DNA from: Swingsia samuiensis
Lineage (GTDB): Bacteria; Pseudomonadota; Alphaproteobacteria; Acetobacterales; Acetobacteraceae
DNA length: 64,000 nucleotides
Assembly: GCF_006542355.1 (NCBI RefSeq)
Contig: NZ_CP038141.1
Coordinates: 839,001-903,000, forward strand
Direction: 5' to 3'
Below, piece by piece: positions 1-64,000 of the stretch (positions are counted from its first letter, which is position 1; every line of letters begins with the position of its first letter). The notes beneath the pieces were generated by a model. That model made no database searches. It was not told where the DNA came from and was given only the letters and a program-made list of their open reading frames with translations. The position numbers and the translations under genes are program-made.

Positions 1-1131
1 CACTTTTCCCATCTCGTATAAAGCAGAAACAGGTTCAGCCCGAGCGACCTTCCCTCGCGCCGCTGTCACCAAGCTAAGAGGCGCATAATCACGCACACTA
101 CGGATCGTATTTTCTACAAGAGCTCCGCCAAAATTACGCTCTGCAATAATACGCTCTGCCTTCCACTCATCCAAAGCACGAAGCGCACGCGCAGCCCATC
201 TCGCTGGGCTCTCTCTTAAAGAACAATCCTCAAGAACATACCCCACTCCATCTTGATCAATTCCACAAACAATAATCCCAATTTCATCTGAACGAGTATC
301 CTCTGGCCCAGACGCACCAGAAGGATCCACAGAGACAATTATCCGCACCATTGATGCCGCAATATGCTCCCGGTTTAACTCATTTACACTCTCTCCACGT
401 TTGAAATTCTCCACTCGCCATAGAGCACCCTCTACAACACTCTGATATTCACCGTATAAAAAACGGCGTTTTTCACGCTCTGGCAAAATATCCAAAGCAT
501 TCAAATAATCTTCACTTAAATTATCTTTATTCGAATGCGGATTTAAAATCATTGTCGCATAAAGGCTTTTATCGAGAACCGGCGCACCGGATTTCGGCTC
601 AATACTTGTTTCAAAAAGAGAATATAACCAATGCCGCGTATCAGGTGGATTTGCATCAATATATTCTTTTACCACCAAAGAATTACGTTCTGCCAAACGC
701 GTTAACAACATATTGCGTGCTGAATAACTAATCTGGCTCGCCTCGTTTAAATAAACAGTCGAAAATTCCAAACCCAAAATTTTTTCTGTGCGATAATCGT
801 CGTCTAAACCACCAAATAAAATACTCGATCCGTTGGAAAAAATAACGCTATTATTCTGAAGATTAATTTTCCACTCGACTTGCGGAAAACACAACCGCAT
901 CACAGTCGGAAATGTATCACGCATAACCGTCGCTCTTAAAGCCGTTAATCGATGTCGAAAAATACCATGCTTACTTCCCGCTTCTTTTAATGCTCTAATC
1001 ACAATCGCTCTAACCAATAGGAACGTCTTCCCAGAGCGTGACCCACCCCGTAAAAAAATATGCCGTGCAGACCCTGCTAATAATTTATTGGCTCTAATTT
1101 GTGCTTCATTCAGTTTAAAGGGCACTATCAT
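1..1131 (-). CDS. Phage terminase large subunit (3' end outside window)
   Basis: The reading frame stays open for 377 codons from an ATG at 1131 to the left edge, so the C-terminus is missing. It encodes the ATPase-nuclease motor that packages phage DNA into the prohead. Near residues 27-34 there is a Walker A loop (GGSRSGKT), and near residue 110 a Walker B-like strand (STVYLNEAS) with the acidic residue expected of terminases. The later DPSG motif fits the first acidic residue of the RNase H-like nuclease domain. The gene overlaps the small-subunit gene by 17 bases (1115-1131), typical of terminase pairs. Family assignment rests on these motifs and on the partner gene; the phage type cannot be told. 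Confidence 0.88.
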   Translation of the reverse strand, partial: MIVPFKLNEAQIRANKLLAGSARHIFLRGGSRSGKTFLLVRAIVIRALKEAGSKHGIFRHRLTALRATVMRDTFPTVMRLCFPQVEWKINLQNNSVIFSNGSSILFGGLDDDYRTEKILGLEFSTVYLNEASQISYSARNMLLTRLAERNSLVVKEYIDANPPDTRHWLYSLFETSIEPKSGAPVLDKSLYATMILNPHSNKDNLSEDYLNALDILPEREKRRFLYGEYQSVVEGALWRVENFKRGESVNELNREHIAASMVRIIVSVDPSGASGPEDTRSDEIGIIVCGIDQDGVGYVLEDCSLRESPARWAARALRALDEWKAERIIAERNFGGALVENTIRSVRDYAPLSLVTAARGKVARAEPVSALYEMGKV

Positions 1132-1555
1132 CCTGTGTAATATTAATTAAAATCGGAGTTTTATGAGCACTCATATAGTCACTTTTAAACCGTGCCGGAC
1201 GGTGAGCTTTAAGTAAAAACGTCATTAATCCATCACTATATTTCTTCTTTTGCACGGGTAATCCCGTTTGGGGATCACGCACTAACTTTCCTCCATAAAT
1301 AATGGGCTCATCATATCCTTCTACAGCACGACGCCGCGCCTCTGCCTCCAGAACATCTGTGGCAACCTCCAGTGCATCATCCCAATCTTCCGCAAATGCT
1401 TTATCAACCTCACGCCAATGATAAAGGGTGCTTCGTTGAACACCTGATTTTCTCCCTGATTCAGAAACGTTTCCAGACCGAGACAAAAGATCTAAAAATT
1501 TCTTTTTCCTGTTAACCCGTCGCCCAGGCAAATAGCGTTTTACTGTTTTTTCCAT
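1115..1555 (-). CDS. Terminase small subunit-like DNA-binding protein
   Basis: This 146-residue protein has a basic N-terminus followed by a helix-turn-helix-like stretch at about residues 22-50 (LLSRSGNVSESGRKSGVQRS). Phage small terminases use such a fold to recognise packaging sites. The overlap with the large-subunit gene and the shared strand support this role. The C-terminal part (residues 85-146) contains a segment like that of other small terminases and phage packaging adaptors, where a YSDGLMTFLLKAHRP-type helix is followed by a short tail. Size agrees with small terminases of about 140-180 residues. An unrelated phage HTH protein is the alternative, but the position makes that less likely. 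Confidence 0.75.
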   Translation of the reverse strand: MEKTVKRYLPGRRVNRKKKFLDLLSRSGNVSESGRKSGVQRSTLYHWREVDKAFAEDWDDALEVATDVLEAEARRRAVEGYDEPIIYGGKLVRDPQTGLPVQKKKYSDGLMTFLLKAHRPARFKSDYMSAHKTPILINITQDDSAL

Positions 1556-1585
1556 CTGATATTACTCTTTAAAACGTTCAAATTT

Positions 1586-1984
1586 TTAAGCATGAAAAAC
1601 AAATTCTTTTGTTTTCTTAACAATATGACACGGAAATCTCTTTTTCCCTTTCCGTGTATTCAGCATTTCTTGCTCACGCACTTGATGTTCCCGCAAGGCG
1701 ATTGCTTTAATTGTTTTGACAATTTTTAAATCGATATGACCCACATATTCTAAATCTTTAATCCGGCGCCGCAGAGGTATCGCACGGCATTTAATGTCTA
1801 AACGCGCCAACCCTGAATAAACCAAATCATACCATTCAAACTGATAATCTGCTCTATGCTCAGCTTCCACAGCATACACAATAGGGCAAACAAGCGCTTC
1901 TCCATAATCATCAACATGTAAAACGATTGCATTTTGCCAACGCGAAAAGACAATATCGCCAACTGAAATTTTATTATTATCCAT
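1586..1984 (-). CDS. Prophage protein with PemK/MazF-like features
   Basis: The frame opens with TTG at 1993, but the ATG at 1984 is the more likely start and gives 132 residues; no strong ribosome binding site is seen for either. The N-terminal half reads VGDIVFSRWQNAIVLHV and later CPIVYAV, resembling the opening strands of PemK/MazF-type toxins (GDIV, then P-A-L-V-L, then a CPITS-like strand). The middle part (CRAIPLRRRIKDLEYVGHID) resembles the conserved arginine-rich and IGxLD segment of that fold. No antitoxin gene lies beside it, so it may be a phage protein that only shares the fold. The C-terminal 40 residues are basic. Function is unproven. Confidence 0.45.
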   Translation of the reverse strand: MDNNKISVGDIVFSRWQNAIVLHVDDYGEALVCPIVYAVEAEHRADYQFEWYDLVYSGLARLDIKCRAIPLRRRIKDLEYVGHIDLKIVKTIKAIALREHQVREQEMLNTRKGKKRFPCHIVKKTKEFVFHA

Positions 1985-1998
1985 AAAACCCAATAAAC

Positions 1999-2032
1999 AA
2001 AAAAACCCCCAACCGTTAGTTGAGGGTTTTTA
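1999..2032 (-). terminator. Rho-independent terminator
   Basis: A 10-bp stem with one mismatch (AACCCTCAAC paired with GTTGGGGGTT, leftward reading) encloses a five-base loop and is followed by a run of seven T on the minus strand. It lies downstream of the 2101-2595 gene and separates it from the PemK-like gene. Confidence 0.8.
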
Positions 2033-2100
2033 CAAATTTATCAATGTATTACTTATATACACAATGCGAATTCATATTTCAATACAATTTTTATTATAAA

Positions 2101-2595
2101 TTACTTTTTTGTTTGTTTTTTATAAAAAGATGCCAACTGCTCCAAAATAAGAGCACTCTGAGCTGACACCTTCATTCTTCCCCTCCCGGCTGATATCGCA
2201 GGATATAAATAACGAGCCATAGCAGAGAAAGACATTTCACGTGCCAACATCATTTCCAAACGAACGTGCGTACATAACCCAAACTGCTCACGAATATCCG
2301 AAATCCTCACTGAGCTTTTTCCACGCCCTAACATCCATGTGTGAATATCTCCTTTTTCCTTAAAACGCCCGTCTGATGGCCTCTGCTCTACAATGCCCGC
2401 AGTAGCGAATAAATACTCACGATACCAACGATCTGCCGCATTGACCTCATCATCCCCTATATCACCTGAGTCATACATAGATTGAACCGTATTAACGATA
2501 CGAATAACGCCATTTACTGTTTTAAAATCACTATGTTGATATCTCTCAGGCGTCGGATAAATAGCACCTTCAACCATAATTTCTTGTACCATCAT
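2101..2595 (-). CDS. Hypothetical prophage protein, possible regulator
   Basis: I do not recognise a family for this 164-residue protein. The C-terminal half is rich in helix-forming residues and includes a basic stretch (YLYPAISAGRGRMKVSAQ) after a helix with repeated methionines (LEMMLAREMSFSAMARY), a pattern that could form a DNA-binding helix pair. A good ribosome binding site (GAAGAGGTG) precedes the ATG at 2595. The gene starts one base after the stop of the 2597-2911 gene, so the two are probably co-transcribed and coupled. Its place between an early repressor promoter and the terminase genes would suit a late-gene regulator, but this is only position-based inference. Confidence 0.6.
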   Translation of the reverse strand: MMVQEIMVEGAIYPTPERYQHSDFKTVNGVIRIVNTVQSMYDSGDIGDDEVNAADRWYREYLFATAGIVEQRPSDGRFKEKGDIHTWMLGRGKSSVRISDIREQFGLCTHVRLEMMLAREMSFSAMARYLYPAISAGRGRMKVSAQSALILEQLASFYKKQTKK

Positions 2596-2596
2596 T

Positions 2597-2911
2597 TTAA
2601 TTCACCTCTTCCCACGGCTCACGCTTCCCCATAGAGGACATCGTAGGGAATGTAGGTATACGATCGCCCCCCCATAAAGCATTCCAACTAATTGGATGCC
2701 CCGCACGCAATGGTTCCATTAATTCACGCTCACCAGCATGCAATTTATCTTTTGTATCAACAGCAACCATACGCTTTGGTGGTTTAGAACGCACAGCGCT
2801 TGGCCGCTTTCGTTCATATCGTTCAGGCTTCCATCCATCGGATGCCAACATCGCTGCAATTGCATTCGCAGAAACACGTTGTATTCTCTGAATATTTTGT
2901 GACTGCCGCAT
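2597..2911 (-). CDS. Small basic prophage protein
   Basis: A 104-residue, strongly basic protein of no family I can name. The N-terminus (residues 1-30) is helical and glutamine-rich, residues 30-50 are rich in lysine, arginine and proline, and the C-terminus has several tryptophans. It is the first gene of the leftward prophage operon and lies 105 bases from the divergent repressor start. An AAGG ribosome binding site lies about 8 bases before the ATG at 2911. The two palindromes at 2944 and 2989 lie directly upstream, so its promoter is probably repressed by the XRE protein. Confidence 0.6.
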   Translation of the reverse strand: MRQSQNIQRIQRVSANAIAAMLASDGWKPERYERKRPSAVRSKPPKRMVAVDTKDKLHAGERELMEPLRAGHPISWNALWGGDRIPTFPTMSSMGKREPWEEVN

Positions 2912-2943
2912 AACTCAAACCTTAATCTCATATTAATTTAATT

Positions 2944-2956
2944 TGGCAAAATGCCA
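2944..2956. promoter_or_regulatory. Candidate XRE repressor operator 1
   Basis: TGGCAAAATGCCA is a perfect 13-bp palindrome (TGGCA-N3-TGCCA) in the divergent promoter region between the leftward prophage operon and the repressor gene. Three similar sites lie nearby. Binding is inferred, not shown. Confidence 0.6.
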
Positions 2957-2988
2957 TGAACTCTTTGAAAAAAAACTTCTTCTAGATT

Positions 2989-3001
2989 TGGCAAAGCGCC
3001 A
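2989..3001. promoter_or_regulatory. Candidate XRE repressor operator 2
   Basis: TGGCAAAGCGCCA matches the same pattern with one changed pair. Its centre is 45 bp from operator 1, and it ends 15 bases before the repressor start codon, a position suited to autoregulation. Confidence 0.55.
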
Positions 3002-3016
3002 TTGCTAAAAGACCCT

Positions 3017-3409
3017 ATGGCCAAATATAAGCGCTCGACCTCATTACACGTCCTCCAACGAGCAATCGGAACTCGTATCGCTTGGGCAAGGGAACTCGTC
3101 ATTCCCAACCAAAGTGAATGCGCCCGCCTCCTTGGAGTTGATGCCTCCACTCTCAATAAAATAGAGCGTGGAGACCGTGCTCCCAGCATTTTCTTGATTA
3201 CGGCTCTGTCGAACCGACTCCGTGTTTCAACAGACTTCCTCCTAAAAGGCGTCCTAAATGGTCGTACTGATGAGGAGCTTGCCCTGAGACTAGCCGCTCT
3301 GCACCCAGAGTTGGTGCTCCAGCGGCAAGACATGGTTCAAGACAAGGACAGAAGCACGTTTTCTGACATACCTGATTTGCCCATGAAACCTGATGAGAAG
3401 TGTCACTAG
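3017..3409 (+). CDS. XRE-family (Cro/CI-like) transcriptional repressor
   Basis: The protein has 130 residues from the ATG at 3017; an upstream TTG at 3002 is in frame but would overlap the edge of operator 2 and is less likely. Residues of about 12-70 form a classic HTH_XRE domain: a GTRIAWAREL helix, the recognition pair NQSECARLLGVDASTLNKIERG, then APSIFLITALSNRLRVSTDFLL. The C-terminal 50 residues are polar and lack a LexA-like Ser-Lys peptidase, so RecA-driven self-cleavage is not expected. It is transcribed away from the terminase operon, as phage repressors usually are, and is flanked by two pairs of matching palindromes. It probably represses the leftward operon and itself. Confidence 0.85.
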   Translation: MAKYKRSTSLHVLQRAIGTRIAWARELVIPNQSECARLLGVDASTLNKIERGDRAPSIFLITALSNRLRVSTDFLLKGVLNGRTDEELALRLAALHPELVLQRQDMVQDKDRSTFSDIPDLPMKPDEKCH

Positions 3410-3452
3410 TTTCCTTCTCAACAACGTTCGCACACATTTAACCTTCTCCTCC

Positions 3453-3491
3453 CTCCATCTTCGCTACAGGATACACCGAAGATGGAGTTTT
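3453..3491 (+). terminator. Rho-independent terminator of the XRE gene
   Basis: A perfect 11-bp stem (CTCCATCTTCG at 3453-3463 and its complement at 3477-3487) with a 13-base loop is followed by TTTT. It lies 44 bases after the repressor stop codon. Confidence 0.85.
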
Positions 3492-3594
3492 CACGCAGGA
3501 AACAAGTTCAAACTGCAGCGAAACGTAATTCATAAATCAATCCTTTTGCTGCCTCGAAAATCACCCTGTGTGTTTTCGATTAACAATAAATTAA

Positions 3595-3607
3595 TGGCAT
3601 TATGCCA
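3595..3607. promoter_or_regulatory. Candidate XRE operator 3
   Basis: TGGCATTATGCCA, a perfect copy of the TGGCA-N3-TGCCA palindrome, lies downstream of the repressor gene and away from any gene start I can support. Confidence 0.5.
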
Positions 3608-3627
3608 CAACGTCAAGGATGATTTTT

Positions 3628-3640
3628 AGGCAAATTGCCA
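3628..3640. promoter_or_regulatory. Candidate XRE operator 4
   Basis: AGGCAAATTGCCA keeps the inner GGCA-N3-TGCC palindrome. Its centre is 33 bp, about three helical turns, from operator 3. The flanks (3641-3775) are very AT-rich and hold no gene I can see. Confidence 0.45.
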
Positions 3641-3775
3641 ATAGTTTATTTTATAATTTATAAATTTTATTTTATACGTAAATCTGCATACTCAAATTAA
3701 AAATAGAGTATGTTTTTGATAAAAATCAAAATAACAAAATATTGGCTGAATTACTTATTTTTTGCGCCCTTAAAT

Positions 3776-3801
3776 TTAAAAAGGCGGCCTAAAGCCGCCC
3801 C
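3776..3801 (-). terminator. Rho-independent terminator of dnaB
   Basis: The stem GGCGGC/GCCGCC with a five-base loop is followed on the minus strand by TTTTTAAATTT. It lies directly after the dnaB stop codon. Confidence 0.85.
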
Positions 3802-3806
3802 ATAAT

Positions 3807-5321
3807 TTAATCATGAATAATATCTAAATCACCAAAACGTGTAAATTCACCTTCAAAATACAACTGCACTGTTCCAGTAGGACCATGCCTTTGCTTCTCT
3901 AAAATAAGTTCTGCTTTGTTATGCACAAGAGCCATCTTCCGTTGCCACTCCTCCGTTGCCAGCTGAAATTTTTCATTACTATCGTATGCACTATCCTTCG
4001 GCATACGCTGCTGAAGATAATATTCATCTCGATAAACAAACATAACCGCATCCGCATCCTGCTCAATCGAACCCGATTCACGCAAATCAGAAAGCATTGG
4101 CCGCTTATCCTCTCGTGATTCTACCTGACGAGAAAGCTGCGATAGAGCAATCACAGGAACCGAAAGTTCTTTTGCAATCGCTTTCAACCCTTGTGTAATC
4201 ATCGAAATCTCTAGAACACGACTATCTGGCTTCGTACCAATCGCAGGGCGCATAAGTTGTAAATAATCCACCACAACCAAACTTAACCCTTGCGTTCGTG
4301 CTAAACGCCGGCAACGTGTCCGCATCGCAGAAAGCGAAATAGCTGGTGTATCATCAATATAAAGCGGTAGTCGTTGCAATTCACGTGACGCACGAACAAA
4401 CTTGTCAAACTCCTTTTGCCCAATGTCTCCTCTTCTAATTTTCTCGCCCGAAACTTCAGCTTCACTCGACAAAATACGCGTTGCTAATTGCTCGGAAGAC
4501 ATTTCCAAAGAAAATACGGCCACAGAACCACGAAGTTTTTCATTACGATCTTCAGCATCACGCAAAAGAGCCTTTGCAGCCGAAAACGCAATTTTTGTCG
4601 CAAGAGCTGTCTTTCCCATTGCAGGACGGCCTGCGAGAATAATTAAATCAGACGGATGCAATCCACCCGTCCGTTTATCCAAATCTCGCAAGCCCGACGT
4701 CAGCCCAACCACATCTCCTGTGCGATGAAATGCTTTTTCAGCAACAGAGATTGCACCTGCTAACGCTTTACCAAAAGAAACAAAGCCACCTTCCTGACCT
4801 CGCTCTGTTGCCAATTTAAACAGCGCTTCTTCTGACGCCACAATTTGGTCGTTCCCATCAAGATCTGGGCGACCACCATAGGCGTTATTAACGACTGTCT
4901 CACCAATATCAATCAGCTGCCGTCGAACCCAGTTATCGTGAATAACGCGTCCATAATCACCCGCATTCACAATCCCGACCATAGCCGTTAACAGCTTTGC
5001 CAAGTATGAAGGGCCGCCAGCTGCATCCAAAATGCCTGAGTGCTCAAACTCAGCGCGCATCGTAACAGGATCCGCTAATTGCCCGCGTTCAATACGCCGA
5101 GAAATTGCTTCATATACCCGGCCATTGATTTTTTCAGCAAAATGCTCAGGCTCCAAAAAATCTGAAACCCGCTCATATGCTTTATTATTCGTTAAAATAG
5201 CACCTAAAAGCGCCTGCTCCGCCGCAATATTCGCTGGAGGAGACCGACGCAAAAGCGCACTTAAAGACCCATCATCTGCCTCTTGGTCAGACACGGGAAA
5301 AGACGATTCGGAAATACTCAC
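3807..5321 (-). CDS. dnaB: Replicative DNA helicase DnaB
   Basis: DnaB is the hexameric 5'-3' helicase that unwinds DNA at the replication fork. The 504 residues show the N-terminal helical domain (about 30-135, opening AAEQALLGAIL), a linker, and the RecA-like ATPase domain from about residue 205. This carries the Walker A loop GRPAMGKTA, the H1a-type FSLEMSSEQLATR segment, the Walker B strand LVVVDYLQLM and the sensor SQLSRQVE-RxDKRP. The arginine finger region LRESGSIEQDAD is intact. Length is normal for the family. It stands beside a prophage but looks like the chromosomal copy: it is full length and followed by folC-accD. folC ends 54 bases upstream, so the three genes may be co-transcribed. 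Confidence 0.97.
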   Translation of the reverse strand: MSISESSFPVSDQEADDGSLSALLRRSPPANIAAEQALLGAILTNNKAYERVSDFLEPEHFAEKINGRVYEAISRRIERGQLADPVTMRAEFEHSGILDAAGGPSYLAKLLTAMVGIVNAGDYGRVIHDNWVRRQLIDIGETVVNNAYGGRPDLDGNDQIVASEEALFKLATERGQEGGFVSFGKALAGAISVAEKAFHRTGDVVGLTSGLRDLDKRTGGLHPSDLIILAGRPAMGKTALATKIAFSAAKALLRDAEDRNEKLRGSVAVFSLEMSSEQLATRILSSEAEVSGEKIRRGDIGQKEFDKFVRASRELQRLPLYIDDTPAISLSAMRTRCRRLARTQGLSLVVVDYLQLMRPAIGTKPDSRVLEISMITQGLKAIAKELSVPVIALSQLSRQVESREDKRPMLSDLRESGSIEQDADAVMFVYRDEYYLQQRMPKDSAYDSNEKFQLATEEWQRKMALVHNKAELILEKQRHGPTGTVQLYFEGEFTRFGDLDIIHD

Positions 5322-5375
5322 ACCCGTCTTTTACCACTGGTGCGTTTAAGAATCAGCACATTCAACGAGGAGTTT

Positions 5376-6674
5376 TTAAACGGGAACCCATCCATCTTGC
5401 GCCAAAGCAACACCGGCCAAATATAAACTACCACAGATTAACACGCGCGCAGCACTCTCTTTTTTCTTTTCCAAGCGAAAAAGAGCTTCCCGTATGGTTG
5501 GGCCTGCAATGGCTTTATCCCCTGAAGCGTCGATCATATCTTCAATAGAAGCCGCCATATGTTGCTCCGGCTCTGCGACTACCTGCACACTCTCCGCGCG
5601 TTCAAGCAAAGGCTCTAAAAAGCCCCGTATATCCTTACTTTGTTTTACCCCAGCAATCACATATGTTGGCTTGTCATCCCACTGATCCAACACACGCCCA
5701 AGCATTTCTCCTGCATTCGGATTATGCCCACCATCCAGATACAATTCCCAACCCGAAGGAAGTATCTCTGCCAGATGTCCATTCAAACGCTGTAAACGCG
5801 CCGGCCACACAGTTTGTGCAATTCCAGCATATGCCTGATCAGGCAATTTCAACCCAGACATTCTTAATGCAGCAATTGCTACACCGGAATTCGATGCCTG
5901 ATGCTCCCCCTCTAAACGAGGCAGAGGAAGAACTAGTGCCCCTTTAGAATCTTTATAATGAAGTTCTTCACCTTCTCTATAAACCTGAAAAGCATCCCCT
6001 AATGCATATACCGGGGCATCCAACTCTTTAGCGCGGGCACGAATAACCTCCAACGCTTCAGGCTGCTGCTGCCCTATAATGACAGGAACGTGACTCTTGA
6101 TGATGCCTGCTTTTTCACCAGCTATTGCAGCAACACTATCCCCTAAAAAAGCCTGATGATCCAAGCTTACCGGTGTAATAACGCACGCTACAGGCTTGGA
6201 AATAACGTTTGTGGCATCAAAACGTCCTCCTAAGCCCACTTCCAAAATCACCACATCGGCTGGAACACGTGAAAACAATAAAAAACCAGCGGCCGTCAGC
6301 ACCTCAAACACTGTAATTGGAGCACCGGCATTCACACGTTCAATTTCTTCAAACGTCTCGACCAATACATCTTCCGTTACCAACGTTCCCGCCAAACGGA
6401 ACCGCTCTGTAACACTCACAAGATGCGGACTAGTCATCACATGAGCACGCAAACCTGCCGCCTCAACAATGGCTCTCAGGTTGGCACATGTGCTCCCCTT
6501 ACCATTCGTGCCCGCAACATGAATAACGGGCGGCAGTTTATGGTGTGGATTCCCCAGTTTCTCCAAAAGCTGCTCAAGACGCCCCAAAGAAAGATCGATC
6601 AGCTTTGGAAAAAGCTCCTGCAATCTTTCTAGAACAACACCAGGGCGACCCCGATACTCACTTTTAAGCTGCAC
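5376..6674 (-). CDS. folC: Dihydrofolate/folylpolyglutamate synthase FolC
   Basis: FolC adds L-glutamate to dihydropteroate and extends the polyglutamate tail of folates, using ATP in the cytosol. The 432-residue protein has the Mur-ligase-type P-loop GTNGKGST near residue 56, the ligase signature region VEVGLGGRFDATN near residue 150, a conserved SLDHQAFLG segment, and the C-terminal domain with YLDGGHNPNAGE. The start is a GTG at 6674, 24 bases after the accD stop, so accD-folC form one leftward unit. An AAGAGAG sequence upstream serves as ribosome binding site. Pairing of accD with folC is common in Proteobacteria. Confidence 0.95.
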   Translation of the reverse strand: MQLKSEYRGRPGVVLERLQELFPKLIDLSLGRLEQLLEKLGNPHHKLPPVIHVAGTNGKGSTCANLRAIVEAAGLRAHVMTSPHLVSVTERFRLAGTLVTEDVLVETFEEIERVNAGAPITVFEVLTAAGFLLFSRVPADVVILEVGLGGRFDATNVISKPVACVITPVSLDHQAFLGDSVAAIAGEKAGIIKSHVPVIIGQQQPEALEVIRARAKELDAPVYALGDAFQVYREGEELHYKDSKGALVLPLPRLEGEHQASNSGVAIAALRMSGLKLPDQAYAGIAQTVWPARLQRLNGHLAEILPSGWELYLDGGHNPNAGEMLGRVLDQWDDKPTYVIAGVKQSKDIRGFLEPLLERAESVQVVAEPEQHMAASIEDMIDASGDKAIAGPTIREALFRLEKKKESAARVLICGSLYLAGVALAQDGWVPV

Positions 6675-6698
6675 CCGTGTATTCTCTCTTTTTTATCG

Positions 6699-7580
6699 TT
6701 ATTCAGCAGCTATTGATTCACCATCGGCTTCACGCTTCTGGCAGGTTAGTAGCCCAATTAAACGCCCCAACAACTCAGAAAGCTCTGAACGTTTCGCAAC
6801 AATATCTACCATTCCGTGCTTTTTTAAATACTCAGAGCGCTGAAAGCCTTCGGGGAGTTTTTCTCTTACGGTATCCTGAATGACACGCGGGCCTGCAAAC
6901 GCAATCAGTGCATTAGGCTCAGCAATATGGACATCCCCTAACATAGCAAAAGAAGCTGATACGCCCCCCGTTGTCGGGTTTGTAAACACAACAATATACG
7001 GCAAGCCAGCTTCGGCTAGCATTTGCACACCAATCGTTGTGCGGGGCATCTGCATTAAGCTAATTGCCCCTTCCTGCATACGCGCCCCACCGGATGCCGT
7101 ATAAATAACCAAAGGCGCCTTCTGAAGAACGGCCAAGCGACACGCCGCAACAAAAGCTTCTCCTAAAGCCGCTCCCATCGTTCCCAAAAGAAACTCCGGC
7201 GCCATAACAGCCACTACGGCCTTCTGCCCTTCGATCAAACCATGCGCAACAACCAAAGCTTCATCTAGGTGAGATTTATTACGCGCATCTTTTAAACGTT
7301 CTGTATAGCGCTTCGAATCCTTAAAGTTTAAAGGATCTACAGGCATTTTAGGAAGTTCAATGGTCGTGTACTCACCATGATCAAACGTCCATTCCAAACG
7401 CTCTTTCGCTGTTGCACGCATATGGTGCCCGCAATGAGGACAAACTTTCTTGGCACGCTCCAGCTCTTTAACCAGAATCATCTGGCTACAAGAATCACAA
7501 TTCGTCCAAAGGTTTTCTGGAACATCCCGCTGCAAAAATCCACGTAGCTTGGGGCGTACATAATCCGTCAACCAACTCAT
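6699..7580 (-). CDS. accD: Acetyl-CoA carboxylase carboxyltransferase subunit beta AccD
   Basis: AccD and AccA form the carboxyltransferase of acetyl-CoA carboxylase, which moves CO2 from biotin to acetyl-CoA to give malonyl-CoA for fatty acid synthesis. I place the start at the ATG at 7580 (MSWLTDYVRPK, the usual AccD N-terminus), 293 residues; a GGAGAG lies upstream. The frame stays open further upstream, to 7634, but that extension does not look like AccD. A four-cysteine zinc ribbon (CDSC and CPHC) sits near residues 28-50. The crotonase-like core follows, with GGARMQEG and TTGGVSASFAMLGD. The C-terminus (EREADGES-like tail) is short. It heads the accD-folC unit. Confidence 0.96.
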   Translation of the reverse strand: MSWLTDYVRPKLRGFLQRDVPENLWTNCDSCSQMILVKELERAKKVCPHCGHHMRATAKERLEWTFDHGEYTTIELPKMPVDPLNFKDSKRYTERLKDARNKSHLDEALVVAHGLIEGQKAVVAVMAPEFLLGTMGAALGEAFVAACRLAVLQKAPLVIYTASGGARMQEGAISLMQMPRTTIGVQMLAEAGLPYIVVFTNPTTGGVSASFAMLGDVHIAEPNALIAFAGPRVIQDTVREKLPEGFQRSEYLKKHGMVDIVAKRSELSELLGRLIGLLTCQKREADGESIAAE

Positions 7581-7761
7581 ATCGTTTCGATACTCTCCAG
7601 AAAAACCCTCTAGGACGAAGGTAAAATATCCCAAAAGCCTAACAGGTAGGCATTATATTAATCCTATTTTAGCACTGCCTGAAATTTATACCAGCCTTGT
7701 CTCTTTACGAAAGCAGGATAAGAGCCCCTTCACCTCATCCAAAATAATTATCTACTTTTTG

Positions 7762-7775
7762 AAAATGATCATTTT
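7762..7775. promoter_or_regulatory. 14-bp palindrome upstream of the HdeD-like gene
   Basis: AAAATGATCATTTT is a perfect palindrome 62 bases before the ATG at 7838, in an AT-rich promoter region. It could be a regulator site (its ATGATCAT centre recalls Fur-type half sites) but nothing else supports a specific regulator. Confidence 0.3.
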
Positions 7776-7837
7776 TATTTTTGCATCTCATAATAATATG
7801 AAGCGTCAAACAACCACTTGGTCAAAAAAGAGGTTTT

Positions 7838-8383
7838 ATGTCCAATAGTTTTAACAATGCACTTGCAAGAAAGACTAATCTTTCATCGGGTAGTCTTATT
7901 GCATTAGGCGCATTTTTTATTTGCCTCGGGCTCGTCTCCGCCTTTGATATGGTCGGAACAACTTTAGCCAGCATAGTAATCCTTGGCGTGATCCTCATTT
8001 TTGGTGGGGTCGCACAGATTCTTTTCTCTCTGTCCTCCAACACGACCAACAAAGTTCTCTCTATTCTTATGGGCTTACTTTATATCATTGCCGGTGGAGC
8101 AATGATTGATGAACCGGCTTCTGGCTCTACCTTTTTTACGGCTTTCTTATCCGGTGGGTTAATATTTGCAGGTATAATGCGCGCAATCTGGGCATCGACA
8201 CATCGTTCTTTTGGAAATTGGCTGCCTGTTCTACTCAGTGGAATCTTTGCTCTGCTTATCGGTATTTTACTTTTTGCTACACTGCCTTGGTCTGGCTTAT
8301 GGCTCATTGGCTCATTTATTGCTTTTGAGTTAATTTTTGCGGGTGTATCTTTTCTTATGCTCGGCATTTCCTTGCGGAGATAA
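7838..8383 (+). CDS. HdeD-family (DUF308) membrane protein
   Basis: A 181-residue inner-membrane protein with six predicted hydrophobic helices in three pairs (about residues 20-40, 43-63, 73-90, 98-117, 128-146, 151-176). This arrangement and the glycine-rich helices (IVILGVILIFGGVAQI) match the HdeD/DUF308 family, known in E. coli for a role in acid resistance at high cell density; the biochemical function is unknown. An AAGAGG ribosome binding site precedes the ATG at 7838. It is a single gene read against its neighbours and is inserted between trpA and accD. Acid protection would suit an acid-producing bacterium, but that is inference. Confidence 0.85.
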   Translation: MSNSFNNALARKTNLSSGSLIALGAFFICLGLVSAFDMVGTTLASIVILGVILIFGGVAQILFSLSSNTTNKVLSILMGLLYIIAGGAMIDEPASGSTFFTAFLSGGLIFAGIMRAIWASTHRSFGNWLPVLLSGIFALLIGILLFATLPWSGLWLIGSFIAFELIFAGVSFLMLGISLRR

Positions 8384-8396
8384 CCATTCTCCGTCA

Positions 8397-8436
8397 CTCC
8401 ATTCATAGCGATAAACACTATGAATGGAGCTTTTAT
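8397..8436 (+). terminator. Terminator between the HdeD-like gene and trpA
   Basis: A perfect 12-bp stem (CTCCATTCATAG and complement) with a nine-base loop is followed by CTTTTA. The hairpin lies between two convergent genes and may act in both directions. Confidence 0.75.
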
Positions 8437-9251
8437 CAAGACCGTACGGCAGCCGCCAACTGTTCTAGCTGCTTAATAACTGAAGAGACTGTACTTCCCG
8501 TCGCATGGCCCTCCGCTGTTAATGTAGAGGCCATTGTTTTTATAAGAGCCGAAGCAACAATCGCAGCATCCCCAATACGAGACGCTGTTTTGGCTTGTTC
8601 TGGCGTCGTTATGCCAAAGCCAATCGCTACAGGTAAATCCGTCGCCTGACGCAACCGTGGCAAAGCTTCTTCAAGCTGCTCACGAGAGGCACTACTTGTT
8701 CCTGTGATACCTGTAATACTCACATAATAAACAAATCCTGAAGCACCATCCAACACATAGCGCAAACGCTCTCCTGTTGTGGTCGGCGCAACAAGGGTTA
8801 TAATATCCAAGCCTTCTCTCTTGGCATATGTATCAAGCAGATCAGCTTCTTCACGCGGCATATCCACAACAATAATGCCATCAACTCCAGCCTTTGCCGC
8901 ATCCACACAAAAACGTTCCGGACCATAGCTATCAATCGGATTGAGATATCCCATCAAAATAATCGGGGTTTCCTGATCCGTTGTGCGAAAATCTTCTACC
9001 ATTTTCAAAACGCCAGCCAGCGTCGCTCCAGCTTTCAGCCCACGCAAGGCCGCCGCTTGAATTGTGGGACCATCCGCCGAGGGGTCTGAAAATGGAACGC
9101 CAATTTCAATGGCATCTGCACCCGCTTTTGGCATTGCCTTTAAAAGGGCGAGCGAGGTCTCATAATCTGGGTCGTATGCTTGTAAATACGGAATTAAAGC
9201 TCCACGCCCTTCTTTGCGCAAAGCTGAAAAACGGGCTTGGATACGGCTCAC
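8436..9251 (-). CDS. trpA: Tryptophan synthase alpha subunit TrpA
   Basis: TrpA cleaves indole-3-glycerol phosphate to indole and glyceraldehyde 3-phosphate and passes indole to TrpB. The 271-residue TIM barrel shows the family signature [18 protein letters not shown] with the catalytic glutamate (near residue 48) and the aspartate region [10 protein letters not shown] near residue 130. The phosphate-binding loops ([12 protein letters not shown] and VAIGFGIT) are intact. It overlaps trpB by four bases (ATGA type), so the two subunits are translationally coupled. trpF, which precedes trpB in many alphaproteobacteria, is not here. Confidence 0.97.
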
Positions 9252-10471
9252 AACTCAACTCCCAAATGACGTGCAACAGTGAAAATGTCTTTATCCCCAC
9301 GCCCTGACAAGTTCAGAACAATAATCTGATCTTTTTCCATTTTAGGCGCAATCTTCATAACATGTGCCAACCCATGCGCGCATTCCAATGCTGGAATAAT
9401 ACCTTCTGTACGCGTACAAACCTGAAATGCATCCAGCGCTTCCTGATCCGTTACACTGACATATTCTGCACGGCCAATATCATTTAACCAGGAATGCTCA
9501 GGCCCAATCCCAGGATAATCCAATCCCGCACTAATGGAATGTGCCTCTTCAATCTGGCCATTCTTATCCTGCAGAAGATACGTTCTGTTGCCATGCAACA
9601 CCCCTGGACGCCCACGGGAAATAGATGCAGCAGTCTTCCCAGAATCAAGACCAAGGCCTGCCGCCTCCACACCAATGAGCTTCACTTTTTCATCATCTAG
9701 AAAGGGATGAAAAATACCCATCGCATTGGAGCCGCCACCAATTGCCGCTACGATTGCATCTGGATAACGCCCTTCAAGCCCCATAATCTGCTCTTTTACT
9801 TCAGTACCAATAATCGACTGAAAATCACGCACCATTTCAGGGTAAGGATGTGGGCCCGCAACGGTTCCTACGAGGAAGTAGGTATCTTCCACATTGGCGA
9901 CCCAATCCCGCATGGCTTCATTCATGGCGTCTTTCAACGTACCCGCACCCGCTGTAACTGGCTTCACTTCTGCACCAAGAAGATTCATACGGAACACATT
10001 TGGCTTCTGACGCTCAACATCGGTTGCGCCCATATAAATGGTGCATTTTAAACCAAAGAGAGCACAGACCGTCGCCGTCGCCACGCCGTGTTGCCCAGCG
10101 CCCGTCTCCGCAACAATGCGTTTCTTTCCCATACGCCGCGCCACGAGGATCTGCCCCATAACGTTATTCAGCTTATGGGAGCCCGTATGGTTCAGTTCTT
10201 CACGCTTAAAATAAACCTTTGCACCACCCAACTCTTCCGTTAGGCGCTGGGCAAACCACAATGGACTGGGCCGCCCCACATAATCCCGATAATAATAATC
10301 GAGCTCTTTTCGAAATTCTGGATCAGCTTTCGCCGCCCGATAAGCTTCTTCTAACTCCAGCACCAGAGGCATAAGGGTTTCAGCCACAAAGTGACCACCA
10401 AAAATACCAAACCGCCCTCGATCATCGGGGCCCGAACGCAAAGAATTAGGGAGTGAAGATAATTTCGTCAT
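9248..10471 (-). CDS. trpB: Tryptophan synthase beta subunit TrpB
   Basis: TrpB is the pyridoxal phosphate enzyme that joins indole and L-serine to tryptophan. The 407-residue sequence has the PLP-lysine motif HTGSHKLNN near residue 95, the [12 protein letters not shown] segment around the active site, and the phosphate-binding glycine loop IGGGSNAMG near residue 240. Length is normal for the TrpB1 type that pairs with TrpA. It is the first gene of the trpBA unit, with a divergent corA beginning 157 bases upstream. I saw no leader peptide rich in tryptophan in that gap, so attenuation is not supported. Confidence 0.97.
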
Positions 10472-10628
10472 AATATGCTCAACTGCTTCGGCTTTGATAA
10501 AGGCTTATCCTAGCGATACCAAGGCAACGCCTGCGCGTCTATCCATCGAATGAAAGACAGTACATATCGCAAAAAGTGAAAACATAACATAGAATGCTAT
10601 TTTTAAATGAATTGGAGCCTCATCGCTG

Positions 10629-11669
10629 ATGCTACTTGCCCGGCCTGCCCATATTCCTGCCTTTGAGCTCAGCGCAACAACCGATATTTCTAATATTCCT
10701 TGGTTTGACCTCATCAATCCCACGAATGATGAAATCACCCTCGCCGAACGTCTTCTCAATATCTACATCCCCAAACGAGAAGAACTTGAAGAGATCGAAA
10801 GCTCTTCACGCCATTACGAACGCAATGGAAGCCTCTATCTTTCAACCCCTTTGGTGACTCGTAATGACGAAGGGGCCTCGGCAAAACCCGTGGGGTTAGT
10901 TTTTACCAAAACCAAAATCATCACCATTCGCTATCAGGACTATCCTTCTTTTGATGCAATTGGTCGCCGCTTAACGGATTGCCCTATAAATCAAGAGGTA
11001 CCACCGGCTTCTGAAATCCTCATTGAACTGATTGAAGAAATTATCAATCGTCTCGCAGATACACTGGAGGCCCTTGGCCGTTCACTGGATACAATTTCAC
11101 GAAGGGTCTTTAAAACAGAGTACAGCAAAAACCGTGCTCATACCGGCAGTATGCTCCGAGAAACTTTAAGGCGGCTTGGCAATGCCGCTGATCTTGCTTC
11201 TCTCGTTCGCGATAGTCTTCTTGGGATCGACCGTATTCGTATTTACCTTGATAATTATCTCATACCTGCGGCTCAACCCAATCAGACTTCTTCCTCTGAA
11301 ACCGCCGCAGCCTCTCCTTTTCACGGCAACCCGACAGAACATTATGCCCTACGTCTGCAAATAGCAGCACGTGACATTGCCTCACTTAATGATTTCGATG
11401 CACAAACCGTCAGCAAAGTTCAGTTCTTACTGGATGCCACACTCGGCTTCATCAGCATTGAACAAAATGATGGTATGAAAATCCTGACTGTCGCCAGCTG
11501 CATAGGAATCATGCCAACACTCATTGCTGGCATTTATGGCATGAATTTTCATGATATTCCGGAGCTTTCCTGGCGCTACGGATATCCTTATTGCCTCATC
11601 CTTATGGCACTCTCCATCATTTTGCCGCTTATCTGGTTTTGGAGAAAAGGCTGGTTCGGCAGGAATTAA
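10629..11669 (+). CDS. corA: CorA-family magnesium/cobalt transporter
   Basis: CorA is a pentameric inner-membrane channel for Mg2+ and related divalent ions. The 346-residue protein has a large acidic cytoplasmic domain (about residues 1-285) and two C-terminal membrane helices. The family signature GMN, in the context GIYGMNFHDIPE, sits near residues 303-305 at the end of the first membrane helix, and the C-terminus is basic (WRKGWFG). Residues 200-220 contain a low-complexity insert with many Ser, Ala and Pro residues (SSSETAAASP). The gene ends in a four-base overlap with the convergent DUF934 gene, so there is no space for a separate terminator. Confidence 0.93.
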   Translation: MLLARPAHIPAFELSATTDISNIPWFDLINPTNDEITLAERLLNIYIPKREELEEIESSSRHYERNGSLYLSTPLVTRNDEGASAKPVGLVFTKTKIITIRYQDYPSFDAIGRRLTDCPINQEVPPASEILIELIEEIINRLADTLEALGRSLDTISRRVFKTEYSKNRAHTGSMLRETLRRLGNAADLASLVRDSLLGIDRIRIYLDNYLIPAAQPNQTSSSETAAASPFHGNPTEHYALRLQIAARDIASLNDFDAQTVSKVQFLLDATLGFISIEQNDGMKILTVASCIGIMPTLIAGIYGMNFHDIPELSWRYGYPYCLILMALSIILPLIWFWRKGWFGRN

Positions 11670-12106
11670 TCTTCCTGCTTAACCCGCATACTCCGTCCCA
11701 AAAACGGCTCCGGCAAAACCGAGCGCTGATAAGCCATGGCATAACGCTCTATTTGTTTTTTCCAAAGCTCAGGATCGCTCCCTTCAGGAAGAACGACGCT
11801 ATCCACACCACAGCGTTTAAAAAAATCCGCCTGATCTGGCAAAATATGCCCCTCTGCGCGAATTTCTCCAGTGTAATGATGATATTCCCGCAATTCCCGA
11901 GCCTGCGTAAAAGCCCGCCCATCCCGAAAAATTGGGAACTGCACCACAACCAACTCAAGCCGATTCAAATAGGGCTTCAAATCAGCCACATCGTCTGTGT
12001 TCTCTAAAAGAACTGCACGCGCTTCCCCATTCTCCGCAAGCTCTTGCAAAGAAACCAACGTTTCATGAAATTTGGCAGAGCGCTCGCCCAAATCAAACAG
12101 TTTCAT
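11666..12106 (-). CDS. DUF934 family protein linked to sulfite reductase
   Basis: A 146-residue protein of the DUF934 family, which is found next to sulfite reductase and other cysteine-synthesis genes in alphaproteobacteria. It shows the family pattern of a short N-terminal strand, VVVQFPIFRDGRAFTQARELRE, and RAEGHILPDQADFFKRCGVDS. Its biochemical role is not known; proposals link it to sulfite reduction because of its neighbours. It overlaps the sulfite reductase gene by 14 bases (12093-12106) and is the last gene of the DUF2849 - reductase - DUF934 operon. Confidence 0.88.
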   Translation of the reverse strand: MKLFDLGERSAKFHETLVSLQELAENGEARAVLLENTDDVADLKPYLNRLELVVVQFPIFRDGRAFTQARELREYHHYTGEIRAEGHILPDQADFFKRCGVDSVVLPEGSDPELWKKQIERYAMAYQRSVLPEPFLGRSMRVKQED

Positions 12107-13766
12107 ATGCAGCCTCCTTAAATGGAGTATCCCCTAGACGATCAAGCGTTTGCAAGAACGTTTCCCCCTGCTTACGCTGCGCTAAATAACAATCCACGAT
12201 ACGCGCAATCGCATCCACCATATCATCCTCCGCCAACGCAGGACCGAGGATCTTACCAATCGCAGCGTTTTCCTCTGCACGTCCGCCCAGCGTAATCTGG
12301 AAGAACTCTTCCCCGCGCTTATCAACACCCAGCAAACCAATATGCCCTGCATGGTGATGCCCACACGCATTAATACAGCCGGATATATTGACTCGAAGTT
12401 CACCAATCTGCGCTTGTAACTCAGTATCTGCAAAACGTGCACTAAGCTTTTGGGCAATCGGAATAGAACGCGCATTCGCCAAAGAGCAGTAATCCAGCCC
12501 CGGGCATGCGACGATATCTCCAATCAAGCCAAAATTCGCAGACGCCAAGTTTACTTCTTTAAGCTTCTTCCAAAGCTCATACAGCTTATCTTGGCGAACA
12601 TGCCCTAAAACCACGTTTTGAAGATGCGTGACACGCAATTCCCCAAACGAATAGTCATCCGCAAAATCGGCAAGCTTTTCCATCTGCTCAGATGTCGCAT
12701 CTCCCGGAATTCCACCCGGGGGTTTTACCGACACAACCGCAATAATATATCCCTTCGCACGGTGCGGATGCGTGTTGCTCTTAACCCACAAATTAAACTC
12801 AGGATCTGCTTTTTGATGCTCCTGAAGCACTTTCTCCGCATCCGTAAGCGTCTCAAACTTTGGAAGGGCAAACCGCTCCTTAATCACATCCACCATATCC
12901 GGCGTTAAACGATAATGGTTTAGATCCATCTGCGCCAGCTCAGCTTCCACCTCTTTTCGATAGGCATCAATACCAAGGGCCTGAACCAGAATCTTAATCC
13001 GCGCCTTATAAATATTATCCCGACGGCCATGCGTATTATAAACGCGGATTATCGCTTCAAGCGTCGCTAATAAATGCTCTTCTGGAACTGAATCAAAAAT
13101 TTCTTGGCCAATAACAGGTGTGCGACCTAATCCACCACCCACAAAAATACGGAAAACAGGGCGATTATTTTCCCCCATCCGCGCCAAAATACCAATATCA
13201 TGAAACCGTGCCGCCACGCGGTCATGAGGACTACCTGAAATGGCAATTTTAAACTTACGAGGCAAAAACGTAAATTCTGGATGCAAGGTAGACCACTGCC
13301 GCAAAACTTCTGCATGCACGCGCGGGTCCATCAGTTCATCCGCAGCCGCCCCAGAAAACTCATCGGCTGTCACGTTACGAATACAATTTCCACTTGTCTG
13401 AATGGCGTGCATATCAACGCTAGCCAGCTCTTTTAAAATCGCTGGCGTATCTTCAAGCTTAATCCAATTGAACTGAATATTCTGCCGTGTCGTAAAATGC
13501 CCATAATCACGGTCATAGCGCCGGGCAATATGCGCCAACATCCGCATCTGTCGACTGTCTAAAATACCATACGGAATGGCCACCCGCAGCATATAGGCAT
13601 GCAACTGAAGGTATAACCCATTCATTAATCGCAAAGGCTTAAATTCATCTTCCGTCAGCGTCCCATCAAGACGACGCTGAACCTGCTCGGAAAATTCTTC
13701 AATACGCGCATCTAAAAAAGAGCGATCAACCTGATCATACTGATAATGACCAACAGGAGCGTTCAC
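12093..13766 (-). CDS. cysI: Assimilatory sulfite (or nitrite) reductase hemoprotein, CysI type
   Basis: This 557-residue siroheme and 4Fe-4S protein catalyses six-electron reduction, most probably sulfite to sulfide given its neighbours. It has the duplicated ferredoxin-like half domains (first from residue 50, second from about 340) and the cluster-binding cysteines in two pairs: CPGLDYC near residue 430 and CINAC-GHHHAG near residue 475. The siroheme-contact region GHFTTRQNIQFNWIKLED lies near residue 90. The DUF2849 and DUF934 genes on either side are the usual sulfite-reductase partners in alphaproteobacteria, which favours sulfite over nitrite. A CysJ-type flavoprotein is not seen nearby, so electrons probably come from another donor. 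Confidence 0.9.
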   Translation of the reverse strand: MNAPVGHYQYDQVDRSFLDARIEEFSEQVQRRLDGTLTEDEFKPLRLMNGLYLQLHAYMLRVAIPYGILDSRQMRMLAHIARRYDRDYGHFTTRQNIQFNWIKLEDTPAILKELASVDMHAIQTSGNCIRNVTADEFSGAAADELMDPRVHAEVLRQWSTLHPEFTFLPRKFKIAISGSPHDRVAARFHDIGILARMGENNRPVFRIFVGGGLGRTPVIGQEIFDSVPEEHLLATLEAIIRVYNTHGRRDNIYKARIKILVQALGIDAYRKEVEAELAQMDLNHYRLTPDMVDVIKERFALPKFETLTDAEKVLQEHQKADPEFNLWVKSNTHPHRAKGYIIAVVSVKPPGGIPGDATSEQMEKLADFADDYSFGELRVTHLQNVVLGHVRQDKLYELWKKLKEVNLASANFGLIGDIVACPGLDYCSLANARSIPIAQKLSARFADTELQAQIGELRVNISGCINACGHHHAGHIGLLGVDKRGEEFFQITLGGRAEENAAIGKILGPALAEDDMVDAIARIVDCYLAQRKQGETFLQTLDRLGDTPFKEAAYETV

Positions 13767-14080
13767 AGCTCATTCTCCACAGCAAATTCTGGATGTACAC
13801 TTGGCCCATAAGCACGAATGCGTTCCCGCACACTTACAGGCTCAATAGGGGTCTCATCTTTGACCGCCACTTCATAAATCGACACAACACCATCGGCCTG
13901 AGCCGTCTTTTGGGCTTTTTCTAATTCACTTTGAGCCGCATCAACATCATACAACGCAGCTTTACGAAAATGATGCTGCCATTTCCCTTGCGCATCACGC
14001 CAAACAATCCGACCATCTATCAAGCCGTTTGCCGTTAATACCAGCTTCTCATTCTCAGAAACACGAACAGGACGCTTCAC
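13763..14080 (-). CDS. DUF2849 family protein, first gene of the sulfite-reductase operon
   Basis: A small protein of the DUF2849 family that accompanies sulfite reductase genes in alphaproteobacteria; its function is unknown. The frame is open from 14113, but a strong AAGGAGG (14087-14093) lies six bases before a GTG at 14080, so I take GTG as the start, giving 105 residues. The sequence has NGLIDGRIVWRDAQGKW near the N-terminus and a C-terminal VRERIRAYGPSVHPEF. It overlaps the reductase gene by four bases. Confidence 0.85.
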   Translation of the reverse strand: MKRPVRVSENEKLVLTANGLIDGRIVWRDAQGKWQHHFRKAALYDVDAAQSELEKAQKTAQADGVVSIYEVAVKDETPIEPVSVRERIRAYGPSVHPEFAVENEL

Positions 14081-14132
14081 GTCTCTCCTCCTTAGGATAC
14101 CGCCACGCGTCAACTGAGAACCCGCGACTGAG

Positions 14133-14144
14133 AAAACTATCTAT
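14133..14144. promoter_or_regulatory. AAAACTATCTAT element upstream of the sulfite-reductase operon
   Basis: The same 12-mer occurs at 14752-14763 upstream of the Rrf2 gene, where it is half of an inverted repeat. Here only one half site is clear. It may be a binding site for that regulator. A second imperfect dyad, ATCCA-N6-TGGAT, lies at 14202-14217. Confidence 0.4.
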
Positions 14145-14273
14145 GGTCGCTTAGGCCATTATCCCCAATAAGACAAATCACCCTTACAGACCTTTATAGT
14201 GATCCATTATGGTGGATTTATATAAATCATTCTAGAGATCGGATGATTTTTAATTATACAATTTTTATTCGTT

Positions 14274-14720
14274 TTATATAGAAAAGGAAATCGGGGAGCG
14301 GCTAGGGCGTGACATTCCTGCCTCTTCAGCCGAGCGCAGAAGATTTTCTATAGAGATTTCCTGCATTTTCTCGGCCAAACCTTGATCTGTTTCCTTCCAG
14401 AAAGGCTCCAAAACTTTTTCAGTCAACGGGTTAGGTTGATCTTCATTCGTACCACGATCTTCTGTAACCGCTTGCACAATATCGTGAACAGTGATCATTC
14501 GTGGGGGACGGCCTAAACGGTACCCGCCTTTTGGCCCCCTCACGCTATCCAACAATCCTTCACGCGATAATGCTTGTAAAACGGGCTCTATCCCCCGACG
14601 CAGCATATTCCCACGCTTGGCAATGTCCGCACCACTTACAACGCCTGATCGACCTGCATGAAATGCAACGTCCAACACAATGGCGACAGCAGTAAACACA
14701 CGGTCCCGGCGAAGATACAT
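14274..14720 (-). CDS. Rrf2-family transcriptional regulator
   Basis: A 148-residue regulator with the Rrf2 winged helix at about residues 1-90: FTAVAIVLDVAFHAG, SGADIAKR, the recognition helix region LEPVLQAL-like (IEPVLQALSREGLL) and the typical wing SVRGPKGGYRLGRPP. The three cysteines that bind an Fe-S cluster in IscR or NsrR are absent, so it resembles CymR-like members that act with other signals. It lies upstream of the sulfite-reductase operon on the same strand, with a 160-base gap, and is probably its regulator. A dyad, CTATC-N6-GATAG, directly upstream of its own start suggests autoregulation. Confidence 0.9.
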   Translation of the reverse strand: MYLRRDRVFTAVAIVLDVAFHAGRSGVVSGADIAKRGNMLRRGIEPVLQALSREGLLDSVRGPKGGYRLGRPPRMITVHDIVQAVTEDRGTNEDQPNPLTEKVLEPFWKETDQGLAEKMQEISIENLLRSAEEAGMSRPSRSPISFSI

Positions 14721-14755
14721 AGCTTTTCCAAATTCTACGTTAAAATAGTTAAAAA

Positions 14756-14771
14756 CTATCTATATTGATAG
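14756..14771. promoter_or_regulatory. Candidate Rrf2 operator (CTATC-N6-GATAG)
   Basis: A 16-bp inverted repeat with AT-rich flanks lies 36 bases upstream of the Rrf2 start codon. A related dyad, AACTAT-N5-ATAGTT, lies upstream of cysH (46420-46436). Confidence 0.5.
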
Positions 14772-14831
14772 GTTGTTTTAGTATTTGGGTCTTCACTAGC
14801 ACAGAGTCAATCATTGTAAGATATTGAAAAT

Positions 14832-15968
14832 TTAACCTTTTTTGAACGTAATATAGTTTCTTTCATATCGATGGCCCAAAGACGTCAAAATCTCATACCC
14901 AATTGTTCCCGCTGCATCTGCAACATCATCCACACTACGATGAGGACCAATTAAGTCGAGCATCATGTCAAGATTAAGAGAACTTTCTGGCAATTCACTG
15001 ACATCTACAGCCAGAGAATCCATCGATATCCGACCAACAATGGGAAGTTTTATATTCTCAAACCAAGCACAGCCCTTCCCCGCATTATGCCGTGCAAAAC
15101 CATCTGCATACCCAACAGCAACAATCGCTATTTTTCTTGGCCGGTCAGGACGGTAAGACATGCCATACCCTACTCCATCCCCGGGCTGAACGTCCCGAAT
15201 TTGCACCACACGTCCCTGAAGACGAATAACGGGCTTCATTGGGTTAGACGAAACATTATTAGGAGCAAGCCCGTATAAGGCCGCTCCAGGGCGTACAAGA
15301 TCTAAATAATAATCAGGTCCTAAAAAAATACCAGAAGACGCGGCCAAGCTTTGAGGAGCCTTTGGCAAAAGAGCTGAACGCTCTTTAAATTGCTTTAACT
15401 GGTGCTTATTTTCAGCACTGCTGGGATCATCCGCGCAAGCCAAATGACTCATAATTAAAGATGTTTTAACCCCAGTGAATGCCTCTGGATGCTCCGCAAG
15501 GTATTCGACATCCTTTTGAGATAAACCAAAGCGGGACATGCCACTATCAACCTGTAAAACAGCATCCAACATCCGTTCTTGACGGGTTGCCGCTTTTTTC
15601 CAAAGTTGAATTTGCTCTAAATTATTAAGGACGGGCCTTAACCCGTAAGCAATACATTCTTCGACAGAATCGGGACGAAAACCATGCAAAACTGTTATTT
15701 TTGCATTTGAAGATACAATGCTTTTCAGCCGTATCCCTTCATCAACATGAGCGACAAAAAACTCTTCTACCCCTGCTGCCTCCAACACAGGAGCAACTTG
15801 CTCCACCCCTAAGCCATAGGCATCTGCTTTAACCACTGCCGCACAGATTGTATTACCCACTTTCTTTTTCAGGAAGCGATAATTATCCGCAAGGGCCGGT
15901 AGATCAATTGTTAATGTTGCTCCGGCACGGGAAGCAACCCAAAAAGAAGAACGCGATGAAGTAGTCAT
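14832..15968 (-). CDS. alr: Alanine racemase
   Basis: Alr interconverts L- and D-alanine for peptidoglycan synthesis, using pyridoxal phosphate. The 378-residue sequence has the PLP-lysine motif AVVKADAYGLG near residue 45, and the second-domain tyrosine region GVGYGMSYR near residue 265 with the VGYADGF motif that follows. The N-terminal TIM barrel includes the VDSGMSRFGL segment near residue 140. Length is normal. It is a single leftward gene between the Rrf2 gene and the bfd-bfr pair. Confidence 0.96.
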   Translation of the reverse strand: MTTSSRSSFWVASRAGATLTIDLPALADNYRFLKKKVGNTICAAVVKADAYGLGVEQVAPVLEAAGVEEFFVAHVDEGIRLKSIVSSNAKITVLHGFRPDSVEECIAYGLRPVLNNLEQIQLWKKAATRQERMLDAVLQVDSGMSRFGLSQKDVEYLAEHPEAFTGVKTSLIMSHLACADDPSSAENKHQLKQFKERSALLPKAPQSLAASSGIFLGPDYYLDLVRPGAALYGLAPNNVSSNPMKPVIRLQGRVVQIRDVQPGDGVGYGMSYRPDRPRKIAIVAVGYADGFARHNAGKGCAWFENIKLPIVGRISMDSLAVDVSELPESSLNLDMMLDLIGPHRSVDDVADAAGTIGYEILTSLGHRYERNYITFKKG

Positions 15969-16082
15969 AAAAATATTCTATATCATATCGAAACAAATTT
16001 CTTGTTCTAAATTCAATTTTTAAATTAACTTTGATGGAGAGAGGACATATTCCCGCAGGAAATTTTATAGCAAAGACATTCT

Positions 16083-16109
16083 TTATTCAGGCTTACGCTG
16101 CCTGAATAA
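16083..16109. repeat. 10-bp stem hairpin between alr and bfd
   Basis: TTATTCAGGC and its complement GCCTGAATAA enclose seven bases. No T-run follows, so it is not a clear terminator. It lies in a 272-base gap between divergent genes and overlaps the end of a 23-codon frame (16034-16105) that I do not call a gene. Confidence 0.45.
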
Positions 16110-16174
16110 TTCTCGATTCGCTCTTCATTAAGGCGCCTAACAACTCAATAAAATCATAATGTTATTTTTTTAAT

Positions 16175-16189
16175 TGCGAACAAATCGCA
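16175..16189. promoter_or_regulatory. Candidate iron-regulator box upstream of bfd
   Basis: TGCGA-ACAAA-TCGCA is a perfect dyad about 50 bases before the bfd start, followed by another TTTGCATT. The position before an iron-mobilisation gene suggests a Fur-type site; this is inference from context. Confidence 0.35.
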
Positions 16190-16240
16190 TTTGCATTAAT
16201 TTTACCCAAGATCCTACTCTAGGAAAACGGTGTCCCGTTT

Positions 16241-16477
16241 ATGATAATTTGCTCATGTAACGCTCTGTCAGATAAAGATATTAAAGCCGCGATACAAAGT
16301 GGGGCTTCACGCCCTTCGGAAATTTATACAGCTCGTAAATGCCGCGTCCAATGTGGAAACTGCACTTCTGGAATTGTCTGCCTTCTCAAAGAAGCAATTA
16401 GACAAAACTCAACAAACTCAACTCTATGCCCAATTCCAGCAGATTCTCCTGCCCAATTGGGAGTATACCCCCAATAA
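16241..16477 (+). CDS. bfd: Bacterioferritin-associated ferredoxin Bfd
   Basis: Bfd is a small 2Fe-2S protein that docks on bacterioferritin and supplies electrons to release stored iron. The 78-residue protein has the four cluster cysteines in the family pattern, CSC at residues 4-6 and CGNC near residues 38-41, in a BFD/(2Fe-2S) fold with the IKAAIQSGA helix. The C-terminal 20 residues are polar and not conserved. The gene faces bfr, which is convergent across a shared terminator. This arrangement of bfd and bfr allows opposite control by iron. Confidence 0.92.
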   Translation: MIICSCNALSDKDIKAAIQSGASRPSEIYTARKCRVQCGNCTSGIVCLLKEAIRQNSTNSTLCPIPADSPAQLGVYPQ

Positions 16478-16506
16478 AAAAGCCCGGGAATTTCCCGGGC
16501 TTTTTA
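16477..16506. terminator. Bidirectional terminator between bfd and bfr
   Basis: A GC-rich stem (AGCCCGGGA/TCCCGGGCT, three-base loop) is flanked by A-runs on the left and T-runs on the right. It can end transcription of bfd on the plus strand and bfr on the minus strand. Confidence 0.92.
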
Positions 16507-16511
16507 CTTCA

Positions 16512-17000
16512 TTAAGCTTCTTCGTTCGCTGGCGAAGAGTTCTTCTGAATATAACGCTCAATTCCAACGAGCTTAATCAGATCCAACTGACGATCAATGA
16601 AGTCTTCATGATCTTCTTCATCAGTCAGGATTTTCAACATAAGATCACGTGAAACGTAATCTCTTACGCTTTCACAATATGCAATACCATCACGCAAATC
16701 CTGCAACGCTTTAACTTCTAACTTAGCGTCACATTCAAGAATTTCCTGTACGTTCTGACCGATAAGAACTTGGTTCAAACGTTGTACATTTGGCAATCCA
16801 CCCAAGAACAAAATACGTTCAATCAGCCAATCAGCATGACGCATTTCTTCGATAGATTCTTCATATTCTTTCTTCGCAAGCAGCGTTACGCCCCAATGGC
16901 GCAGTGTACGGGAATGCAAGAAATACTGATTAATCGCTGTCAGCTCATTCGTGAGCTGTGCGTTTAAAAAATCAATAACTTTTTGATCTTTAACAGGCAT
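16512..17000 (-). CDS. bfr: Bacterioferritin
   Basis: Bacterioferritin forms a 24-subunit shell that oxidises and stores iron. I start it at the ATG at 17000 (MPVKDQKVIDFL), with AAGGAG eight bases upstream; an in-frame ATG at 17021 would add seven basic residues and lacks such a site. The 162-residue protein shows the ferroxidase ligands: Glu in TNELTAINQYF, Glu and His in IEEMRHADWLIER, Glu in the third helix, and Glu and His in DEEDHEDF. The heme-ligand methionine lies in the EEMRH motif, so heme binding is expected. It is convergent with bfd. Confidence 0.96.
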   Translation of the reverse strand: MPVKDQKVIDFLNAQLTNELTAINQYFLHSRTLRHWGVTLLAKKEYEESIEEMRHADWLIERILFLGGLPNVQRLNQVLIGQNVQEILECDAKLEVKALQDLRDGIAYCESVRDYVSRDLMLKILTDEEDHEDFIDRQLDLIKLVGIERYIQKNSSPANEEA

Positions 17001-17189
17001 AGGTGCTCTCCTTCTTTTCAATTAAAGAAGTAGCACACAGAAAATGCATTATCAACAAAATATATTTGTTCATTTTTATATTAATAAACATTCTCAACTA
17101 ATGTCAACAAAAAAAATACGCCTCTCAATTAATAATTATTTGCATCCCACCTCCCCTTGCAGCTCACAGCTAAAAAATAAGACATTCGA

Positions 17190-18641
17190 TCACAGCACTG
17201 TATGAATCTTCAGACCCAGTGCATCAATATCTTTATAATTTTTCTGTAAATTGGGGCGCCAAATATGCTGGTAATCAGGTTGGATCGACACTCCTGACCA
17301 CACATGAATGTTATACGTAACTTCAAATGTCATGACATAGCTTTGTGGATAAGTTGCGTTGCCCGATAGACTTTCTATCCCTTTATTATGCTGAATCCAT
17401 TGAGTCGCTTTTATCTTTTCACTTGCAAAGGTTCGAGACCACTCAATACCAAATGTATCTTTCGGACGGCTTTTAAACATCCCTCGATTCACGATACCAG
17501 CATAAATTTGCTCACTATACGGCCCATTTTCACTCTGATTATGCGTCCAACCTGCTAAAGCATACAGCCCGTGTAATGGCCCCCAACCATTACGAATCAG
17601 CATTTGGTCCCCTTCAAGCCACATCTGAACTTTTCCACGCGTCCAGCGATAAGGCTCTCCCGTTAACGCCGCAGGCTGGCCGTAAGAATCATAATAAACA
17701 TCTCGATATGAGGATGAATCATATGCAACGCCAAATTTATAATGTCCTACGAGTTTATGAGGGCCAAAAGACGGGATAAACCCAATTTCATAAGGAATAT
17801 AAACACCAGTGTACCGATTAACACTCATGTTAAACCCTGTTCGATCATATCGATTAGTATTTAAACCCGGGTTCACCCCGTACAGACCTGCCTGCATGTA
17901 AAAACCATGCAACATCCAGTACCGAATACGCGCTCCCCAAGTAGAGCCTGGATACGTTGCATACCCGGCAGCTCCTTTTGTAAGAGACTTGGGTATCCCG
18001 CAGTTCGATTTATTCATAAATGTGCAAAAAAGTGGTGAATTTGCAAAGTCGATATTAACCGGCATCTTCCCGGCCGAAATTTGTATCCTTTTATTATATA
18101 AATCTTGCGTTCCATAAACATAAACCAAATGAACGCCTACGTTTCCTCCACCTCCAAAAATTTCCTGAAACCCATTCAAAGAATAATCACGAAAATCAGT
18201 TGCGAGGTTATGGCCAGCCCTATTCACCATAACTGTATGGGTTTTAAAGCCTTTCCAGCCAATCAGCTTTTCCCAGTCTAAATCAAGCTCAACGCCAATC
18301 TGATGCGCATATCCTGCATCACCACTATGGCCGCCATTTAAAGCTAAGGCGCTTTCACTCGTATAATCAACAACAAGTCCAACACCATAACGATTCAATT
18401 TTTTATTCAATCGTCCCCAGACCGGGATCATATTTTCAACCGGAGGTGTAAACGGCGTATTGGCATACGCCGTTGGTGTATCCAACGAAAATAATGGTGC
18501 TGATTCTGAAATAGGACCACGATATTGGGCCTTCGCCGTTAATGGGTATCCTCCCACAACAACGAATAAATAAATCATATTTTTAACACGACGACGCGTT
18601 AGTGACATCGTCGTGATTTTTGAAAAAAGCCGGCTCCGCAC
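17190..18641 (-). CDS. OprB-family carbohydrate-selective porin
   Basis: A 483-residue outer-membrane protein with an N-terminal signal peptide (hydrophobic stretch YLFVVVGGYPLTAKAQ after a basic segment). The body consists of alternating aromatic-rich beta strands typical of OprB, with conserved pieces such as GVHLVYVYGTQ, INIDFANSPLFCTF-like (VNIDFANSPLF) and the final strand of the barrel. OprB porins let sugars and polyols cross the outer membrane. It is the last gene of a leftward operon with a dehydrogenase, a hydratase-like enzyme and an MFS carrier, so it may serve the same substrate. The true start may be the ATG that yields MSLTRRRVKN, 11 codons inside. Confidence 0.9.
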   Translation of the reverse strand: MRSRLFSKITTMSLTRRRVKNMIYLFVVVGGYPLTAKAQYRGPISESAPLFSLDTPTAYANTPFTPPVENMIPVWGRLNKKLNRYGVGLVVDYTSESALALNGGHSGDAGYAHQIGVELDLDWEKLIGWKGFKTHTVMVNRAGHNLATDFRDYSLNGFQEIFGGGGNVGVHLVYVYGTQDLYNKRIQISAGKMPVNIDFANSPLFCTFMNKSNCGIPKSLTKGAAGYATYPGSTWGARIRYWMLHGFYMQAGLYGVNPGLNTNRYDRTGFNMSVNRYTGVYIPYEIGFIPSFGPHKLVGHYKFGVAYDSSSYRDVYYDSYGQPAALTGEPYRWTRGKVQMWLEGDQMLIRNGWGPLHGLYALAGWTHNQSENGPYSEQIYAGIVNRGMFKSRPKDTFGIEWSRTFASEKIKATQWIQHNKGIESLSGNATYPQSYVMTFEVTYNIHVWSGVSIQPDYQHIWRPNLQKNYKDIDALGLKIHTVL

Positions 18642-18672
18642 AAACGAAACCCTTTCATAACATCAATATATT

Positions 18673-19605
18673 TTATTTAGCCGGAACAGGCGTCAAGAGT
18701 GGCTTTCCTGCAAAATGAGCTGCAAGATTATCTACCACCAGCTTTCCCATCTGTAAGCGCGTTTCTATCGTTGCGCTTGCCCGATGAGGTTGAACCAATA
18801 CATTTTGCATTCCCAACAACTCATCTGGAATATGAGGTTCGTTTTCAAAGACATCCAGCGCAGCCCAACCTAATTTTTTGGCTTTAAGAGCCTCAATCAG
18901 TGCGGCCTCATCAACTACAGTTCCTCGAGAAATATTAACGAGTAGACCTTTCGGGCCAAGCGCTTCCAACACTTCTTGATTCACAAGATGTCGTGTAGCT
19001 GGACCACCGGAAACAGAAATCACCAGTATATCACTCTGACGCGCCAACTCTGTTAAAGATGGAACATACGTTACATCCTTAAGGCCTTCATCTTTGCGGC
19101 TATTATAAGAAACGCGCATATCAAATCCCTGCGCCCGACGAGCCACAGCACGGCCAATATTGCCCATACCAAAGATACCAAGCTTTTTCCCGCTCATCTT
19201 CCGGCTTAAAGGAAGCGTTTCTTTCCCCCATAATTTCTTGTGAGCAAACTCATCGCCCGCCACGATATCACGCAAAGAAGCAAGGATAAGCGCTAATGCA
19301 AGATCAGCAACATCATCCGTTAAAACGCCAGCAGTCGTTGTAACAGCAATATTTCGGCGCTGCGTTTCAACCAAATCAATCGCATCTGTTCCTACCCCAT
19401 TTACCGCTATAATTTCTAACGCGGGGAGTTGATCCATAATCGCACGAGGAACACCTGTACCACCACCTGTTGCAATACCACGAATTTGTGGTGCAAATTT
19501 TGCTATATCATCACCTGACTGATAAGGATGCACGACATAAGCATCATATAATTCTTTTTCAATTTCTGACATCATTGGTTCAAGTAATAAAATTTCTGGC
19601 TTCAT
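18673..19605 (-). CDS. D-isomer-specific 2-hydroxyacid dehydrogenase
   Basis: A 310-residue NAD(P)-dependent dehydrogenase that interconverts 2-oxoacids and D-2-hydroxyacids, closest in appearance to glyoxylate/hydroxypyruvate reductases. The Rossmann motif LGIFGMGNIGRAVARRAQ lies near residue 145, the catalytic arginine region VNISRGTVVDEAALIEAL near 225, and the glutamate in DVFENEP near 255. The catalytic histidine is in QPHRASAT near residue 275. The next gene upstream is a hydratase-like enzyme and both lie in one operon with two transport genes. The exact substrate cannot be read from the sequence. Confidence 0.93.
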   Translation of the reverse strand: MKPEILLLEPMMSEIEKELYDAYVVHPYQSGDDIAKFAPQIRGIATGGGTGVPRAIMDQLPALEIIAVNGVGTDAIDLVETQRRNIAVTTTAGVLTDDVADLALALILASLRDIVAGDEFAHKKLWGKETLPLSRKMSGKKLGIFGMGNIGRAVARRAQGFDMRVSYNSRKDEGLKDVTYVPSLTELARQSDILVISVSGGPATRHLVNQEVLEALGPKGLLVNISRGTVVDEAALIEALKAKKLGWAALDVFENEPHIPDELLGMQNVLVQPHRASATIETRLQMGKLVVDNLAAHFAGKPLLTPVPAK

Positions 19606-19643
19606 GTTCTTTTTCCTAACTTATATAAGTAATAAATGCTTTT

Positions 19644-20465
19644 TTACGGAAGCTGTACAGTCAAAACACCGAGAGAACCAAATTCCACACGTACCAAAGT
19701 CCCTCCTGGAACAAAGATTGTTCCCATCGTAGACCCCGTGGTTACAACATCTCCAACCTTAAAAGGAAAACCTCTTTCCTGAGCATGATTAGCAAGCCAT
19801 ACCAACATCCTTAGAGGATCTCCGGCAGAATTGCCGCCTTTATGCTCAACGGCCGTTTCCCCATCAAACATGACCTTTACAGACTCTTCTGTAGGGATCA
19901 AATTTTGCCAATCTGAATAGGCTTCTCCATAAATCAAGGCGCCATGATTTGCCTGATCAGCCCGATGCACTAAAGGATCTTGTGAATTATAATCACTAAA
20001 CCGCGTGTCACAGATTTCAATAGCCGGGTGTGCACTCACGATTGTACTCAGAACCTCCTCGCGCGACCACACTTCCTGACCAGGCTTTTTAAACGGAAGT
20101 TCTTTGCCAATCGTGTACACAATTTCAGCTTCAACACCGTACAATCGGCAAAAATTCTCTGGGAAATTGATTTTATTTCCCGAAAATAACGTTCCTTGAT
20201 GAATGGGGGCTGCAAAAGGCTCTGCTTGCGGTGTAGAGGCTCCCACCTTCCAAGCCCGAACGCCGCCTGCCGTTTTCGCCCACGCCTCGACAACGTAGTT
20301 TTGAACCGCACAGGCCATTTCCTCTGTGTCCACTTTGTAAGGAAAACCTTGTGCTGGAATAGGGCGTTTCGTTCGCCTTGCCTCTAAAAGTAAATCACCA
20401 TACGCTTTCAATTGCTCATTTTGATCAAGAGTTTGTTCAAATTTATTTTTTACCAAAGAAGACAT
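19644..20465 (-). CDS. 2-keto-4-pentenoate hydratase-family enzyme
   Basis: A 273-residue protein of the fumarylacetoacetate hydrolase / MhpD superfamily. These are metal-dependent enzymes that hydrate, decarboxylate or cleave 2-oxoacids. The metal-binding motif shows as GVEAEIVYTIG near residue 115 with a later acidic residue in IEICDTRF, and the C-terminal domain holds GDVVTTGSTMG and a GTLVRVEFGSLG close, as in hydratases. With the 2-hydroxyacid dehydrogenase next door, it could feed or drain a 2-oxoacid pool. Substrate unknown. Confidence 0.88.
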   Translation of the reverse strand: MSSLVKNKFEQTLDQNEQLKAYGDLLLEARRTKRPIPAQGFPYKVDTEEMACAVQNYVVEAWAKTAGGVRAWKVGASTPQAEPFAAPIHQGTLFSGNKINFPENFCRLYGVEAEIVYTIGKELPFKKPGQEVWSREEVLSTIVSAHPAIEICDTRFSDYNSQDPLVHRADQANHGALIYGEAYSDWQNLIPTEESVKVMFDGETAVEHKGGNSAGDPLRMLVWLANHAQERGFPFKVGDVVTTGSTMGTIFVPGGTLVRVEFGSLGVLTVQLP

Positions 20466-20501
20466 AAAAATCCTTTCACAATTTCTTTTAAAGATTGTTC
20501 A

Positions 20502-21932
20502 TTAAAAAGCGTCTTTAGGAGATAAAAGATCACGCCCTTTTGTTTCTGGAATATAAAACGTTGCTAAAACAGCCATACTGGAAATACCCACCACATATAA
20601 AGCTAAGGGTATCCATGCATAAATTCCTGTAGTGGCATGACCAATATGATAGAAAGCAAATAAACCAATAATATATTGCCCAATCATTGGAGCCACGCCA
20701 CCAGAAATAACGGCCGAAAATTCACGTGTGAACGAGACCGCTGTATATCGATTTCTGGATCCAAACATTTCAGGCAAAAAGGCTGCCTGCGTCCCGAACA
20801 TTCCCCACGTGGCAACGCCAAGCGCCAGCGATAGAGAAATCATCGAAAGCACAATATTCCCATAACTAAAAATATACCAAACAGGAATAGCTGTGAGAGC
20901 CTGTAAAATCGCAAACGAACGGTACACTTTTACACGCCCATAACGATCACTCAAACGTCCAGCGACAGGGATAGTAATTGCACCAACACACGCGGCACAA
21001 ATGAGAGATGCCGTTCCCCAAAGAGGAGACATGCCGATTGTATGAACCAGATAACTAATTGCCAGAACCTGATAGAGGGAAGAACCTCCATTCTCAGCAA
21101 TACGCAGCCCAATTCCTGCAAAAATAGGGTGCCGAGACGACATCAGAACATCACGCAGCGGCTCATGCTCATGATGATCAGCTTCTTCACGGGCTTTCTT
21201 AAATGCAGGCGTCTCCTTTAAATGCAAACGCATATAAAGCGCCATGGCCAGCAGTATAATGCTCACAAGGAAAGGCAAACGCCATAACCACGTATGAGCA
21301 ACATTAGGAATCCATTCCAACATGGCAAAATACAGCGAACTTGCCACGATGGTTCCTAACTGAATTCCCAAAAATGGAAGAGAGGCAAAAAAACCACGTC
21401 GGCTAGACGGCGCCATTTCCGTCATCATAACAGCAGCGCCAGCCTGCTCAGCACCTGCGCCCAAGCCTTGAACGATACGCAAAACGATCAACAATAACGG
21501 TGCAGCAATCCCGATAGAGGCATAGGTTGGAATTAACCCAATCCCTGCACTGCCAAGCCCCATAAGCGATATCGTTAACAATAGAACCGTTTTACGGCCC
21601 AACCGGTCTCCCAATCGGCCAAAGATAATCCCACCAATAGGCCTAACCGCAAAACCTATAAAATACGTTGCAAAACTTGCAACCAAGCCAACTGTTGGAG
21701 ATGTGCCTGAAAAAAATAAAGGACCAAAAATAAGCGCTGATGCCAAGGAATATAAAGCAAAGTCATAATACTCAATCGCACTTCCCACGGATGCCGCCCA
21801 CGCCGCCCGTCGCAAATCTTCGATTGTTATTGTAACTTCCTCTTGGCCTGCTCCTTGAGTGACTTTCTTCACGGGCGCTAATGTATCAAGCGCAGGTGAA
21901 GAAAAATGATGTGTCATTAACGCCATTGTCAC
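20502..21932 (-). CDS. MFS transporter, metabolite:H+ symporter type
   Basis: A 476-residue, 12-helix major facilitator protein. The motif GFAVRPIGGIIFGRLGDRLGRK between helices 2 and 3 is the signature of the metabolite:H+ symporter (MHS) family, which takes up organic acids such as citrate, ketoglutarate, shikimate or aromatic acids. A C-terminal PETKGRDL motif and a long 35-residue N-terminus are present. A GGAGGTG ribosome binding site precedes the start. It is the first gene of the leftward operon with the hydratase, dehydrogenase and OprB porin (gaps of 31 to 38 bases), so it probably imports the compound those enzymes act on. Confidence 0.9.
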   Translation of the reverse strand: MTMALMTHHFSSPALDTLAPVKKVTQGAGQEEVTITIEDLRRAAWAASVGSAIEYYDFALYSLASALIFGPLFFSGTSPTVGLVASFATYFIGFAVRPIGGIIFGRLGDRLGRKTVLLLTISLMGLGSAGIGLIPTYASIGIAAPLLLIVLRIVQGLGAGAEQAGAAVMMTEMAPSSRRGFFASLPFLGIQLGTIVASSLYFAMLEWIPNVAHTWLWRLPFLVSIILLAMALYMRLHLKETPAFKKAREEADHHEHEPLRDVLMSSRHPIFAGIGLRIAENGGSSLYQVLAISYLVHTIGMSPLWGTASLICAACVGAITIPVAGRLSDRYGRVKVYRSFAILQALTAIPVWYIFSYGNIVLSMISLSLALGVATWGMFGTQAAFLPEMFGSRNRYTAVSFTREFSAVISGGVAPMIGQYIIGLFAFYHIGHATTGIYAWIPLALYVVGISSMAVLATFYIPETKGRDLLSPKDAF

Positions 21933-22253
21933 ACACCTCCGACTTTATGCCCCAATAATCGTCGGAAACCACAGCCTCCTCCTTTACACTCGAATCTTGA
22001 GCGGTAAAGAGTCGCGCTTAGGAAATCACGTGAGATATCCACGAATATGGTCATAAAGTAACTCGTTCAAAAACGACTCTTAAAAGATACAAATTTATTA
22101 ATAAATCCAAGCTTTTAAGCGTCAATGATAACACTTTATTTCGTCTTGAACTTTAATATACGCCAATAACCGCAAATAAAAAGAACATCATTATCAATGT
22201 TTAGTGAATGAAAAAATTAGTCCCTAAATAAATATTAAAATCATAATTTCCAT
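21933..22253. other. Gene-free stretch upstream of the MFS operon
   Basis: No open frame of credible length is seen on either strand. The half near 21940-22060 should hold the MFS operon promoter; the half towards the palindrome is very AT-rich (22080-22253). I see no RNA gene or clear regulator dyad. Confidence 0.6.
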
Positions 22254-22293
22254 AATGTATTGAGGCGTTTCACGTGAAACGCCTCAATACATT
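22254..22293. promoter_or_regulatory. parS-like centromere site in a 40-bp perfect palindrome
   Basis: The 40 bases form a perfect palindrome centred between 22273 and 22274. The central 16 bases (22266-22281, CGTTTCACGTGAAACG) match the bacterial chromosomal parS consensus TGTTTCACGTGAAACA at 14 of 16 positions; only the two end bases differ. It lies four bases after the ssb stop codon, with AT-rich DNA beyond. A terminator role is possible for the hairpin, but no T-run follows on the ssb side, which favours a protein-binding site. ParB binding is predicted, not shown. Confidence 0.7.
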
Positions 22294-22296
22294 GAA

Positions 22297-22848
22297 TCAA
22301 AAAGGAATTTCATCATCTAAATCATTATCTGGCGGTGCATCCCAGCCACCACCACGAGAGCCACTTCCTTGGTTTGAAGAACTACGGCCGCCACCAAAGC
22401 CACCACCTTCGTTATTATTATATCCGCCACGGCTTCCACCACCATAAGATGATGAGCCAGAGTTACTTTCGTAACCTCCATTATCATCTCCCCCACGGTT
22501 GCTATCCAACAAAACCAACTCGCCACGGAAACGATCAATTGTTACCTCTGTCGTATAACGCTCTTGTCCAGACTGATCTGTCCATTTACGCGTCCGTAAT
22601 TCCCCTTCCAGATAAACCTTACGTCCTTTGCGCAAAAAGCGTTCTGCGACATCCCCCAAACGTTCATTAAAAATAACGACACGGTGCCATTCTGTTCTCT
22701 CACGGCGTTCGCCAGACTGCCGATCATTCCAAGTGTCAGACGTAGCGACTGTTAAATTAACTATTTTTGAACCTGATTGGGTATTTCGAACTTCAGGATC
22801 TCGCCCCAAATTCCCAATCAAAATAACCTTATTCACACTACCAGCCAT
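22297..22848 (-). CDS. ssb: Single-stranded DNA-binding protein
   Basis: SSB coats single-stranded DNA during replication and repair. The 183-residue protein has the OB fold at residues 1-110 (MAGSVNKVILIGNLGRDPEVR opening in two parts, then EWHRVVIFNE and KVYLEGELRTRKW). A glycine-, serine- and asparagine-rich linker follows at about 115-165, and the acidic tip DDEIPF, which recruits repair and replication proteins, is intact. It is divergent from uvrA, a common arrangement in Proteobacteria, with 129 bases between the starts. Confidence 0.97.
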   Translation of the reverse strand: MAGSVNKVILIGNLGRDPEVRNTQSGSKIVNLTVATSDTWNDRQSGERRERTEWHRVVIFNERLGDVAERFLRKGRKVYLEGELRTRKWTDQSGQERYTTEVTIDRFRGELVLLDSNRGGDDNGGYESNSGSSSYGGGSRGGYNNNEGGGFGGGRSSSNQGSGSRGGGWDAPPDNDLDDEIPF

Positions 22849-22977
22849 GTTACCCTTACCAATTTCTTGAACTTGTTCTTTGTTAAACGGTTTTCATTCC
22901 CTACTTAATGAGGGACAACACGTATCAAGTCGAGATTAAAAGTTATACCCACCCTTCTGCGAAGTTTCGAGGTTTTT

Positions 22978-25851
22978 GTGAGTTTTCAAGACAATCATAC
23001 CATTCGTGTCCGTGGCGCCCGTGCACACAACCTGAAAAATATTGATGTCACCATCCCTCGCGATTCCCTTACCATTATCACAGGGCTTTCTGGTTCTGGA
23101 AAATCATCCCTTGCCTTTGATACCATCTATGCAGAAGGGCAAAGGCGCTATGTTGAAAGCCTTTCAGCATACGCCCGCCAATTTTTGGAACTCATGGGAA
23201 AGCCTGATGTCGACTCAATAGAAGGCCTCTCCCCAGCGATCTCTATCGAACAAAAAACAACATCCAAAAACCCTCGATCCACCGTCGGCACAATCACCGA
23301 AATTCATGATTATATGCGGCTATTATGGGCGCGTGCTGGAATTCCATACTCTCCAGCGACAGGTCTTCCCATTGAAGCGCAGACCGTAAGCCAAATGGTT
23401 GATCGTCTCATGACCCTTCCTGAAGGGACACGCATGATGCTTTTGGCACCTGTCGTACGTGACCGCAAAGGTGACTGCAAAAAGGAACTGGCTGAACTTA
23501 CACGCAAAGGCTTCACACGCGCCAAAATTGACGGAACACTTTACGAAATCGCTGAAGCCCCCGAGTTAAATCGTAAAACACGACACAACGTTGAAGTTGT
23601 AATCGACCGGATTGTCATTAAAGCAGGCTTAGAAACACGCCTAGCCGATAGCTTCGAAACGGCTCTCAACCTCTCTGACGGCCTCGCATATGCAGAAGAA
23701 GTCAAACGAGGGGAAGATACATCCCCCAGCCAACACATCGTTTTTTCATCTCGCTTTGCCTGCCCAGTTTCAGGCTTTACGATCGAAGAAATTGAGCCTC
23801 GTCTCTTCTCTTTCAATGCCCCTATGGGCGCATGCCCAACTTGCGATGGCCTTGGAATAGAAACTCATTTTGATGAAAATCTCATTATCCCGGACAACAG
23901 CCTATCTCTTGCTGATGGCGCCGTTGCTCCTTGGCGAAATACAGATAAAGACTGGTACATACAAACACTGGCGGCATTGGCCCGACACCAAGATGAAACC
24001 CTTCATACCCCTTGGAAAGATTTAAAGTCTGAAACACAAAGTTTGATACTCTATGGTTCAAAAGAACCTATTGCTATCCCCTACAAAGACGGAAGCAAGA
24101 TTCATACCATCACCAAACCTTTTGAAGGTGTGCTCAAGAACCTCCAGCGTCGTATGAGCCAGACCGATAGTGCTTGGGTTCGAGAAGAACTTGGGCGTTA
24201 TCAATCAGAAAAGCCATGCCATGTTTGTCACGGCGCACGCCTCAAGCCGGAAGCCTTAAGTGTTAAGGTAAACGATCTCAACATTGCCCAAGCGTCTGAC
24301 ATGCAGATCCGTCAGGCATTAAAATGGTTTTCAAGTGTTGAAGAAACTCTCTCCCCCCAACGTGCAGAAATTGCACGACGTATTTTACGTGAGATTATAG
24401 ACCGCCTTCATTTCCTTGATGATGTCGGTCTTGATTATCTGACCTTAGCCCGCGGCTCCGCAACACTTTCAGGAGGGGAAAGTCAGCGTATCCGCCTTGC
24501 TTCGCAAATCGGGTCGGGATTAACCGGCGTTCTTTATGTCCTAGATGAGCCATCTATTGGCTTACATCAACGCGATAATGAACGCCTGCTTGGCACGCTA
24601 GAACGCCTGAAACGCCTCGGAAATACCGTCATTGTTGTTGAGCACGATGAAGATGCCATTCGTGCTGCCGATTATCTTATTGATATGGGACCTGGTGCAG
24701 GCACGCTGGGAGGAAACGTCATTGCCACAGGCACTCCTTCTGAAGTTGCCCAAAACCCTGAAAGTTTAACCGGTGCTTATTTATCTGGACGTAAAATCAT
24801 TCCTGTTCCTAAAGAGCGACGCCAGTCCGATAAAAAACTCACTCTCCATAATGCACAAGGCAATAACCTCAAAGACATCACGGTTGATTTCCCACTTGGA
24901 ACATTCATAGCCGTTACGGGTGTTTCTGGTGGTGGGAAATCTACTCTGGTTATTGATACCTTATATAAAGCTTTGTCGCGCCAATTAATGAAATCCAGCG
25001 CAGCTCCGCTTCCTTATGGTCGCATTGAAGGCATAGAACATCTCGATAAAATTATTGAAATCGACCAATCTCCTATTGGCCGTACACCACGCTCCAACCC
25101 CGCTACTTATACAGATCTGTTCACACCCATTCGTGACTGGTTTGCTGAACTCCCTGAATCAAAAGCTCGTGGATATAAACCCGGCCGCTTTTCCTTCAAC
25201 GTCAAAGGAGGGCGGTGTGAAGCGTGCCAAGGCGATGGGGTTCTCAAAATCGAAATGCATTTCTTGCCAGATGTTTTTGTAACGTGCGACACCTGTAAAG
25301 GAGCGCGCTATAATCGTGAAACTCTGGACGTGAAATTCCGTGGAAAATCTATTGCTGATGTCTTATCCATGACCGTAGATGAAGCCTTACCCTTTTTTCA
25401 GGCTGTTCCTAAAATTCATGATCGCTTAGCCATCTTACAACGTGTCGGCCTTGGCTATGTCGCTCTTGGCCAGCAAGCAACGACCCTATCTGGCGGGGAG
25501 GCTCAACGCGTTAAACTCTCTAAAGAACTTGCTAAACGCGCAACTGGCCGTACCCTATACATTCTTGATGAGCCAACGACGGGCCTACATACGGAAGATG
25601 TTCGCAAATTATTAGAAGTGCTTCATGCTCTTGTCGAACAAGGGAATACAATCCTCGTTATCGAACATAATTTGGAGGTCATCAAAACAGCCGACTGGCT
25701 TATTGATATCGGCCCAGAAGGTGGTGATGGCGGTGGAACAGTCGTGGCGACAGGCCATCCGGAAGATATTATTCAAAGCAAAAACAGTCATACAGGGCGT
25801 TTTTTAGCCCCTTTGTTGAAGGTAAAAAAAACAAAACGACAGGAGAAATAA
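22978..25851 (+). CDS. uvrA: Excinuclease ABC subunit UvrA
   Basis: UvrA is the damage-sensing ATPase of nucleotide excision repair. The 957-residue protein starts at a GTG (22978) with GAGG five bases upstream. It has two ABC ATPase halves: Walker [15 protein letters not shown] near residue 36 and [10 protein letters not shown] near residue 650, with signature motifs [12 protein letters not shown] near residue 495 and [12 protein letters not shown] near residue 840. Zinc-binding cysteines occur in [20 protein letters not shown] and [16 protein letters not shown]. Length is normal. The intergenic region with ssb has no standard LexA box that I could confirm. Confidence 0.97.
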
Positions 25852-25962
25852 TCTCACCCTCTTTTGACCAAAATCATTCCCTCACGGCGCAAAAGCTTTC
25901 AACCTCATTAAGCGACCTGAATTAAAGGTTATCATCTTTTTGGCGCTATGATGGAGGCCACC

Positions 25963-27009
25963 ATGAAAGCTGTTGTTCCTAATGGAAAAGGAAAAGTTGA
26001 TATTGTTGAAAAACAGATTCGGCCTCTACAGCCGGGTGAAGCTTTATTAAAAATGACATGCTGTGGAGTCTGCCACACAGATTTGCATGTCAAAAATGGA
26101 GACTACGGTGACAAAAAGGGCGTCACCCTTGGACATGAAGGCATTGGCGTTGTTACAGCTGTAGCCCCAGATGTAACGGCGCTTAAAGTCGGCGATAGAG
26201 CCAGTGTCGCATGGTTTTACGAAGGATGTGGCCGTTGTGAATATTGCACCACCGGCCGTGAAACCTTGTGCCGTGACGTAAAAAATGCAGGTTATACGGT
26301 TGACGGTGGCATGGCTGAAGAGTGCATCGTTCCAGCAAACTATGCCGTGAAAGTTCCAGACGGGTTGGCCTCTCCTGAAGCCAGCAGTGTAACGTGTGCT
26401 GGGGTAACGACCTATAAAGCTGTTAAAGTTTCTGGGGTAAAGCCCGGCCAATGGATTGCTGTTTATGGCTTAGGTGGGCTTGGTAATTTAGCTGTTCAAT
26501 ATGCTAAAAAAGTCTTCAACGCTAAGGTTGTCGCTGTTGATATTTCTGACGAAAAACTCGCTTTTGCTCAAAAAGTGGGGGCCGACATCATCATCAACTC
26601 CAAAAATGAGGATGCCGCAAAAATTATTCAGAATAAAACAGGAGGGGCACACGCCGCTATTGTAACAGCCGTGGCCAGTGTTGCTTTTGAAGCCGCCGTC
26701 AACTCGGTTCGTGCGGGGGGACGTGTTGTTGCGATTAGCCTTCCTCCAGGGGCTATGCGCCTTGATATTCCACACCTTGTCTTTAATGGCATTGAAGTGG
26801 TTGGCTCTTTAGTTGGCACACGAGAAGACTTAGCGGAAGCCTTTGCCTTTGCAGCCGATGGAACCGTTGTTCCTAAAGTCACTCTACGCTCTATCAAAGA
26901 TGTGAATGATATTTTTACGGAAATGGAAGAAGGCAAAATTGAGGGCCGTATGGTTATCGATTTTGAACACGATCACCACCATCATGGCAAAAAACACGCA
27001 CACGCCTAA
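25963..27009 (+). CDS. Zinc-dependent alcohol dehydrogenase (AdhP type)
   Basis: A 348-residue medium-chain NAD-dependent alcohol dehydrogenase. I start it at the ATG at 25963 because GGAGG (25953-25957) lies five bases upstream; an ATG at 25948 is in frame but would place that site inside the gene. The catalytic zinc ligands are in [10 protein letters not shown] and GHEGIGVV, and the structural zinc site is the CGRCEYC-N-C loop. The Rossmann motif is [16 protein letters not shown]. The C-terminus ends in a histidine-rich tail ([12 protein letters not shown]), which AdhP relatives usually lack and which could bind metal. The enzyme probably oxidises ethanol or reduces acetaldehyde. A strong terminator follows. 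Confidence 0.92.
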
Positions 27010-27034
27010 ACGAATATCGTTCTCTTCTTTACTG

Positions 27035-27064
27035 AACCCGCTAGTTTAGCTAGCGGGTTTTTTA
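27035..27064 (+). terminator. Rho-independent terminator after the alcohol dehydrogenase
   Basis: A 10-bp stem (AACCCGCTAG/CTAGCGGGTT) with a five-base loop is followed by TTTTTT. It separates the gene from the convergent trhO and may serve both. Confidence 0.9.
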
Positions 27065-27068
27065 TGCT

Positions 27069-28013
27069 TTATTTTTGACGCTCACCTAAGTGAGGAACGC
27101 CTCTTTCTGCCGCAAGAGCCTCCTGACGCTCCCGCTGCTCATAGCGGCTTCTTTGCTTCTCTGTTCTTTCATTATGACAATGCGGGCAAGATACGCCCTG
27201 AACAAATAAAGAAGATGCTTTGTCCTTCTCACTAATCGGCCTGCGGCATGCATGGCAGACGTCATATTTACCAATTTCCAGACCATGTTTTACGGAAACA
27301 CGCTGGTCAAAAACAAAGCACTCACCTTCCCAAAGACTTTCTTCTTCAGGAATCGTTTCCAAATATTTTAGAATCCCACCTTTAAGGTGATAAACTTCTT
27401 CTACACCCTCAGATTTTGCAAATGCGGTTGATTTCTCACACCGGATCCCACCCGTGCAAAACATTGCAATTTTAGGTGTCTTACCTTGCGCTTCGATCTC
27501 TTTGCGGCGCTTACGAAACCACTCCGGAAACTCCCCAAACGAACGTGTCTTAGGATCTTCCGCTCGTTTAAAAGTCCCAATAGCGACTTCATAATCATTG
27601 CGTGTATCAATAACGATCGTTTCTGGATCTGAAATTAACGCATTCCAATCCTTAGGATCTACGTACTGACCCACATTTTTCCGTGGATCAATATTAGGCT
27701 GCCCCATCGTAACAATTTCACGCTTCAGACGCACTTTCATCCGCCGAAATGGCACTTCTGGTGCGCGCGCTTCTTTATACTCAAAGTTTTCACATCCCGG
27801 TAGAGTACGGATATGTTCAAGAACACGTTCCATTCCCTCGTCCGAACCCGCAATCGTACCGTTAATTCCTTCTGGAGCTAAAAGCAGAATTCCTTTTATG
27901 TCTTCACGATCACATAATTTTTGCAAAGGCGCCCGTAAACTCGCAATGTCTTCAAATGGTGTAAAATGATAAAGCGCAACAATACGAATAGGAAGAAGAG
28001 CAGTGTCAGACAT
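27069..28013 (-). CDS. trhO: tRNA uridine hydroxylase TrhO (rhodanese family)
   Basis: TrhO makes 5-hydroxyuridine at the wobble position of certain tRNAs using oxygen. The 314-residue protein has the N-terminal acylphosphatase-like domain (residues 10-100), a rhodanese domain with the active-site loop [11 protein letters not shown] near residue 185, and a C-terminal zinc-binding segment with C-H-A-C and C-P-H-C pairs. The charged tail ([13 protein letters not shown]) is typical. It is a single leftward gene. Confidence 0.93.
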
Positions 28014-28066
28014 AAAAGCAAAGATCCAGCATTAACCTAAAAGAGTTTTCTCAAAACGAACGAAGA

Positions 28067-28084
28067 GCCTTTTCCTCAAAAGGC
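28067..28084 (-). terminator. Weak hairpin after the heptosyltransferase gene
   Basis: GCCTTTT and AAAAGGC pair across four bases, followed on the minus strand by the moderately T-rich TCTTCGTTCG. It may terminate the heptosyltransferase transcript before trhO. Confidence 0.4.
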
Positions 28085-28116
28085 CCTCCCTTCAGTTCTT
28101 GAAAACTCTTTAATTT

Positions 28117-29481
28117 CTAAACTTGTTTTTCTATCTTACCATTTTTCGAAATAAGTTTCTTATCTTTCATCAATTTTTCAATAATATTTATCACGCTTTT
28201 CCCTGTAATCAAACGCGTGCATTCAAACTGACGGTCCGTACCTTTATGTCTGGGGCACCACAAAAAGTCACTATGGTCAAACTGGTGAGCAGGATCATTC
28301 CAGCATGAATTACATGTATGCCAGTTGATAACACGATACGGCGTGAAAAACTCATTATTAGGATGTGTAAAACCGGAAATCATCACAACAGGCGTACCGG
28401 CAGCATGCGCTAACCATGATAGTCCACTAGAGAGACCAACAAAGAAGCTGGCATGTTTCAACCAACGTGCACGCTCTCCTAATGAGCGGTTACCCGTTTC
28501 ATCCTCAACGCCAAAAGGGATATGATTGTAAACATATCCGGTTCCATGAAACATTTTTTGGTCGATACAAACGACGCGAAAACCCGAGCGCTTGAGATAA
28601 TCAACAACTTCATGCCAACCCGCCGGATTATTCCAATATTTACACTGAGTACTCGCCTGAGTCGCTATCACGACATAAGGCTCTTTAATGGGTGGAGTAT
28701 CTCCATCTGGAATATCTAATGCGGGAGGCGAATCATCCCAAGGATTAATACCTAAAATATATGCTGCGGTTCTATGCAAGCCAACATGCCTAAAATCAGT
28801 TGGCTGATAGGTAAATTCTTTATCTTGGAAGAAAAGACCTAACTTATAAGTCGCATAGAAATCATCAGCGAACCCTTTTATCTTGGCCGCTTTATCCTTG
28901 CCTACAAACTTAATCTCAGGGTTTGCCTTTTCAACCAACGGCAAAATAACGTCTGCTATTGTACACGTGACATGTGCTTCGTTTTCTTTTGCAAAGCGAA
29001 TTACCGGCGGCAACCAAGCAAGAGTATCTCCAAGCGTACCAACAGGTAACTGAACGAGAACTCGTTGCCCTTTTAATGATAATTTATGATCGAGAATCTT
29101 TTCTTCAGTTCCATCTTTCTTCTGCAGCCAGACTTCTAACTCAAACGGAACAAAGAACTTTTTTGTAGAAGAAGCCATTCCTTGAGGAATATGGGCGTCA
29201 AATAAAATATTACCCATAGAATAATCTGATAATCTTACGTGCCACTGCTGATCTTTGTCAGCCAGAGGGGGGACCATCACGCGCGCGCCATCGTTAAAAT
29301 CAAAACGAATGCCCATTTTGCCTTCTATGGCTGGCGTTTGAGACGGCAGTACATAAGGGCTCTCTTGCTTTTCCTCCTTCGCTGATGACGGAGAAGCAGA
29401 AGCTTCACTTGTAACTGCAGAAGGAAGGCCTTCCTTCTCAGTTGTAGTCGATGATAATGAATCTGACTGTTGTTCCGACAT
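28117..29481 (-). CDS. Autotransporter strand-loop-strand O-heptosyltransferase (TibC/AAH-like)
   Basis: A 454-residue glycosyltransferase of the bacterial autotransporter heptosyltransferase group, which adds ADP-heptose sugars to serines in strand-loop-strand repeats of surface proteins. The N-terminal 40 residues are Ser/Thr/Glu-rich and probably disordered. A strand-rich N-terminal domain follows, then a GT9-like core with GTLGDTLAWLPP near residue 150 and the sugar-nucleotide region FFVGLSSGLSWLAHAAGTPVV near residue 355. Near the C-terminus four cysteines (CNSC, then single Cys in FLWCPRH and FECTR) match the iron-finger motif of TibC. The start is taken at the ATG at 29481; a GTG at 29487 is also possible. 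No autotransporter gene is adjacent; candidate substrates are the three repeat proteins at 50989-56924. Confidence 0.88.
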   Translation of the reverse strand: MSEQQSDSLSSTTTEKEGLPSAVTSEASASPSSAKEEKQESPYVLPSQTPAIEGKMGIRFDFNDGARVMVPPLADKDQQWHVRLSDYSMGNILFDAHIPQGMASSTKKFFVPFELEVWLQKKDGTEEKILDHKLSLKGQRVLVQLPVGTLGDTLAWLPPVIRFAKENEAHVTCTIADVILPLVEKANPEIKFVGKDKAAKIKGFADDFYATYKLGLFFQDKEFTYQPTDFRHVGLHRTAAYILGINPWDDSPPALDIPDGDTPPIKEPYVVIATQASTQCKYWNNPAGWHEVVDYLKRSGFRVVCIDQKMFHGTGYVYNHIPFGVEDETGNRSLGERARWLKHASFFVGLSSGLSWLAHAAGTPVVMISGFTHPNNEFFTPYRVINWHTCNSCWNDPAHQFDHSDFLWCPRHKGTDRQFECTRLITGKSVINIIEKLMKDKKLISKNGKIEKQV

Positions 29482-29773
29482 CGCCACAAGAGCTCCCAGT
29501 GTAAAATCTATCAAAAATCAACGTTTTTCTTAAAACATTTCCTCAAGCTATATAATAAGAAAAAGTATTTTTGGTTTGATTTTTATCACTAAAAAATTTT
29601 ATAAAATAAATTGTCTAAAACACTAAAAATCTTTTGAAATCAATCTAAAGCGTCACTCCCCCTACACTCAACCATTACTACTCCTGTAACAATTTTTTGC
29701 TTCCATTAAACATTCTACTCAAAAGAGCGTTAACTATAAAATTACGACTTCAAGATTAAATACGGGATTTCTC

Positions 29774-30259
29774 ATGTCTTTACGCCATCTTTTTCTTCTT
29801 ACATCTATCTCAGCTTTTTTATTTACCCCTTTTGCTTTTGCTCAACATCAAACAAAACTTCAAATCATTCCAAATGAAGATGCCCTTACATGGCAAAAAG
29901 CACCCTCTACTCTTCCTCGCGGCAGTAAAATAGCTTTTTTATATGGTACAGAAAATACACCTGATCTTTCCGTTATTAGGCTTATGATCCCTGCCGGGTC
30001 TGTTATTCCTCTACATTCTCACCCTGCAAGTGAACTTCTAACGGTCATTGCTGGCAGTATACATTTGTATATCGAAAATGATGATACTTCCGAAAAAGAA
30101 TATGACCTGAAAACAGGAGGTTTCCTGGTCCTCCCTCAAAATGTTCCACATGCGCTCATCGTTGGAAATCAAGGCGCTATTCTACAAGTATCTGGATCAG
30201 ACGTCTTTAATACTAACTATGTAAACTCCAAAGACGACCCACGGAGTGTGAAAAAATAA
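29774..30259 (+). CDS. Exported cupin-domain protein
   Basis: A 161-residue protein with a clear signal peptide (about residues 1-23, LFLLTSISAFLFTPFAFAQ). The rest is a single cupin barrel: the metal motif HSHPASELLTVIAGSIHLYIE provides two histidines and a glutamate, and the second motif LPQNVPHALIV provides the third histidine. It is therefore probably a periplasmic metal-binding cupin. No substrate can be named. It stands alone between a 259-base AT-rich gap and a convergent dsbD-like gene whose stop lies eight bases away. Confidence 0.85.
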   Translation: MSLRHLFLLTSISAFLFTPFAFAQHQTKLQIIPNEDALTWQKAPSTLPRGSKIAFLYGTENTPDLSVIRLMIPAGSVIPLHSHPASELLTVIAGSIHLYIENDDTSEKEYDLKTGGFLVLPQNVPHALIVGNQGAILQVSGSDVFNTNYVNSKDDPRSVKK

Positions 30260-30267
30260 CCTTCCTA

Positions 30268-32391
30268 CTAATGAATATAATTCTGAATAATACTACTCGT
30301 TAATATTTGAGGAAGAACAACTTCTTTCTTATAGGGCGGGTAGTATACGTATAGAGGAACACCACTCCGATTATACTTTTTTAAAAACTCAGAAATATTT
30401 TTATCTTGGTTTGTCCAATCCCCCTTCATATAAACCACATGATGGTCTGACAGAAACTGTTGTATTCTTGGTGTATCCAGAACCACCTGTTCATTCACCA
30501 TGCACGTAATGCACCACGATGCTGTCATATCCACCAAGACAGGAACACCTTGGGCCCGTAAATCTGCCAGTTTGGAAGGTGAAAAGCTTTGTATGTTCCC
30601 TTCATTTTTGATGACGTGTTGTTCAAGGGGTTCCATCGCCATTACTCCCTTAACCAACCCAACACAACACAGCACAATACAACCTACAGCAATCAATCTA
30701 CACATTAAAACAAAGAGGCTTCCTTCACCTCCTCTCATCATCCTTTGCTGCGCCACACCATACAGCCAAGCTGCCAGCCCCAATAAAACCAAACCTCCGG
30801 CCGCAACAATCAACACATTTCCACCAGCTTCCATAACAGCAACCCACAATAACCAAACACAGGTTGCCAAAAGAGGGAAAGAAAGCGCCTGCCTTAAAAT
30901 ACCCATCCAAGGCCCAGGCTTAGGCATAAGACGGGCAATGTTCGGAGAGCTCGCAATGGCAATATAAGGCGTTGCCAGTCCGAACCCCATAAAGATGAAA
31001 ACTAACATTCCGACCAATATTGGACCACTCAATGCACCAGCAATGGCCACCCCCATAAAAGGGGCCGTGCAGGGTGTTGCCACAACTACCGCGAGAGACC
31101 CTGTGATCAAATCTCCCAACCGTCCTGTTGCTTGTGGGTTTACGCGCCCTAATGCACCGGAGGTGATTTCAAACACCCCGAGCAGATTCAACGCCATTAC
31201 AAATAACAGCCAGCATATACTCACAACAAAGCCCGCAGATTGAAACTGAAAGCCCCACCCCGCAGCGGACCCAACAAGTCTTAAACCGATCATAAGAATG
31301 CCAAGGATTACAAAAGACCCCACAACACCAAGGGTATAATACAAAGCACTCTTTAACTGTTCATCTCTACCTTTCGAACCTAGGTTGACTAAGGAAAATG
31401 CCTTCATGGCTAGAACAGGGAAAACACACGGCATCAAATTCAAAATTAAGCCGCCGATAAAAGCAAAGAGAAATATATGAAACCACTCTTTGCTTGATAC
31501 TTGCTTTGAAACAGTATCCTGCTTTTCTAGTATATTAGACTGATAGAGTTCTTTATTCTCTACCTCAATATAAAAAGCCGCTTCTACATTTGCTGGATCT
31601 TTTAAAACCAGAACACCTTTCAGACTTTTTGGCAGTTTGCTTTCCTTCAACAAACGTAAGTGAAGAGAAAGACTTTTTTCTTTCACGCTAAATTTTTGCG
31701 GTGCATTTTGTTCTATAATGCCACCACTTTCTGGCATAAACCATGCATCAGCAACGTTTTTCGAAGATAAACCATTCCCTAAAATATTCAGAACACCATC
31801 GCTCGTTATCAAAGCCTGAAAAGGTGAAAAACGCGGCGTCCTCTTATCGGCATCGTTAAATAGAACCTCTTGCCTCCCCAGTTTGGGAGTTCCACGCGCA
31901 CGAGGTAGTTCTAATATAAAATCTGCATGTTCAGGTATACAAACTTGTGCACAAACCAACCATTCAGCATGCGCTTTTAACGTGACAAGCCCCGCTCCTT
32001 GTAACGTTAAGTTTTTAGGCAGCAGAACGTCATTCATATAAACATATGACATTAAGCCACTATCACTCAGCCTATCCGGAGTAGGCCAAATAATGTTCGA
32101 ACTTTTCTCTATCGTGGCCCCTTGTGCAGCAATATCTAATGTGGGCGCATCACCGGCATCACCCGGATTGATCCAATAAGTATGCCAACCCGGCTTTAAT
32201 TGCAGCCGAAGCCCCACCTTTAATGATTGATTGGCCCCAACAGTATCATAATCTGTAACTAAAGATGCTTTGTCATGTGTCGACTCAACAACAGCACTTT
32301 CGGCTGCACTAGCTTGTTGATTTTCATTCCAGCCAAAAACCATCAAAATTACAAAAAGAACTAAAAAAATTCGACTGCTCGGCAAGGTCAT
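30268..32391 (-). CDS. DsbD/ScsB-like thiol:disulfide interchange protein
   Basis: A 707-residue inner-membrane protein that passes reducing electrons from cytosolic thioredoxin to the periplasm. It has a signal sequence, a periplasmic N-terminal domain (to about residue 285) with the redox cysteine pair in CAQVCIPEH, and a CcdA/DsbD-type membrane core with the paired cysteines in LMPCVFPVLAMKA and ATPCTAPFMG. The C-terminal thioredoxin domain has the active site WCITC near residue 627. It therefore has the same order of domains as DsbD or ScsB but is longer than E. coli DsbD, mainly in the N-terminal part. Partners in this window are not obvious. Confidence 0.9.
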   Translation of the reverse strand: MTLPSSRIFLVLFVILMVFGWNENQQASAAESAVVESTHDKASLVTDYDTVGANQSLKVGLRLQLKPGWHTYWINPGDAGDAPTLDIAAQGATIEKSSNIIWPTPDRLSDSGLMSYVYMNDVLLPKNLTLQGAGLVTLKAHAEWLVCAQVCIPEHADFILELPRARGTPKLGRQEVLFNDADKRTPRFSPFQALITSDGVLNILGNGLSSKNVADAWFMPESGGIIEQNAPQKFSVKEKSLSLHLRLLKESKLPKSLKGVLVLKDPANVEAAFYIEVENKELYQSNILEKQDTVSKQVSSKEWFHIFLFAFIGGLILNLMPCVFPVLAMKAFSLVNLGSKGRDEQLKSALYYTLGVVGSFVILGILMIGLRLVGSAAGWGFQFQSAGFVVSICWLLFVMALNLLGVFEITSGALGRVNPQATGRLGDLITGSLAVVVATPCTAPFMGVAIAGALSGPILVGMLVFIFMGFGLATPYIAIASSPNIARLMPKPGPWMGILRQALSFPLLATCVWLLWVAVMEAGGNVLIVAAGGLVLLGLAAWLYGVAQQRMMRGGEGSLFVLMCRLIAVGCIVLCCVGLVKGVMAMEPLEQHVIKNEGNIQSFSPSKLADLRAQGVPVLVDMTASWCITCMVNEQVVLDTPRIQQFLSDHHVVYMKGDWTNQDKNISEFLKKYNRSGVPLYVYYPPYKKEVVLPQILTSSIIQNYIH

Positions 32392-32466
32392 CTCATTTCT
32401 TAATTTATACAGATAGAATCTAAATTAAATCACTTTAATCCCATTTTCTGAGATATATCTTTAAAG

Positions 32467-32516
32467 GGGCATCCTCCCCTCAAGCAGCTTCCCCCCAACC
32501 TGATGGTCAGGGGGCC
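32467..32516 (-). terminator. Paired GC hairpins downstream of the beta-propeller gene
   Basis: Two GC-rich dyads lie close together: CCTGA-TGG-TCAGG within a run of C and G, and AGGGG-CATC-CTCCCCT-like. The leftward reading ends in a short T-run (CCCCTTTAAAG). They probably terminate the 32525-34548 pair. Confidence 0.45.
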
Positions 32517-32524
32517 CAAAATAA

Positions 32525-33706
32525 TTAACGCAAAATCCCGGTGTGTCCAACGCTATAACGACCAGGTTGTGGCCATACCGTCAAACCATGAGGTTCAGCG
32601 CCTACTGGTATTTTACGCATAGACCCTGTCGTTGTATCAATCGCATAAACAACATCATCGAAACGTCCGGAAAGCCACAGAACTTTCCCATCTGCACTCA
32701 CATTCCCCATATCTGGGCTTCCCCCACCGGCAATCATCCACGTTTTGACAACTTTATCCGTTGCAAAATCAATCAAAGATACGCCGCCGGGGCCATGACG
32801 CCGCCCATGAACCAAATGTGAACCGCGATTAGCGACATACATTAACTTAGCATCCCGACTTGGATACAACCCATGTGTTCCAATACCCGTCGGGATAAAA
32901 CCAGTTTCTTTAAAACTATCTCCATCTAATACGAAAACACCGTCTGCCATCATATCAGCAACATAAAATTTATGCCCATCTGGAGCTGTTAAAATATCTT
33001 GAGGCATCCCACCTTTCGATAGTTTTAACATTCCCAAAAGCTTCAAATTAACAGTATCTACTTTCGCTAAATAGCCACCAAACTCACACGTAAAAATTGC
33101 ATATTTACCATCAATGGAGAAATCAGCATGGTTCACACCTTTACATTGAGGTGTTTCCACTGACCCTTTTAAAGCCATTGTATGCGGATCACGAAAATCC
33201 AACCGCTTATGCGCTTCTGCAACTGTAATGGCGTACTGCCCATCCGGCGTAAAATACATATTATAAGGGTCATCAACCGGTATGCTTTTCCCGGGTTTCC
33301 CTGTCGCTGGATCAATCGGTGTTAAAGAACCGTCTGGTGTTCCTTCACTATTATTCGTGACCCACAATGTTCTCAGATCCCAAGAAGGGACAACATGTTG
33401 AGGCGAACGCCCTACTCTAAAAGTATCGACAACCTGGTATGTTGCTGGATCAATGACGGAAACGCTATTTCCCCGCAAGTTCGGAACATAAATACGTGCC
33501 AAATCATGAGCAATCGCAGGAGAAATATGCGATGGTGTTGTTTCACTATAAATATTATGCGGATCGATGACAGCAGGCATCCCTGTAATCGTCTGAACAG
33601 TATCTGAAGGTGAAGACGGTGCTGCCTTTTGATCTACACCTTGCGCATAAGCGACAGAAGTTCCTAACAACGTTAATGCTGTTAAAAAAGATGCCTTTAA
33701 TGTCAT
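32525..33706 (-). CDS. Exported YVTN-type beta-propeller protein
   Basis: A 393-residue protein with a signal peptide (cleavage likely after SVAYAQ near residue 21). The rest consists of about seven blades of the YVTN/YncE type, for example RIYVPNLRGNSVSVIDPATYQVVDT-like units, here with motifs such as NLRGNSVSVIDPAT, VTNNSEGTPDGSLTPIDPAT, VADMMADGVFVLD and VANRGSHL. It is periplasmic. Such propellers often bind ligands or partner enzymes; no active site is recognised. Its ATG overlaps the stop of the creatininase-like gene (four bases), so the two proteins are translated together and probably act together. AGGAGT precedes the start. Confidence 0.85.
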   Translation of the reverse strand: MTLKASFLTALTLLGTSVAYAQGVDQKAAPSSPSDTVQTITGMPAVIDPHNIYSETTPSHISPAIAHDLARIYVPNLRGNSVSVIDPATYQVVDTFRVGRSPQHVVPSWDLRTLWVTNNSEGTPDGSLTPIDPATGKPGKSIPVDDPYNMYFTPDGQYAITVAEAHKRLDFRDPHTMALKGSVETPQCKGVNHADFSIDGKYAIFTCEFGGYLAKVDTVNLKLLGMLKLSKGGMPQDILTAPDGHKFYVADMMADGVFVLDGDSFKETGFIPTGIGTHGLYPSRDAKLMYVANRGSHLVHGRRHGPGGVSLIDFATDKVVKTWMIAGGGSPDMGNVSADGKVLWLSGRFDDVVYAIDTTTGSMRKIPVGAEPHGLTVWPQPGRYSVGHTGILR

Positions 33707-34548
33707 GGATGACTCCTGTTGAAAGACTGAATAGCTGCTACCGCAGTCCTTATCTGCATATCAATACCAATTTGTCCAAGTTCTGCTGTCGCGCGCCGTG
33801 GATCTCCACCATATACACCATCTGACGCTGTTGGTTTTGATGCAGATCGTAATTTTTCTAAACGTACTAAAGAAGGATCTGTCGCTAACATCAAGGATGT
33901 ATCACTTAATTCTGCATGCATACCTACTTCAGATGCATGACCATGGCTGCGTAAATAATCCGCATATTGGCGCGGAATAACCTCATAATAGTCTTTCAAA
34001 TAGAGAACAAACGCTTGCCCCCTCCAACTATGATTTAACTCTTGTGCGACACGCTCCATATATGATTGATACCCACCATGATCTCCTAAAAATATAATTT
34101 TACGAAAGCCCTGAACACGTAAACTCTCAGCGGCACCTTTTAATACCCCCTCAAATACAGCAGGCGGAACAGAAAGTGTTCCTGCAAATTTCATATGAGA
34201 TGTACGCGGAGATGTTGACCCCTCTGGAACGTATGAAATGACAGGGGCCACAAGAGTATTTCCAACACCGTACGCAATACGATCTGCCAACATTTGAGCC
34301 CGAACATTATGTTTCCCGACAGCTATGTAAGGACCACTCTGCTCGGCTCCACCAACAGGAACAATGATTGAATCAAGGCCGGATTGAATTCCACTCTGTA
34401 TTTCAGTCCATGTCTTACATGAAAACTCTACGCGCCCCCCCTCTCCCTGACAGGTAAGCGCAGTTTGCGCTTTTCCTTGGGGCGCTATGGTCAACATTCC
34501 CAGAAAACAAACTGCACCGAAACGATGAAACCGCATATTTTTTAACAT
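33703..34548 (-). CDS. Exported creatininase-superfamily protein with altered metal site
   Basis: A 281-residue protein with a signal peptide (residues 1-27). The fold is recognised from PVGGAEQSGPYIAVGKHN near residue 73, LGDHGGYQSYMERVAQELN near residue 155, and HAELSDTSLMLATDPSLV near residue 215. Creatininases normally have EQHGPHLPLGTD at the first site; here the His after Gln is Ser and the Asp is His, so the usual two-metal centre would be changed. The downstream His and Glu regions remain. It could have a different metal arrangement or a non-catalytic role. It is coupled by a four-base overlap to a beta-propeller gene. Substrate unknown. Confidence 0.8.
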   Translation of the reverse strand: MLKNMRFHRFGAVCFLGMLTIAPQGKAQTALTCQGEGGRVEFSCKTWTEIQSGIQSGLDSIIVPVGGAEQSGPYIAVGKHNVRAQMLADRIAYGVGNTLVAPVISYVPEGSTSPRTSHMKFAGTLSVPPAVFEGVLKGAAESLRVQGFRKIIFLGDHGGYQSYMERVAQELNHSWRGQAFVLYLKDYYEVIPRQYADYLRSHGHASEVGMHAELSDTSLMLATDPSLVRLEKLRSASKPTASDGVYGGDPRRATAELGQIGIDMQIRTAVAAIQSFNRSHP

Positions 34549-34644
34549 ATAAGGCCTTTTTATAAGGTCGTTTTGTGATTACCATCAAAGACGTTTTACA
34601 AATTACAACATCTTTCAACTTTAAAAGATACCATCTAGAATCTT

Positions 34645-35163
34645 ATGTCTTTCCCTATTTCTTACGAAACGGCCGATGCTGTCGATAGTGCAGCACATCT
34701 CATTCAGGTTGCCCTGACACCTGTTTTTATGCTCTCCGGGATCGGGACGTTAATCAACGTCTTTAATACACGCCTTGCCCGCGTTTCAGACCATCTGGAA
34801 GATGTCCGCAAACAACTTGTCGCTCCCGCTCCCGACCCTCAAAGCAATACCCGTCCTCTTTATACACAAGATCAACTCCGAACACATGAAACACAATTAT
34901 GTCGTCGCATTTTTGTTCTTGATGTTGCTATCTTCCTTAATGGTATAGGAGGAGCCTCTACTTGTGCTGCAGCGTTAGCACTCTTTGTCGGCTCCCTAAG
35001 AGATGCCAGTACATCCACATGGCTACTTCTCTTTTTTGGAATCGCATTATCCTGCACTGTCGGCGCGCTTTTCTTTTTCCTCGCAGATACGTTACTTAGC
35101 TGGCACAGTATACGCCGAGGTTATTTTTTTGTACTTAAATTAAAGAAAACACATAAAAATTGA
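34645..35163 (+). CDS. DUF2721 family membrane protein
   Basis: A 172-residue protein matching the DUF2721 family: a polar start, a first membrane helix containing LTPVFMLSGIGTLINVFNTRLARVSD, a charged middle segment (about residues 50-90, with RTHETQLCRRI), and two further helices near residues 92-118 and 123-145. The function of the family is unknown. It is read divergently from the creatininase-like gene, with a 96-base gap. Confidence 0.85.
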   Translation: MSFPISYETADAVDSAAHLIQVALTPVFMLSGIGTLINVFNTRLARVSDHLEDVRKQLVAPAPDPQSNTRPLYTQDQLRTHETQLCRRIFVLDVAIFLNGIGGASTCAAALALFVGSLRDASTSTWLLLFFGIALSCTVGALFFFLADTLLSWHSIRRGYFFVLKLKKTHKN

Positions 35164-35219
35164 AATTTTATTCTGAAAAGCCCTCATAAAACCTTAACCG
35201 TTAAAGAGCTTAGGCATTT

Positions 35220-35477
35220 ATGCATTTTTTGCAGATCTGCCTCTTAATGATGGCTGTTGTTTTAAAACAATTTCTGGCGCTTGGTGACCACACTTATCTT
35301 AATTATCACAAACGGCTCGGCCAACACATCATGCCATCTTTAACTCTTCTGCACTTAATTAATCTGCCTATTCATTTGCTCGTACAATTCTCCATGATTG
35401 GCATAATCCCTGTATTAGGGGCCTCTATCATTTCATCAATTGCCTCTCTTGCATCTCGTCGTATCTCTCGACATTAA
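35220..35477 (+). CDS. Possible small membrane protein, uncertain
   Basis: An 85-codon frame between the DUF2721 gene and the convergent Bcr/CflA gene. It could encode two hydrophobic segments (near residues 4-22 and 40-75) and ends with SLASRRISRH. No strong ribosome binding site precedes the ATG at 35220 or the ATG pair at 35247, and I recognise no family. It fills the gap neatly but may be a chance frame. Confidence 0.35.
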   Translation: MHFLQICLLMMAVVLKQFLALGDHTYLNYHKRLGQHIMPSLTLLHLINLPIHLLVQFSMIGIIPVLGASIISSIASLASRRISRH

Positions 35478-35490
35478 AAACTACGCAGCA

Positions 35491-36726
35491 TTATTCCAAA
35501 TAAGATTTGGGATCGAGGCGGCGGCGCCAGATGTCGCTGATTAAACTCCCTACAATCCCCAGCAACATACCAACTGATGTAGCCCCCACCCACTGAGCGG
35601 GCATATAAGCCATCAGAACACCAGCCCCTCCAGCAATAACCCAGTTTAAGGTTCCCATTAAAGCGGAAGCAGCTCCTGCTTGATGCCCATGATGGGTTAA
35701 GGCCAAAATACCAGCATTAGGCCCCACAAAACCTAAGGCAAAAATAGAACACCATATTAAAAAACATAATATCCACGGATTGTGAGAGCCGACCCAACCC
35801 AATTCACACACACAAAACGCAAGACATGAAGATACAAACACCATCATCATTCCTGCTTCCATTACCCTTGTAAATAAATAATATTGCGACAATTTTGCAT
35901 TAATCTGTGTTCCAATAATAAAACCCATGCCATTCATACTAAATATAATTGCAAATTCTTTCGGCGAAAAATTCAAAATGCCCTCATATAAAGACGGAGC
36001 ATTCGATAAATAAGCAAACATCGTAAACGTACTAAAACTAACAACTAATGTAGACGAGCAAAATAAAGGCTCTCTCAACAAACCCCAATACCGGGCAGCC
36101 ACACCGCTGACTGGCAATGTAAACCGTTTTTCAGGCGGTAATGTCTCTGGCAGTAAAAACCACGTCCCGATTAAGAGACAGCAGCCAAAAATTGCACCAG
36201 CCCAAAAAATTAAGCGCCAACTCCCCAGCCCAAGTAATAGCCCCCCAATAGATGGGGCCAGCAAAGGGCCTATTCCAAAAATAAGCATCAACTGCGACAT
36301 AAGACGAACGCCAGCGGCGCCATTTGCAACATCCCGAACCATAGCTCGGGGCGCTACAGATGTAGTGGCTCCCCCCATTGCAGCAATAAATCGCAAAAAA
36401 CAAAATAAGTAAAAATTTGTCACCACAGCCAGTAATGCAGACGCAATAATATAAACACACAAACCAACTAAAAGAGGTTTTTTACGCCCATATCGATCAC
36501 ACAGCGGGCCTAATGTGAACAAACCAAGCGCTAACCCCAACATCCAGGCTGTCAGAGTGATTTGCGCAGAACCACTTCCATAACCTAAATCTCTTTCCAT
36601 AACTGGAAAAGCTGGCAGATACATGTCTGTTGAAACAGGACCTAACGCAAAGATTAAACCAACAAGCAATCTCACAACGGGAGTGAAAACAGCGTCAACA
36701 GAAAGCGACCGAGCAGGTAAAGACAA
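35491..36726 (-). CDS. Bcr/CflA-family multidrug exporter (MFS)
   Basis: A 411-residue, 12-helix transporter of the DHA1 Bcr/CflA type. Diagnostic segments are STDMYLPAFPVMERDLG in the first loop and LGPLCDRYGRKKPLL between helices 2 and 3. Members export chloramphenicol, bicyclomycin or related compounds by proton antiport; the substrate here is unknown. It is a single gene separated from pstS by a terminator. Confidence 0.92.
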   Translation of the reverse strand: MSLPARSLSVDAVFTPVVRLLVGLIFALGPVSTDMYLPAFPVMERDLGYGSGSAQITLTAWMLGLALGLFTLGPLCDRYGRKKPLLVGLCVYIIASALLAVVTNFYLFCFLRFIAAMGGATTSVAPRAMVRDVANGAAGVRLMSQLMLIFGIGPLLAPSIGGLLLGLGSWRLIFWAGAIFGCCLLIGTWFLLPETLPPEKRFTLPVSGVAARYWGLLREPLFCSSTLVVSFSTFTMFAYLSNAPSLYEGILNFSPKEFAIIFSMNGMGFIIGTQINAKLSQYYLFTRVMEAGMMMVFVSSCLAFCVCELGWVGSHNPWILCFLIWCSIFALGFVGPNAGILALTHHGHQAGAASALMGTLNWVIAGGAGVLMAYMPAQWVGATSVGMLLGIVGSLISDIWRRRLDPKSYLE

Positions 36727-36755
36727 AGAAGCACCACATTGAAAATAAATTCATA

Positions 36756-36793
36756 AAAAAAAGGTATCTCCTTGCATTAAAGAGATACCTTTC
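36756..36793 (-). terminator. Rho-independent terminator of pstS
   Basis: An 11-bp stem (AAAGGTATCTC/GAGATACCTTT) with an 11-base loop is followed on the minus strand by eight T. It lies between the pstS stop and the Bcr/CflA start. Confidence 0.88.
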
Positions 36794-36836
36794 TGCGTTT
36801 TTCAATCTTTTCTTAGTAAAAATACATTTTAAAAAG

Positions 36837-37853
36837 TTATTTTGGCCAGTTTTCAACGATCTGTTTCTTCACGCTCTCCGGAAGACCAACGTAATTTAAA
36901 CGAATATTTTCAGCGTCCCCATGCTCTAAACCCCAAACAAAGAAATCATGCACGGCTTTAGCAGTCTTCTGGTCTTTTATATCTGTCGGCACCAAAGCAA
37001 ATGTAGCCGTTACAATGGGCCATGCTCCTGCTCCATCCATATCCAACAAACTCACAGCCCCGTGGTCAGCACTACTCCAGTTTGCTGCATTCACGGCTTC
37101 TGTGAAACTCTTTAATGTTGGTAAAACAAATGCTCCAAAATGATTTTTTAAACGCGCAATTGTTAAATGGTTCTGAGCGGCATAAGCATACTCAACATAT
37201 CCAATTCCACCTTCTGTTTGCCTTACCATCGCAGCGACACCATCATTCCCACGCGCGCCAGCACCACCGGGCCATGCAATAGATGTTCCCGCCCCCAATT
37301 TTTGTTTCCACTCTGGAGACACCAGAGAAAGATAGGATGTAAACACAAAACTTGTACCGGAACCATCTGCCCGATGGATAGGAGCCACTTCTGTTTCAGG
37401 TAATGCAATATCTGGGTTCAAAGCTTTAATACGCGCGTCGTCCCATTCCGTAATTTCACCATCATATAAAGCCGCAATGGTTGAACCATCCAACTTGAGA
37501 TGGCCTGATGCCACGCCGGGAACATTTACCACAACAACCACGCCACTCATTACGGTTGGGAATTGATAAAGGTGCGTAGCTGCCAAACGCTCACCAGACA
37601 TTGGTTTATCTGATGCTCCAAAATCAACCGTCTTAGCAATAACCTGATCCTGCCCAGCGCTAGAACCAACACTTTGATAATTCACACGCAGCCCAGATTG
37701 CTGTTTTACAGCATCTCCCCACGCTCCATATATAGGAGCCGCAAAGCTTGACCCTGCACCTGTAATATCTTCTGCCTTCACAGAAGATGCAGCAAAAAGC
37801 CCCATACAAATCATGACGGTATAACTGAAAAGCGTACGCTTGTTCTTGATCAT
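36837..37853 (-). CDS. pstS: Phosphate ABC transporter substrate-binding protein PstS
   Basis: PstS captures phosphate in the periplasm for the PstCAB permease. The 338-residue protein has a signal peptide ending near SSVKAE, then the typical start ITGAGSSFAAPIYGAWGD, the phosphate-binding region HRADGSGTSFVFTSYLS near residue 160 and GNDGVAAMVRQTEGGIGYVEYAYA near residue 203. Length is normal. No pstCAB or phoU lies beside it; pstS stands alone and is divergent from a porin across a region with PhoB-type boxes. Confidence 0.95.
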   Translation of the reverse strand: MIKNKRTLFSYTVMICMGLFAASSVKAEDITGAGSSFAAPIYGAWGDAVKQQSGLRVNYQSVGSSAGQDQVIAKTVDFGASDKPMSGERLAATHLYQFPTVMSGVVVVVNVPGVASGHLKLDGSTIAALYDGEITEWDDARIKALNPDIALPETEVAPIHRADGSGTSFVFTSYLSLVSPEWKQKLGAGTSIAWPGGAGARGNDGVAAMVRQTEGGIGYVEYAYAAQNHLTIARLKNHFGAFVLPTLKSFTEAVNAANWSSADHGAVSLLDMDGAGAWPIVTATFALVPTDIKDQKTAKAVHDFFVWGLEHGDAENIRLNYVGLPESVKKQIVENWPK

Positions 37854-37929
37854 GTACGATCTCTATTCGCGTAGTTGATTGACCTTCTTTTTCTATCGAG
37901 GCCCCTCCCCAGCGAATAGAGGGAAAGAT

Positions 37930-37947
37930 ATGATACTTTCATGACAC
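37930..37947 (-). promoter_or_regulatory. Pho box for pstS
   Basis: On the minus strand GTGTCAT-GAAA-GTATCAT forms two seven-base direct repeats with an 11-base period, as in PhoB boxes (CTGTCAT-N4-CTGTCAT). It lies about 80 bases upstream of the pstS start. Confidence 0.65.
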
Positions 37948-38060
37948 AATCAAAATATGATGCACAAAAAACACAGAAACCTTTTGATATAAATATGAAT
38001 AACGTTTTTTACATAATCCCTACAGACAATAACCCAAGGTTTTATTAGAAAACTGAACCA

Positions 38061-38089
38061 GTGTCATAAAAATGCAATGATACCGTCAT
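38061..38089 (+). promoter_or_regulatory. Pho box upstream of the porin gene
   Basis: On the plus strand GTGTCAT (38061), ATGCAAT (38072) and CCGTCAT (38083) recur with an 11-base period, the spacing of tandem PhoB half sites. It lies about 90 bases upstream of the porin start. Confidence 0.65.
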
Positions 38090-38177
38090 GAAACCTTCCC
38101 ATTATTCATGACAAAAAATACGCTAATGCGCGATGTCATAACCCCGCGGCCCGATGATTCAAGGACCCATCGCACCC

Positions 38178-39890
38178 ATGACTTTCTGCTTCCGAAGAAC
38201 ACCTACTCTTCTTGCAACCTCAACACTGATCTCTGCCGGCATCCCATTTGCTCAAGCGCATGGAGCAGACCAAATGGAAATCATGGAACGGCAAATCCGC
38301 GCCATGCAAGCCCAGCTCAATGCCATGAAGAAGGAACATGCCGCCGAAGTAAAAAAAGCACGGGCTATTATTGCTCGACAACGAGAAGAAGCAGAAAACA
38401 ATCCTTACGCCACACGCCGCACCTACCTCGGACCAGCATCTCACTTCGCCACAGGCGGGCAAGGAAGCTGGACCGTTAATCAGCCTATGCTTGCCCCCCC
38501 CAGAACAGCAAGCACGCCGTATGGTGAAGTTACAGGTACACCACCTGCACACTCCAGCCTCTATGGTCCTTTACGCCGCGGACAAATCCAAGTTGGCGGG
38601 ATCCGAATTACATTAGGCGGGTTTGCAGAAGCCGCTGGTATGTGGCGTTCACGTAATACCGCATCTGATATTTCAACGGGATTTAATGCCATCCCTTGGG
38701 GTAATGACCCCGCCCACCATATGAACGAGTTCCACCAATCCGAACGCCAAAGCCGCCTCGCAGCACTGGTCGAAGGAAAAATCACTCCCAATTTAGAAGC
38801 AGATGGTTACATAGAGACAGACTTCCAAGGAGCGGGATCTTCCTCTAATTCACGCCAGTCCAATTCATACGTGCTACGTACACGCGTCTTTTACGGAGAG
38901 CTAAAAGATCGTGCGGATGATCTTCAAGTTTTAGGTGGCCAGAACTGGTCCCTTATCACAATGTTTAACAAAGGCATGTCTGCCCGTGATGAACAAATCC
39001 CCCTAACAATCGAAGCGCAATACGTTCCCGGGTTTAACTGGACACGAAACAGCCAGATCCGAATCGTAAAAGGATTTGATAACAGCAAATACCACGCTGG
39101 TCTCTCCATCGAGAATCCATCTGCCGTTCCCTCAGGCACTCCCTATGAACCCACAGGTACGACTGTCACCTATAAACAAAACGGAACCAACGTTAATAAC
39201 CCCAATACATATTACAGCACAGACATAGCCCCGGACGTTGTAGCCAAACTATCGGCTGACCCCGGATGGGGACATTACGAGGTTACAGGCGTTCTGCGCT
39301 TCCTACATGACCGAACGAGTAAACTAGGGGGAGGAACAAGCCATACTACCGTGGCCGGAGGCGGTGGCGGTGGGCTGATACTGCCCCTCATTAAAAAGAA
39401 ACTCTATTTTCAGGCCTCTGGTCTCGTTGGTGTCGGCATTGGTCGATACGGCACGTCTAACATCCCCGATTATGCTTTTAACCAAAATGGGTCTCCCAAC
39501 CCCCTTCCAGAAGCCAACGCGCTCATTGGCCTTTACGGCAATCCTACCAAAGCATTACGCCTCTATGGCTATGCTGGCGCCGAAGAAGTCACCTCTCGTA
39601 AATATTTCAACGCCAATGGCAAATCTTACGGTTACGGAAACCCTCTTTATAACATGTCAGGCTGCAATACCGAGCTAAGCTCTGTCTGCGCTGCCGGAGC
39701 GAACGTACATACTGTTGCTCAAGCGACGACTGGTTTTTGGTATGACTACCTAAAGGGCGATTACGGTACGATCCGCATCGGGGGCCAATACTCCTACACC
39801 TATGAAAATGCCTTCTCTGCTGTGGGAGGCCGCCCTCATACAGATGATAATATGTTCTTTATGTCACTCCGTTATATGCCGTTTAATTAA
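38178..39890 (+). CDS. Outer-membrane porin, probably phosphate-regulated
   Basis: I start this protein at the ATG at 38178 (MTFCFRRTPTLLATS, a good signal peptide cleaved near AQAHG), giving 570 residues; AAGGA lies 12 bases upstream, whereas the in-frame ATG at 38154 has none. Residues of about 30-70 after the signal form a charged coiled coil (EIMERQIRAMQAQLNAMKKE), as in trimeric porins of the DcaP type. The rest has repeated aromatic beta strands of a 16- or 18-strand barrel, ending in a typical final strand MFFMSLRYMPFN with C-terminal aromatic and polar residues. It is divergent from pstS with Pho boxes between, so phosphate or phosphorylated compounds are likely substrates. This is inference. 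Confidence 0.82.
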   Translation: MTFCFRRTPTLLATSTLISAGIPFAQAHGADQMEIMERQIRAMQAQLNAMKKEHAAEVKKARAIIARQREEAENNPYATRRTYLGPASHFATGGQGSWTVNQPMLAPPRTASTPYGEVTGTPPAHSSLYGPLRRGQIQVGGIRITLGGFAEAAGMWRSRNTASDISTGFNAIPWGNDPAHHMNEFHQSERQSRLAALVEGKITPNLEADGYIETDFQGAGSSSNSRQSNSYVLRTRVFYGELKDRADDLQVLGGQNWSLITMFNKGMSARDEQIPLTIEAQYVPGFNWTRNSQIRIVKGFDNSKYHAGLSIENPSAVPSGTPYEPTGTTVTYKQNGTNVNNPNTYYSTDIAPDVVAKLSADPGWGHYEVTGVLRFLHDRTSKLGGGTSHTTVAGGGGGGLILPLIKKKLYFQASGLVGVGIGRYGTSNIPDYAFNQNGSPNPLPEANALIGLYGNPTKALRLYGYAGAEEVTSRKYFNANGKSYGYGNPLYNMSGCNTELSSVCAAGANVHTVAQATTGFWYDYLKGDYGTIRIGGQYSYTYENAFSAVGGRPHTDDNMFFMSLRYMPFN

Positions 39891-39905
39891 CGTTTGAACC
39901 TTTGC

Positions 39906-39940
39906 AACTCCCCTGTTGTTCGCACAAAGGGGAGTTTTTT
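39906..39940 (+). terminator. Rho-independent terminator of the porin gene
   Basis: AACTCCCC and GGGGAGTT pair across 15 bases, followed by TTTT. The hairpin starts 16 bases after the stop codon. Confidence 0.85.
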
Positions 39941-40006
39941 ATGCACAAGGTTTGCCCGATCGCCATATGAAGGCTATGCAGTGCACATCAGCAAGAGGCT
40001 TTTGTT

Positions 40007-41332
40007 ATGCGTATAGCAATGATCGGTGGTGGGTATGTTGGTCTGGTATCAGGTGCCTGCTTTGCAGAATTTGGAACAGACGTCGCAATTGTGGAGCAAG
40101 ACCCTCACAAACTAGACGCTCTTTTAAATGGTCGTATCCCTATTTATGAACCTGGGCTCGATGCCATCGTCAGTAAAAATACTGAAACAGGCCGTCTCAC
40201 TTTTGGAAACGACCTTGCTGCGGCCATCGCAAATGCAGATGCCGTCTTCATCGCTGTTGGCACCCCGACACGGCGCGGAGATGGGCATGCTGATTTAAGT
40301 TACGTGTATGCTGCGACACGAGAAATAGCCAAGGCTGCTAAAAACAGTCTTCTTATTGTTACAAAATCAACCGTTCCGGTTGGCACTGGTCGGCAAGTCG
40401 CACAAATCTTAAAAGATGAAAGACCAGATATAGAGTTCTCTGTTGCGTCTAACCCTGAGTTCCTCCGAGAAGGCAGCGCCATTGATGACTTTATGCGCCC
40501 AGACCGGGTTATCATAGGGATTGATAATACATCTCCTGAGCAAGCCGACCGGGCAACCGAAATTATGCGCGAACTCTATCGGCCATTATACCTCATTGAA
40601 GCGCCTATCGTTTTTACAGATCTTGAAACAGCAGAACTAACTAAATACGCGGCCAATGCCTTTCTTGCCATGAAGGTTACGTTCATTAACGAAATGGCTG
40701 ACCTTTGTGAAAAAGTTGGTGCGAATATCCATGATGTTGCCAAAGGAATGGGATTAGATCGGCGCATCAACCGGCGCTTTCTCCATGCGGGGCCGGGATA
40801 TGGCGGGTCTTGCTTCCCAAAAGATACGCGCGCTTTAACAGCGATCGCTCAAGATGCGGGCATGCGCTCGCGCTTGGTTGAAACAACGATCGAAATTAAC
40901 GAAGCACGTAAAAGCCAAATGGCTGAACGCATTATTGCAGCAGCCGGCGGCAGCGTTCATAGCAAGAAAATCGGAGTTCTGGGGCTGACATTCAAGCCTG
41001 ATACAGATGATATGCGAGAAGCAGCATCTTTGCCTATTTTAACGCGCCTATGCGATGAAGGTGCCCACATACAGGCTTTTGATCCTGAAGGAATGGATGC
41101 AGCACGCCCTCTTCTGCCAGAGGTAATCGATTACCGGCAAGATGCTCTTTCCGCGGCAGAAGATGTCGATATTCTCGTCATTCTAACGGAATGGAATGCA
41201 TTCCGGGCTATTGACCCTAAGCGTTTGCGCGAGACCATGCGTGGCGATATTATCATTGATCTACGCAATATATGGAAACCAGAAAGCTTTAGAGCCGCGG
41301 GCTTTAAGTACAGTTCTATTGGGCGTCCATAA
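40007..41332 (+). CDS. ugd: UDP-glucose 6-dehydrogenase
   Basis: Ugd oxidises UDP-glucose to UDP-glucuronate with two NAD+, giving a precursor for acidic exopolysaccharides and lipid A modification. The 441-residue sequence begins with the Rossmann motif MIGGGYVGLVSGACFAEFG, has VGTPTRRGDGHADLSYV, and carries the catalytic cysteine in GPGYGGSCFPKDTRAL near residue 265. The C-terminal UDP-binding domain contains GLTFKPDTDDMREAAS. Length is normal. It is a single gene upstream of a sugar transporter on the other strand. Confidence 0.96.
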   Translation: MRIAMIGGGYVGLVSGACFAEFGTDVAIVEQDPHKLDALLNGRIPIYEPGLDAIVSKNTETGRLTFGNDLAAAIANADAVFIAVGTPTRRGDGHADLSYVYAATREIAKAAKNSLLIVTKSTVPVGTGRQVAQILKDERPDIEFSVASNPEFLREGSAIDDFMRPDRVIIGIDNTSPEQADRATEIMRELYRPLYLIEAPIVFTDLETAELTKYAANAFLAMKVTFINEMADLCEKVGANIHDVAKGMGLDRRINRRFLHAGPGYGGSCFPKDTRALTAIAQDAGMRSRLVETTIEINEARKSQMAERIIAAAGGSVHSKKIGVLGLTFKPDTDDMREAASLPILTRLCDEGAHIQAFDPEGMDAARPLLPEVIDYRQDALSAAEDVDILVILTEWNAFRAIDPKRLRETMRGDIIIDLRNIWKPESFRAAGFKYSSIGRP

Positions 41333-41335
41333 AAA

Positions 41336-41367
41336 TTCCCCTCATACTTTTTCTGTATGAGGGGGAA
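41336..41367 (-). terminator. Terminator of the sugar transporter gene
   Basis: CCCCTCATAC and GTATGAGGGG pair across seven bases. On the minus strand the hairpin is followed by AATTTTTATGG, so it mainly serves the leftward gene; it may also help end ugd. Confidence 0.8.
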
Positions 41368-41373
41368 TAAACA

Positions 41374-42753
41374 TTAATCTCTATTCACAGGGGCAAAAGT
41401 GCCATCCCGCAAATGCTGCTCCAGTTCTTCCAAAGATTGACCTTTTGTTTCTGGAACATAACGCCACACGAACCATATTGAAGCTGCATTAATAAAAGCA
41501 AAACTCCAAAAAGTAATGCCGGCACCCAGCATTTGCACCATTGAAAGCGTCGTCAAGGAAATAACCAAGTCTGCTCCCCAGTGAGAAGCCGCCACCAAAC
41601 TCATCCCCTTACCACGAGCGGACAAAGGATAAACCTCAGCGCCAACAAGCCACACTGCAACTGAAAGACTACCGGTATTAAAGACCGTATACGCAATCAA
41701 GGCGGCAACCGTTACCCATGTGCCCCACCCGGTAGAGAGGTGAAAAACAAACATTGCCCCAAGAATAATCAATGCAATGACAGCACCAGGGATCATACGC
41801 AACATCAAAGAGCGACGCCCCCAACTATCAACAGCCCATCCACCAAACAACGTTGCACAGACCATCGCAAATCCAACGACAACAGATGTTAGAAGTGCAG
41901 AGGATTGACCAAAGCCCGCATCTGAAAATATTGTTGGTGCGTAATATAAAACAGCATTAATTCCGGTTAATTGACACAGCAGAGCAATACCAACAGATGC
42001 AACAACAGCAGGCCGCACCCAAGGCTTCTTTAACTCTGACCAAGACCCCTGAGTATCATGATTGCTTAAAATGCTCTTTAGCTCATTTTCTGCGGCAGTA
42101 TCATTATCTCGTAGTAGTTTTAAAACTTCGAGCGCTTCTTCTTTGTTGCCTTTTAATGCCAACCAACGTGGGCTATTTGGCAAAAAGGCCATCCCTAAAA
42201 ACAGAATAACAGCAGGAAGCATTCCTATACCAAGCATGATGCGCCAGCTATAGTTCTGTAAGAAATACCCGACTAAAAAAGAAATCGTAACACCCGACAC
42301 GACCGCTAACTGGAACGCAACAACCAACCGTCCACGCTTATTAGCAGGCGACATTTCTGCAATATAGATCGGGACAATCTGAGATGCCGCACCAATAGCA
42401 AGCCCTAGAACTAAGCGGGCAGCAGATAGAACCTCAACATTCGTGGCAAAAGCGGCTACAAATGTTCCCACAATAAACAAAAAGGCCGCCACCATAACAG
42501 TGCGTCGACGGCCAAATCGATCCGAAAGTGTGCCAGCCATCAGACACCCCAAAAGGGCACCAAAGATAATAGCCGACGTTACAATTTCAGAGCCGATCGT
42601 ACTTAGGTGAAACTCTTCTCTAATCTGCAGCAAAGCAGACGAAATAATCCCTGTATCATACCCGAAGAGAAGTCCACCCGTCGCTGCGATCATGGCAACA
42701 AAGTTGGTTAACTTTTCTCCTTGTAATTTTCTTCCAATATTATACGCATGCAT
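41374..42753 (-). CDS. Sugar porter-family MFS transporter
   Basis: A 459-residue, 12-helix transporter of the sugar porter family, which takes up hexoses or pentoses with protons. The typical pieces are GYDTGIISSALLQI in helix 1, GTLSDRFGRRRTVM between helices 2 and 3, PNSPRWLALKGN after helix 6 (PESPR in most), the QLTGINAVLYYAPTIF region of helix 7, and the C-terminal VPETKGQSLEELEQHL. The exact sugar cannot be told. It is a single gene with its own terminator, about 120 bases from the terminator of the sulfate-activation operon upstream. Confidence 0.94.
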   Translation of the reverse strand: MHAYNIGRKLQGEKLTNFVAMIAATGGLLFGYDTGIISSALLQIREEFHLSTIGSEIVTSAIIFGALLGCLMAGTLSDRFGRRRTVMVAAFLFIVGTFVAAFATNVEVLSAARLVLGLAIGAASQIVPIYIAEMSPANKRGRLVVAFQLAVVSGVTISFLVGYFLQNYSWRIMLGIGMLPAVILFLGMAFLPNSPRWLALKGNKEEALEVLKLLRDNDTAAENELKSILSNHDTQGSWSELKKPWVRPAVVASVGIALLCQLTGINAVLYYAPTIFSDAGFGQSSALLTSVVVGFAMVCATLFGGWAVDSWGRRSLMLRMIPGAVIALIILGAMFVFHLSTGWGTWVTVAALIAYTVFNTGSLSVAVWLVGAEVYPLSARGKGMSLVAASHWGADLVISLTTLSMVQMLGAGITFWSFAFINAASIWFVWRYVPETKGQSLEELEQHLRDGTFAPVNRD

Positions 42754-42872
42754 AGTGATTACCTTTTCTGCTCATGCAGATTGTTTCAACAATCTTTAAT
42801 GCGTCAGAGACGATAAATCACTTCACAAAACAGATACTTTTTATTTCTGTACTTTATAGAGAAAATATATCT

Positions 42873-42923
42873 GCCGTAAAAATAAATAATGCTATCAGCT
42901 GTTATTTATATACTGATAGCATT
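42873..42923 (-). terminator. Terminator of the cysH-cysD-cysNC operon
   Basis: AATGCTATCAG and CTGATAGCATT pair across 14 bases. On the minus strand the hairpin is followed by ATTTATTTTTA. It lies directly after the cysNC stop. Confidence 0.8.
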
Positions 42924-42929
42924 ACCTCC

Positions 42930-44810
42930 TTATGAGCGGATATTTTTAACGATGAATTTACTCAATTCATCGACTGTTTCTTTTTCTGTCCTATTCCCTA
43001 TGAGGCGTAAATCCGCAGAAACAGGTTCCTCGTAGGGAGCTGATACCCCTGTAAATTCAGGAATCTTTCCATCCCTCGCTGCGGCATAGAGCCCTTTAGG
43101 ATCCCGCTCTTCACACACCGCAAGAGGTGTATCGATAAAGATTTCCTTAAAATCCACTCCCACAATTTGACGTGCGATATCTCGGTCTGCCTGTAACGGG
43201 GAAACCAAAGCAACAATCACAACTTGTCCACTATCGGATAAAATTTTTGCGACATGAGCTGCACGCCGAATATTTTCAGTCCGATCTTCTGGAGAGAAGC
43301 CGAGATCCCGGCATAAACCGGCACGTAAAGTATCCCCGTCTAAAACCGTGACCTTTACCTGCTTTTCAACAAGAGTCTCTTCAACCGCACGCGCTAGCGT
43401 ACTTTTACCCGACCCGGGCAATCCAGTTAGCCAGAACACGCCATTTCCATGGCCATGCAAGCGTTTCTGTTGTTCAGCGGTAACACGACTTGCCGTAGGA
43501 TGAATGGCACGTTCTCCGCTCTCCAACTGAGCGGCTCCCAATAAAGGGGCACCTCCTACAATCCGTTGATGACGGTCCACCAATACACCGCGGCCATCTC
43601 CCATTCCTGGGACAAACGAATCAAATAATATGGAATGTGAAGTCGTTAACGTAATTTCTGCAAAGCCATCGGACGGGACTTCATCAGCTTGCTTTAATAC
43701 GAGATCATCCAGATCAACGACAGCATCAATTGATGCCACTGTCACATCATATTCTGCTGTTGCAATGCGAAGGGTAAAGCTTTCCCCAACACGCAGAGGC
43801 TCGCCTCTCAACCAGAACAAACGCGTGCGAATACGAGCTGACCGTTCAGGCGCCTCACCTTCTCGATCCGCATGGAAAAGAAGATCCCCTCGATCAGGGA
43901 CAAGATCTGGCTCTAATCTTAATGCAATCGATTCTCCTGCCCCCGCCACGGGACACTCTGCCGCATGCCAGCGTGCAACCTCAGCTACCGTTGCAACTTG
44001 CCCTTGCACTCCAATAACAAGGCGGTCGCCTTTTCGAACGGTTCCCCGCTCTATGCGACCGGCAACATACCGAACCCCATCAAAGCGATACACGTCCTGA
44101 ACAGGCATACGAAACGGTAACGCAACACGAGATGTTGGAGGAGGAACGTTGGCTAAAGCCTCTACAAGCGTAGGCCCTTTATACCATGCTGCACGTTCGG
44201 ATCGTGCGGCAATATTATCACCATCTCGAGCCGAAGCAGGAATAACTGCTTCTACCTCTATTTCCAAACGCCCTAAAAGCTGACGAACATCAATCTCAGA
44301 TTGAAGAATTTTTGCTTCATCAAAATCAAGCACATCGGCTTTATTTAATAAAACAATGACATGCCGAATCCCGATAAGACGCAAAAGCATAGCATGACGG
44401 CGGGTTTGCTCCTGCGCCCCGTCTTTAGCATCCACGACCAACACAGCCGCTTCGGCATCAGCCGCGCCTGTGATCATATTCCGTAAAAACTGACGATGCC
44501 CTGGGGCATCAACAATCACAAACTCACGTGTTCCAAGCCGGAAAGGAATACGTGTTGAATCTACCGTAACACCTTGGTCACGCTCAATCTGCAAGGAATC
44601 GAGCAAAAAGCTCCACTCCACCGTCAAACCACGTTTGCGACTGCTTTCTACAATTTGCGCAAGCTTACCATCTTGGAGGCTATCAGTATCGTAGAGCAAA
44701 CGCCCGATGAGTGTGGATTTACCATGATCGACATGCCCCACAATAACAATTGGCGTTGGCGCAGCGCGATGTGCTGCTGGAAAGTTTTTAATTGCGTTAA
44801 TATCACCCAT
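42930..44810 (-). CDS. cysNC: Bifunctional sulfate adenylyltransferase subunit 1 / adenylylsulfate kinase (CysNC)
   Basis: A 626-residue fusion. Residues 1-420 are CysN, the GTPase subunit that drives ATP sulfurylase: the loops [17 protein letters not shown] and NKADVLD are clear, followed by EF-Tu-like beta domains. Residues 430-626 are APS kinase (CysC), which phosphorylates adenylylsulfate, with Walker [12 protein letters not shown] near residue 462 and the [16 protein letters not shown] motif after it. The gene begins one base from the stop of cysD, the partner subunit, and is the last gene of the operon. CysD is frameshifted in this sequence, which would leave CysN without its partner if real. 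Confidence 0.95.
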
Positions 44811-44811
44811 T

Positions 44812-45641
44812 TTACAAATACCCTGCTACACGCAAACGCTCAAATGCATCTTCTGATTCATGGTCCATAGCGCGGCCAGCACGCTCAGATGTTTTACTAT
44901 TTTCAAGTTCAGCAATCACTTCAGCGACCGTTGATGCATTACTTTCAATCGGGCTGGTAATGTCTTGGTCTCCTAAAGAGCGGTACCGCTTGCCTTCTTT
45001 TGCAAAGTAAAGATCGACCAGAGGAATGCCTTCACGTTCAATATAACGCCATATATCAATCTCTCTCCACGCCAAAAGCGGATGCACACGAATATGCATC
45101 CCATCTTCATAGGGTGTCGCGTATTGATCCCAAAACTCAGGAGGTTGGTTGCGCACGTCCCACCGATGGCCACTCCCTCTGGGGCTGAAAACACGCTCTT
45201 TAGCGCGTGTCGCCTGCTCATCTCGGCGAATACCAGCAATAACACCACGCAACTGATGTTTATCGATCAAATTCGCTAACCCAGCGGTTTTACGTGCAGC
45301 AGAACGAGCAGCCGGTGGTAATGAGGGATCTATCTCTTCAACAGGGGGGCAATCCCCCAAAAGCAAATCAAGATTCCATTTTTGGTGTATTCATCACGAA
45401 ACGCATACATTTCTGGAAATTTTTTCCCCGTATCGACATGCATCACAGGAAATGGAATGCGGCCCATAAAAGCTTTACGTGCAAGCCAAACCATCACGTT
45501 ACTATCTTTTCCCAAAGACCAAAGTAACGATAATGGTTTCAGCTTCCGATAGGCCTCTCGTAAAATAAATATGCTCTGCGCCTCAAGCTGATCCAGATCA
45601 TCCATTATGCGCGGTTCTGGCTGTGTCATTACTCGCTCCAT
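44812..45641 (-). pseudogene. cysD: Sulfate adenylyltransferase subunit 2 (CysD), one-base frameshift
   Basis: CysD is the catalytic subunit of ATP sulfurylase and forms adenylylsulfate from ATP and sulfate. The N-terminal part (frame starting at 45641) has the PP-loop [17 protein letters not shown] and the [17 protein letters not shown] segment, then leaves the CysD sequence near 45373. The rest continues in another frame from there to 44812, with GIRRDEQATRAKERVFS, HRWDVRNQPPEFW and the family C-terminus. Adding one A in the GGAAT at 45373-45377 joins the parts as a normal CysD of about 275 residues ([12 protein letters not shown]). It lies between cysH and cysNC with one-base gaps. The lesion may be a true loss or a sequence error. 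Confidence 0.9.
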
Positions 45642-45642
45642 T

Positions 45643-46323
45643 TTACGACGGCCGATGAATGCCGCACTCTGTTTTTAACATACCAGACCAACGCCCAGCG
45701 CGTCCGTCCTCACCTTCTCCAACCGGACGCGTACAAGGAGCGCACCCAATTGATTTATAATTCCTAGCAACCAAAGGATGACGAGGGAGGTTTCTACGCC
45801 TCATCTCGGCTTCGACCTTTTCTGGCCCCCATCCTGCCAGTGGATTAATTTTTACAGTCCCGTCACTCTGCGGGTCTACGACCTGAAGGGCAGCACGCGT
45901 CTGAGCTTGACTACGCTTTCTTCCCGTCAACCATAAATCAAATTCTGGTAATACCACATCCAAAGGCTCAACCTTACGTAACGCACAACATGCATCAGGA
46001 TCAAACATCGCTAGCTGATCTTCCGGATCTCGCTCTGCCAAAGCATGGTGAGACGGCTCTATCGTTCGAACATCTGTTAAGCCTAACACCTCAACCAGTT
46101 CATCACGATAAGAAAGTGTTTCTGGGAAGTGACGTTTTGTATCTAAAAAGAACACGGGGGTAGAAACATCACCCTGCGCAACTTCACTCAACAAAACAGC
46201 AGACTCTGCTCCAAAGGACGAGATAACCGCAACACGTCCATGAAACGTTTTGAAAATTTCCTCTAAAACTTCCGTCTCTGGTGTTTCTAATAAATGTTGA
46301 AGTTCAGATTGGGAGAGAGGCAT
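45643..46323 (-). CDS. cysH: Adenylyl-sulfate reductase (CysH, Fe-S type)
   Basis: A 226-residue thioredoxin-dependent reductase of activated sulfate. The PP-loop-like start is [16 protein letters not shown], and the catalytic cysteine is in the C-terminal ECGIH. Two cysteine pairs, [10 protein letters not shown] near residue 108 and CAPC near residue 191, mark the 4Fe-4S form that reduces adenylylsulfate (APS) directly, unlike the E. coli enzyme that needs PAPS. It is the first gene of the operon cysH-cysD-cysNC. A dyad AACTAT-N5-ATAGTT lies about 100 bases upstream and recalls sites near the Rrf2 gene. Confidence 0.93.
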
Positions 46324-46419
46324 CTACTGCTTCCATATCATAACCAGATAAACCAAAATGGTTTTCTGCCATGAACACATAAGGATATCCACGCGCACAT
46401 TCAATGATTTATTTATTTT

Positions 46420-46436
46420 AACTATTTTTTATAGTT
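46420..46436. promoter_or_regulatory. Dyad AACTAT-N5-ATAGTT upstream of cysH
   Basis: A 17-bp inverted repeat in the 222-base gap between cysH and the divergent GIN-like gene. Its arms resemble those of the dyad upstream of the Rrf2 gene (14756) and the half site upstream of the sulfite-reductase operon (14133). Confidence 0.45.
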
Positions 46437-46545
46437 TTATAATCCCCCATTTCCATAATTCCTAAAGGCCTTTATAAGCTTTATGTACAAATCTATTCTT
46501 CATATCGTTCTCAATACAGAACGCACAGTAAAGTGAGGCAACCCG

Positions 46546-47586
46546 ATGCTACTACGTTCAATGACTATAGCATTGAAATCACTTTTCTTAGCGTCTGTCG
46601 CTGTTTGTAGCTTGTCTGTTAATGCACAGGCGGCTCGTGTATCCATGTCTGGTGAAGACCTCGATCTATCCATTCCATGCACAGGTCAGGTGAAGATTAC
46701 AGTTGATCCATCCATGAAAGATGGTGCTACTCTTGATAGCACAAACTCAGCGCAGCTTATTATGCGTACTGGTAAAGAAGATGATGAGAGCCGCATTTCC
46801 ATCACGACAAAAAGCTGTTCTCCCGCGGGAAAAGTATCGATCAGTGTATCGCCCAATACAGGCGTGTCCATCCATGACAGCCACGACACTCATTTTGTAA
46901 TCGTAGGCAAACTTGCATCCCTTGAAGCGAGCCTCGATTCATCATCTTTGGATGTTTCAAACACTCAATCTCTTGATTTAAGTATGCATGGCTCATCCTC
47001 TGCCCATGTTGGATCCGTTGAGAGGGCTGCACAAATTGTTGCTTCTGGTACATCTCAATTTACAGCGGACAGCGCTCAGCTTGCGGCCTTATCCGCTCAA
47101 TTAACAAACAATGCGTCCTTATCGATCGCTCAAGGGAACATTGATGCACTAACTATTGTCACCAACGATGCCGCTTCAGCCACTATTCTGGGAAATGCTT
47201 CAGTTGCTACCGTCACAGCGAATGGAACAGGAACCGTAAATATTGAACGCGTAGCAGGACCTGTAGTCAGAACAGGATCAGGCACAGTGCATGTTGGCGC
47301 ACCCAATGGTGTTGTTTACCGCCCCACGCCCCCAACACCTCCCGCACCCAGCCAGTCTTCCCCTGTACCCCCACCCCCCAATACACCGCAGCCGAATATG
47401 CCAGCCATAGTAACGCCTCCTCCCTCTCCACCTGTCGCTCAGCAACCGACTACATTACCTCACCCACCAATAGCCAACTCTCTTACAACACCAGCAATCA
47501 ATCCTCCGATGGCCACACCGCCTTCGCCATCGATAGCTACGCCAAGCGTTTCTGCAGAAAACAAGGAAACAAAGACAACACATTAA
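46546..47586 (+). CDS. Exported GIN/DUF2807-like beta-helix protein with proline-rich tail
   Basis: A 346-residue protein with a signal peptide (residues 1-29, ending near NAQA). Residues 30-245 form short repeated strands rich in Ser, Ala, Asn and Thr (for example GSVERAAQIVASGTSQFTAD), the pattern of the GIN / putative adhesin domain, a small beta helix. Two cysteines (CTGQV and KSCSPAG) could form a disulfide. From about residue 255 the tail is very proline-rich with Thr and Ser, resembling a wall or periplasm spacer. GTGAGG precedes the ATG. Function is unknown; the fold suggests an envelope or surface role. Confidence 0.75.
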   Translation: MLLRSMTIALKSLFLASVAVCSLSVNAQAARVSMSGEDLDLSIPCTGQVKITVDPSMKDGATLDSTNSAQLIMRTGKEDDESRISITTKSCSPAGKVSISVSPNTGVSIHDSHDTHFVIVGKLASLEASLDSSSLDVSNTQSLDLSMHGSSSAHVGSVERAAQIVASGTSQFTADSAQLAALSAQLTNNASLSIAQGNIDALTIVTNDAASATILGNASVATVTANGTGTVNIERVAGPVVRTGSGTVHVGAPNGVVYRPTPPTPPAPSQSSPVPPPPNTPQPNMPAIVTPPPSPPVAQQPTTLPHPPIANSLTTPAINPPMATPPSPSIATPSVSAENKETKTTH

Positions 47587-47694
47587 AAATTATTATTCAT
47601 CAACAATCATTTAAAGAGTTTCCCGCTTGAAAATATTAATGATAATAAAAACAAACTTTGACGTATTGTTATAAGCAGGCTAGGTGCATAAAGA

Positions 47695-48480
47695 GTGAAT
47701 GCTATACTTGATCTCATAGCGGCTCTTGGTCGCGCTTTTCTAAACCTTCTTCGTCAATCTGGCGCTCTGGCCATGTTTGCCGTGGCAGGGCTGTCTCATT
47801 TGATACGGCCTCCTTTTTATTGGCGCATTTTCTTTACAAGTCTGATTGAGACAGGGTTCTTCTCTTTACCTGTTGTGGCTTTGACGGCGCTTTTTTCTGG
47901 TGCGGTGATTGCTCTTCAATCCTATATCGGGTTTGGGCAATACCATGTGCAAAGTGCCATTGCTGGAATTGTTGTTCTGGCCGTCACACGTGAATTAGGG
48001 CCTGTTCTTGCCGGCTTGATGGTAGCAGGGCGCGTTGGGGCTGCAATGTCAGCCGAAATTGGAACGATGCGCGTCACAGATCAAATTGATGCCCTGACGA
48101 CACTCTCAACCAACCCGATGAAATACCTTGTAACACCTCGCTTGCTTGCAGGAACTTTAGCTCTTCCCTGCCTTGTTGTGGTTGCCGATATTCTGGGAGT
48201 TATGGGAGGCTTTACCGTCTCAGTCGCCAAGCTTGGCTTTTCTCCCTCTACATATATAACGGCAACATTTGCCTCCTTAAAAGCCATTGATGTTACTGTT
48301 GGGTTAGTAAAAGCGGCTGTTTTTGGCTTTATAATTTCTCTTTTAGGCTGCTATCATGGCTATAATAGCCGCGGAGGAGCTGAAGGCGTAGGAGCAGCAA
48401 CAACGGCTGCTGTTGTAGGGGCTTCAATTCTTCTGCTTCTCTTTGATTATCTTCTAACGGATCTGTTTTTCTCCCAATGA
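47695..48480 (+). CDS. mlaE: MlaE-family ABC permease
   Basis: A 261-residue inner-membrane permease of the Mla phospholipid transport system, which keeps the outer membrane asymmetric. The frame starts with a GTG at 47695. The family sequence is clear: FFTSLIETGFFSLPVVALTALFSGAVIALQ, TRELGPVLAGLMVAGRVGAAMSAEIGTMRVTDQIDAL and a glycine-rich last helix. It overlaps mlaF by four bases and is followed by it and a small membrane protein. MlaD, which normally follows, is missing here. Confidence 0.94.
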   Translation: MNAILDLIAALGRAFLNLLRQSGALAMFAVAGLSHLIRPPFYWRIFFTSLIETGFFSLPVVALTALFSGAVIALQSYIGFGQYHVQSAIAGIVVLAVTRELGPVLAGLMVAGRVGAAMSAEIGTMRVTDQIDALTTLSTNPMKYLVTPRLLAGTLALPCLVVVADILGVMGGFTVSVAKLGFSPSTYITATFASLKAIDVTVGLVKAAVFGFIISLLGCYHGYNSRGGAEGVGAATTAAVVGASILLLLFDYLLTDLFFSQ

Positions 48481-49268
48481 GCACTGCACCAAAAATTCGC
48501 ATACGAGGCTTGTGTAAGGCATTCGGCTCGAAAGTCGTGCTCGACGGTGTCGATCTCGATATCGAAAAAGGGACCTCCATGGTGGTTATAGGCGGTTCCG
48601 GGACAGGTAAATCCGTTCTGCTCAGATGTATTCTGGGGCTTATTGAACCGGATGCAGGCACAATTGAAATCGATGGTCAAAATATTCTGACCATGTCACG
48701 CCTCCAGCAAGAGGCGATACGACGTCAAATTGGAATGCTTTTCCAAAATGCAGCCCTTTTTGATAGCATGAGTGTTGGTGATAACATCGCTTTTGGTTTA
48801 ATCGCCAAGCAAGATAAAAGCCCCAAAACACGTTTATCGCGCTCTCAAGTTACTGATATGACGGGAGAACTTCTAACACAAGTTGGGATGGACCCTTCTG
48901 TTGGTTCTCTTAGTCCCTCTGAACTCTCTGGAGGGATGCAGAAACGCGTAGGGCTTGCTCGCGCTATTGCTGGACAACCTGAAATATTATTTTTCGATGA
49001 GCCCACCACTGGGTTAGATCCCATTATGGGCGCGGTTATTGATGGGTTAATTGTTGATTGCGTTCAAAAACTGGGGTCAACCGCATTAACTATCACACAC
49101 GATATGGCATCAGCCCAACGGATTGGTGATCAAGCTGCCATGCTCTATCGAGGGAAAATTGTCTGGCAAGGAAAAGCCTCGGATCTGATGCATTCTGGCA
49201 ACCCCTATGTTGATCAGTTCACACACGGACGGCGTGAGGGACCTATTTCTATGGAGCTCCGTAAGTGA
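48477..49268 (+). CDS. mlaF: MlaF-family ABC ATPase
   Basis: The 263-residue ATP-binding subunit of the Mla transporter. It has Walker A GGSGTGKSVLLRCILG near residue 43, a Q-loop in GMLFQNAALFDSMSV, the signature LSGGMQKRVGLARAIA near residue 145 and Walker B ILFFDEPTTGLDP. The MlaF-typical LFDSMSVGDNIAF segment supports the subfamily. The next gene begins with a GTG overlapping its stop by four bases, so the three genes are one coupled unit. Confidence 0.95.
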   Translation: MSTAPKIRIRGLCKAFGSKVVLDGVDLDIEKGTSMVVIGGSGTGKSVLLRCILGLIEPDAGTIEIDGQNILTMSRLQQEAIRRQIGMLFQNAALFDSMSVGDNIAFGLIAKQDKSPKTRLSRSQVTDMTGELLTQVGMDPSVGSLSPSELSGGMQKRVGLARAIAGQPEILFFDEPTTGLDPIMGAVIDGLIVDCVQKLGSTALTITHDMASAQRIGDQAAMLYRGKIVWQGKASDLMHSGNPYVDQFTHGRREGPISMELRK

Positions 49269-49471
49269 GCTCTTTTCAACGCAAACCGATTTTAACAAAA
49301 AAAACAATTCAACGTATTTTCCTAACTTATATCATAGCCATTCCTATAATTTTTATCCTCTTACGATCTAACGGAAGCCATTATAGCGTTATCGTTCAAG
49401 CTCTTTTCTTCTTTCTGATCGTTACTATTTCCAGAGGAATAGCCCATTATATTATCCGTTCTGACCCATAA
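49265..49471 (+). CDS. Small two-helix membrane protein coupled to mlaF
   Basis: A 68-residue protein starting with GTG at 49265 inside the end of mlaF. Residues 17-35 and 41-60 are hydrophobic and could form two membrane helices with a basic N-terminus. I recognise no family. The four-base overlap supports real translation. In this position many genomes have mlaD, but this protein is far too short and lacks the MCE domain. Confidence 0.65.
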   Translation: MSSFQRKPILTKKTIQRIFLTYIIAIPIIFILLRSNGSHYSVIVQALFFFLIVTISRGIAHYIIRSDP

Positions 49472-49495
49472 ACATCAATTCTCCAAGAGGATGTC

Positions 49496-50889
49496 TTGGC
49501 TAAAAAACCGCTAAAACATTATATTTGCCAATCCTGTGGTACGAGTTATTCAAAATGGGCTGGGCGTTGCGAAGCCTGTGGAGAATGGAACTCTCTTGTT
49601 GAAGAAACAATCGAACCCACCGCACGCAAAACCGGCAAAATAAGTTCTTCTCGCAGGCTCACAACCGTTCGACTGGATGGTGATGCAACACCTCCCCCTC
49701 GAATAAAAACAAGTATTAACGAGCTTGACCGCGTTCTTGGTGGTGGATTGGTTCCAGCTTCTGTTGTTCTAGTCGGAGGCGACCCCGGCATCGGCAAATC
49801 AACCCTCATGCTTCAAACTACTTGCGCACTCGCTCAATCCGGGCACAACATATTATATGTCTCGGGCGAAGAGGCTGTTGATCAAATTCGCATCCGAGCT
49901 CAGCGTCTTGGTTTGGACAAAAAAGTAAAGCACTCGATACGCTTGATTTAGCAGCTTCGATCAATGTGGGAGATATTGTCAACTCCCTCGAGCATGATCG
50001 AAAACATACAGTTGTTGTTATTGATTCTATTCAAACCATGTGGCTTGAAAGTGTCGAAAGTTCACCCGGCTCTGTCGCGCAGGTTCGTGCTAGTGCTTTT
50101 GAACTGATCAGACTTGCAAAAACATTAGGCTTCGCTCTCATTTTAATCGGCCATGTTACAAAAGAAGGTTCTTTAGCTGGACCGCGTGTTTTAGAGCACA
50201 TGGTCGATGCGGTCATGTACTTTGAAGGGGACCGAGGCCACCAATTCCGTATCCTTAGAGCAGCCAAAAACCGTTTTGGAGCCACGGATGAAATCGGGGT
50301 CTTTGCTATGACGGATCTTGGCCTTCGAGAGGTTCCTAATCCATCCGCTCTCTTTTTAGCGGAAAGAAGAGGAAATATTGCAGGGTCTGCTGTATTCGCA
50401 GGGTTGGAAGGAACACGCCCGGTTCTACTCGAAATTCAAGCCCTTCTTTCCCCAAAATCAGGCGATGGCGCTCCAAGGCGTGCTGTCGTCGGTTGGGATA
50501 CGGCACGTCTCAATATGCTTCTTGCCGTGCTCGATACACGGTGTGGTCTCAAATTGGCGAATATGGATGTTCATTTAAATATTGCAGGGGGTCTACGCGT
50601 CAATGAACCTGCGGCTGACCTTGCTGTTGCAGCAGCGCTCATCTCTGCAGCGACAGACAAACCAACTTCCTCAAAAACAGCTTATTTTGGAGAAGTAGGC
50701 TTGTCGGGGGAAATCCGGCAGGTCAATCAAACCGACATCCGTCTTAAAGAAGTTAAAAAGCTTGGGTTTGAAAAAGTTATCTGCCCTCGAAAAATTACGT
50801 CTGAATCAACACGAAATAATGCGCCGAATGGACTCACTATTAGTGAGGTTGGTCATTTAACCGATCTTGTTAGTTTATTTAGTTCGTGA
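49496..50889 (+). pseudogene. radA: DNA repair protein RadA, one-base frameshift
   Basis: RadA processes branched recombination intermediates. The first part (TTG start at 49496, AGAGG five bases upstream) has the zinc finger CQSCGTSYSKWAGRCEACGEW and Walker A GGDPGIGKST, then stops at 49951. The second part (from about 49940) continues in another frame with VVVIDSIQTMW, the RadA motif KNRFG and a Lon-like C-terminal domain to 50889. Restoring one A in the A6 run at 49919-49924 joins the parts in frame (DKKSKALDTLDLAASINVGDIV) as a normal RadA of about 464 residues. A real mutation or a homopolymer error are both possible. A decayed copy of its 3' end lies at 52800-53055. Confidence 0.9.
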
Positions 50890-50988
50890 TTATTTCACAA
50901 AAATAACCTTTAGTTTATTTCCAAATAGACGCGATTGGTTATAATTATAAAGGATGTTTCTAATCTCATTCTAGGTCGAAGACTTATT

Positions 50989-52749
50989 ATGGACACAATC
51001 ATATCCAGCAGTGGATACGTTATAGATTCATCTGGCAATGTAACAGTACCTGCTGGGTCGGTTGTTTCAGGACAGCTTGTTTCCGGGGTAACACAATACG
51101 TCGCAGGCAGCGCAAACAGTACAACTGTTATTGGTCGAGCTGTTTTTTCTTTTGTCGATTCGTATGTACCAGATCCTTCTTCTCCTGGATCGTGGGTCCT
51201 AGCGCCTGGCTTTAGTTATAGTCAAAAATATGGTGCCATACCGCCAATAGGCGCTCAAATTGTTCAATCTGGCGGGACCGCAACCAATACAACTCTCAAC
51301 AGCACACCTACCGGAACCGGAAGCTTCGTTGGCGCAGGAATTGGCACTTTCGCCTCACAAACCATCGAGAATGGCGGGAAAGCCATTAATACAACAATCC
51401 AAGGAAGTCCATTTACCCCAACACCCGGTGTAGGCGGTTTCTATTCGCTAAATACTTACCCTACAACCCAAACCGTAAACAGCGGTGGCTTGATTTCTGG
51501 AACCAATGTTAATCTGCTTGGTGTTTCTGTCATTTCCTCTGGTGGTTATGCAACGAATACAACCGTCTCTGGTGGGGATGGTACTTTTGTCATAGGGGCA
51601 CTCCAATCTTCTGGATGGTTGGGTCAGCTCCCTTTAATGGCGCAACAGATCGTTTCTGGAACCTCTGAAAACATAAATATCCTTTATGATGGCTATGTTC
51701 AGGATTTCGGGAATGTCAGTAATGCAACTCTCTCCAGCGGTGGTATTCTTGAAATCGCTTCAGGGGGATCGGTCTCTAATATTACTGTAAATAGCGGAGG
51801 AACTGTTGCAATTGATCAAGGCGCTATTTTAAAAACTTCTCTGACTCTTCAAAGTGGCGCAAGTGTTATTTTCTCTGATATTAATGATTCCAATGGAATG
51901 GTCAGTTCTCTTATTACCCCAATGTCACAAGGGGCCAGTCAAGGGCACTTACAAGTTCTTTCTGGAGGAACTGTTCTTAAAGATATACCAGTCCAAGGTG
52001 ATGTCTCAGACACTCTTAGTAATTCGGAACTGACTTACCTTGTAACCTCGCAACGTCAATACGGTATTGGATACACTGATTACTTTTTTCACCCCCTCTC
52101 TGCTGGAGCTCTCGGTACTTTCTTGGGGGTGCAACCATATTTCCCATCTTCTTTCGGCACACCTTGTTTCTGCCCTGGAACACTCATTGCAACAGAACAA
52201 GGTGAAACCCCTATTGAAGAGCTTACCATCGGAGATCTCGTTCGGACAGCTTCTGGGGAAATTAGGCCCATCCACTGGATTGGACGCCGCTCTTATGATC
52301 CGCTCTTTGCTCATGGCAACCGTGATGTCATGCCCATCCTCATTCGCGCTGATGCGCTTGCTCCCGGTCTGCCTCAGAAAGATCTGACCATCTCTCCTTT
52401 ACATGCCATGTTTATTGATGGATTTTTAATCCCAGCATTACACTTGGTTAACGATCAATCTATTATACAACTCACTCCCTCCACCGAGATTACCTATATC
52501 CATCTTGAACTGGAATCACATGATCTGCTGATCGCTAATGGAGCACCGTCTGAAAGCTTTATCGATGACCGCTCTCGCAACATGTTCCATAATGCACACG
52601 AATATCAAACCCTATACCCACAAGCGCAACCTCAACCCGCCCATTACTGCGCTCCACGCCTTGAGGACGGTGTCGAATTGGCTCAAATCCAAACAAGGAT
52701 TAATCAACGCGCCAAAAACCTATTCCCCCTCCATAAACTTACAGCCTAA
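50989..52749 (+). CDS. Strand-loop-strand repeat protein with C-terminal Hint domain, paralogue 1
   Basis: A 586-residue protein. I choose the ATG at 50989 (MDTIISSSGYVIDSSGNVTV) because it matches the starts of both paralogues; the frame is open to 50935. Residues 1-345 are repeats of the autotransporter strand-loop-strand kind, with units such as QIVQSGGTATNTTLN, QTIENGGKAINTTIQG and VISSGGYATNTTVSG, rich in Ser, Thr, Asn and Gly. At about 393-535 follows a Hint (hedgehog/intein) domain starting at CFCPGTLIATEQGETPIEEL, with LTISPLHAMFIDG as the histidine block. The last 60 residues are helical. No signal peptide and no beta-barrel are seen. Hint domains can cleave at their first cysteine, which would release the repeat part. 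Repeats are likely substrates of a heptosyltransferase. Confidence 0.88.
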   Translation: MDTIISSSGYVIDSSGNVTVPAGSVVSGQLVSGVTQYVAGSANSTTVIGRAVFSFVDSYVPDPSSPGSWVLAPGFSYSQKYGAIPPIGAQIVQSGGTATNTTLNSTPTGTGSFVGAGIGTFASQTIENGGKAINTTIQGSPFTPTPGVGGFYSLNTYPTTQTVNSGGLISGTNVNLLGVSVISSGGYATNTTVSGGDGTFVIGALQSSGWLGQLPLMAQQIVSGTSENINILYDGYVQDFGNVSNATLSSGGILEIASGGSVSNITVNSGGTVAIDQGAILKTSLTLQSGASVIFSDINDSNGMVSSLITPMSQGASQGHLQVLSGGTVLKDIPVQGDVSDTLSNSELTYLVTSQRQYGIGYTDYFFHPLSAGALGTFLGVQPYFPSSFGTPCFCPGTLIATEQGETPIEELTIGDLVRTASGEIRPIHWIGRRSYDPLFAHGNRDVMPILIRADALAPGLPQKDLTISPLHAMFIDGFLIPALHLVNDQSIIQLTPSTEITYIHLELESHDLLIANGAPSESFIDDRSRNMFHNAHEYQTLYPQAQPQPAHYCAPRLEDGVELAQIQTRINQRAKNLFPLHKLTA

Positions 52750-52793
52750 ATGAACACCCCCATCACACCTATAGAGAGCCTTCTTGGACATGT
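52163..52793. repeat. Three-copy repeat: Hint-coding 3' ends
   Basis: The DNA of the Hint domain and tail is nearly identical in three places: 52163-52749, 54272-54859 and 56336-56924. The 5' halves of the genes are much less alike. The copies at 52163 and 56336 also share the tail and the first 44 bases of the next gene. This suggests recent duplication or gene conversion. Confidence 0.85.
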
Positions 52794-52842
52794 TCCCAAA
52801 GACGGGTCTCTAGCTGGGTTTGGGCCTTCGGGAGGGGCCTAA
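52750..52842 (+). pseudogene. Stub of the glycosyltransferase gene (first)
   Basis: The ATG at 52750 directly follows the stop of paralogue 1, as the intact glycosyltransferase gene does after paralogue 3. The first 44 bases match its start with one difference (MNTPITPIESLLGHV), then the sequence switches and the frame stops after 30 codons at 52842. The region beyond 52800 derives from radA. Confidence 0.85.
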
Positions 52843-53055
52843 TCCAGCCGCTCTCTATTTAGCGGAAAAGAGAAGAGATATTGCAGGAAGTACTCATGTC
52901 AATAACCCGAACCTGAGCTAACCTCGCTGTTGCGGCAGCGTTAATATCTGCCCTCGAAAAATTACGCCTGAATCAACACGGAATAATACCCCGAATAGAC
53001 TTAATATTAATGAGGTTGGTCATTTAACCAATATTGTTAATTTTTTTAATCGTGA
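52800..53055 (+). pseudogene. Decayed, internally deleted copy of the radA 3' end
   Basis: Several blocks match radA in order: one like 50316-50390 (CCTAATCCAGCCGCTCTCT and following), a short one like 50615-50640, and one like 50780-50889 with the final codons and stop (TCGTGA). Single-base changes and deletions between the blocks break every frame. Together with the preceding stub, it shows that the DNA from the radA tail onward was duplicated. Confidence 0.85.
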
Positions 53056-53158
53056 CCTTCACCTAAAAAGTAAATTTTAATTGATTTATTAATTATCCCG
53101 ACTAGTTATACATATTAATATTATTTGTAATCACCTAAATACTCACCGGAGAACTAAC

Positions 53159-54859
53159 ATGGATACATCCAGTGGCGGATACATTATAGACTCATCAACC
53201 GGCAATATCACCATTCCAAAAGATTCAGTAGTATCCGGGCAGCAGGTTTCCGGAGTAACTCAAAACGTTACAGGAAGTGCAACCGACACAACCGTCATGG
53301 GTGGGCCTTCCTTGAGTGCTTCTGGTCCTATAAACAATGCTTATTACCCTCCTGGAATTCAGACTATACAATCGGGTGGGACTGTAACGAACACGACTAT
53401 TATAGCAGATGGCATTAATGGCTATACTTATGGACAGTTTTTCTCTGCTCTAGCCTCTCAAACCATTGAAAATGGTGGACGAGCGATTAACACAACTCTT
53501 CAAGGGAACCTTAAAAATCCCCTTATCGGCACAGGAATAGCTGCCAATTATACTGTCAGTAATTTTTTAGCTTCACAAATTGTGTCCTCTGGAGGACAAG
53601 CCTCTGGAACCAATATTACGCCTGATGGACAATCTACTATTCTTTCTGGCGGATATGCAACAAATACCACCCTTCAAGGAGCCCAGAGCAATGTTCAATT
53701 GGGCAACTTTATATCTCAAAACGCAACAGTACCTTCACTTGCCCAGCAAATTGTTTATGGTACGTCCGAAAATATAAATATTCTCTCAAACGGCTATGTT
53801 AAAAATTTTGGTAACATTAATAACGTAACCGTCTCTAGCGATGGTGTACTGGAAGTAGCCTCCGGTGGAACCGCATCTAACATTACCGTAGCAAGTGGGG
53901 GTACCCTCGATATTGATCAAGGCGCTGTTTTTAACACACCGATTACCATTCAAAGTGGTGGGAATATCATTTTTTCCGATATTAATAATTCAAATGGCCT
54001 CATCAGCTCTTACATCACACCGCTTTCCGCAGGGGCACAAAAAGGAGAACTACAAGTCCTTTCAAGCGGCGTAACGCTCAAAAATATTCCTGTCCAAGGA
54101 GATATTTCAACCCCGCTTAGTAATAGAGCAATTAATTACAGCAATAAATCTTATGACCAATATGGCAATGTTATTTATGATCAAGCAGCCTCTTCTGACC
54201 TACGCCCCTTCCCGACAGGAGCTCTAGAAACATCATTGGGCACGCCTTATTTGTTTTCTGCCTTTGGCACACCTTGTTTCTGCCCTGGAACGCTCATTGC
54301 AACAGAAGAAGGTGAAACTCCTATTGAAGAACTCACCATCGGCGATCTCGTTCGGACAGCTTCTGGAGAGCTCAGACCCATCCACTGGATTGGACGCCGC
54401 TCGTATGATCCGCTCTTTGCTCATGGCAACCGTGATGTCATGCCCATCCTCATTCGCGCTGACGCCCTTGCTCCCGGTCTGCCTCAGAAAGATCTGACCA
54501 TCTCTCCTTTACATGCCATGTTTATTGATGGATTTTTAATCCCAGCATTACACTTGGTTAACGATCAATCTATTATACAAATCACTCCCTCCACCGAGAT
54601 TACCTATATCCATCTTGAACTGGAATCTCATGATCTGTTGATCGCTAATGGAGCACCGTCTGAAAGCTTTATCGATGATCGCTCTCGCAACATGTTCCAT
54701 AATGCACACGAATATCAAACCCTATACCCAGAGGCTCAATCACAACACGCTCATTACTGTGCTCCACGCCTCGAAGAAGGCGCCGAACTGGCTAAAATCC
54801 AAACCAGAATTAATCAACGTGCTAAGCATCTCTTCTCTACAGAAAAACTCACAGCCTAA
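53159..54859 (+). CDS. Strand-loop-strand repeat protein with C-terminal Hint domain, paralogue 2
   Basis: A 566-residue paralogue of the same plan: start MDTSSGGYIIDSSTGNITIP, strand-loop-strand repeats to about residue 330 (IQSGGTVTNTTII, QTIENGGRAINTTLQG, ILSGGYATNTTLQG, ASGGTASNITVASGGTLDI), a linker, then the Hint domain at about 373-515 (CFCPGTLIATEEGETPIEEL) and a helical tail. GGAG lies eight bases before the ATG. It has no signal peptide or barrel. Its tail differs from those of paralogues 1 and 3 at several positions (EAQSQHAHYC, STEKLTA). The upstream DNA, with the radA-derived tail, parallels that of paralogue 1. Confidence 0.88.
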   Translation: MDTSSGGYIIDSSTGNITIPKDSVVSGQQVSGVTQNVTGSATDTTVMGGPSLSASGPINNAYYPPGIQTIQSGGTVTNTTIIADGINGYTYGQFFSALASQTIENGGRAINTTLQGNLKNPLIGTGIAANYTVSNFLASQIVSSGGQASGTNITPDGQSTILSGGYATNTTLQGAQSNVQLGNFISQNATVPSLAQQIVYGTSENINILSNGYVKNFGNINNVTVSSDGVLEVASGGTASNITVASGGTLDIDQGAVFNTPITIQSGGNIIFSDINNSNGLISSYITPLSAGAQKGELQVLSSGVTLKNIPVQGDISTPLSNRAINYSNKSYDQYGNVIYDQAASSDLRPFPTGALETSLGTPYLFSAFGTPCFCPGTLIATEEGETPIEELTIGDLVRTASGELRPIHWIGRRSYDPLFAHGNRDVMPILIRADALAPGLPQKDLTISPLHAMFIDGFLIPALHLVNDQSIIQITPSTEITYIHLELESHDLLIANGAPSESFIDDRSRNMFHNAHEYQTLYPEAQSQHAHYCAPRLEEGAELAKIQTRINQRAKHLFSTEKLTA

Positions 54860-54949
54860 ATGAACAAACCCATCACTTCTTTTCTCGGTCACGTGGACGT
54901 TTACAACCACAATCATATTGCTGGCTGGGCTCCGCCCCCAGCCATATGA
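54860..54949 (+). pseudogene. Stub of a glycosyltransferase gene (second)
   Basis: The ATG follows the stop of paralogue 2 without a gap. The 29 encoded residues (MNKPITSFLGHVDVYNHNH, then IAGW) match the start of the intact glycosyltransferase (MNTPITPIESLLGHVDVCN, then VAGW) up to the AGW motif; the frame then ends at a TGA. It is a more diverged copy than the first stub. Confidence 0.8.
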
Positions 54950-55229
54950 TTTTCAGTTTGAGCTAACGATACTCAAAAATATTAAGGCTATCCCTTGTTC
55001 TATTTAACCATACAATAAGAGCAAGATTCTTAATTTAATATCATCCTCCATTAGAAGAGTTTACCATAAATATTCAACTAATAAGGTAAATTACTTAAAT
55101 AAAGTATCACTTTCATTCAAAAAAAATCTCAATAAATATGACACAAACATAACGATTAGTTTAATTTTTATATATCGTTAAAAAATATATAATAAGCCTA
55201 CTATTAAATAGGATTTTTGGAGATATGTT
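54950..55229. other. AT-rich gene-free stretch before paralogue 3
   Basis: No credible coding frame is seen. The DNA is very AT-rich and ends with a good ribosome binding site (TTTTTGGAGAT) for paralogue 3, so it should hold that promoter. No radA-derived sequence was recognised here, unlike the region before paralogue 2. Confidence 0.6.
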
Positions 55230-56924
55230 ATGGATACAACATCCAGTGGTGGATACATTATAGACTCATCTACCGGAAATATCACCATTCCAAAAGGTTC
55301 GATTATATCAGGGCAAATCGTTTCCGGGGTAACGCAATACGTTAACGGAAGTGCAATCGGTACATTAGTCAATTTTGTCAGTGCAGAAAGATTTCTTCCT
55401 CAAGACAACGCCTATCCTCCCAGCATTCAGATCGTACAATCTGGTGGCGTTGTAAGTAATACAACTATTATCTCTTCAGACACTCCTAGTCTAACTAATG
55501 GAGACCAGCCTTACACCCTTTTAGCGTCACAAAGCATTGAAAATGGAGGAACAGCAATCAACACAACCCTTCAAGGGGATTTCGCTAATTTCGGCGTCGG
55601 CACAGGAGAAAAATACTATGATGGAAGTGGCTATGTAGCTCCACAAATTGTATCCTCAGGCGGGCAAGCCTCCGGAACAAATATCAATTCCCTTGGAAAA
55701 TCTACCATTTTATCCGGTGGATATGCAACAAATACCACCCTTCAAGGAAGCAGTTATTACGCTGCGCTCGGCGATAACTCCGCACTAATACCTACACTCG
55801 CCCAGCAAACTGTATCCGGTACATCCGAAAATATAAATATCCTCTCAAACGGCTATGTTAAAAACTTTGGTAGTGTCAATAACGTCACCGTTTCTAGTAA
55901 CGGGCTTTTGGAAATAACTTCTGGCGGAATAGCCACAAATATTACTGTAGCAAGCGACGGTACCATCGATATTGATCAAGGCGCTATTTTTAACACACCG
56001 ATTACCGTTCAAAGTGGTGGTAATATCATTTTTTCCGATATCGATAATTCAAACGCCGTCATCAGCTCTCACATCACACCTCTTTCCGCCGGGGCACAAC
56101 AAGGGGAGTTACAAATCCTTTCAAGCGGCGTCATTCTCAAAAATATTCCTGTCCAAGGAGATATTTCAACACCAATGAGCAATACAGCAGTAGGTTACAG
56201 CAGCACATATTATAACTACTATCATACCCCTGTTTATGACCCCGCAGCTTCCTATTATTTACGTCCAATGAGCAGTGGTTCTCTCGAAACTTCATTCGGA
56301 AAACCTTTTGTATTTTCTGCTTTAGGAGGCGGTACAGCTTGTTTTTGCCCAGGTACCCTCATTGCAACAGAACAAGGTGAAACTCCTATTGAAGAGCTTA
56401 CCATCGGAGATCTTGTTCAAACAGCTTCTGGGGAAATCAGACCCATCCACTGGATCGGACGCCGCTCTTATGATCCGCTCTTTGCGCACGGCAACCGCGA
56501 TGTTATGCCCATTCTCATTCGCGCTGATGCCCTCGCTCCCGGTCTGCCTCAGAAAGATCTGACCATCTCTCCTTTGCACGCCATGTTTATTGATGGATAC
56601 TTAATCCCAGCATTACACTTGGTTAACGACCGTTCTATTATACAACTCACTCCATCCACCGAGATTACCTATATCCATCTCGAACTGGAATCTCATGATC
56701 TGCTGATCGCTAATGGAGCACCGTCTGAAAGCTTTATCGATGATCGCTCCCGCAACATGTTCCATAATGCACACGAATATCAAACCCTATACCCACAAGC
56801 GCAACCTCAACCCGCCCATTACTGCGCTCCACGCCTTGAGGACGGTGTCGAATTGGCTAAAATCCAAGCAATGATTAATCAACGCGCCAAGAACCTTTTC
56901 CCCCTCCATAAACTTACGGCCTAA
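55230..56924 (+). CDS. Strand-loop-strand repeat protein with C-terminal Hint domain, paralogue 3
   Basis: A 564-residue paralogue with the same plan: MDTTSSGGYIIDSSTGNITIP, repeats to about residue 330 (IVQSGGVVSNTTII, QSIENGGTAINTTLQG, ILSGGYATNTTLQG, SGGIATNITVASDG), then the Hint domain at about 371-513 and the tail. GGAG lies about nine bases before the ATG. The Hint part is nearly identical to that of paralogue 1; the first half is closer to paralogue 2. Its stop codon is followed immediately by the ATG of the intact glycosyltransferase, so the two are co-translated. No signal peptide or barrel. Confidence 0.88.
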   Translation: MDTTSSGGYIIDSSTGNITIPKGSIISGQIVSGVTQYVNGSAIGTLVNFVSAERFLPQDNAYPPSIQIVQSGGVVSNTTIISSDTPSLTNGDQPYTLLASQSIENGGTAINTTLQGDFANFGVGTGEKYYDGSGYVAPQIVSSGGQASGTNINSLGKSTILSGGYATNTTLQGSSYYAALGDNSALIPTLAQQTVSGTSENINILSNGYVKNFGSVNNVTVSSNGLLEITSGGIATNITVASDGTIDIDQGAIFNTPITVQSGGNIIFSDIDNSNAVISSHITPLSAGAQQGELQILSSGVILKNIPVQGDISTPMSNTAVGYSSTYYNYYHTPVYDPAASYYLRPMSSGSLETSFGKPFVFSALGGGTACFCPGTLIATEQGETPIEELTIGDLVQTASGEIRPIHWIGRRSYDPLFAHGNRDVMPILIRADALAPGLPQKDLTISPLHAMFIDGYLIPALHLVNDRSIIQLTPSTEITYIHLELESHDLLIANGAPSESFIDDRSRNMFHNAHEYQTLYPQAQPQPAHYCAPRLEDGVELAKIQAMINQRAKNLFPLHKLTA

Positions 56925-58880
56925 ATGAACACACCCATCACACCTATAGAGAGCCTTCTTGGACATGTTGACGTTTGTAACCGTCAACATGTGGCGGGGT
57001 GGGTTAACCCCCTCACAGACAACGGAGAACCTGCAACTCTTTGTATTCTCCAAAATGGTGTCCCTCTGGCTCACATTGTTGCAGATCTTTTCCGAGCAGA
57101 CCTTCAGGCCATCCGTCAGGGCTTTTGTGCTTTTGAGTATATTTTCCCAGAGCGTTTCAATTATGAAGGGGGTGTCATTGAGGTTATCAATGTATCAACC
57201 CAAACACCTTTACCGGGCTCCCCCATCTCAGTTGATCCCATTGCGGCTGAGTTACATGGAACCATTGATATTGTAGATAAAAAACATATAGCCGGATGGA
57301 TCTATGATAAATTATCCCCTGATCGGGTCGTGTGGCTAACACTCTGGATCAATGGAGAGTTCATTGACCATATTGCAGCCAACCAATTCCGCCGTGACCT
57401 TCGCGATATCGGCTTAGGCAGCGGCCGTTATGGCTTTGATTATATTTTCAAAGATCCTCTACTACCCAACGCAAGCTACACTCTACAGCTTAAACATGGC
57501 ACTGAAACGTTTGGCCAACCCCTCCATTTATCTACATCGCAAGAATTAGACCTAGATACACAAGACCATCTCAGCGCCATTTTGCAAAATCTACGTAATC
57601 ATCAAGCACAGACAGATGCTCTTCTTTTTCTTAATCAAGAAATAAGCAAATTAAAAAGACAAGTCAGTCATTCAACGGTGCAGCACTTTGAACGCACTGT
57701 CTCGACACGATTAGGACGGCGTTACGAAGATTTTCCGCCTCCTCCTCCCTGCGTTCTCTTTATTGATGATCGCGCACCCAACCTAAACTTTGATGCAGGG
57801 TCTCACGCGCTTCTATCACACATGCAAGCCGCCCAGTCTCTTGGGTATAAATGCCTTTTTATTTCTTCTCGTAAAACAATATCTCACGATGAAATAACCT
57901 CTTTAGAAAAACAGGGCTTTGAAGCATTAACTGCTCCGTTCTTTAACACTCCTGAAGAAGCCCTAAAGCTCATTGGTACGGATTTAACCGCCATTTACCT
58001 GCATAGGCTTAACAACGCAGAATCTTACTCAAGCTTAATACGGGCTTTTGCTCCAACAGCCACCCTTATCTGGAGTATTGCTGATCTGTCGTCACTTCGC
58101 CTCAGGCGCCAAGCAGAGGTTGAAACACGGCCTGAAATTTTACAAACCGTACCTACTCTCGAAGTCCGGGAGAATATGTGTTCCTGGGTGGCGGATATAA
58201 CAATCACTCATTCCCCCATTGAAACGGAGCGGCTCAAAACTCTTGTTCCCGTTGCCAATATTCACACTATTCCATGGGGCGTTCCCATTCTTAACGCACG
58301 CGCATCTTTAAAAAAACAACCTGTTCTTGTTTTTCTTGCTCACTTTGCTCATTCACCCAACATTGATGGGGCAAAATGGTTTGCCTTTAAAATCCTTCCT
58401 TTATTAAGAGAAAAACTTCCTAACGTTATTTGTCGCTTCATTGGAAGCGCCATGCCTCACGAGATTCATACGCTCAAACAGCCAGGTCTGGAAATTTTAG
58501 GCCATATTCCAAATCTTTCTGAGGCTCTTAAAGGCGCTGCGATGTGTATCGCCCCTTTGCGTTATGGATCCGGCATAAAAGGTAAGGTTCTGGAAAGCTG
58601 GTCTTATGGACTCCCTATCGCCATGACACCAACTGCCGCAGAAGGGATTATTAACTCTACCCATCCTTTATGGGATTTATCTGTTGGGGAAACAGAAGAA
58701 CAATTTGTGAATAAAATTCTTGCCCTTCTTGTTCCTAAAAATGCCAAACTTTGTATCAAAGAAGGCCAAAAACTACTCAAACAATCTTTTTCACAAGAAA
58801 TAGTTCAAGAAAAAATATCACACTTTCTACCTCCCGTTGAAAATGACACTCTACCTCGTGACAACACCCGACCCTCATAA
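56925..58880 (+). CDS. Glycosyltransferase (GT4-like) with two N-terminal repeat modules
   Basis: A 651-residue protein. Two similar modules occupy residues 12-74 and 110-176; both read G-h-D-h-x5-AGW, then NG, then HI-x-A-x2-FR-x-DL, then F-x-YIF. I do not know their function, though such modules are found in other Acetobacteraceae proteins. A helical linker (about 195-250) follows. Residues of about 275-640 form a GT-B glycosyltransferase: DDRAPNLNFDAGSHALLSHM near the start of the core and LGHIPNLSEALKGAAMCIAPLRYGSGIKGKVLESWSYGLP-type C-terminal motif, here in parts. No signal peptide, so it acts in the cytosol. It begins directly at the stop of Hint paralogue 3, suggesting that it modifies that protein. 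Donor sugar unknown. Confidence 0.86.
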   Translation: MNTPITPIESLLGHVDVCNRQHVAGWVNPLTDNGEPATLCILQNGVPLAHIVADLFRADLQAIRQGFCAFEYIFPERFNYEGGVIEVINVSTQTPLPGSPISVDPIAAELHGTIDIVDKKHIAGWIYDKLSPDRVVWLTLWINGEFIDHIAANQFRRDLRDIGLGSGRYGFDYIFKDPLLPNASYTLQLKHGTETFGQPLHLSTSQELDLDTQDHLSAILQNLRNHQAQTDALLFLNQEISKLKRQVSHSTVQHFERTVSTRLGRRYEDFPPPPPCVLFIDDRAPNLNFDAGSHALLSHMQAAQSLGYKCLFISSRKTISHDEITSLEKQGFEALTAPFFNTPEEALKLIGTDLTAIYLHRLNNAESYSSLIRAFAPTATLIWSIADLSSLRLRRQAEVETRPEILQTVPTLEVRENMCSWVADITITHSPIETERLKTLVPVANIHTIPWGVPILNARASLKKQPVLVFLAHFAHSPNIDGAKWFAFKILPLLREKLPNVICRFIGSAMPHEIHTLKQPGLEILGHIPNLSEALKGAAMCIAPLRYGSGIKGKVLESWSYGLPIAMTPTAAEGIINSTHPLWDLSVGETEEQFVNKILALLVPKNAKLCIKEGQKLLKQSFSQEIVQEKISHFLPPVENDTLPRDNTRPS

Positions 58881-58883
58881 TTT

Positions 58884-60563
58884 TTAGAACCGAAAAATTA
58901 AATTAGATTGGAAATAACTGCCACTCATAGCCCCGGCAGCACGTAATTGCCTACTAGCCATAAAACGAGCCCCATAAACCTGCCATGTCAAATGATGATT
59001 AACCTGAAAGAGTAGAGATGCTTGAGGGACAACACCTATGTACCCACCTTTATACATTTTTGGAAATTCATACGGACCAGATGAACTCCAAATCGCACCA
59101 GTTCCATTTTCGCGCCACATAAACGGCATCTTAAACTTGATCGAAAATCGGCCTCTGCCCGGCGTTATTCGTATAACCGGAGATACACTTACTAAATTTG
59201 ATGGAGCGATATAGGTTGTTGTATCCAAATAATTAGTTTGTGGACTAAACGGTGCAGTATACGTCCGTATTGCTCCATCTCTACGATCTGTGCCGCCTGA
59301 ATAAACATCTGTCTGCACCCCCAAAAAAGGATGCAATGAAGATGCTGTATGCCGATAGCCAACAATTGAATTGACAGCCCACGCACGCACATCCTGCTTT
59401 TGATTAGTTCCATAATGCTGAAAATCACCGTGCTGGTACACAGCACCAATAGAATACTCAACGGAGGGCGATGTTCCATACCAACGAAAGCCAATATTCC
59501 CTCGAGAAGAATACCCCCTTAAGGGTCTGCTCTGTGTTGGGAGGGAGGACAGTCCGCTTTCGTATCGATATCGGATATAAAATACATCTAAAAATGAATG
59601 AACACGCTCCCTTCCAACTGAAAAGTTCGGGATTATACCTGTCATACTCCCGCCGTATAATCGTGTTCCGTAATCTTCTTTATTATGAAACATTAAACGA
59701 CTATCAATGTTTGTCTGAACAAAATCATACGCATCAAACCGTATTTTCGGCCATAAAGCGTAAATACGCCCCCCGTTCCATGAAAGAGGAACGTTCGGTG
59801 TCTCTCTATTATACAAGATATAAGATGGGGCATCTAAAAACTGCTGGCGTCCAAAAATAAACCCCGTTTTTGCACCCATCATTTTAGCCTTCAACTCAAC
59901 GAAGCCTTGCTGAAGGTCTAATCTTTTACGAAAGGTCGAACCATATCCATAGCCTTTCCACCCGCCAGCATCCCCGTTAATCAACTGGCCGAAAAAGCGA
60001 ACATGTTCTCCTAAATGTAAATCAGCGCCTAATAGATTACGAACTCCTATCCTTCCGGAATTTGCCTTTCCACTTCGTCCTAAGAAAGGATTTTCTTCAT
60101 ACCAATTTCGTAACCGACTTTCGCCAGATAACGTGAGCCATATCGTTCGTTGGGAGTTTAAGGCTATAAACTTTAAAGGGTCGAAAAAATCTTTCCTATT
60201 CCGTTTATCTCTTAAATAACTCCAATCTTCTGCCCACGCCGCAACACCATAGCGTCCTACAGGACCAAATCCTGCAGCTTCTCCATTTCCATAATTAAAT
60301 TCCCCCCATTCTCCTTGCCGTCCTTGAGGGGCTATATTTTGAGAAGGAATAACACGGCGAGGTTGCGCAACAACACCTGCATGAGGAAAGTCTTCAACCA
60401 TTGGGCGACTTGAAGAAGAGACATGAATCCACTCTACTTGGTGTGTATTATTCTCTGAATCGGATGCTGCTCTTGCCCCTGATGATCCGCATGTCACAAC
60501 ACCACACATGCACCACTTTGCCAAAGAACTTTTAAACAATGACCTGTCGGCAAAGAAGAGCAT
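58884..60563 (-). CDS. Alginate-export-family outer-membrane porin
   Basis: A 559-residue outer-membrane protein of the alginate export (AlgE-like) family. An N-terminal signal (residues 1-33, ending GARA) is followed by a polar segment and from about residue 130 a barrel of aromatic strands, with ESRLRNWYEENPF, GQLINGDAGGWKGYGYGS, QQGFVELKAKMMGAKTGFIFGRQQF and a final strand ending in FRF. The family includes porins for anionic polymers and other compounds; substrate here is unknown. It ends three bases from the convergent glycosyltransferase, so it may not be related in function. Confidence 0.85.
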   Translation of the reverse strand: MLFFADRSLFKSSLAKWCMCGVVTCGSSGARAASDSENNTHQVEWIHVSSSSRPMVEDFPHAGVVAQPRRVIPSQNIAPQGRQGEWGEFNYGNGEAAGFGPVGRYGVAAWAEDWSYLRDKRNRKDFFDPLKFIALNSQRTIWLTLSGESRLRNWYEENPFLGRSGKANSGRIGVRNLLGADLHLGEHVRFFGQLINGDAGGWKGYGYGSTFRKRLDLQQGFVELKAKMMGAKTGFIFGRQQFLDAPSYILYNRETPNVPLSWNGGRIYALWPKIRFDAYDFVQTNIDSRLMFHNKEDYGTRLYGGSMTGIIPNFSVGRERVHSFLDVFYIRYRYESGLSSLPTQSRPLRGYSSRGNIGFRWYGTSPSVEYSIGAVYQHGDFQHYGTNQKQDVRAWAVNSIVGYRHTASSLHPFLGVQTDVYSGGTDRRDGAIRTYTAPFSPQTNYLDTTTYIAPSNLVSVSPVIRITPGRGRFSIKFKMPFMWRENGTGAIWSSSGPYEFPKMYKGGYIGVVPQASLLFQVNHHLTWQVYGARFMASRQLRAAGAMSGSYFQSNLIFRF

Positions 60564-60657
60564 ATAATTTAACTCTCAAAATTCATATCACTTCTTACCT
60601 ATCACATATAACTATTTAATAAATGATTATTTTTTTATAACTATTTTAATTAGTTTA

Positions 60658-61242
60658 TTATTCCTGTTGTATATCTATCTGCCCGCGAGTTAAATCACGT
60701 AGAAAGTCTGTTATTCTCTCCACATCGACCACAGGAACGGCCACAATTAATTGCACCCCTTCCGCATCAAATTCGCACTTTAATTTATCGGCACACCACT
60801 CAATAAATTTAGCTTCCACCTGCGCATACAAAGAAAACGGGCAATGAAAAGAAAGGGTTGTTTTTTCGATATATTCTTTTTTTTCAGCCTGCCTTAAGCA
60901 CGCGCCTGCTGCTGCACCATAAGCTCGAACCAGGCCACCCGCACCCAGTTTAATACCCCCAAACCAACGGGTTACAACGACCATGACATTATCAAAGTTT
61001 TGTCCGTCAATTGCCGATAAAATTGGCCGGCCAGCCGTACCTGATGGCTCTCCATCATCACTAACACGGAATCGCTGACCAACACGAAAAGCCCAGCAGT
61101 TATGCGTTGCATCTTGCACCGCAACATCTTCCAAAAAGGCTAAAGCCGCACGTTCATCGGCAACAGGCATCGCTTTTGCTAAAAAAACACTATTGCGAAC
61201 GACTGTTTCAAATTCTGTAAATCGAGTTAATGTCCATACCAT
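60658..61242 (-). CDS. YigZ/IMPACT family protein
   Basis: A 194-residue protein of the UPF0029/YigZ family. The N-terminal domain has the signature FRVSDDGEPSGTAGRPIL near residue 58 followed by VVVTRWFGGIKLGAGGLVRAYG, and the C-terminal part resembles the EF-G domain IV-like fold of the family. The function is not settled; a role linked to translation or stress has been proposed for relatives. It is a single gene. Confidence 0.92.
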   Translation of the reverse strand: MVWTLTRFTEFETVVRNSVFLAKAMPVADERAALAFLEDVAVQDATHNCWAFRVGQRFRVSDDGEPSGTAGRPILSAIDGQNFDNVMVVVTRWFGGIKLGAGGLVRAYGAAAGACLRQAEKKEYIEKTTLSFHCPFSLYAQVEAKFIEWCADKLKCEFDAEGVQLIVAVPVVDVERITDFLRDLTRGQIDIQQE

Positions 61243-61319
61243 ACATTCTATTGTGCAATATCACGAAAGAATTGTCAGTATGGGGTAGGCAATCATACAC
61301 GTTCTGTTAAGAATATAAT

Positions 61320-63911
61320 ATGCTTTCTGATCTGATCGGTCGGCTTAATGCCGCTTGTGCTCGCCGGGCTCCTTTAGTAGCCCTTCTGTTTACACTCATC
61401 TGTGTAGGATGTGTTACCCTGAGCATGACGTGTTTGAGCGTCACAACCGATACAGGCAAAATGTTTTCCAGTTCACTGATCTGGAGAAAACAACTCCAAG
61501 AAATGAACCGTCTTTTCCCTCAAGACGATAACCAGCTTGTTGCTATTATTGATGGAAGGATCCCAGAGCAAGGCCGTGCGGCAGCAAGGCAGCTCACAGA
61601 TATTTTAAGCCAGGATCATCACCATTTTAAAATTGTATCCTTACCGGGAGGGGATCCTTTTTATTCAAATCACGCGTTCCTATTCCCAGATAAAAAAAAT
61701 ACTGAAACGCTCCTAAACTCCATTATTACAGCACAACCTTTTTTAGGTACGCTCGCAGGAGACCCTTCTGCACGCGGTTTATTCAACTCCTTGGCTCTGA
61801 TTGGGGAGGGAATAAAAGCTGGGCAAGGTGTGCCAGATGCCTTTGATAACACGCTGAAGGGATTTAGTAATTCTCTTGCCAACTCAGCCAGTGGCCATCC
61901 ACAGGACCTTTCTTGGCAGAACCTCCTCACTGGAAACATATCAGACCTTGGAAGCCGCTATCAGTTTGTCGTTACACAACCTGTACTGGATTATAATTCT
62001 CTCCAACCAGGTGAAGCCGCAACGACAGCGATGCGCCAAGCCATTAATAGTTTAGATCTTGTCAAATCCGGGCAAGTATCTGGAACGATTACTGGTCAGA
62101 TAAAACTCAACGATGAAGAGTTTTCAACCGTCGCACATGGAATGGCCTTAGGCCTCGTTATTTCATTAACCCTTGTGTCGCTTTGGTTGGTCCTCGCTGT
62201 AAAATCCATCCGTGTTATTCTTCCTATTCTACTGACCTTAATTTCTGGTCTCATTATAACTACGGGTTTTGCTGCGATTGCAGTTCAGGAATTAAACTTA
62301 ATTTCTATTTCTTTCGCGATACTTTTTGTTGGGATTGCGGTGGATTTTGCTATCCAATATAGCGTGCGTTTTTTAGGACAGGACTTCCCCACAAAAACAC
62401 ATCATCTTTCCTTACAAAAAGCGATTACACAAACCGGACGCGAAAGTGGCGTTCAAATTCTAATTGCGTCTTTAGCCACCGCAGCAGGTTTTCTTGCTTT
62501 CACCCCAACAAACTTTATTGGGGTCGCACAGCTTGGTCTAATCGCTGGATTTGGAATGCTCATTGCCTTTGTGTGCACCATGACATTACTACCAGCCTTA
62601 CTATCGCTGTTCCGTGCAAAACTTGGCGTGCATGAAGCCGGTTTTCCTGCTTTGCTCCCTCTTGACCAGCAAATTCGTCATAAAAGAAAAAAAATTCTTG
62701 GCGTTTTTGGTCTATTAGCGATTGTTGGGGCAGCGCTTTTACCCCTTCTTTCATTTGATGCGGACCCTTTACATACAAAAGACCCCAACACAGAAGGCAT
62801 GAAAGCACTTCATCTTTTAGAAGAAAGCCCTCTTACAACCCCTTACTTTAGTCAGGTTCTTGTTCCAAACTTAACCGAGGCTCAAAAAGAAGCAGATGCC
62901 TTTTCAAAACTGCCCAGCGTTCATGATGTTCTCTGGCTAGGCGCACTTGTTCCAGATGATCAAAAAGAAAAAATTGCCCTCATTAAAGATGCGGCATCCA
63001 TCATCTTACCAACGATTACACTTGATCATGTCGCCTCAGCCCCCACAACAGCAGACATCAGAAGTTCTGCAGAGAAAGCAGCCGCTCAATTAGATTCTGT
63101 GCAAGATCGTTTATCGCCAACCCTCAACCAAATTCGTCTAACTTTACATAAACTATCCACCTCCTCTGACGATACTCTTAACAAGACCAATATAGCCTTA
63201 ACCCGGTTCCTTCCTGAGCAGCTCTCTATGCTACGGGCCGCGCTTAACCCTCAACCGATTACAATCGGTAATATCCCAGCAAGCATTCGAAAAGATTATG
63301 TTCTTCCTAATGGGGAAGAACGACTGACCATTCACCCTAAAGGTCAAGCATCCAATACGCAGGTTCTTCACAAATTTGTAAATGAACTACGAACGGTTAA
63401 CACGAACGTAACAGGGCCTGTTATTGATATTTTTGAAAGCGCACACACCATCGTACATGCTTTTATCGTCGCAGCGATATCAGCTCTAACGATGATCCTG
63501 ATTATACTCTTTGCAACATTCCGTCGTGTTTTAGACACCTGTCTCGTCATGGCGCCTCTTATATTATCTTCTCTTCTTACCGTTATTCTTATTATTGCCG
63601 TCCCAGAGACCTTAAACTATGCCAATATTATTGCTCTCCCTCTTCTTTTAGGGGTTGGCGTCTCTTTTAATGTTTACTTTGTCATGAATTGGCGTGCGGG
63701 AATTAGAAACCCTCTTACGTCTTCTACTGCTCGTGCTGTTTTATTCTCAGCTTTGACCACTGCCACGGCATTTGGATCCTTAGCTCTATCGGGCCATCCA
63801 GGGACAGCGAGTATGGGGCGGCTACTTCTCATGTCTTTAGGATGCACACTAATCTGCACCCTCCTTTTTGTCCCGGCTCTCCTCCCAAAAAGATCTATCG
63901 ACAAACTATAA
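61320..63911 (+). CDS. hpnN: Hopanoid-associated RND transporter HpnN
   Basis: HpnN moves hopanoid lipids from the inner to the outer membrane. The 863-residue protein of the MMPL/RND type has a first helix near residues 15-35, a large periplasmic loop, a bundle of helices near residues 270-430, a second loop and a second bundle near 705-860. The segments FAILFVGIAVDFAIQYSVRFLGQD and TGRESGVQILIASLATAAGFLAF are typical of the family. Start ATG at 61320. No other hopanoid gene lies in the window, but HpnN is usual in acetic acid bacteria, which are rich in hopanoids. A strong terminator follows. Confidence 0.9.
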   Translation: MLSDLIGRLNAACARRAPLVALLFTLICVGCVTLSMTCLSVTTDTGKMFSSSLIWRKQLQEMNRLFPQDDNQLVAIIDGRIPEQGRAAARQLTDILSQDHHHFKIVSLPGGDPFYSNHAFLFPDKKNTETLLNSIITAQPFLGTLAGDPSARGLFNSLALIGEGIKAGQGVPDAFDNTLKGFSNSLANSASGHPQDLSWQNLLTGNISDLGSRYQFVVTQPVLDYNSLQPGEAATTAMRQAINSLDLVKSGQVSGTITGQIKLNDEEFSTVAHGMALGLVISLTLVSLWLVLAVKSIRVILPILLTLISGLIITTGFAAIAVQELNLISISFAILFVGIAVDFAIQYSVRFLGQDFPTKTHHLSLQKAITQTGRESGVQILIASLATAAGFLAFTPTNFIGVAQLGLIAGFGMLIAFVCTMTLLPALLSLFRAKLGVHEAGFPALLPLDQQIRHKRKKILGVFGLLAIVGAALLPLLSFDADPLHTKDPNTEGMKALHLLEESPLTTPYFSQVLVPNLTEAQKEADAFSKLPSVHDVLWLGALVPDDQKEKIALIKDAASIILPTITLDHVASAPTTADIRSSAEKAAAQLDSVQDRLSPTLNQIRLTLHKLSTSSDDTLNKTNIALTRFLPEQLSMLRAALNPQPITIGNIPASIRKDYVLPNGEERLTIHPKGQASNTQVLHKFVNELRTVNTNVTGPVIDIFESAHTIVHAFIVAAISALTMILIILFATFRRVLDTCLVMAPLILSSLLTVILIIAVPETLNYANIIALPLLLGVGVSFNVYFVMNWRAGIRNPLTSSTARAVLFSALTTATAFGSLALSGHPGTASMGRLLLMSLGCTLICTLLFVPALLPKRSIDKL

Positions 63912-63920
63912 AGCTCATAA

Positions 63921-63952
63921 AAAAGGCCCTTCAGATTGAAGGGCCTTTTTTA
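63921..63952 (+). terminator. Rho-independent terminator of hpnN
   Basis: AAAGGCCCTTC and GAAGGGCCTTT pair across five bases, followed by TTTT. A-runs on the left side also allow leftward termination. Confidence 0.92.
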
Positions 63953-64000
63953 AAACGATTGTTTGAATTCTAAAGGTTTTTAACTTTATGTTTTACCTTT

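Follow-up and report, generated by a model that had tools for sequence, protein, structure and literature searches.

Probable glycoprotein precursors joining strand-loop-strand repeats to Hint domains, and a Hint-linked glycosyltransferase, in Swingsia samuiensis

The closest described systems are those of the BAHT family, TibC/TibA and AAH/AIDA-I (PMC4358343), with which the locus reported here shares a full-length heptosyltransferase with its catalytic residues and iron-finger cysteines, strand-loop-strand (SLS) β-solenoid repeats, and the co-occurrence of the two. In contrast to these systems, the partner here is a Hint_2 protein without a barrel or a clear signal peptide, a second enzyme is present in the form of a Hint-linked GT4 glycosyltransferase (GT), and the TibC gene is often not adjacent. 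The self-associating autotransporters (AIDA-I/Ag43/TibA) have the SLS β-solenoid passenger in common with our proteins, but not the C-terminal β-barrel. On the Hint side, B-type BIL domains are defined by a nucleophilic cysteine and a missing C-terminal motif (PMC7765530), and the Hedgehog Hint domain likewise carries the cysteine without that motif (PMC7664689). The domains studied here agree with both in fold, cysteine and missing motif; they differ in having a glycosyltransferase as neighbor or fusion partner and a TibC-type repeat domain as passenger. RTX and Hint domains are over-represented in marine bloomers of the Rhodobacteraceae (PMC12487129). Those proteins belong to the same family, PF13403, and some Acetobacteraceae Hint_2 proteins also bear RTX repeats, whereas the passenger here is SLS instead of RTX and is accompanied by TibC and GT partners. 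Finally, genes that NCBI names 'Hint domain-containing protein' on Acetobacter, Gluconobacter and Neokomagataea plasmids are homologous over repeats and Hint domain, and are annotated by name only. The literature searched gave no account of a TibC or GT partnership of Hint proteins, nor an explanation of the role of the Hint domain in the many PF13403 proteins.

The window, i.e., the whole stretch of DNA analyzed, comprises 64,000 nucleotides of the Swingsia samuiensis genome. The four open reading frames (ORFs) that a sequence-only reading had placed in an array were all found there. Our main reading, to which we give a probability of about 0.6, is that genes A–C encode precursors of secreted or surface β-solenoid glycoproteins that are heptosylated by a TibC homologue, processed by their Hint domains, partnered by a GT4 enzyme, and exported by a non-autotransporter route. 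The features are as follows.

28117..29514, minus strand: TibC/AAH-type strand-loop-strand O-heptosyltransferase, 465 aa, from profile and PDB alignment
50989..52749, plus strand: gene A, SLS repeats (~1–300), Hint_2 (392–527) and C-tail, 586 aa
52750..53158, plus strand: spacer A-B, whose first 45 bp are a GT-start remnant (97.8% identical)
53159..54859, plus strand: gene B, SLS repeats, Hint_2 (372–507) and C-tail, 566 aa
54275..54277, plus strand: codon for Cys373 in gene B, the first cysteine in CFCPGT and predicted nucleophile of the Hint domain, from sequence alignment
54860..55229, plus strand: spacer B-C, opening with a more diverged GT-start remnant, MNKPITSFLGHVDVYNHNHIAGWA versus MNTPITPIESLLGHVDVCNRQHVAGWV in the GT
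55230..56924, plus strand: gene C, SLS repeats, Hint_2 (371–505) and C-tail, 564 aa, with no gap between its stop codon and the GT start
56925..58880, plus strand: gene D, GT4 glycosyltransferase, 651 aa, Glyco_trans_1_4 at 466–602

The order of SLS repeats and Hint domain proposed for A–C was borne out by profile searches, significant for both parts: TIGR04415 matched the repeats with E values of 5.5e-16 (A), 1.2e-14 (B) and 6.2e-9 (C), in 4–5 stretches per protein spanning roughly residues 1–280, and PF13403 matched the Hint part with 4e-44 (A), 2e-44 (B) and 2e-44 (C), at ~151–152 bits against a Pfam cut-off of 28.4. Two elements missing from the sequence-only reading were added, namely a linker at ~330–370 between repeats and Hint and a conserved tail of ~55–60 aa C-terminal to Hint (YCAPRLExGxELAxIxxxINxRAK). 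An upstream start of gene A is possible at TTG 50935; the paralogues match ATG 50989. The N-terminal part of the predicted structure model matches Ag43 (7kob, E 5e-10) and heptosylated TibA55-350 (4q1q, E 3e-9). The C-terminal part matches inteins and BIL domains with a Foldseek probability of 1.00 and E values of only ~2e-3 to 2e-2, the Hint part being of low confidence in both AlphaFold2 models (pLDDT 56–57, 6 sequences).

Divergence among the paralogues is concentrated in the repeats: nucleotide identity per 40-codon block is mostly 40–80% there and mostly 77–98% in the Hint half, which is nearly constant. In the source genome, all 12 SLS matches fall inside Hint_2 ORFs. Three further Hint copies lie at 779–788 kb of the genome, with identical domain scores. 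Spacer A-B also contains stretches that derive from radA (88% over 104 bp and 86% over 65 bp) and is the scar of a tandem duplication. The remnant in spacer B-C comes from a pairwise alignment and does not reach the BLAST threshold of 1e-3. Because both spacers open with GT-start remnants, the ancestral unit was Hint plus GT.

The heptosyltransferase previously noticed near 28117–29481 proved to be a full-length TibC homologue, matching TIGR04414 at E 2.3e-170 (566.6 bits, cut-off 200) and TibC in the PDB at E 1e-121; its ORF extends to a TTG start at 29514, the first ATG being at 29481. Alignment to 4rb4/4rap showed conservation of Asp110, Lys230, Arg286, Trp305 and the four iron-finger cysteines, whose roles are taken from PMC4358343. 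Position Thr226 is Ser, and at position 110 structure 4rb4 has Ala where the window protein has Asp. An HldE-type kinase is present for ADP-heptose supply. The gene lies ~21 kb from the array and is not adjacent to it. In a survey of 60 Acetobacteraceae genomes, about one per genus, TibC and SLS each occurred in 15 genomes and shared 13 (Fisher p 2e-9, a value that, like the others from this survey, ignores phylogeny). The ORF census used HMMs built from the survey's own sequences, with detection limits that differ from those of Pfam and NCBIfam. TibC adjoins an SLS-Hint gene in loci L053, L055, L059 and L064 and lies ~8 kb away in L065/L066. Hint_2 ends 37 of the 42 SLS ORFs of the survey. 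The remaining five (three truncated at the end of a locus or contig, L051 running into Ns, and L076 with an apparent RTX-like C-terminal end) mean that the SLS-Hint link is not absolute. Since most SLS ORFs end in Hint_2 and a domain scan of 35 SLS-Hint proteins found a β-barrel translocator in none, the TibC partner here is a Hint protein. At class level, a survey of 142 alphaproteobacterial genomes detected TibC in 2, both of them Acetobacteraceae, and SLS in 4; thus, the system looks family-centered, on thin sampling.

Among 77 aligned Hint domains with ~40% overall identity, Cys1 is conserved in 100%, the block-B His in 99% and Glu131 in 100%, and other active-site positions are kept at 96–100%; the nucleophilic cysteine is also invariant in alignment A4. 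The C-terminal end reads A[EN]GxxxES[FY], and the Asn followed by Cys/Ser/Thr is absent from the ends of the well-aligned domains. In gene B the motif is ANGAPSESF, in place of the C-terminal His-Asn and +1 Cys/Ser/Thr of class 1 inteins. Full intein splicing was rejected, as the C-terminal Asn and nucleophile are missing. Cys1 and the block-B His without that C-terminal pair are the sequence features of B-type BIL and Hedgehog-like domains, and N-terminal cleavage or ligation of that kind is therefore predicted.

Gene D begins with two repeats (HVAGW...), followed by a probable coiled coil and then Glyco_trans_1_4. It follows gene C with zero gap, as had been read from the sequence, the TAA ending at 56924 and the ATG beginning at 56925. 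The pairing recurs in other Acetobacteraceae: among the 13 best-scoring GT ORFs, 12 abut a Hint domain or form a single ORF with one, one of these domains being degenerate. Ascertainment bias is less of a concern for this linkage, since whole genomes were searched. Six sister pairs appear in both the GT tree and the Hint tree, and four of them mix fused and adjacent forms. The GT tracks the Hint domain, not the repeats. The idea of a dedicated glycosyltransferase thus stands with regard to the recurrent pair and its gene fusions, and shifts with regard to the partner, which is the Hint domain, given passengers in which SLS repeats went undetected and two genomes without TibC. The Hint-GT fusion of L187 lacks a passenger and its Hint is degenerate, so the module also lends itself to another use.

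That the GT does no more than glycosylate the SLS repeats and so extend the heptose added by TibC, with its link to Hint as a by-product of adjacency to SLS-Hint genes, would fit its place directly 3' of an SLS-Hint gene in the window and the SLS-Hint-GT fusions of L055 and L088. We consider this rather unlikely, as in the Hint-GT fusions of L147, L188 and L189 SLS repeats went undetected at the thresholds used, genomes G022 and G023 have the GT without TibC, and the two trees share their six sister pairs. Somewhat more doubtful still is a Hint_2 domain that processes nothing and acts as a non-enzymatic conserved C-terminal module for recombination and export, across which paralogues swap N-terminal repeats. 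The near-identical Hint halves of the local paralogues, the identical scores at 779–788 kb and the degenerate Hint of L187 would all suit it, but active-site constancy at ~40% overall identity is hard to explain without catalysis.

Two further explanations are far less probable. BIL and Hint domains are known from polymorphic toxins and the paralogues are variable, so a Hint domain might free a C-terminal toxin, as discussed for BIL domains in MafB/CDI-type proteins; however, only the conserved tail or the GT follows Hint, variability lies in the N-terminal passenger, and no toxin domain was found by Pfam scans in the array or the scanned SLS-Hint proteins. Toxin delivery was rejected for want of that C-terminal domain. 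Least credible of all are broken autotransporters, i.e., SLS passengers left after loss of signal peptide and barrel: the repeats are indeed of AIDA/Ag43/TibA type, but the architecture is intact in many other Acetobacteraceae genera, the ORFs are long and conserved, and the barrel is missing throughout the scan.

Returning to glycoprotein precursors as the preferred reading, glycosylation, cleavage, surface location, export route and GT substrate are what we infer from homology and gene context. The TibC homologue would act in the cytosol and add heptose to the SLS repeats, the reaction that TibC carries out on TibA and AIDA-I; homology and co-occurrence point to this step. A thioester would then form at the first Hint cysteine, as the invariant active-site residues suggest, and the N-terminal passenger would be cut off or handed over; a Hint domain without C-terminal Asn and +1 nucleophile should not splice. 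The GT4 enzyme, whose partnership is observed directly, may act together with the precursor's Hint part, in cis when fused, and would either attach another sugar to the passenger ahead of its release or provide the glycan acceptor of the thioester. Tentatively, the solenoid-Hint-GT polyprotein could be a self-modifying, self-releasing glycoprotein precursor with the GT on its substrate's own chain, where Hint cuts the passenger off or passes its C-terminal thioester to a GT-made sugar or glycolipid nucleophile. In that second case, bacteria would have an equivalent of Hedgehog cholesterol attachment; Hedgehog-like conjugation of this kind in bacteria, to a sugar or lipid acceptor, could become a protein-conjugation tool. 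The Hint-GT fusions offer a direct lead on the purpose of the bacterial Hint acyl thioester, release versus attachment to a glycan. The comparison suggests that the Hint-GT partnership is new, while the TibC-SLS glycoprotein type is known, but now with a Hint partner. If the preferred reading holds, TibC-type heptosylation would leave the autotransporter world and be tied to self-processing Hint domains.

Export is the weakest step. The sequence-only reading had called the repeats autotransporter-type: SLS repeats they are, but autotransporter identity was rejected, since neither A–C nor the 35 scanned proteins have a barrel domain. Most SLS-Hint proteins showed no convincing Sec-type N-terminus in a crude hydropathy scan, in which one outer-membrane control reached only 1.46. 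Type I secretion (T1SS) is suggested as the most likely route. A C-terminal T1SS signal is hard to picture on an intact precursor with a GT fused behind Hint. Hint genes near T1SS genes form few neighborhoods, close to a rough chance estimate; the comparison covered the surroundings of two T1SS types of the family, with several neighborhoods hand-picked. In the 60-genome set, HlyD2-type T1SS is present in 15 of 15 TibC genomes (p 0.026), and Hint co-occurs with HlyD2 at p 0.058. Some Acetobacteraceae Hint_2 proteins contain RTX or M10_C domains, C39-ABC+HlyD adjoins Hint genes in L033 and L115, and in L142 TibC sits at the end of a HlyD2-type T1SS cluster.

The products of genes A to C, a tandem array of paralogues carrying strand-loop-strand (SLS) repeats and a Hint domain, are best accounted for as glycosylated, processed surface proteins that are not autotransporters and whose glycosyltransferase (GT) is partnered with the Hint domain. 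The genes concerned are:

28117-29514, TibC/AAH-type heptosyltransferase
49496-50889, radA
50989-52749, gene A, SLS-Hint paralogue
53159-54859, gene B, SLS-Hint paralogue
55230-56924, gene C, SLS-Hint paralogue
56925-58880, gene D, GT4 glycosyltransferase

An ORF check with translations placed genes A to D exactly where the sequence-only reading had put them, and the stop codon of C is indeed abutted by the GT start codon. Profile scans bore out the proposed architecture of A, B and C, with SLS repeats in the N-terminal halves (TIGR04415, E 5.5e-16, 1.2e-14 and 6.2e-9, respectively) and Hint_2 toward the C-terminal end (PF13403, E about 2e-44 to 4e-44). A sequence search of the PDB with a profile of the three proteins retrieved Ag43 and TibA. 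Likewise, in a Foldseek search with an AlphaFold2 model of gene B, the repeat part resembled Ag43 and the TibC-modified TibA (E down to 5e-10), while the Hint part matched inteins and bacterial intein-like (BIL) domains with high probability and modest E values (about 2e-3 to 2e-2). Modelling the Hint region alone left the fold neighbours unchanged (best E 2.5e-4). The Hint models are of low confidence, and only the fold assignment is therefore taken from them.

The predicted catalytic positions of the Hint domain are strongly conserved. All of 77 aligned domains (100%) have the first Cys, 99% the block-B His, and 96-100% further His and Glu positions; Cys, His and Glu are invariant in an alignment of 55 sequences. 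The best PDB match of the Hint profile is the BIL domain 2lwy (E 1e-4). The aligned domains close with A[EN]GxxxES[FY], where the Asn plus Cys/Ser/Thr junction is absent. Because these motifs fit the published Hint class definitions (PMC7765530, PMC7664689), the domain is predicted to undergo an N-S acyl shift with N-terminal cleavage or transfer and no splicing.

The heptosyltransferase noticed in the window matches TIGR04414 at equivalog level (E 2.3e-170) and aligns with the TibC crystal structures (E 1e-121). With residue roles taken from PMC4358343, it keeps Asp110, Lys230, Arg286, Trp305 and the four iron-finger cysteines, with Ser replacing Thr226. An HldE-type kinase from the ADP-heptose pathway, scoring above its cut-off, is also present in the genome, which has two TibC homologues in all. 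The second (neighbourhood L067:9310-10641; about 1494810-1496141 on G000:C1, G000 being the window's genome) has neither a Hint nor an SLS gene closer than about 9 kb.

The distribution of TibC follows that of the repeats. Among 60 Acetobacteraceae genomes, about one per genus, TibC occurs in 15, SLS in 15 and both in 13 (Fisher p 2e-9; this and later p values ignore phylogeny), while Hint_2 is present in 46. The 2.19-Mb window genome holds 11 Hint_2 genes in several clusters, and its SLS matches all lie inside Hint_2 ORFs (12/12). In the family neighbourhoods examined, 37 of 42 SLS ORFs carry Hint; of the other five, three are truncated at the end of a locus or contig, L051 reads into a stretch of Ns, and the last (L076) shows an RTX-like C-terminus, seen by eye only, Pfam detecting AIDA repeats alone. 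At this last locus (L076:6030-8093 and 2576-4072), where the RTX-like end replaces Hint, an apparent hldE gene lies nearby, also by eye. TibC adjoins an SLS-Hint gene in L053, L055, L059 and L064 and lies ~8 kb off in L065/L066; a sampling of 142 alphaproteobacterial genomes found it in none from other families. According to PMC4358343, an autotransporter often follows published genes of the BAHT group; in Acetobacteraceae the partner is a Hint protein. The surface system first proposed keeps its autotransporter-type SLS repeats, but its proteins are not autotransporters: none of 35 SLS-Hint proteins has the barrel. A crude hydropathy scan, not a proper signal-peptide predictor, gave no convincing Sec signal in most SLS-Hint proteins; L059:12529 scored 2.7, in a region that possibly lies upstream of the true start.

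The GT, in turn, tracks Hint. Gene D was searched against the 60 whole genomes and the loci were then read; the proposed Hint-GT pair recurs in other Acetobacteraceae, fused or adjacent. In the best set (13 ORFs, phmmer E <= 4e-67), 12 are fused to Hint (L055, L088, L147, L186, L187, L188, L189) or abut it (the window, L069, L070, L083, L144), L194 being the sole exception. In the fused ORFs, Pfam confirmed both domains, Hint_2 and GT4. Weaker matches stand alone (L190-L193, L195-L197), and two more remote ones, L155 and L198, once more occur with Hint. The fusion L187 (2882-5419) has a degenerate N-terminal Hint in which the block-B His was not seen, and no passenger. Separate GT and Hint trees, with some low node supports, share six sister pairs, four of which pair a fused with an adjacent form; fusion or fission has therefore probably occurred repeatedly, with both partners inherited together. 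The fusions L147, L188 and L189 gave no SLS match at the thresholds used, and genomes G022 and G023 have the GT and lack TibC; hence TibC goes with the repeats and the GT with Hint. The "dedicated" glycosyltransferase is thus a recurrent partner of Hint, not of the repeats. The Hint-GT polyproteins are the most novel part of the system; no description was found in the literature searched, whose partial coverage makes this weak evidence.

Type I secretion of the Hint proteins is no more than suggested. A C39-ABC and HlyD pair lies upstream of a Hint_2 gene in the window's genome (L033) and beside one in L115; the L033 protein (8640-10202, transporter genes 5628-7862) follows the peptidase-C39 ABC transporter and HlyD directly and has no SLS. 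Hint and type I systems co-occur with p 0.058 over the 60 genomes, and physical linkage is absent from most. In a set of 35 Hint proteins, RTX repeats occur in two and an M10_C domain in one. A second conserved locus (L037:7514-17046 and homologues L124-L143), ordered ABC-HlyD-Sel1-large double GT-DUF, looks like a type I system with its own glycosyltransferases. It occurs in 15/15 TibC genomes (p 0.026), and L142 has TibC at its end; its HlyD gene is found in 47/60 genomes, and the entire locus in nearly all of 20 neighbourhoods read.

When genes A to C are compared in 40-codon blocks, DNA identity is mostly 77-98% across the Hint half; across the repeat half it is mostly 40-80%, and individual blocks reach 91%. 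The first 45 bp of spacer A-B copy the GT start (97.8% identity), and a more diverged remnant of it, visible only in pairwise alignment, opens spacer B-C. The simplest reading is that a Hint and GT unit was duplicated in tandem and two GT copies then decayed. Elsewhere in the genome, a tandem of three SLS-Hint genes (1029, 1636 and about 1447 aa; L034/L035, about 778.9-791.7 kb on G000:C1) shows identical Hint scores, and the Hint half of these genes looks to be under concerted evolution. In Acetobacter pasteurianus 386B, a Hint_2 gene lies on the 3.85-kb plasmid NC_021979.1, so the family is also plasmid-borne. Stretches derived from radA also lie in spacer A-B (88% over 104 bp and 86% over 65 bp), forming a diverged copy of the radA 3' part; radA itself is in two reading frames, broken around 49940-49966 by a frameshift or an assembly error.
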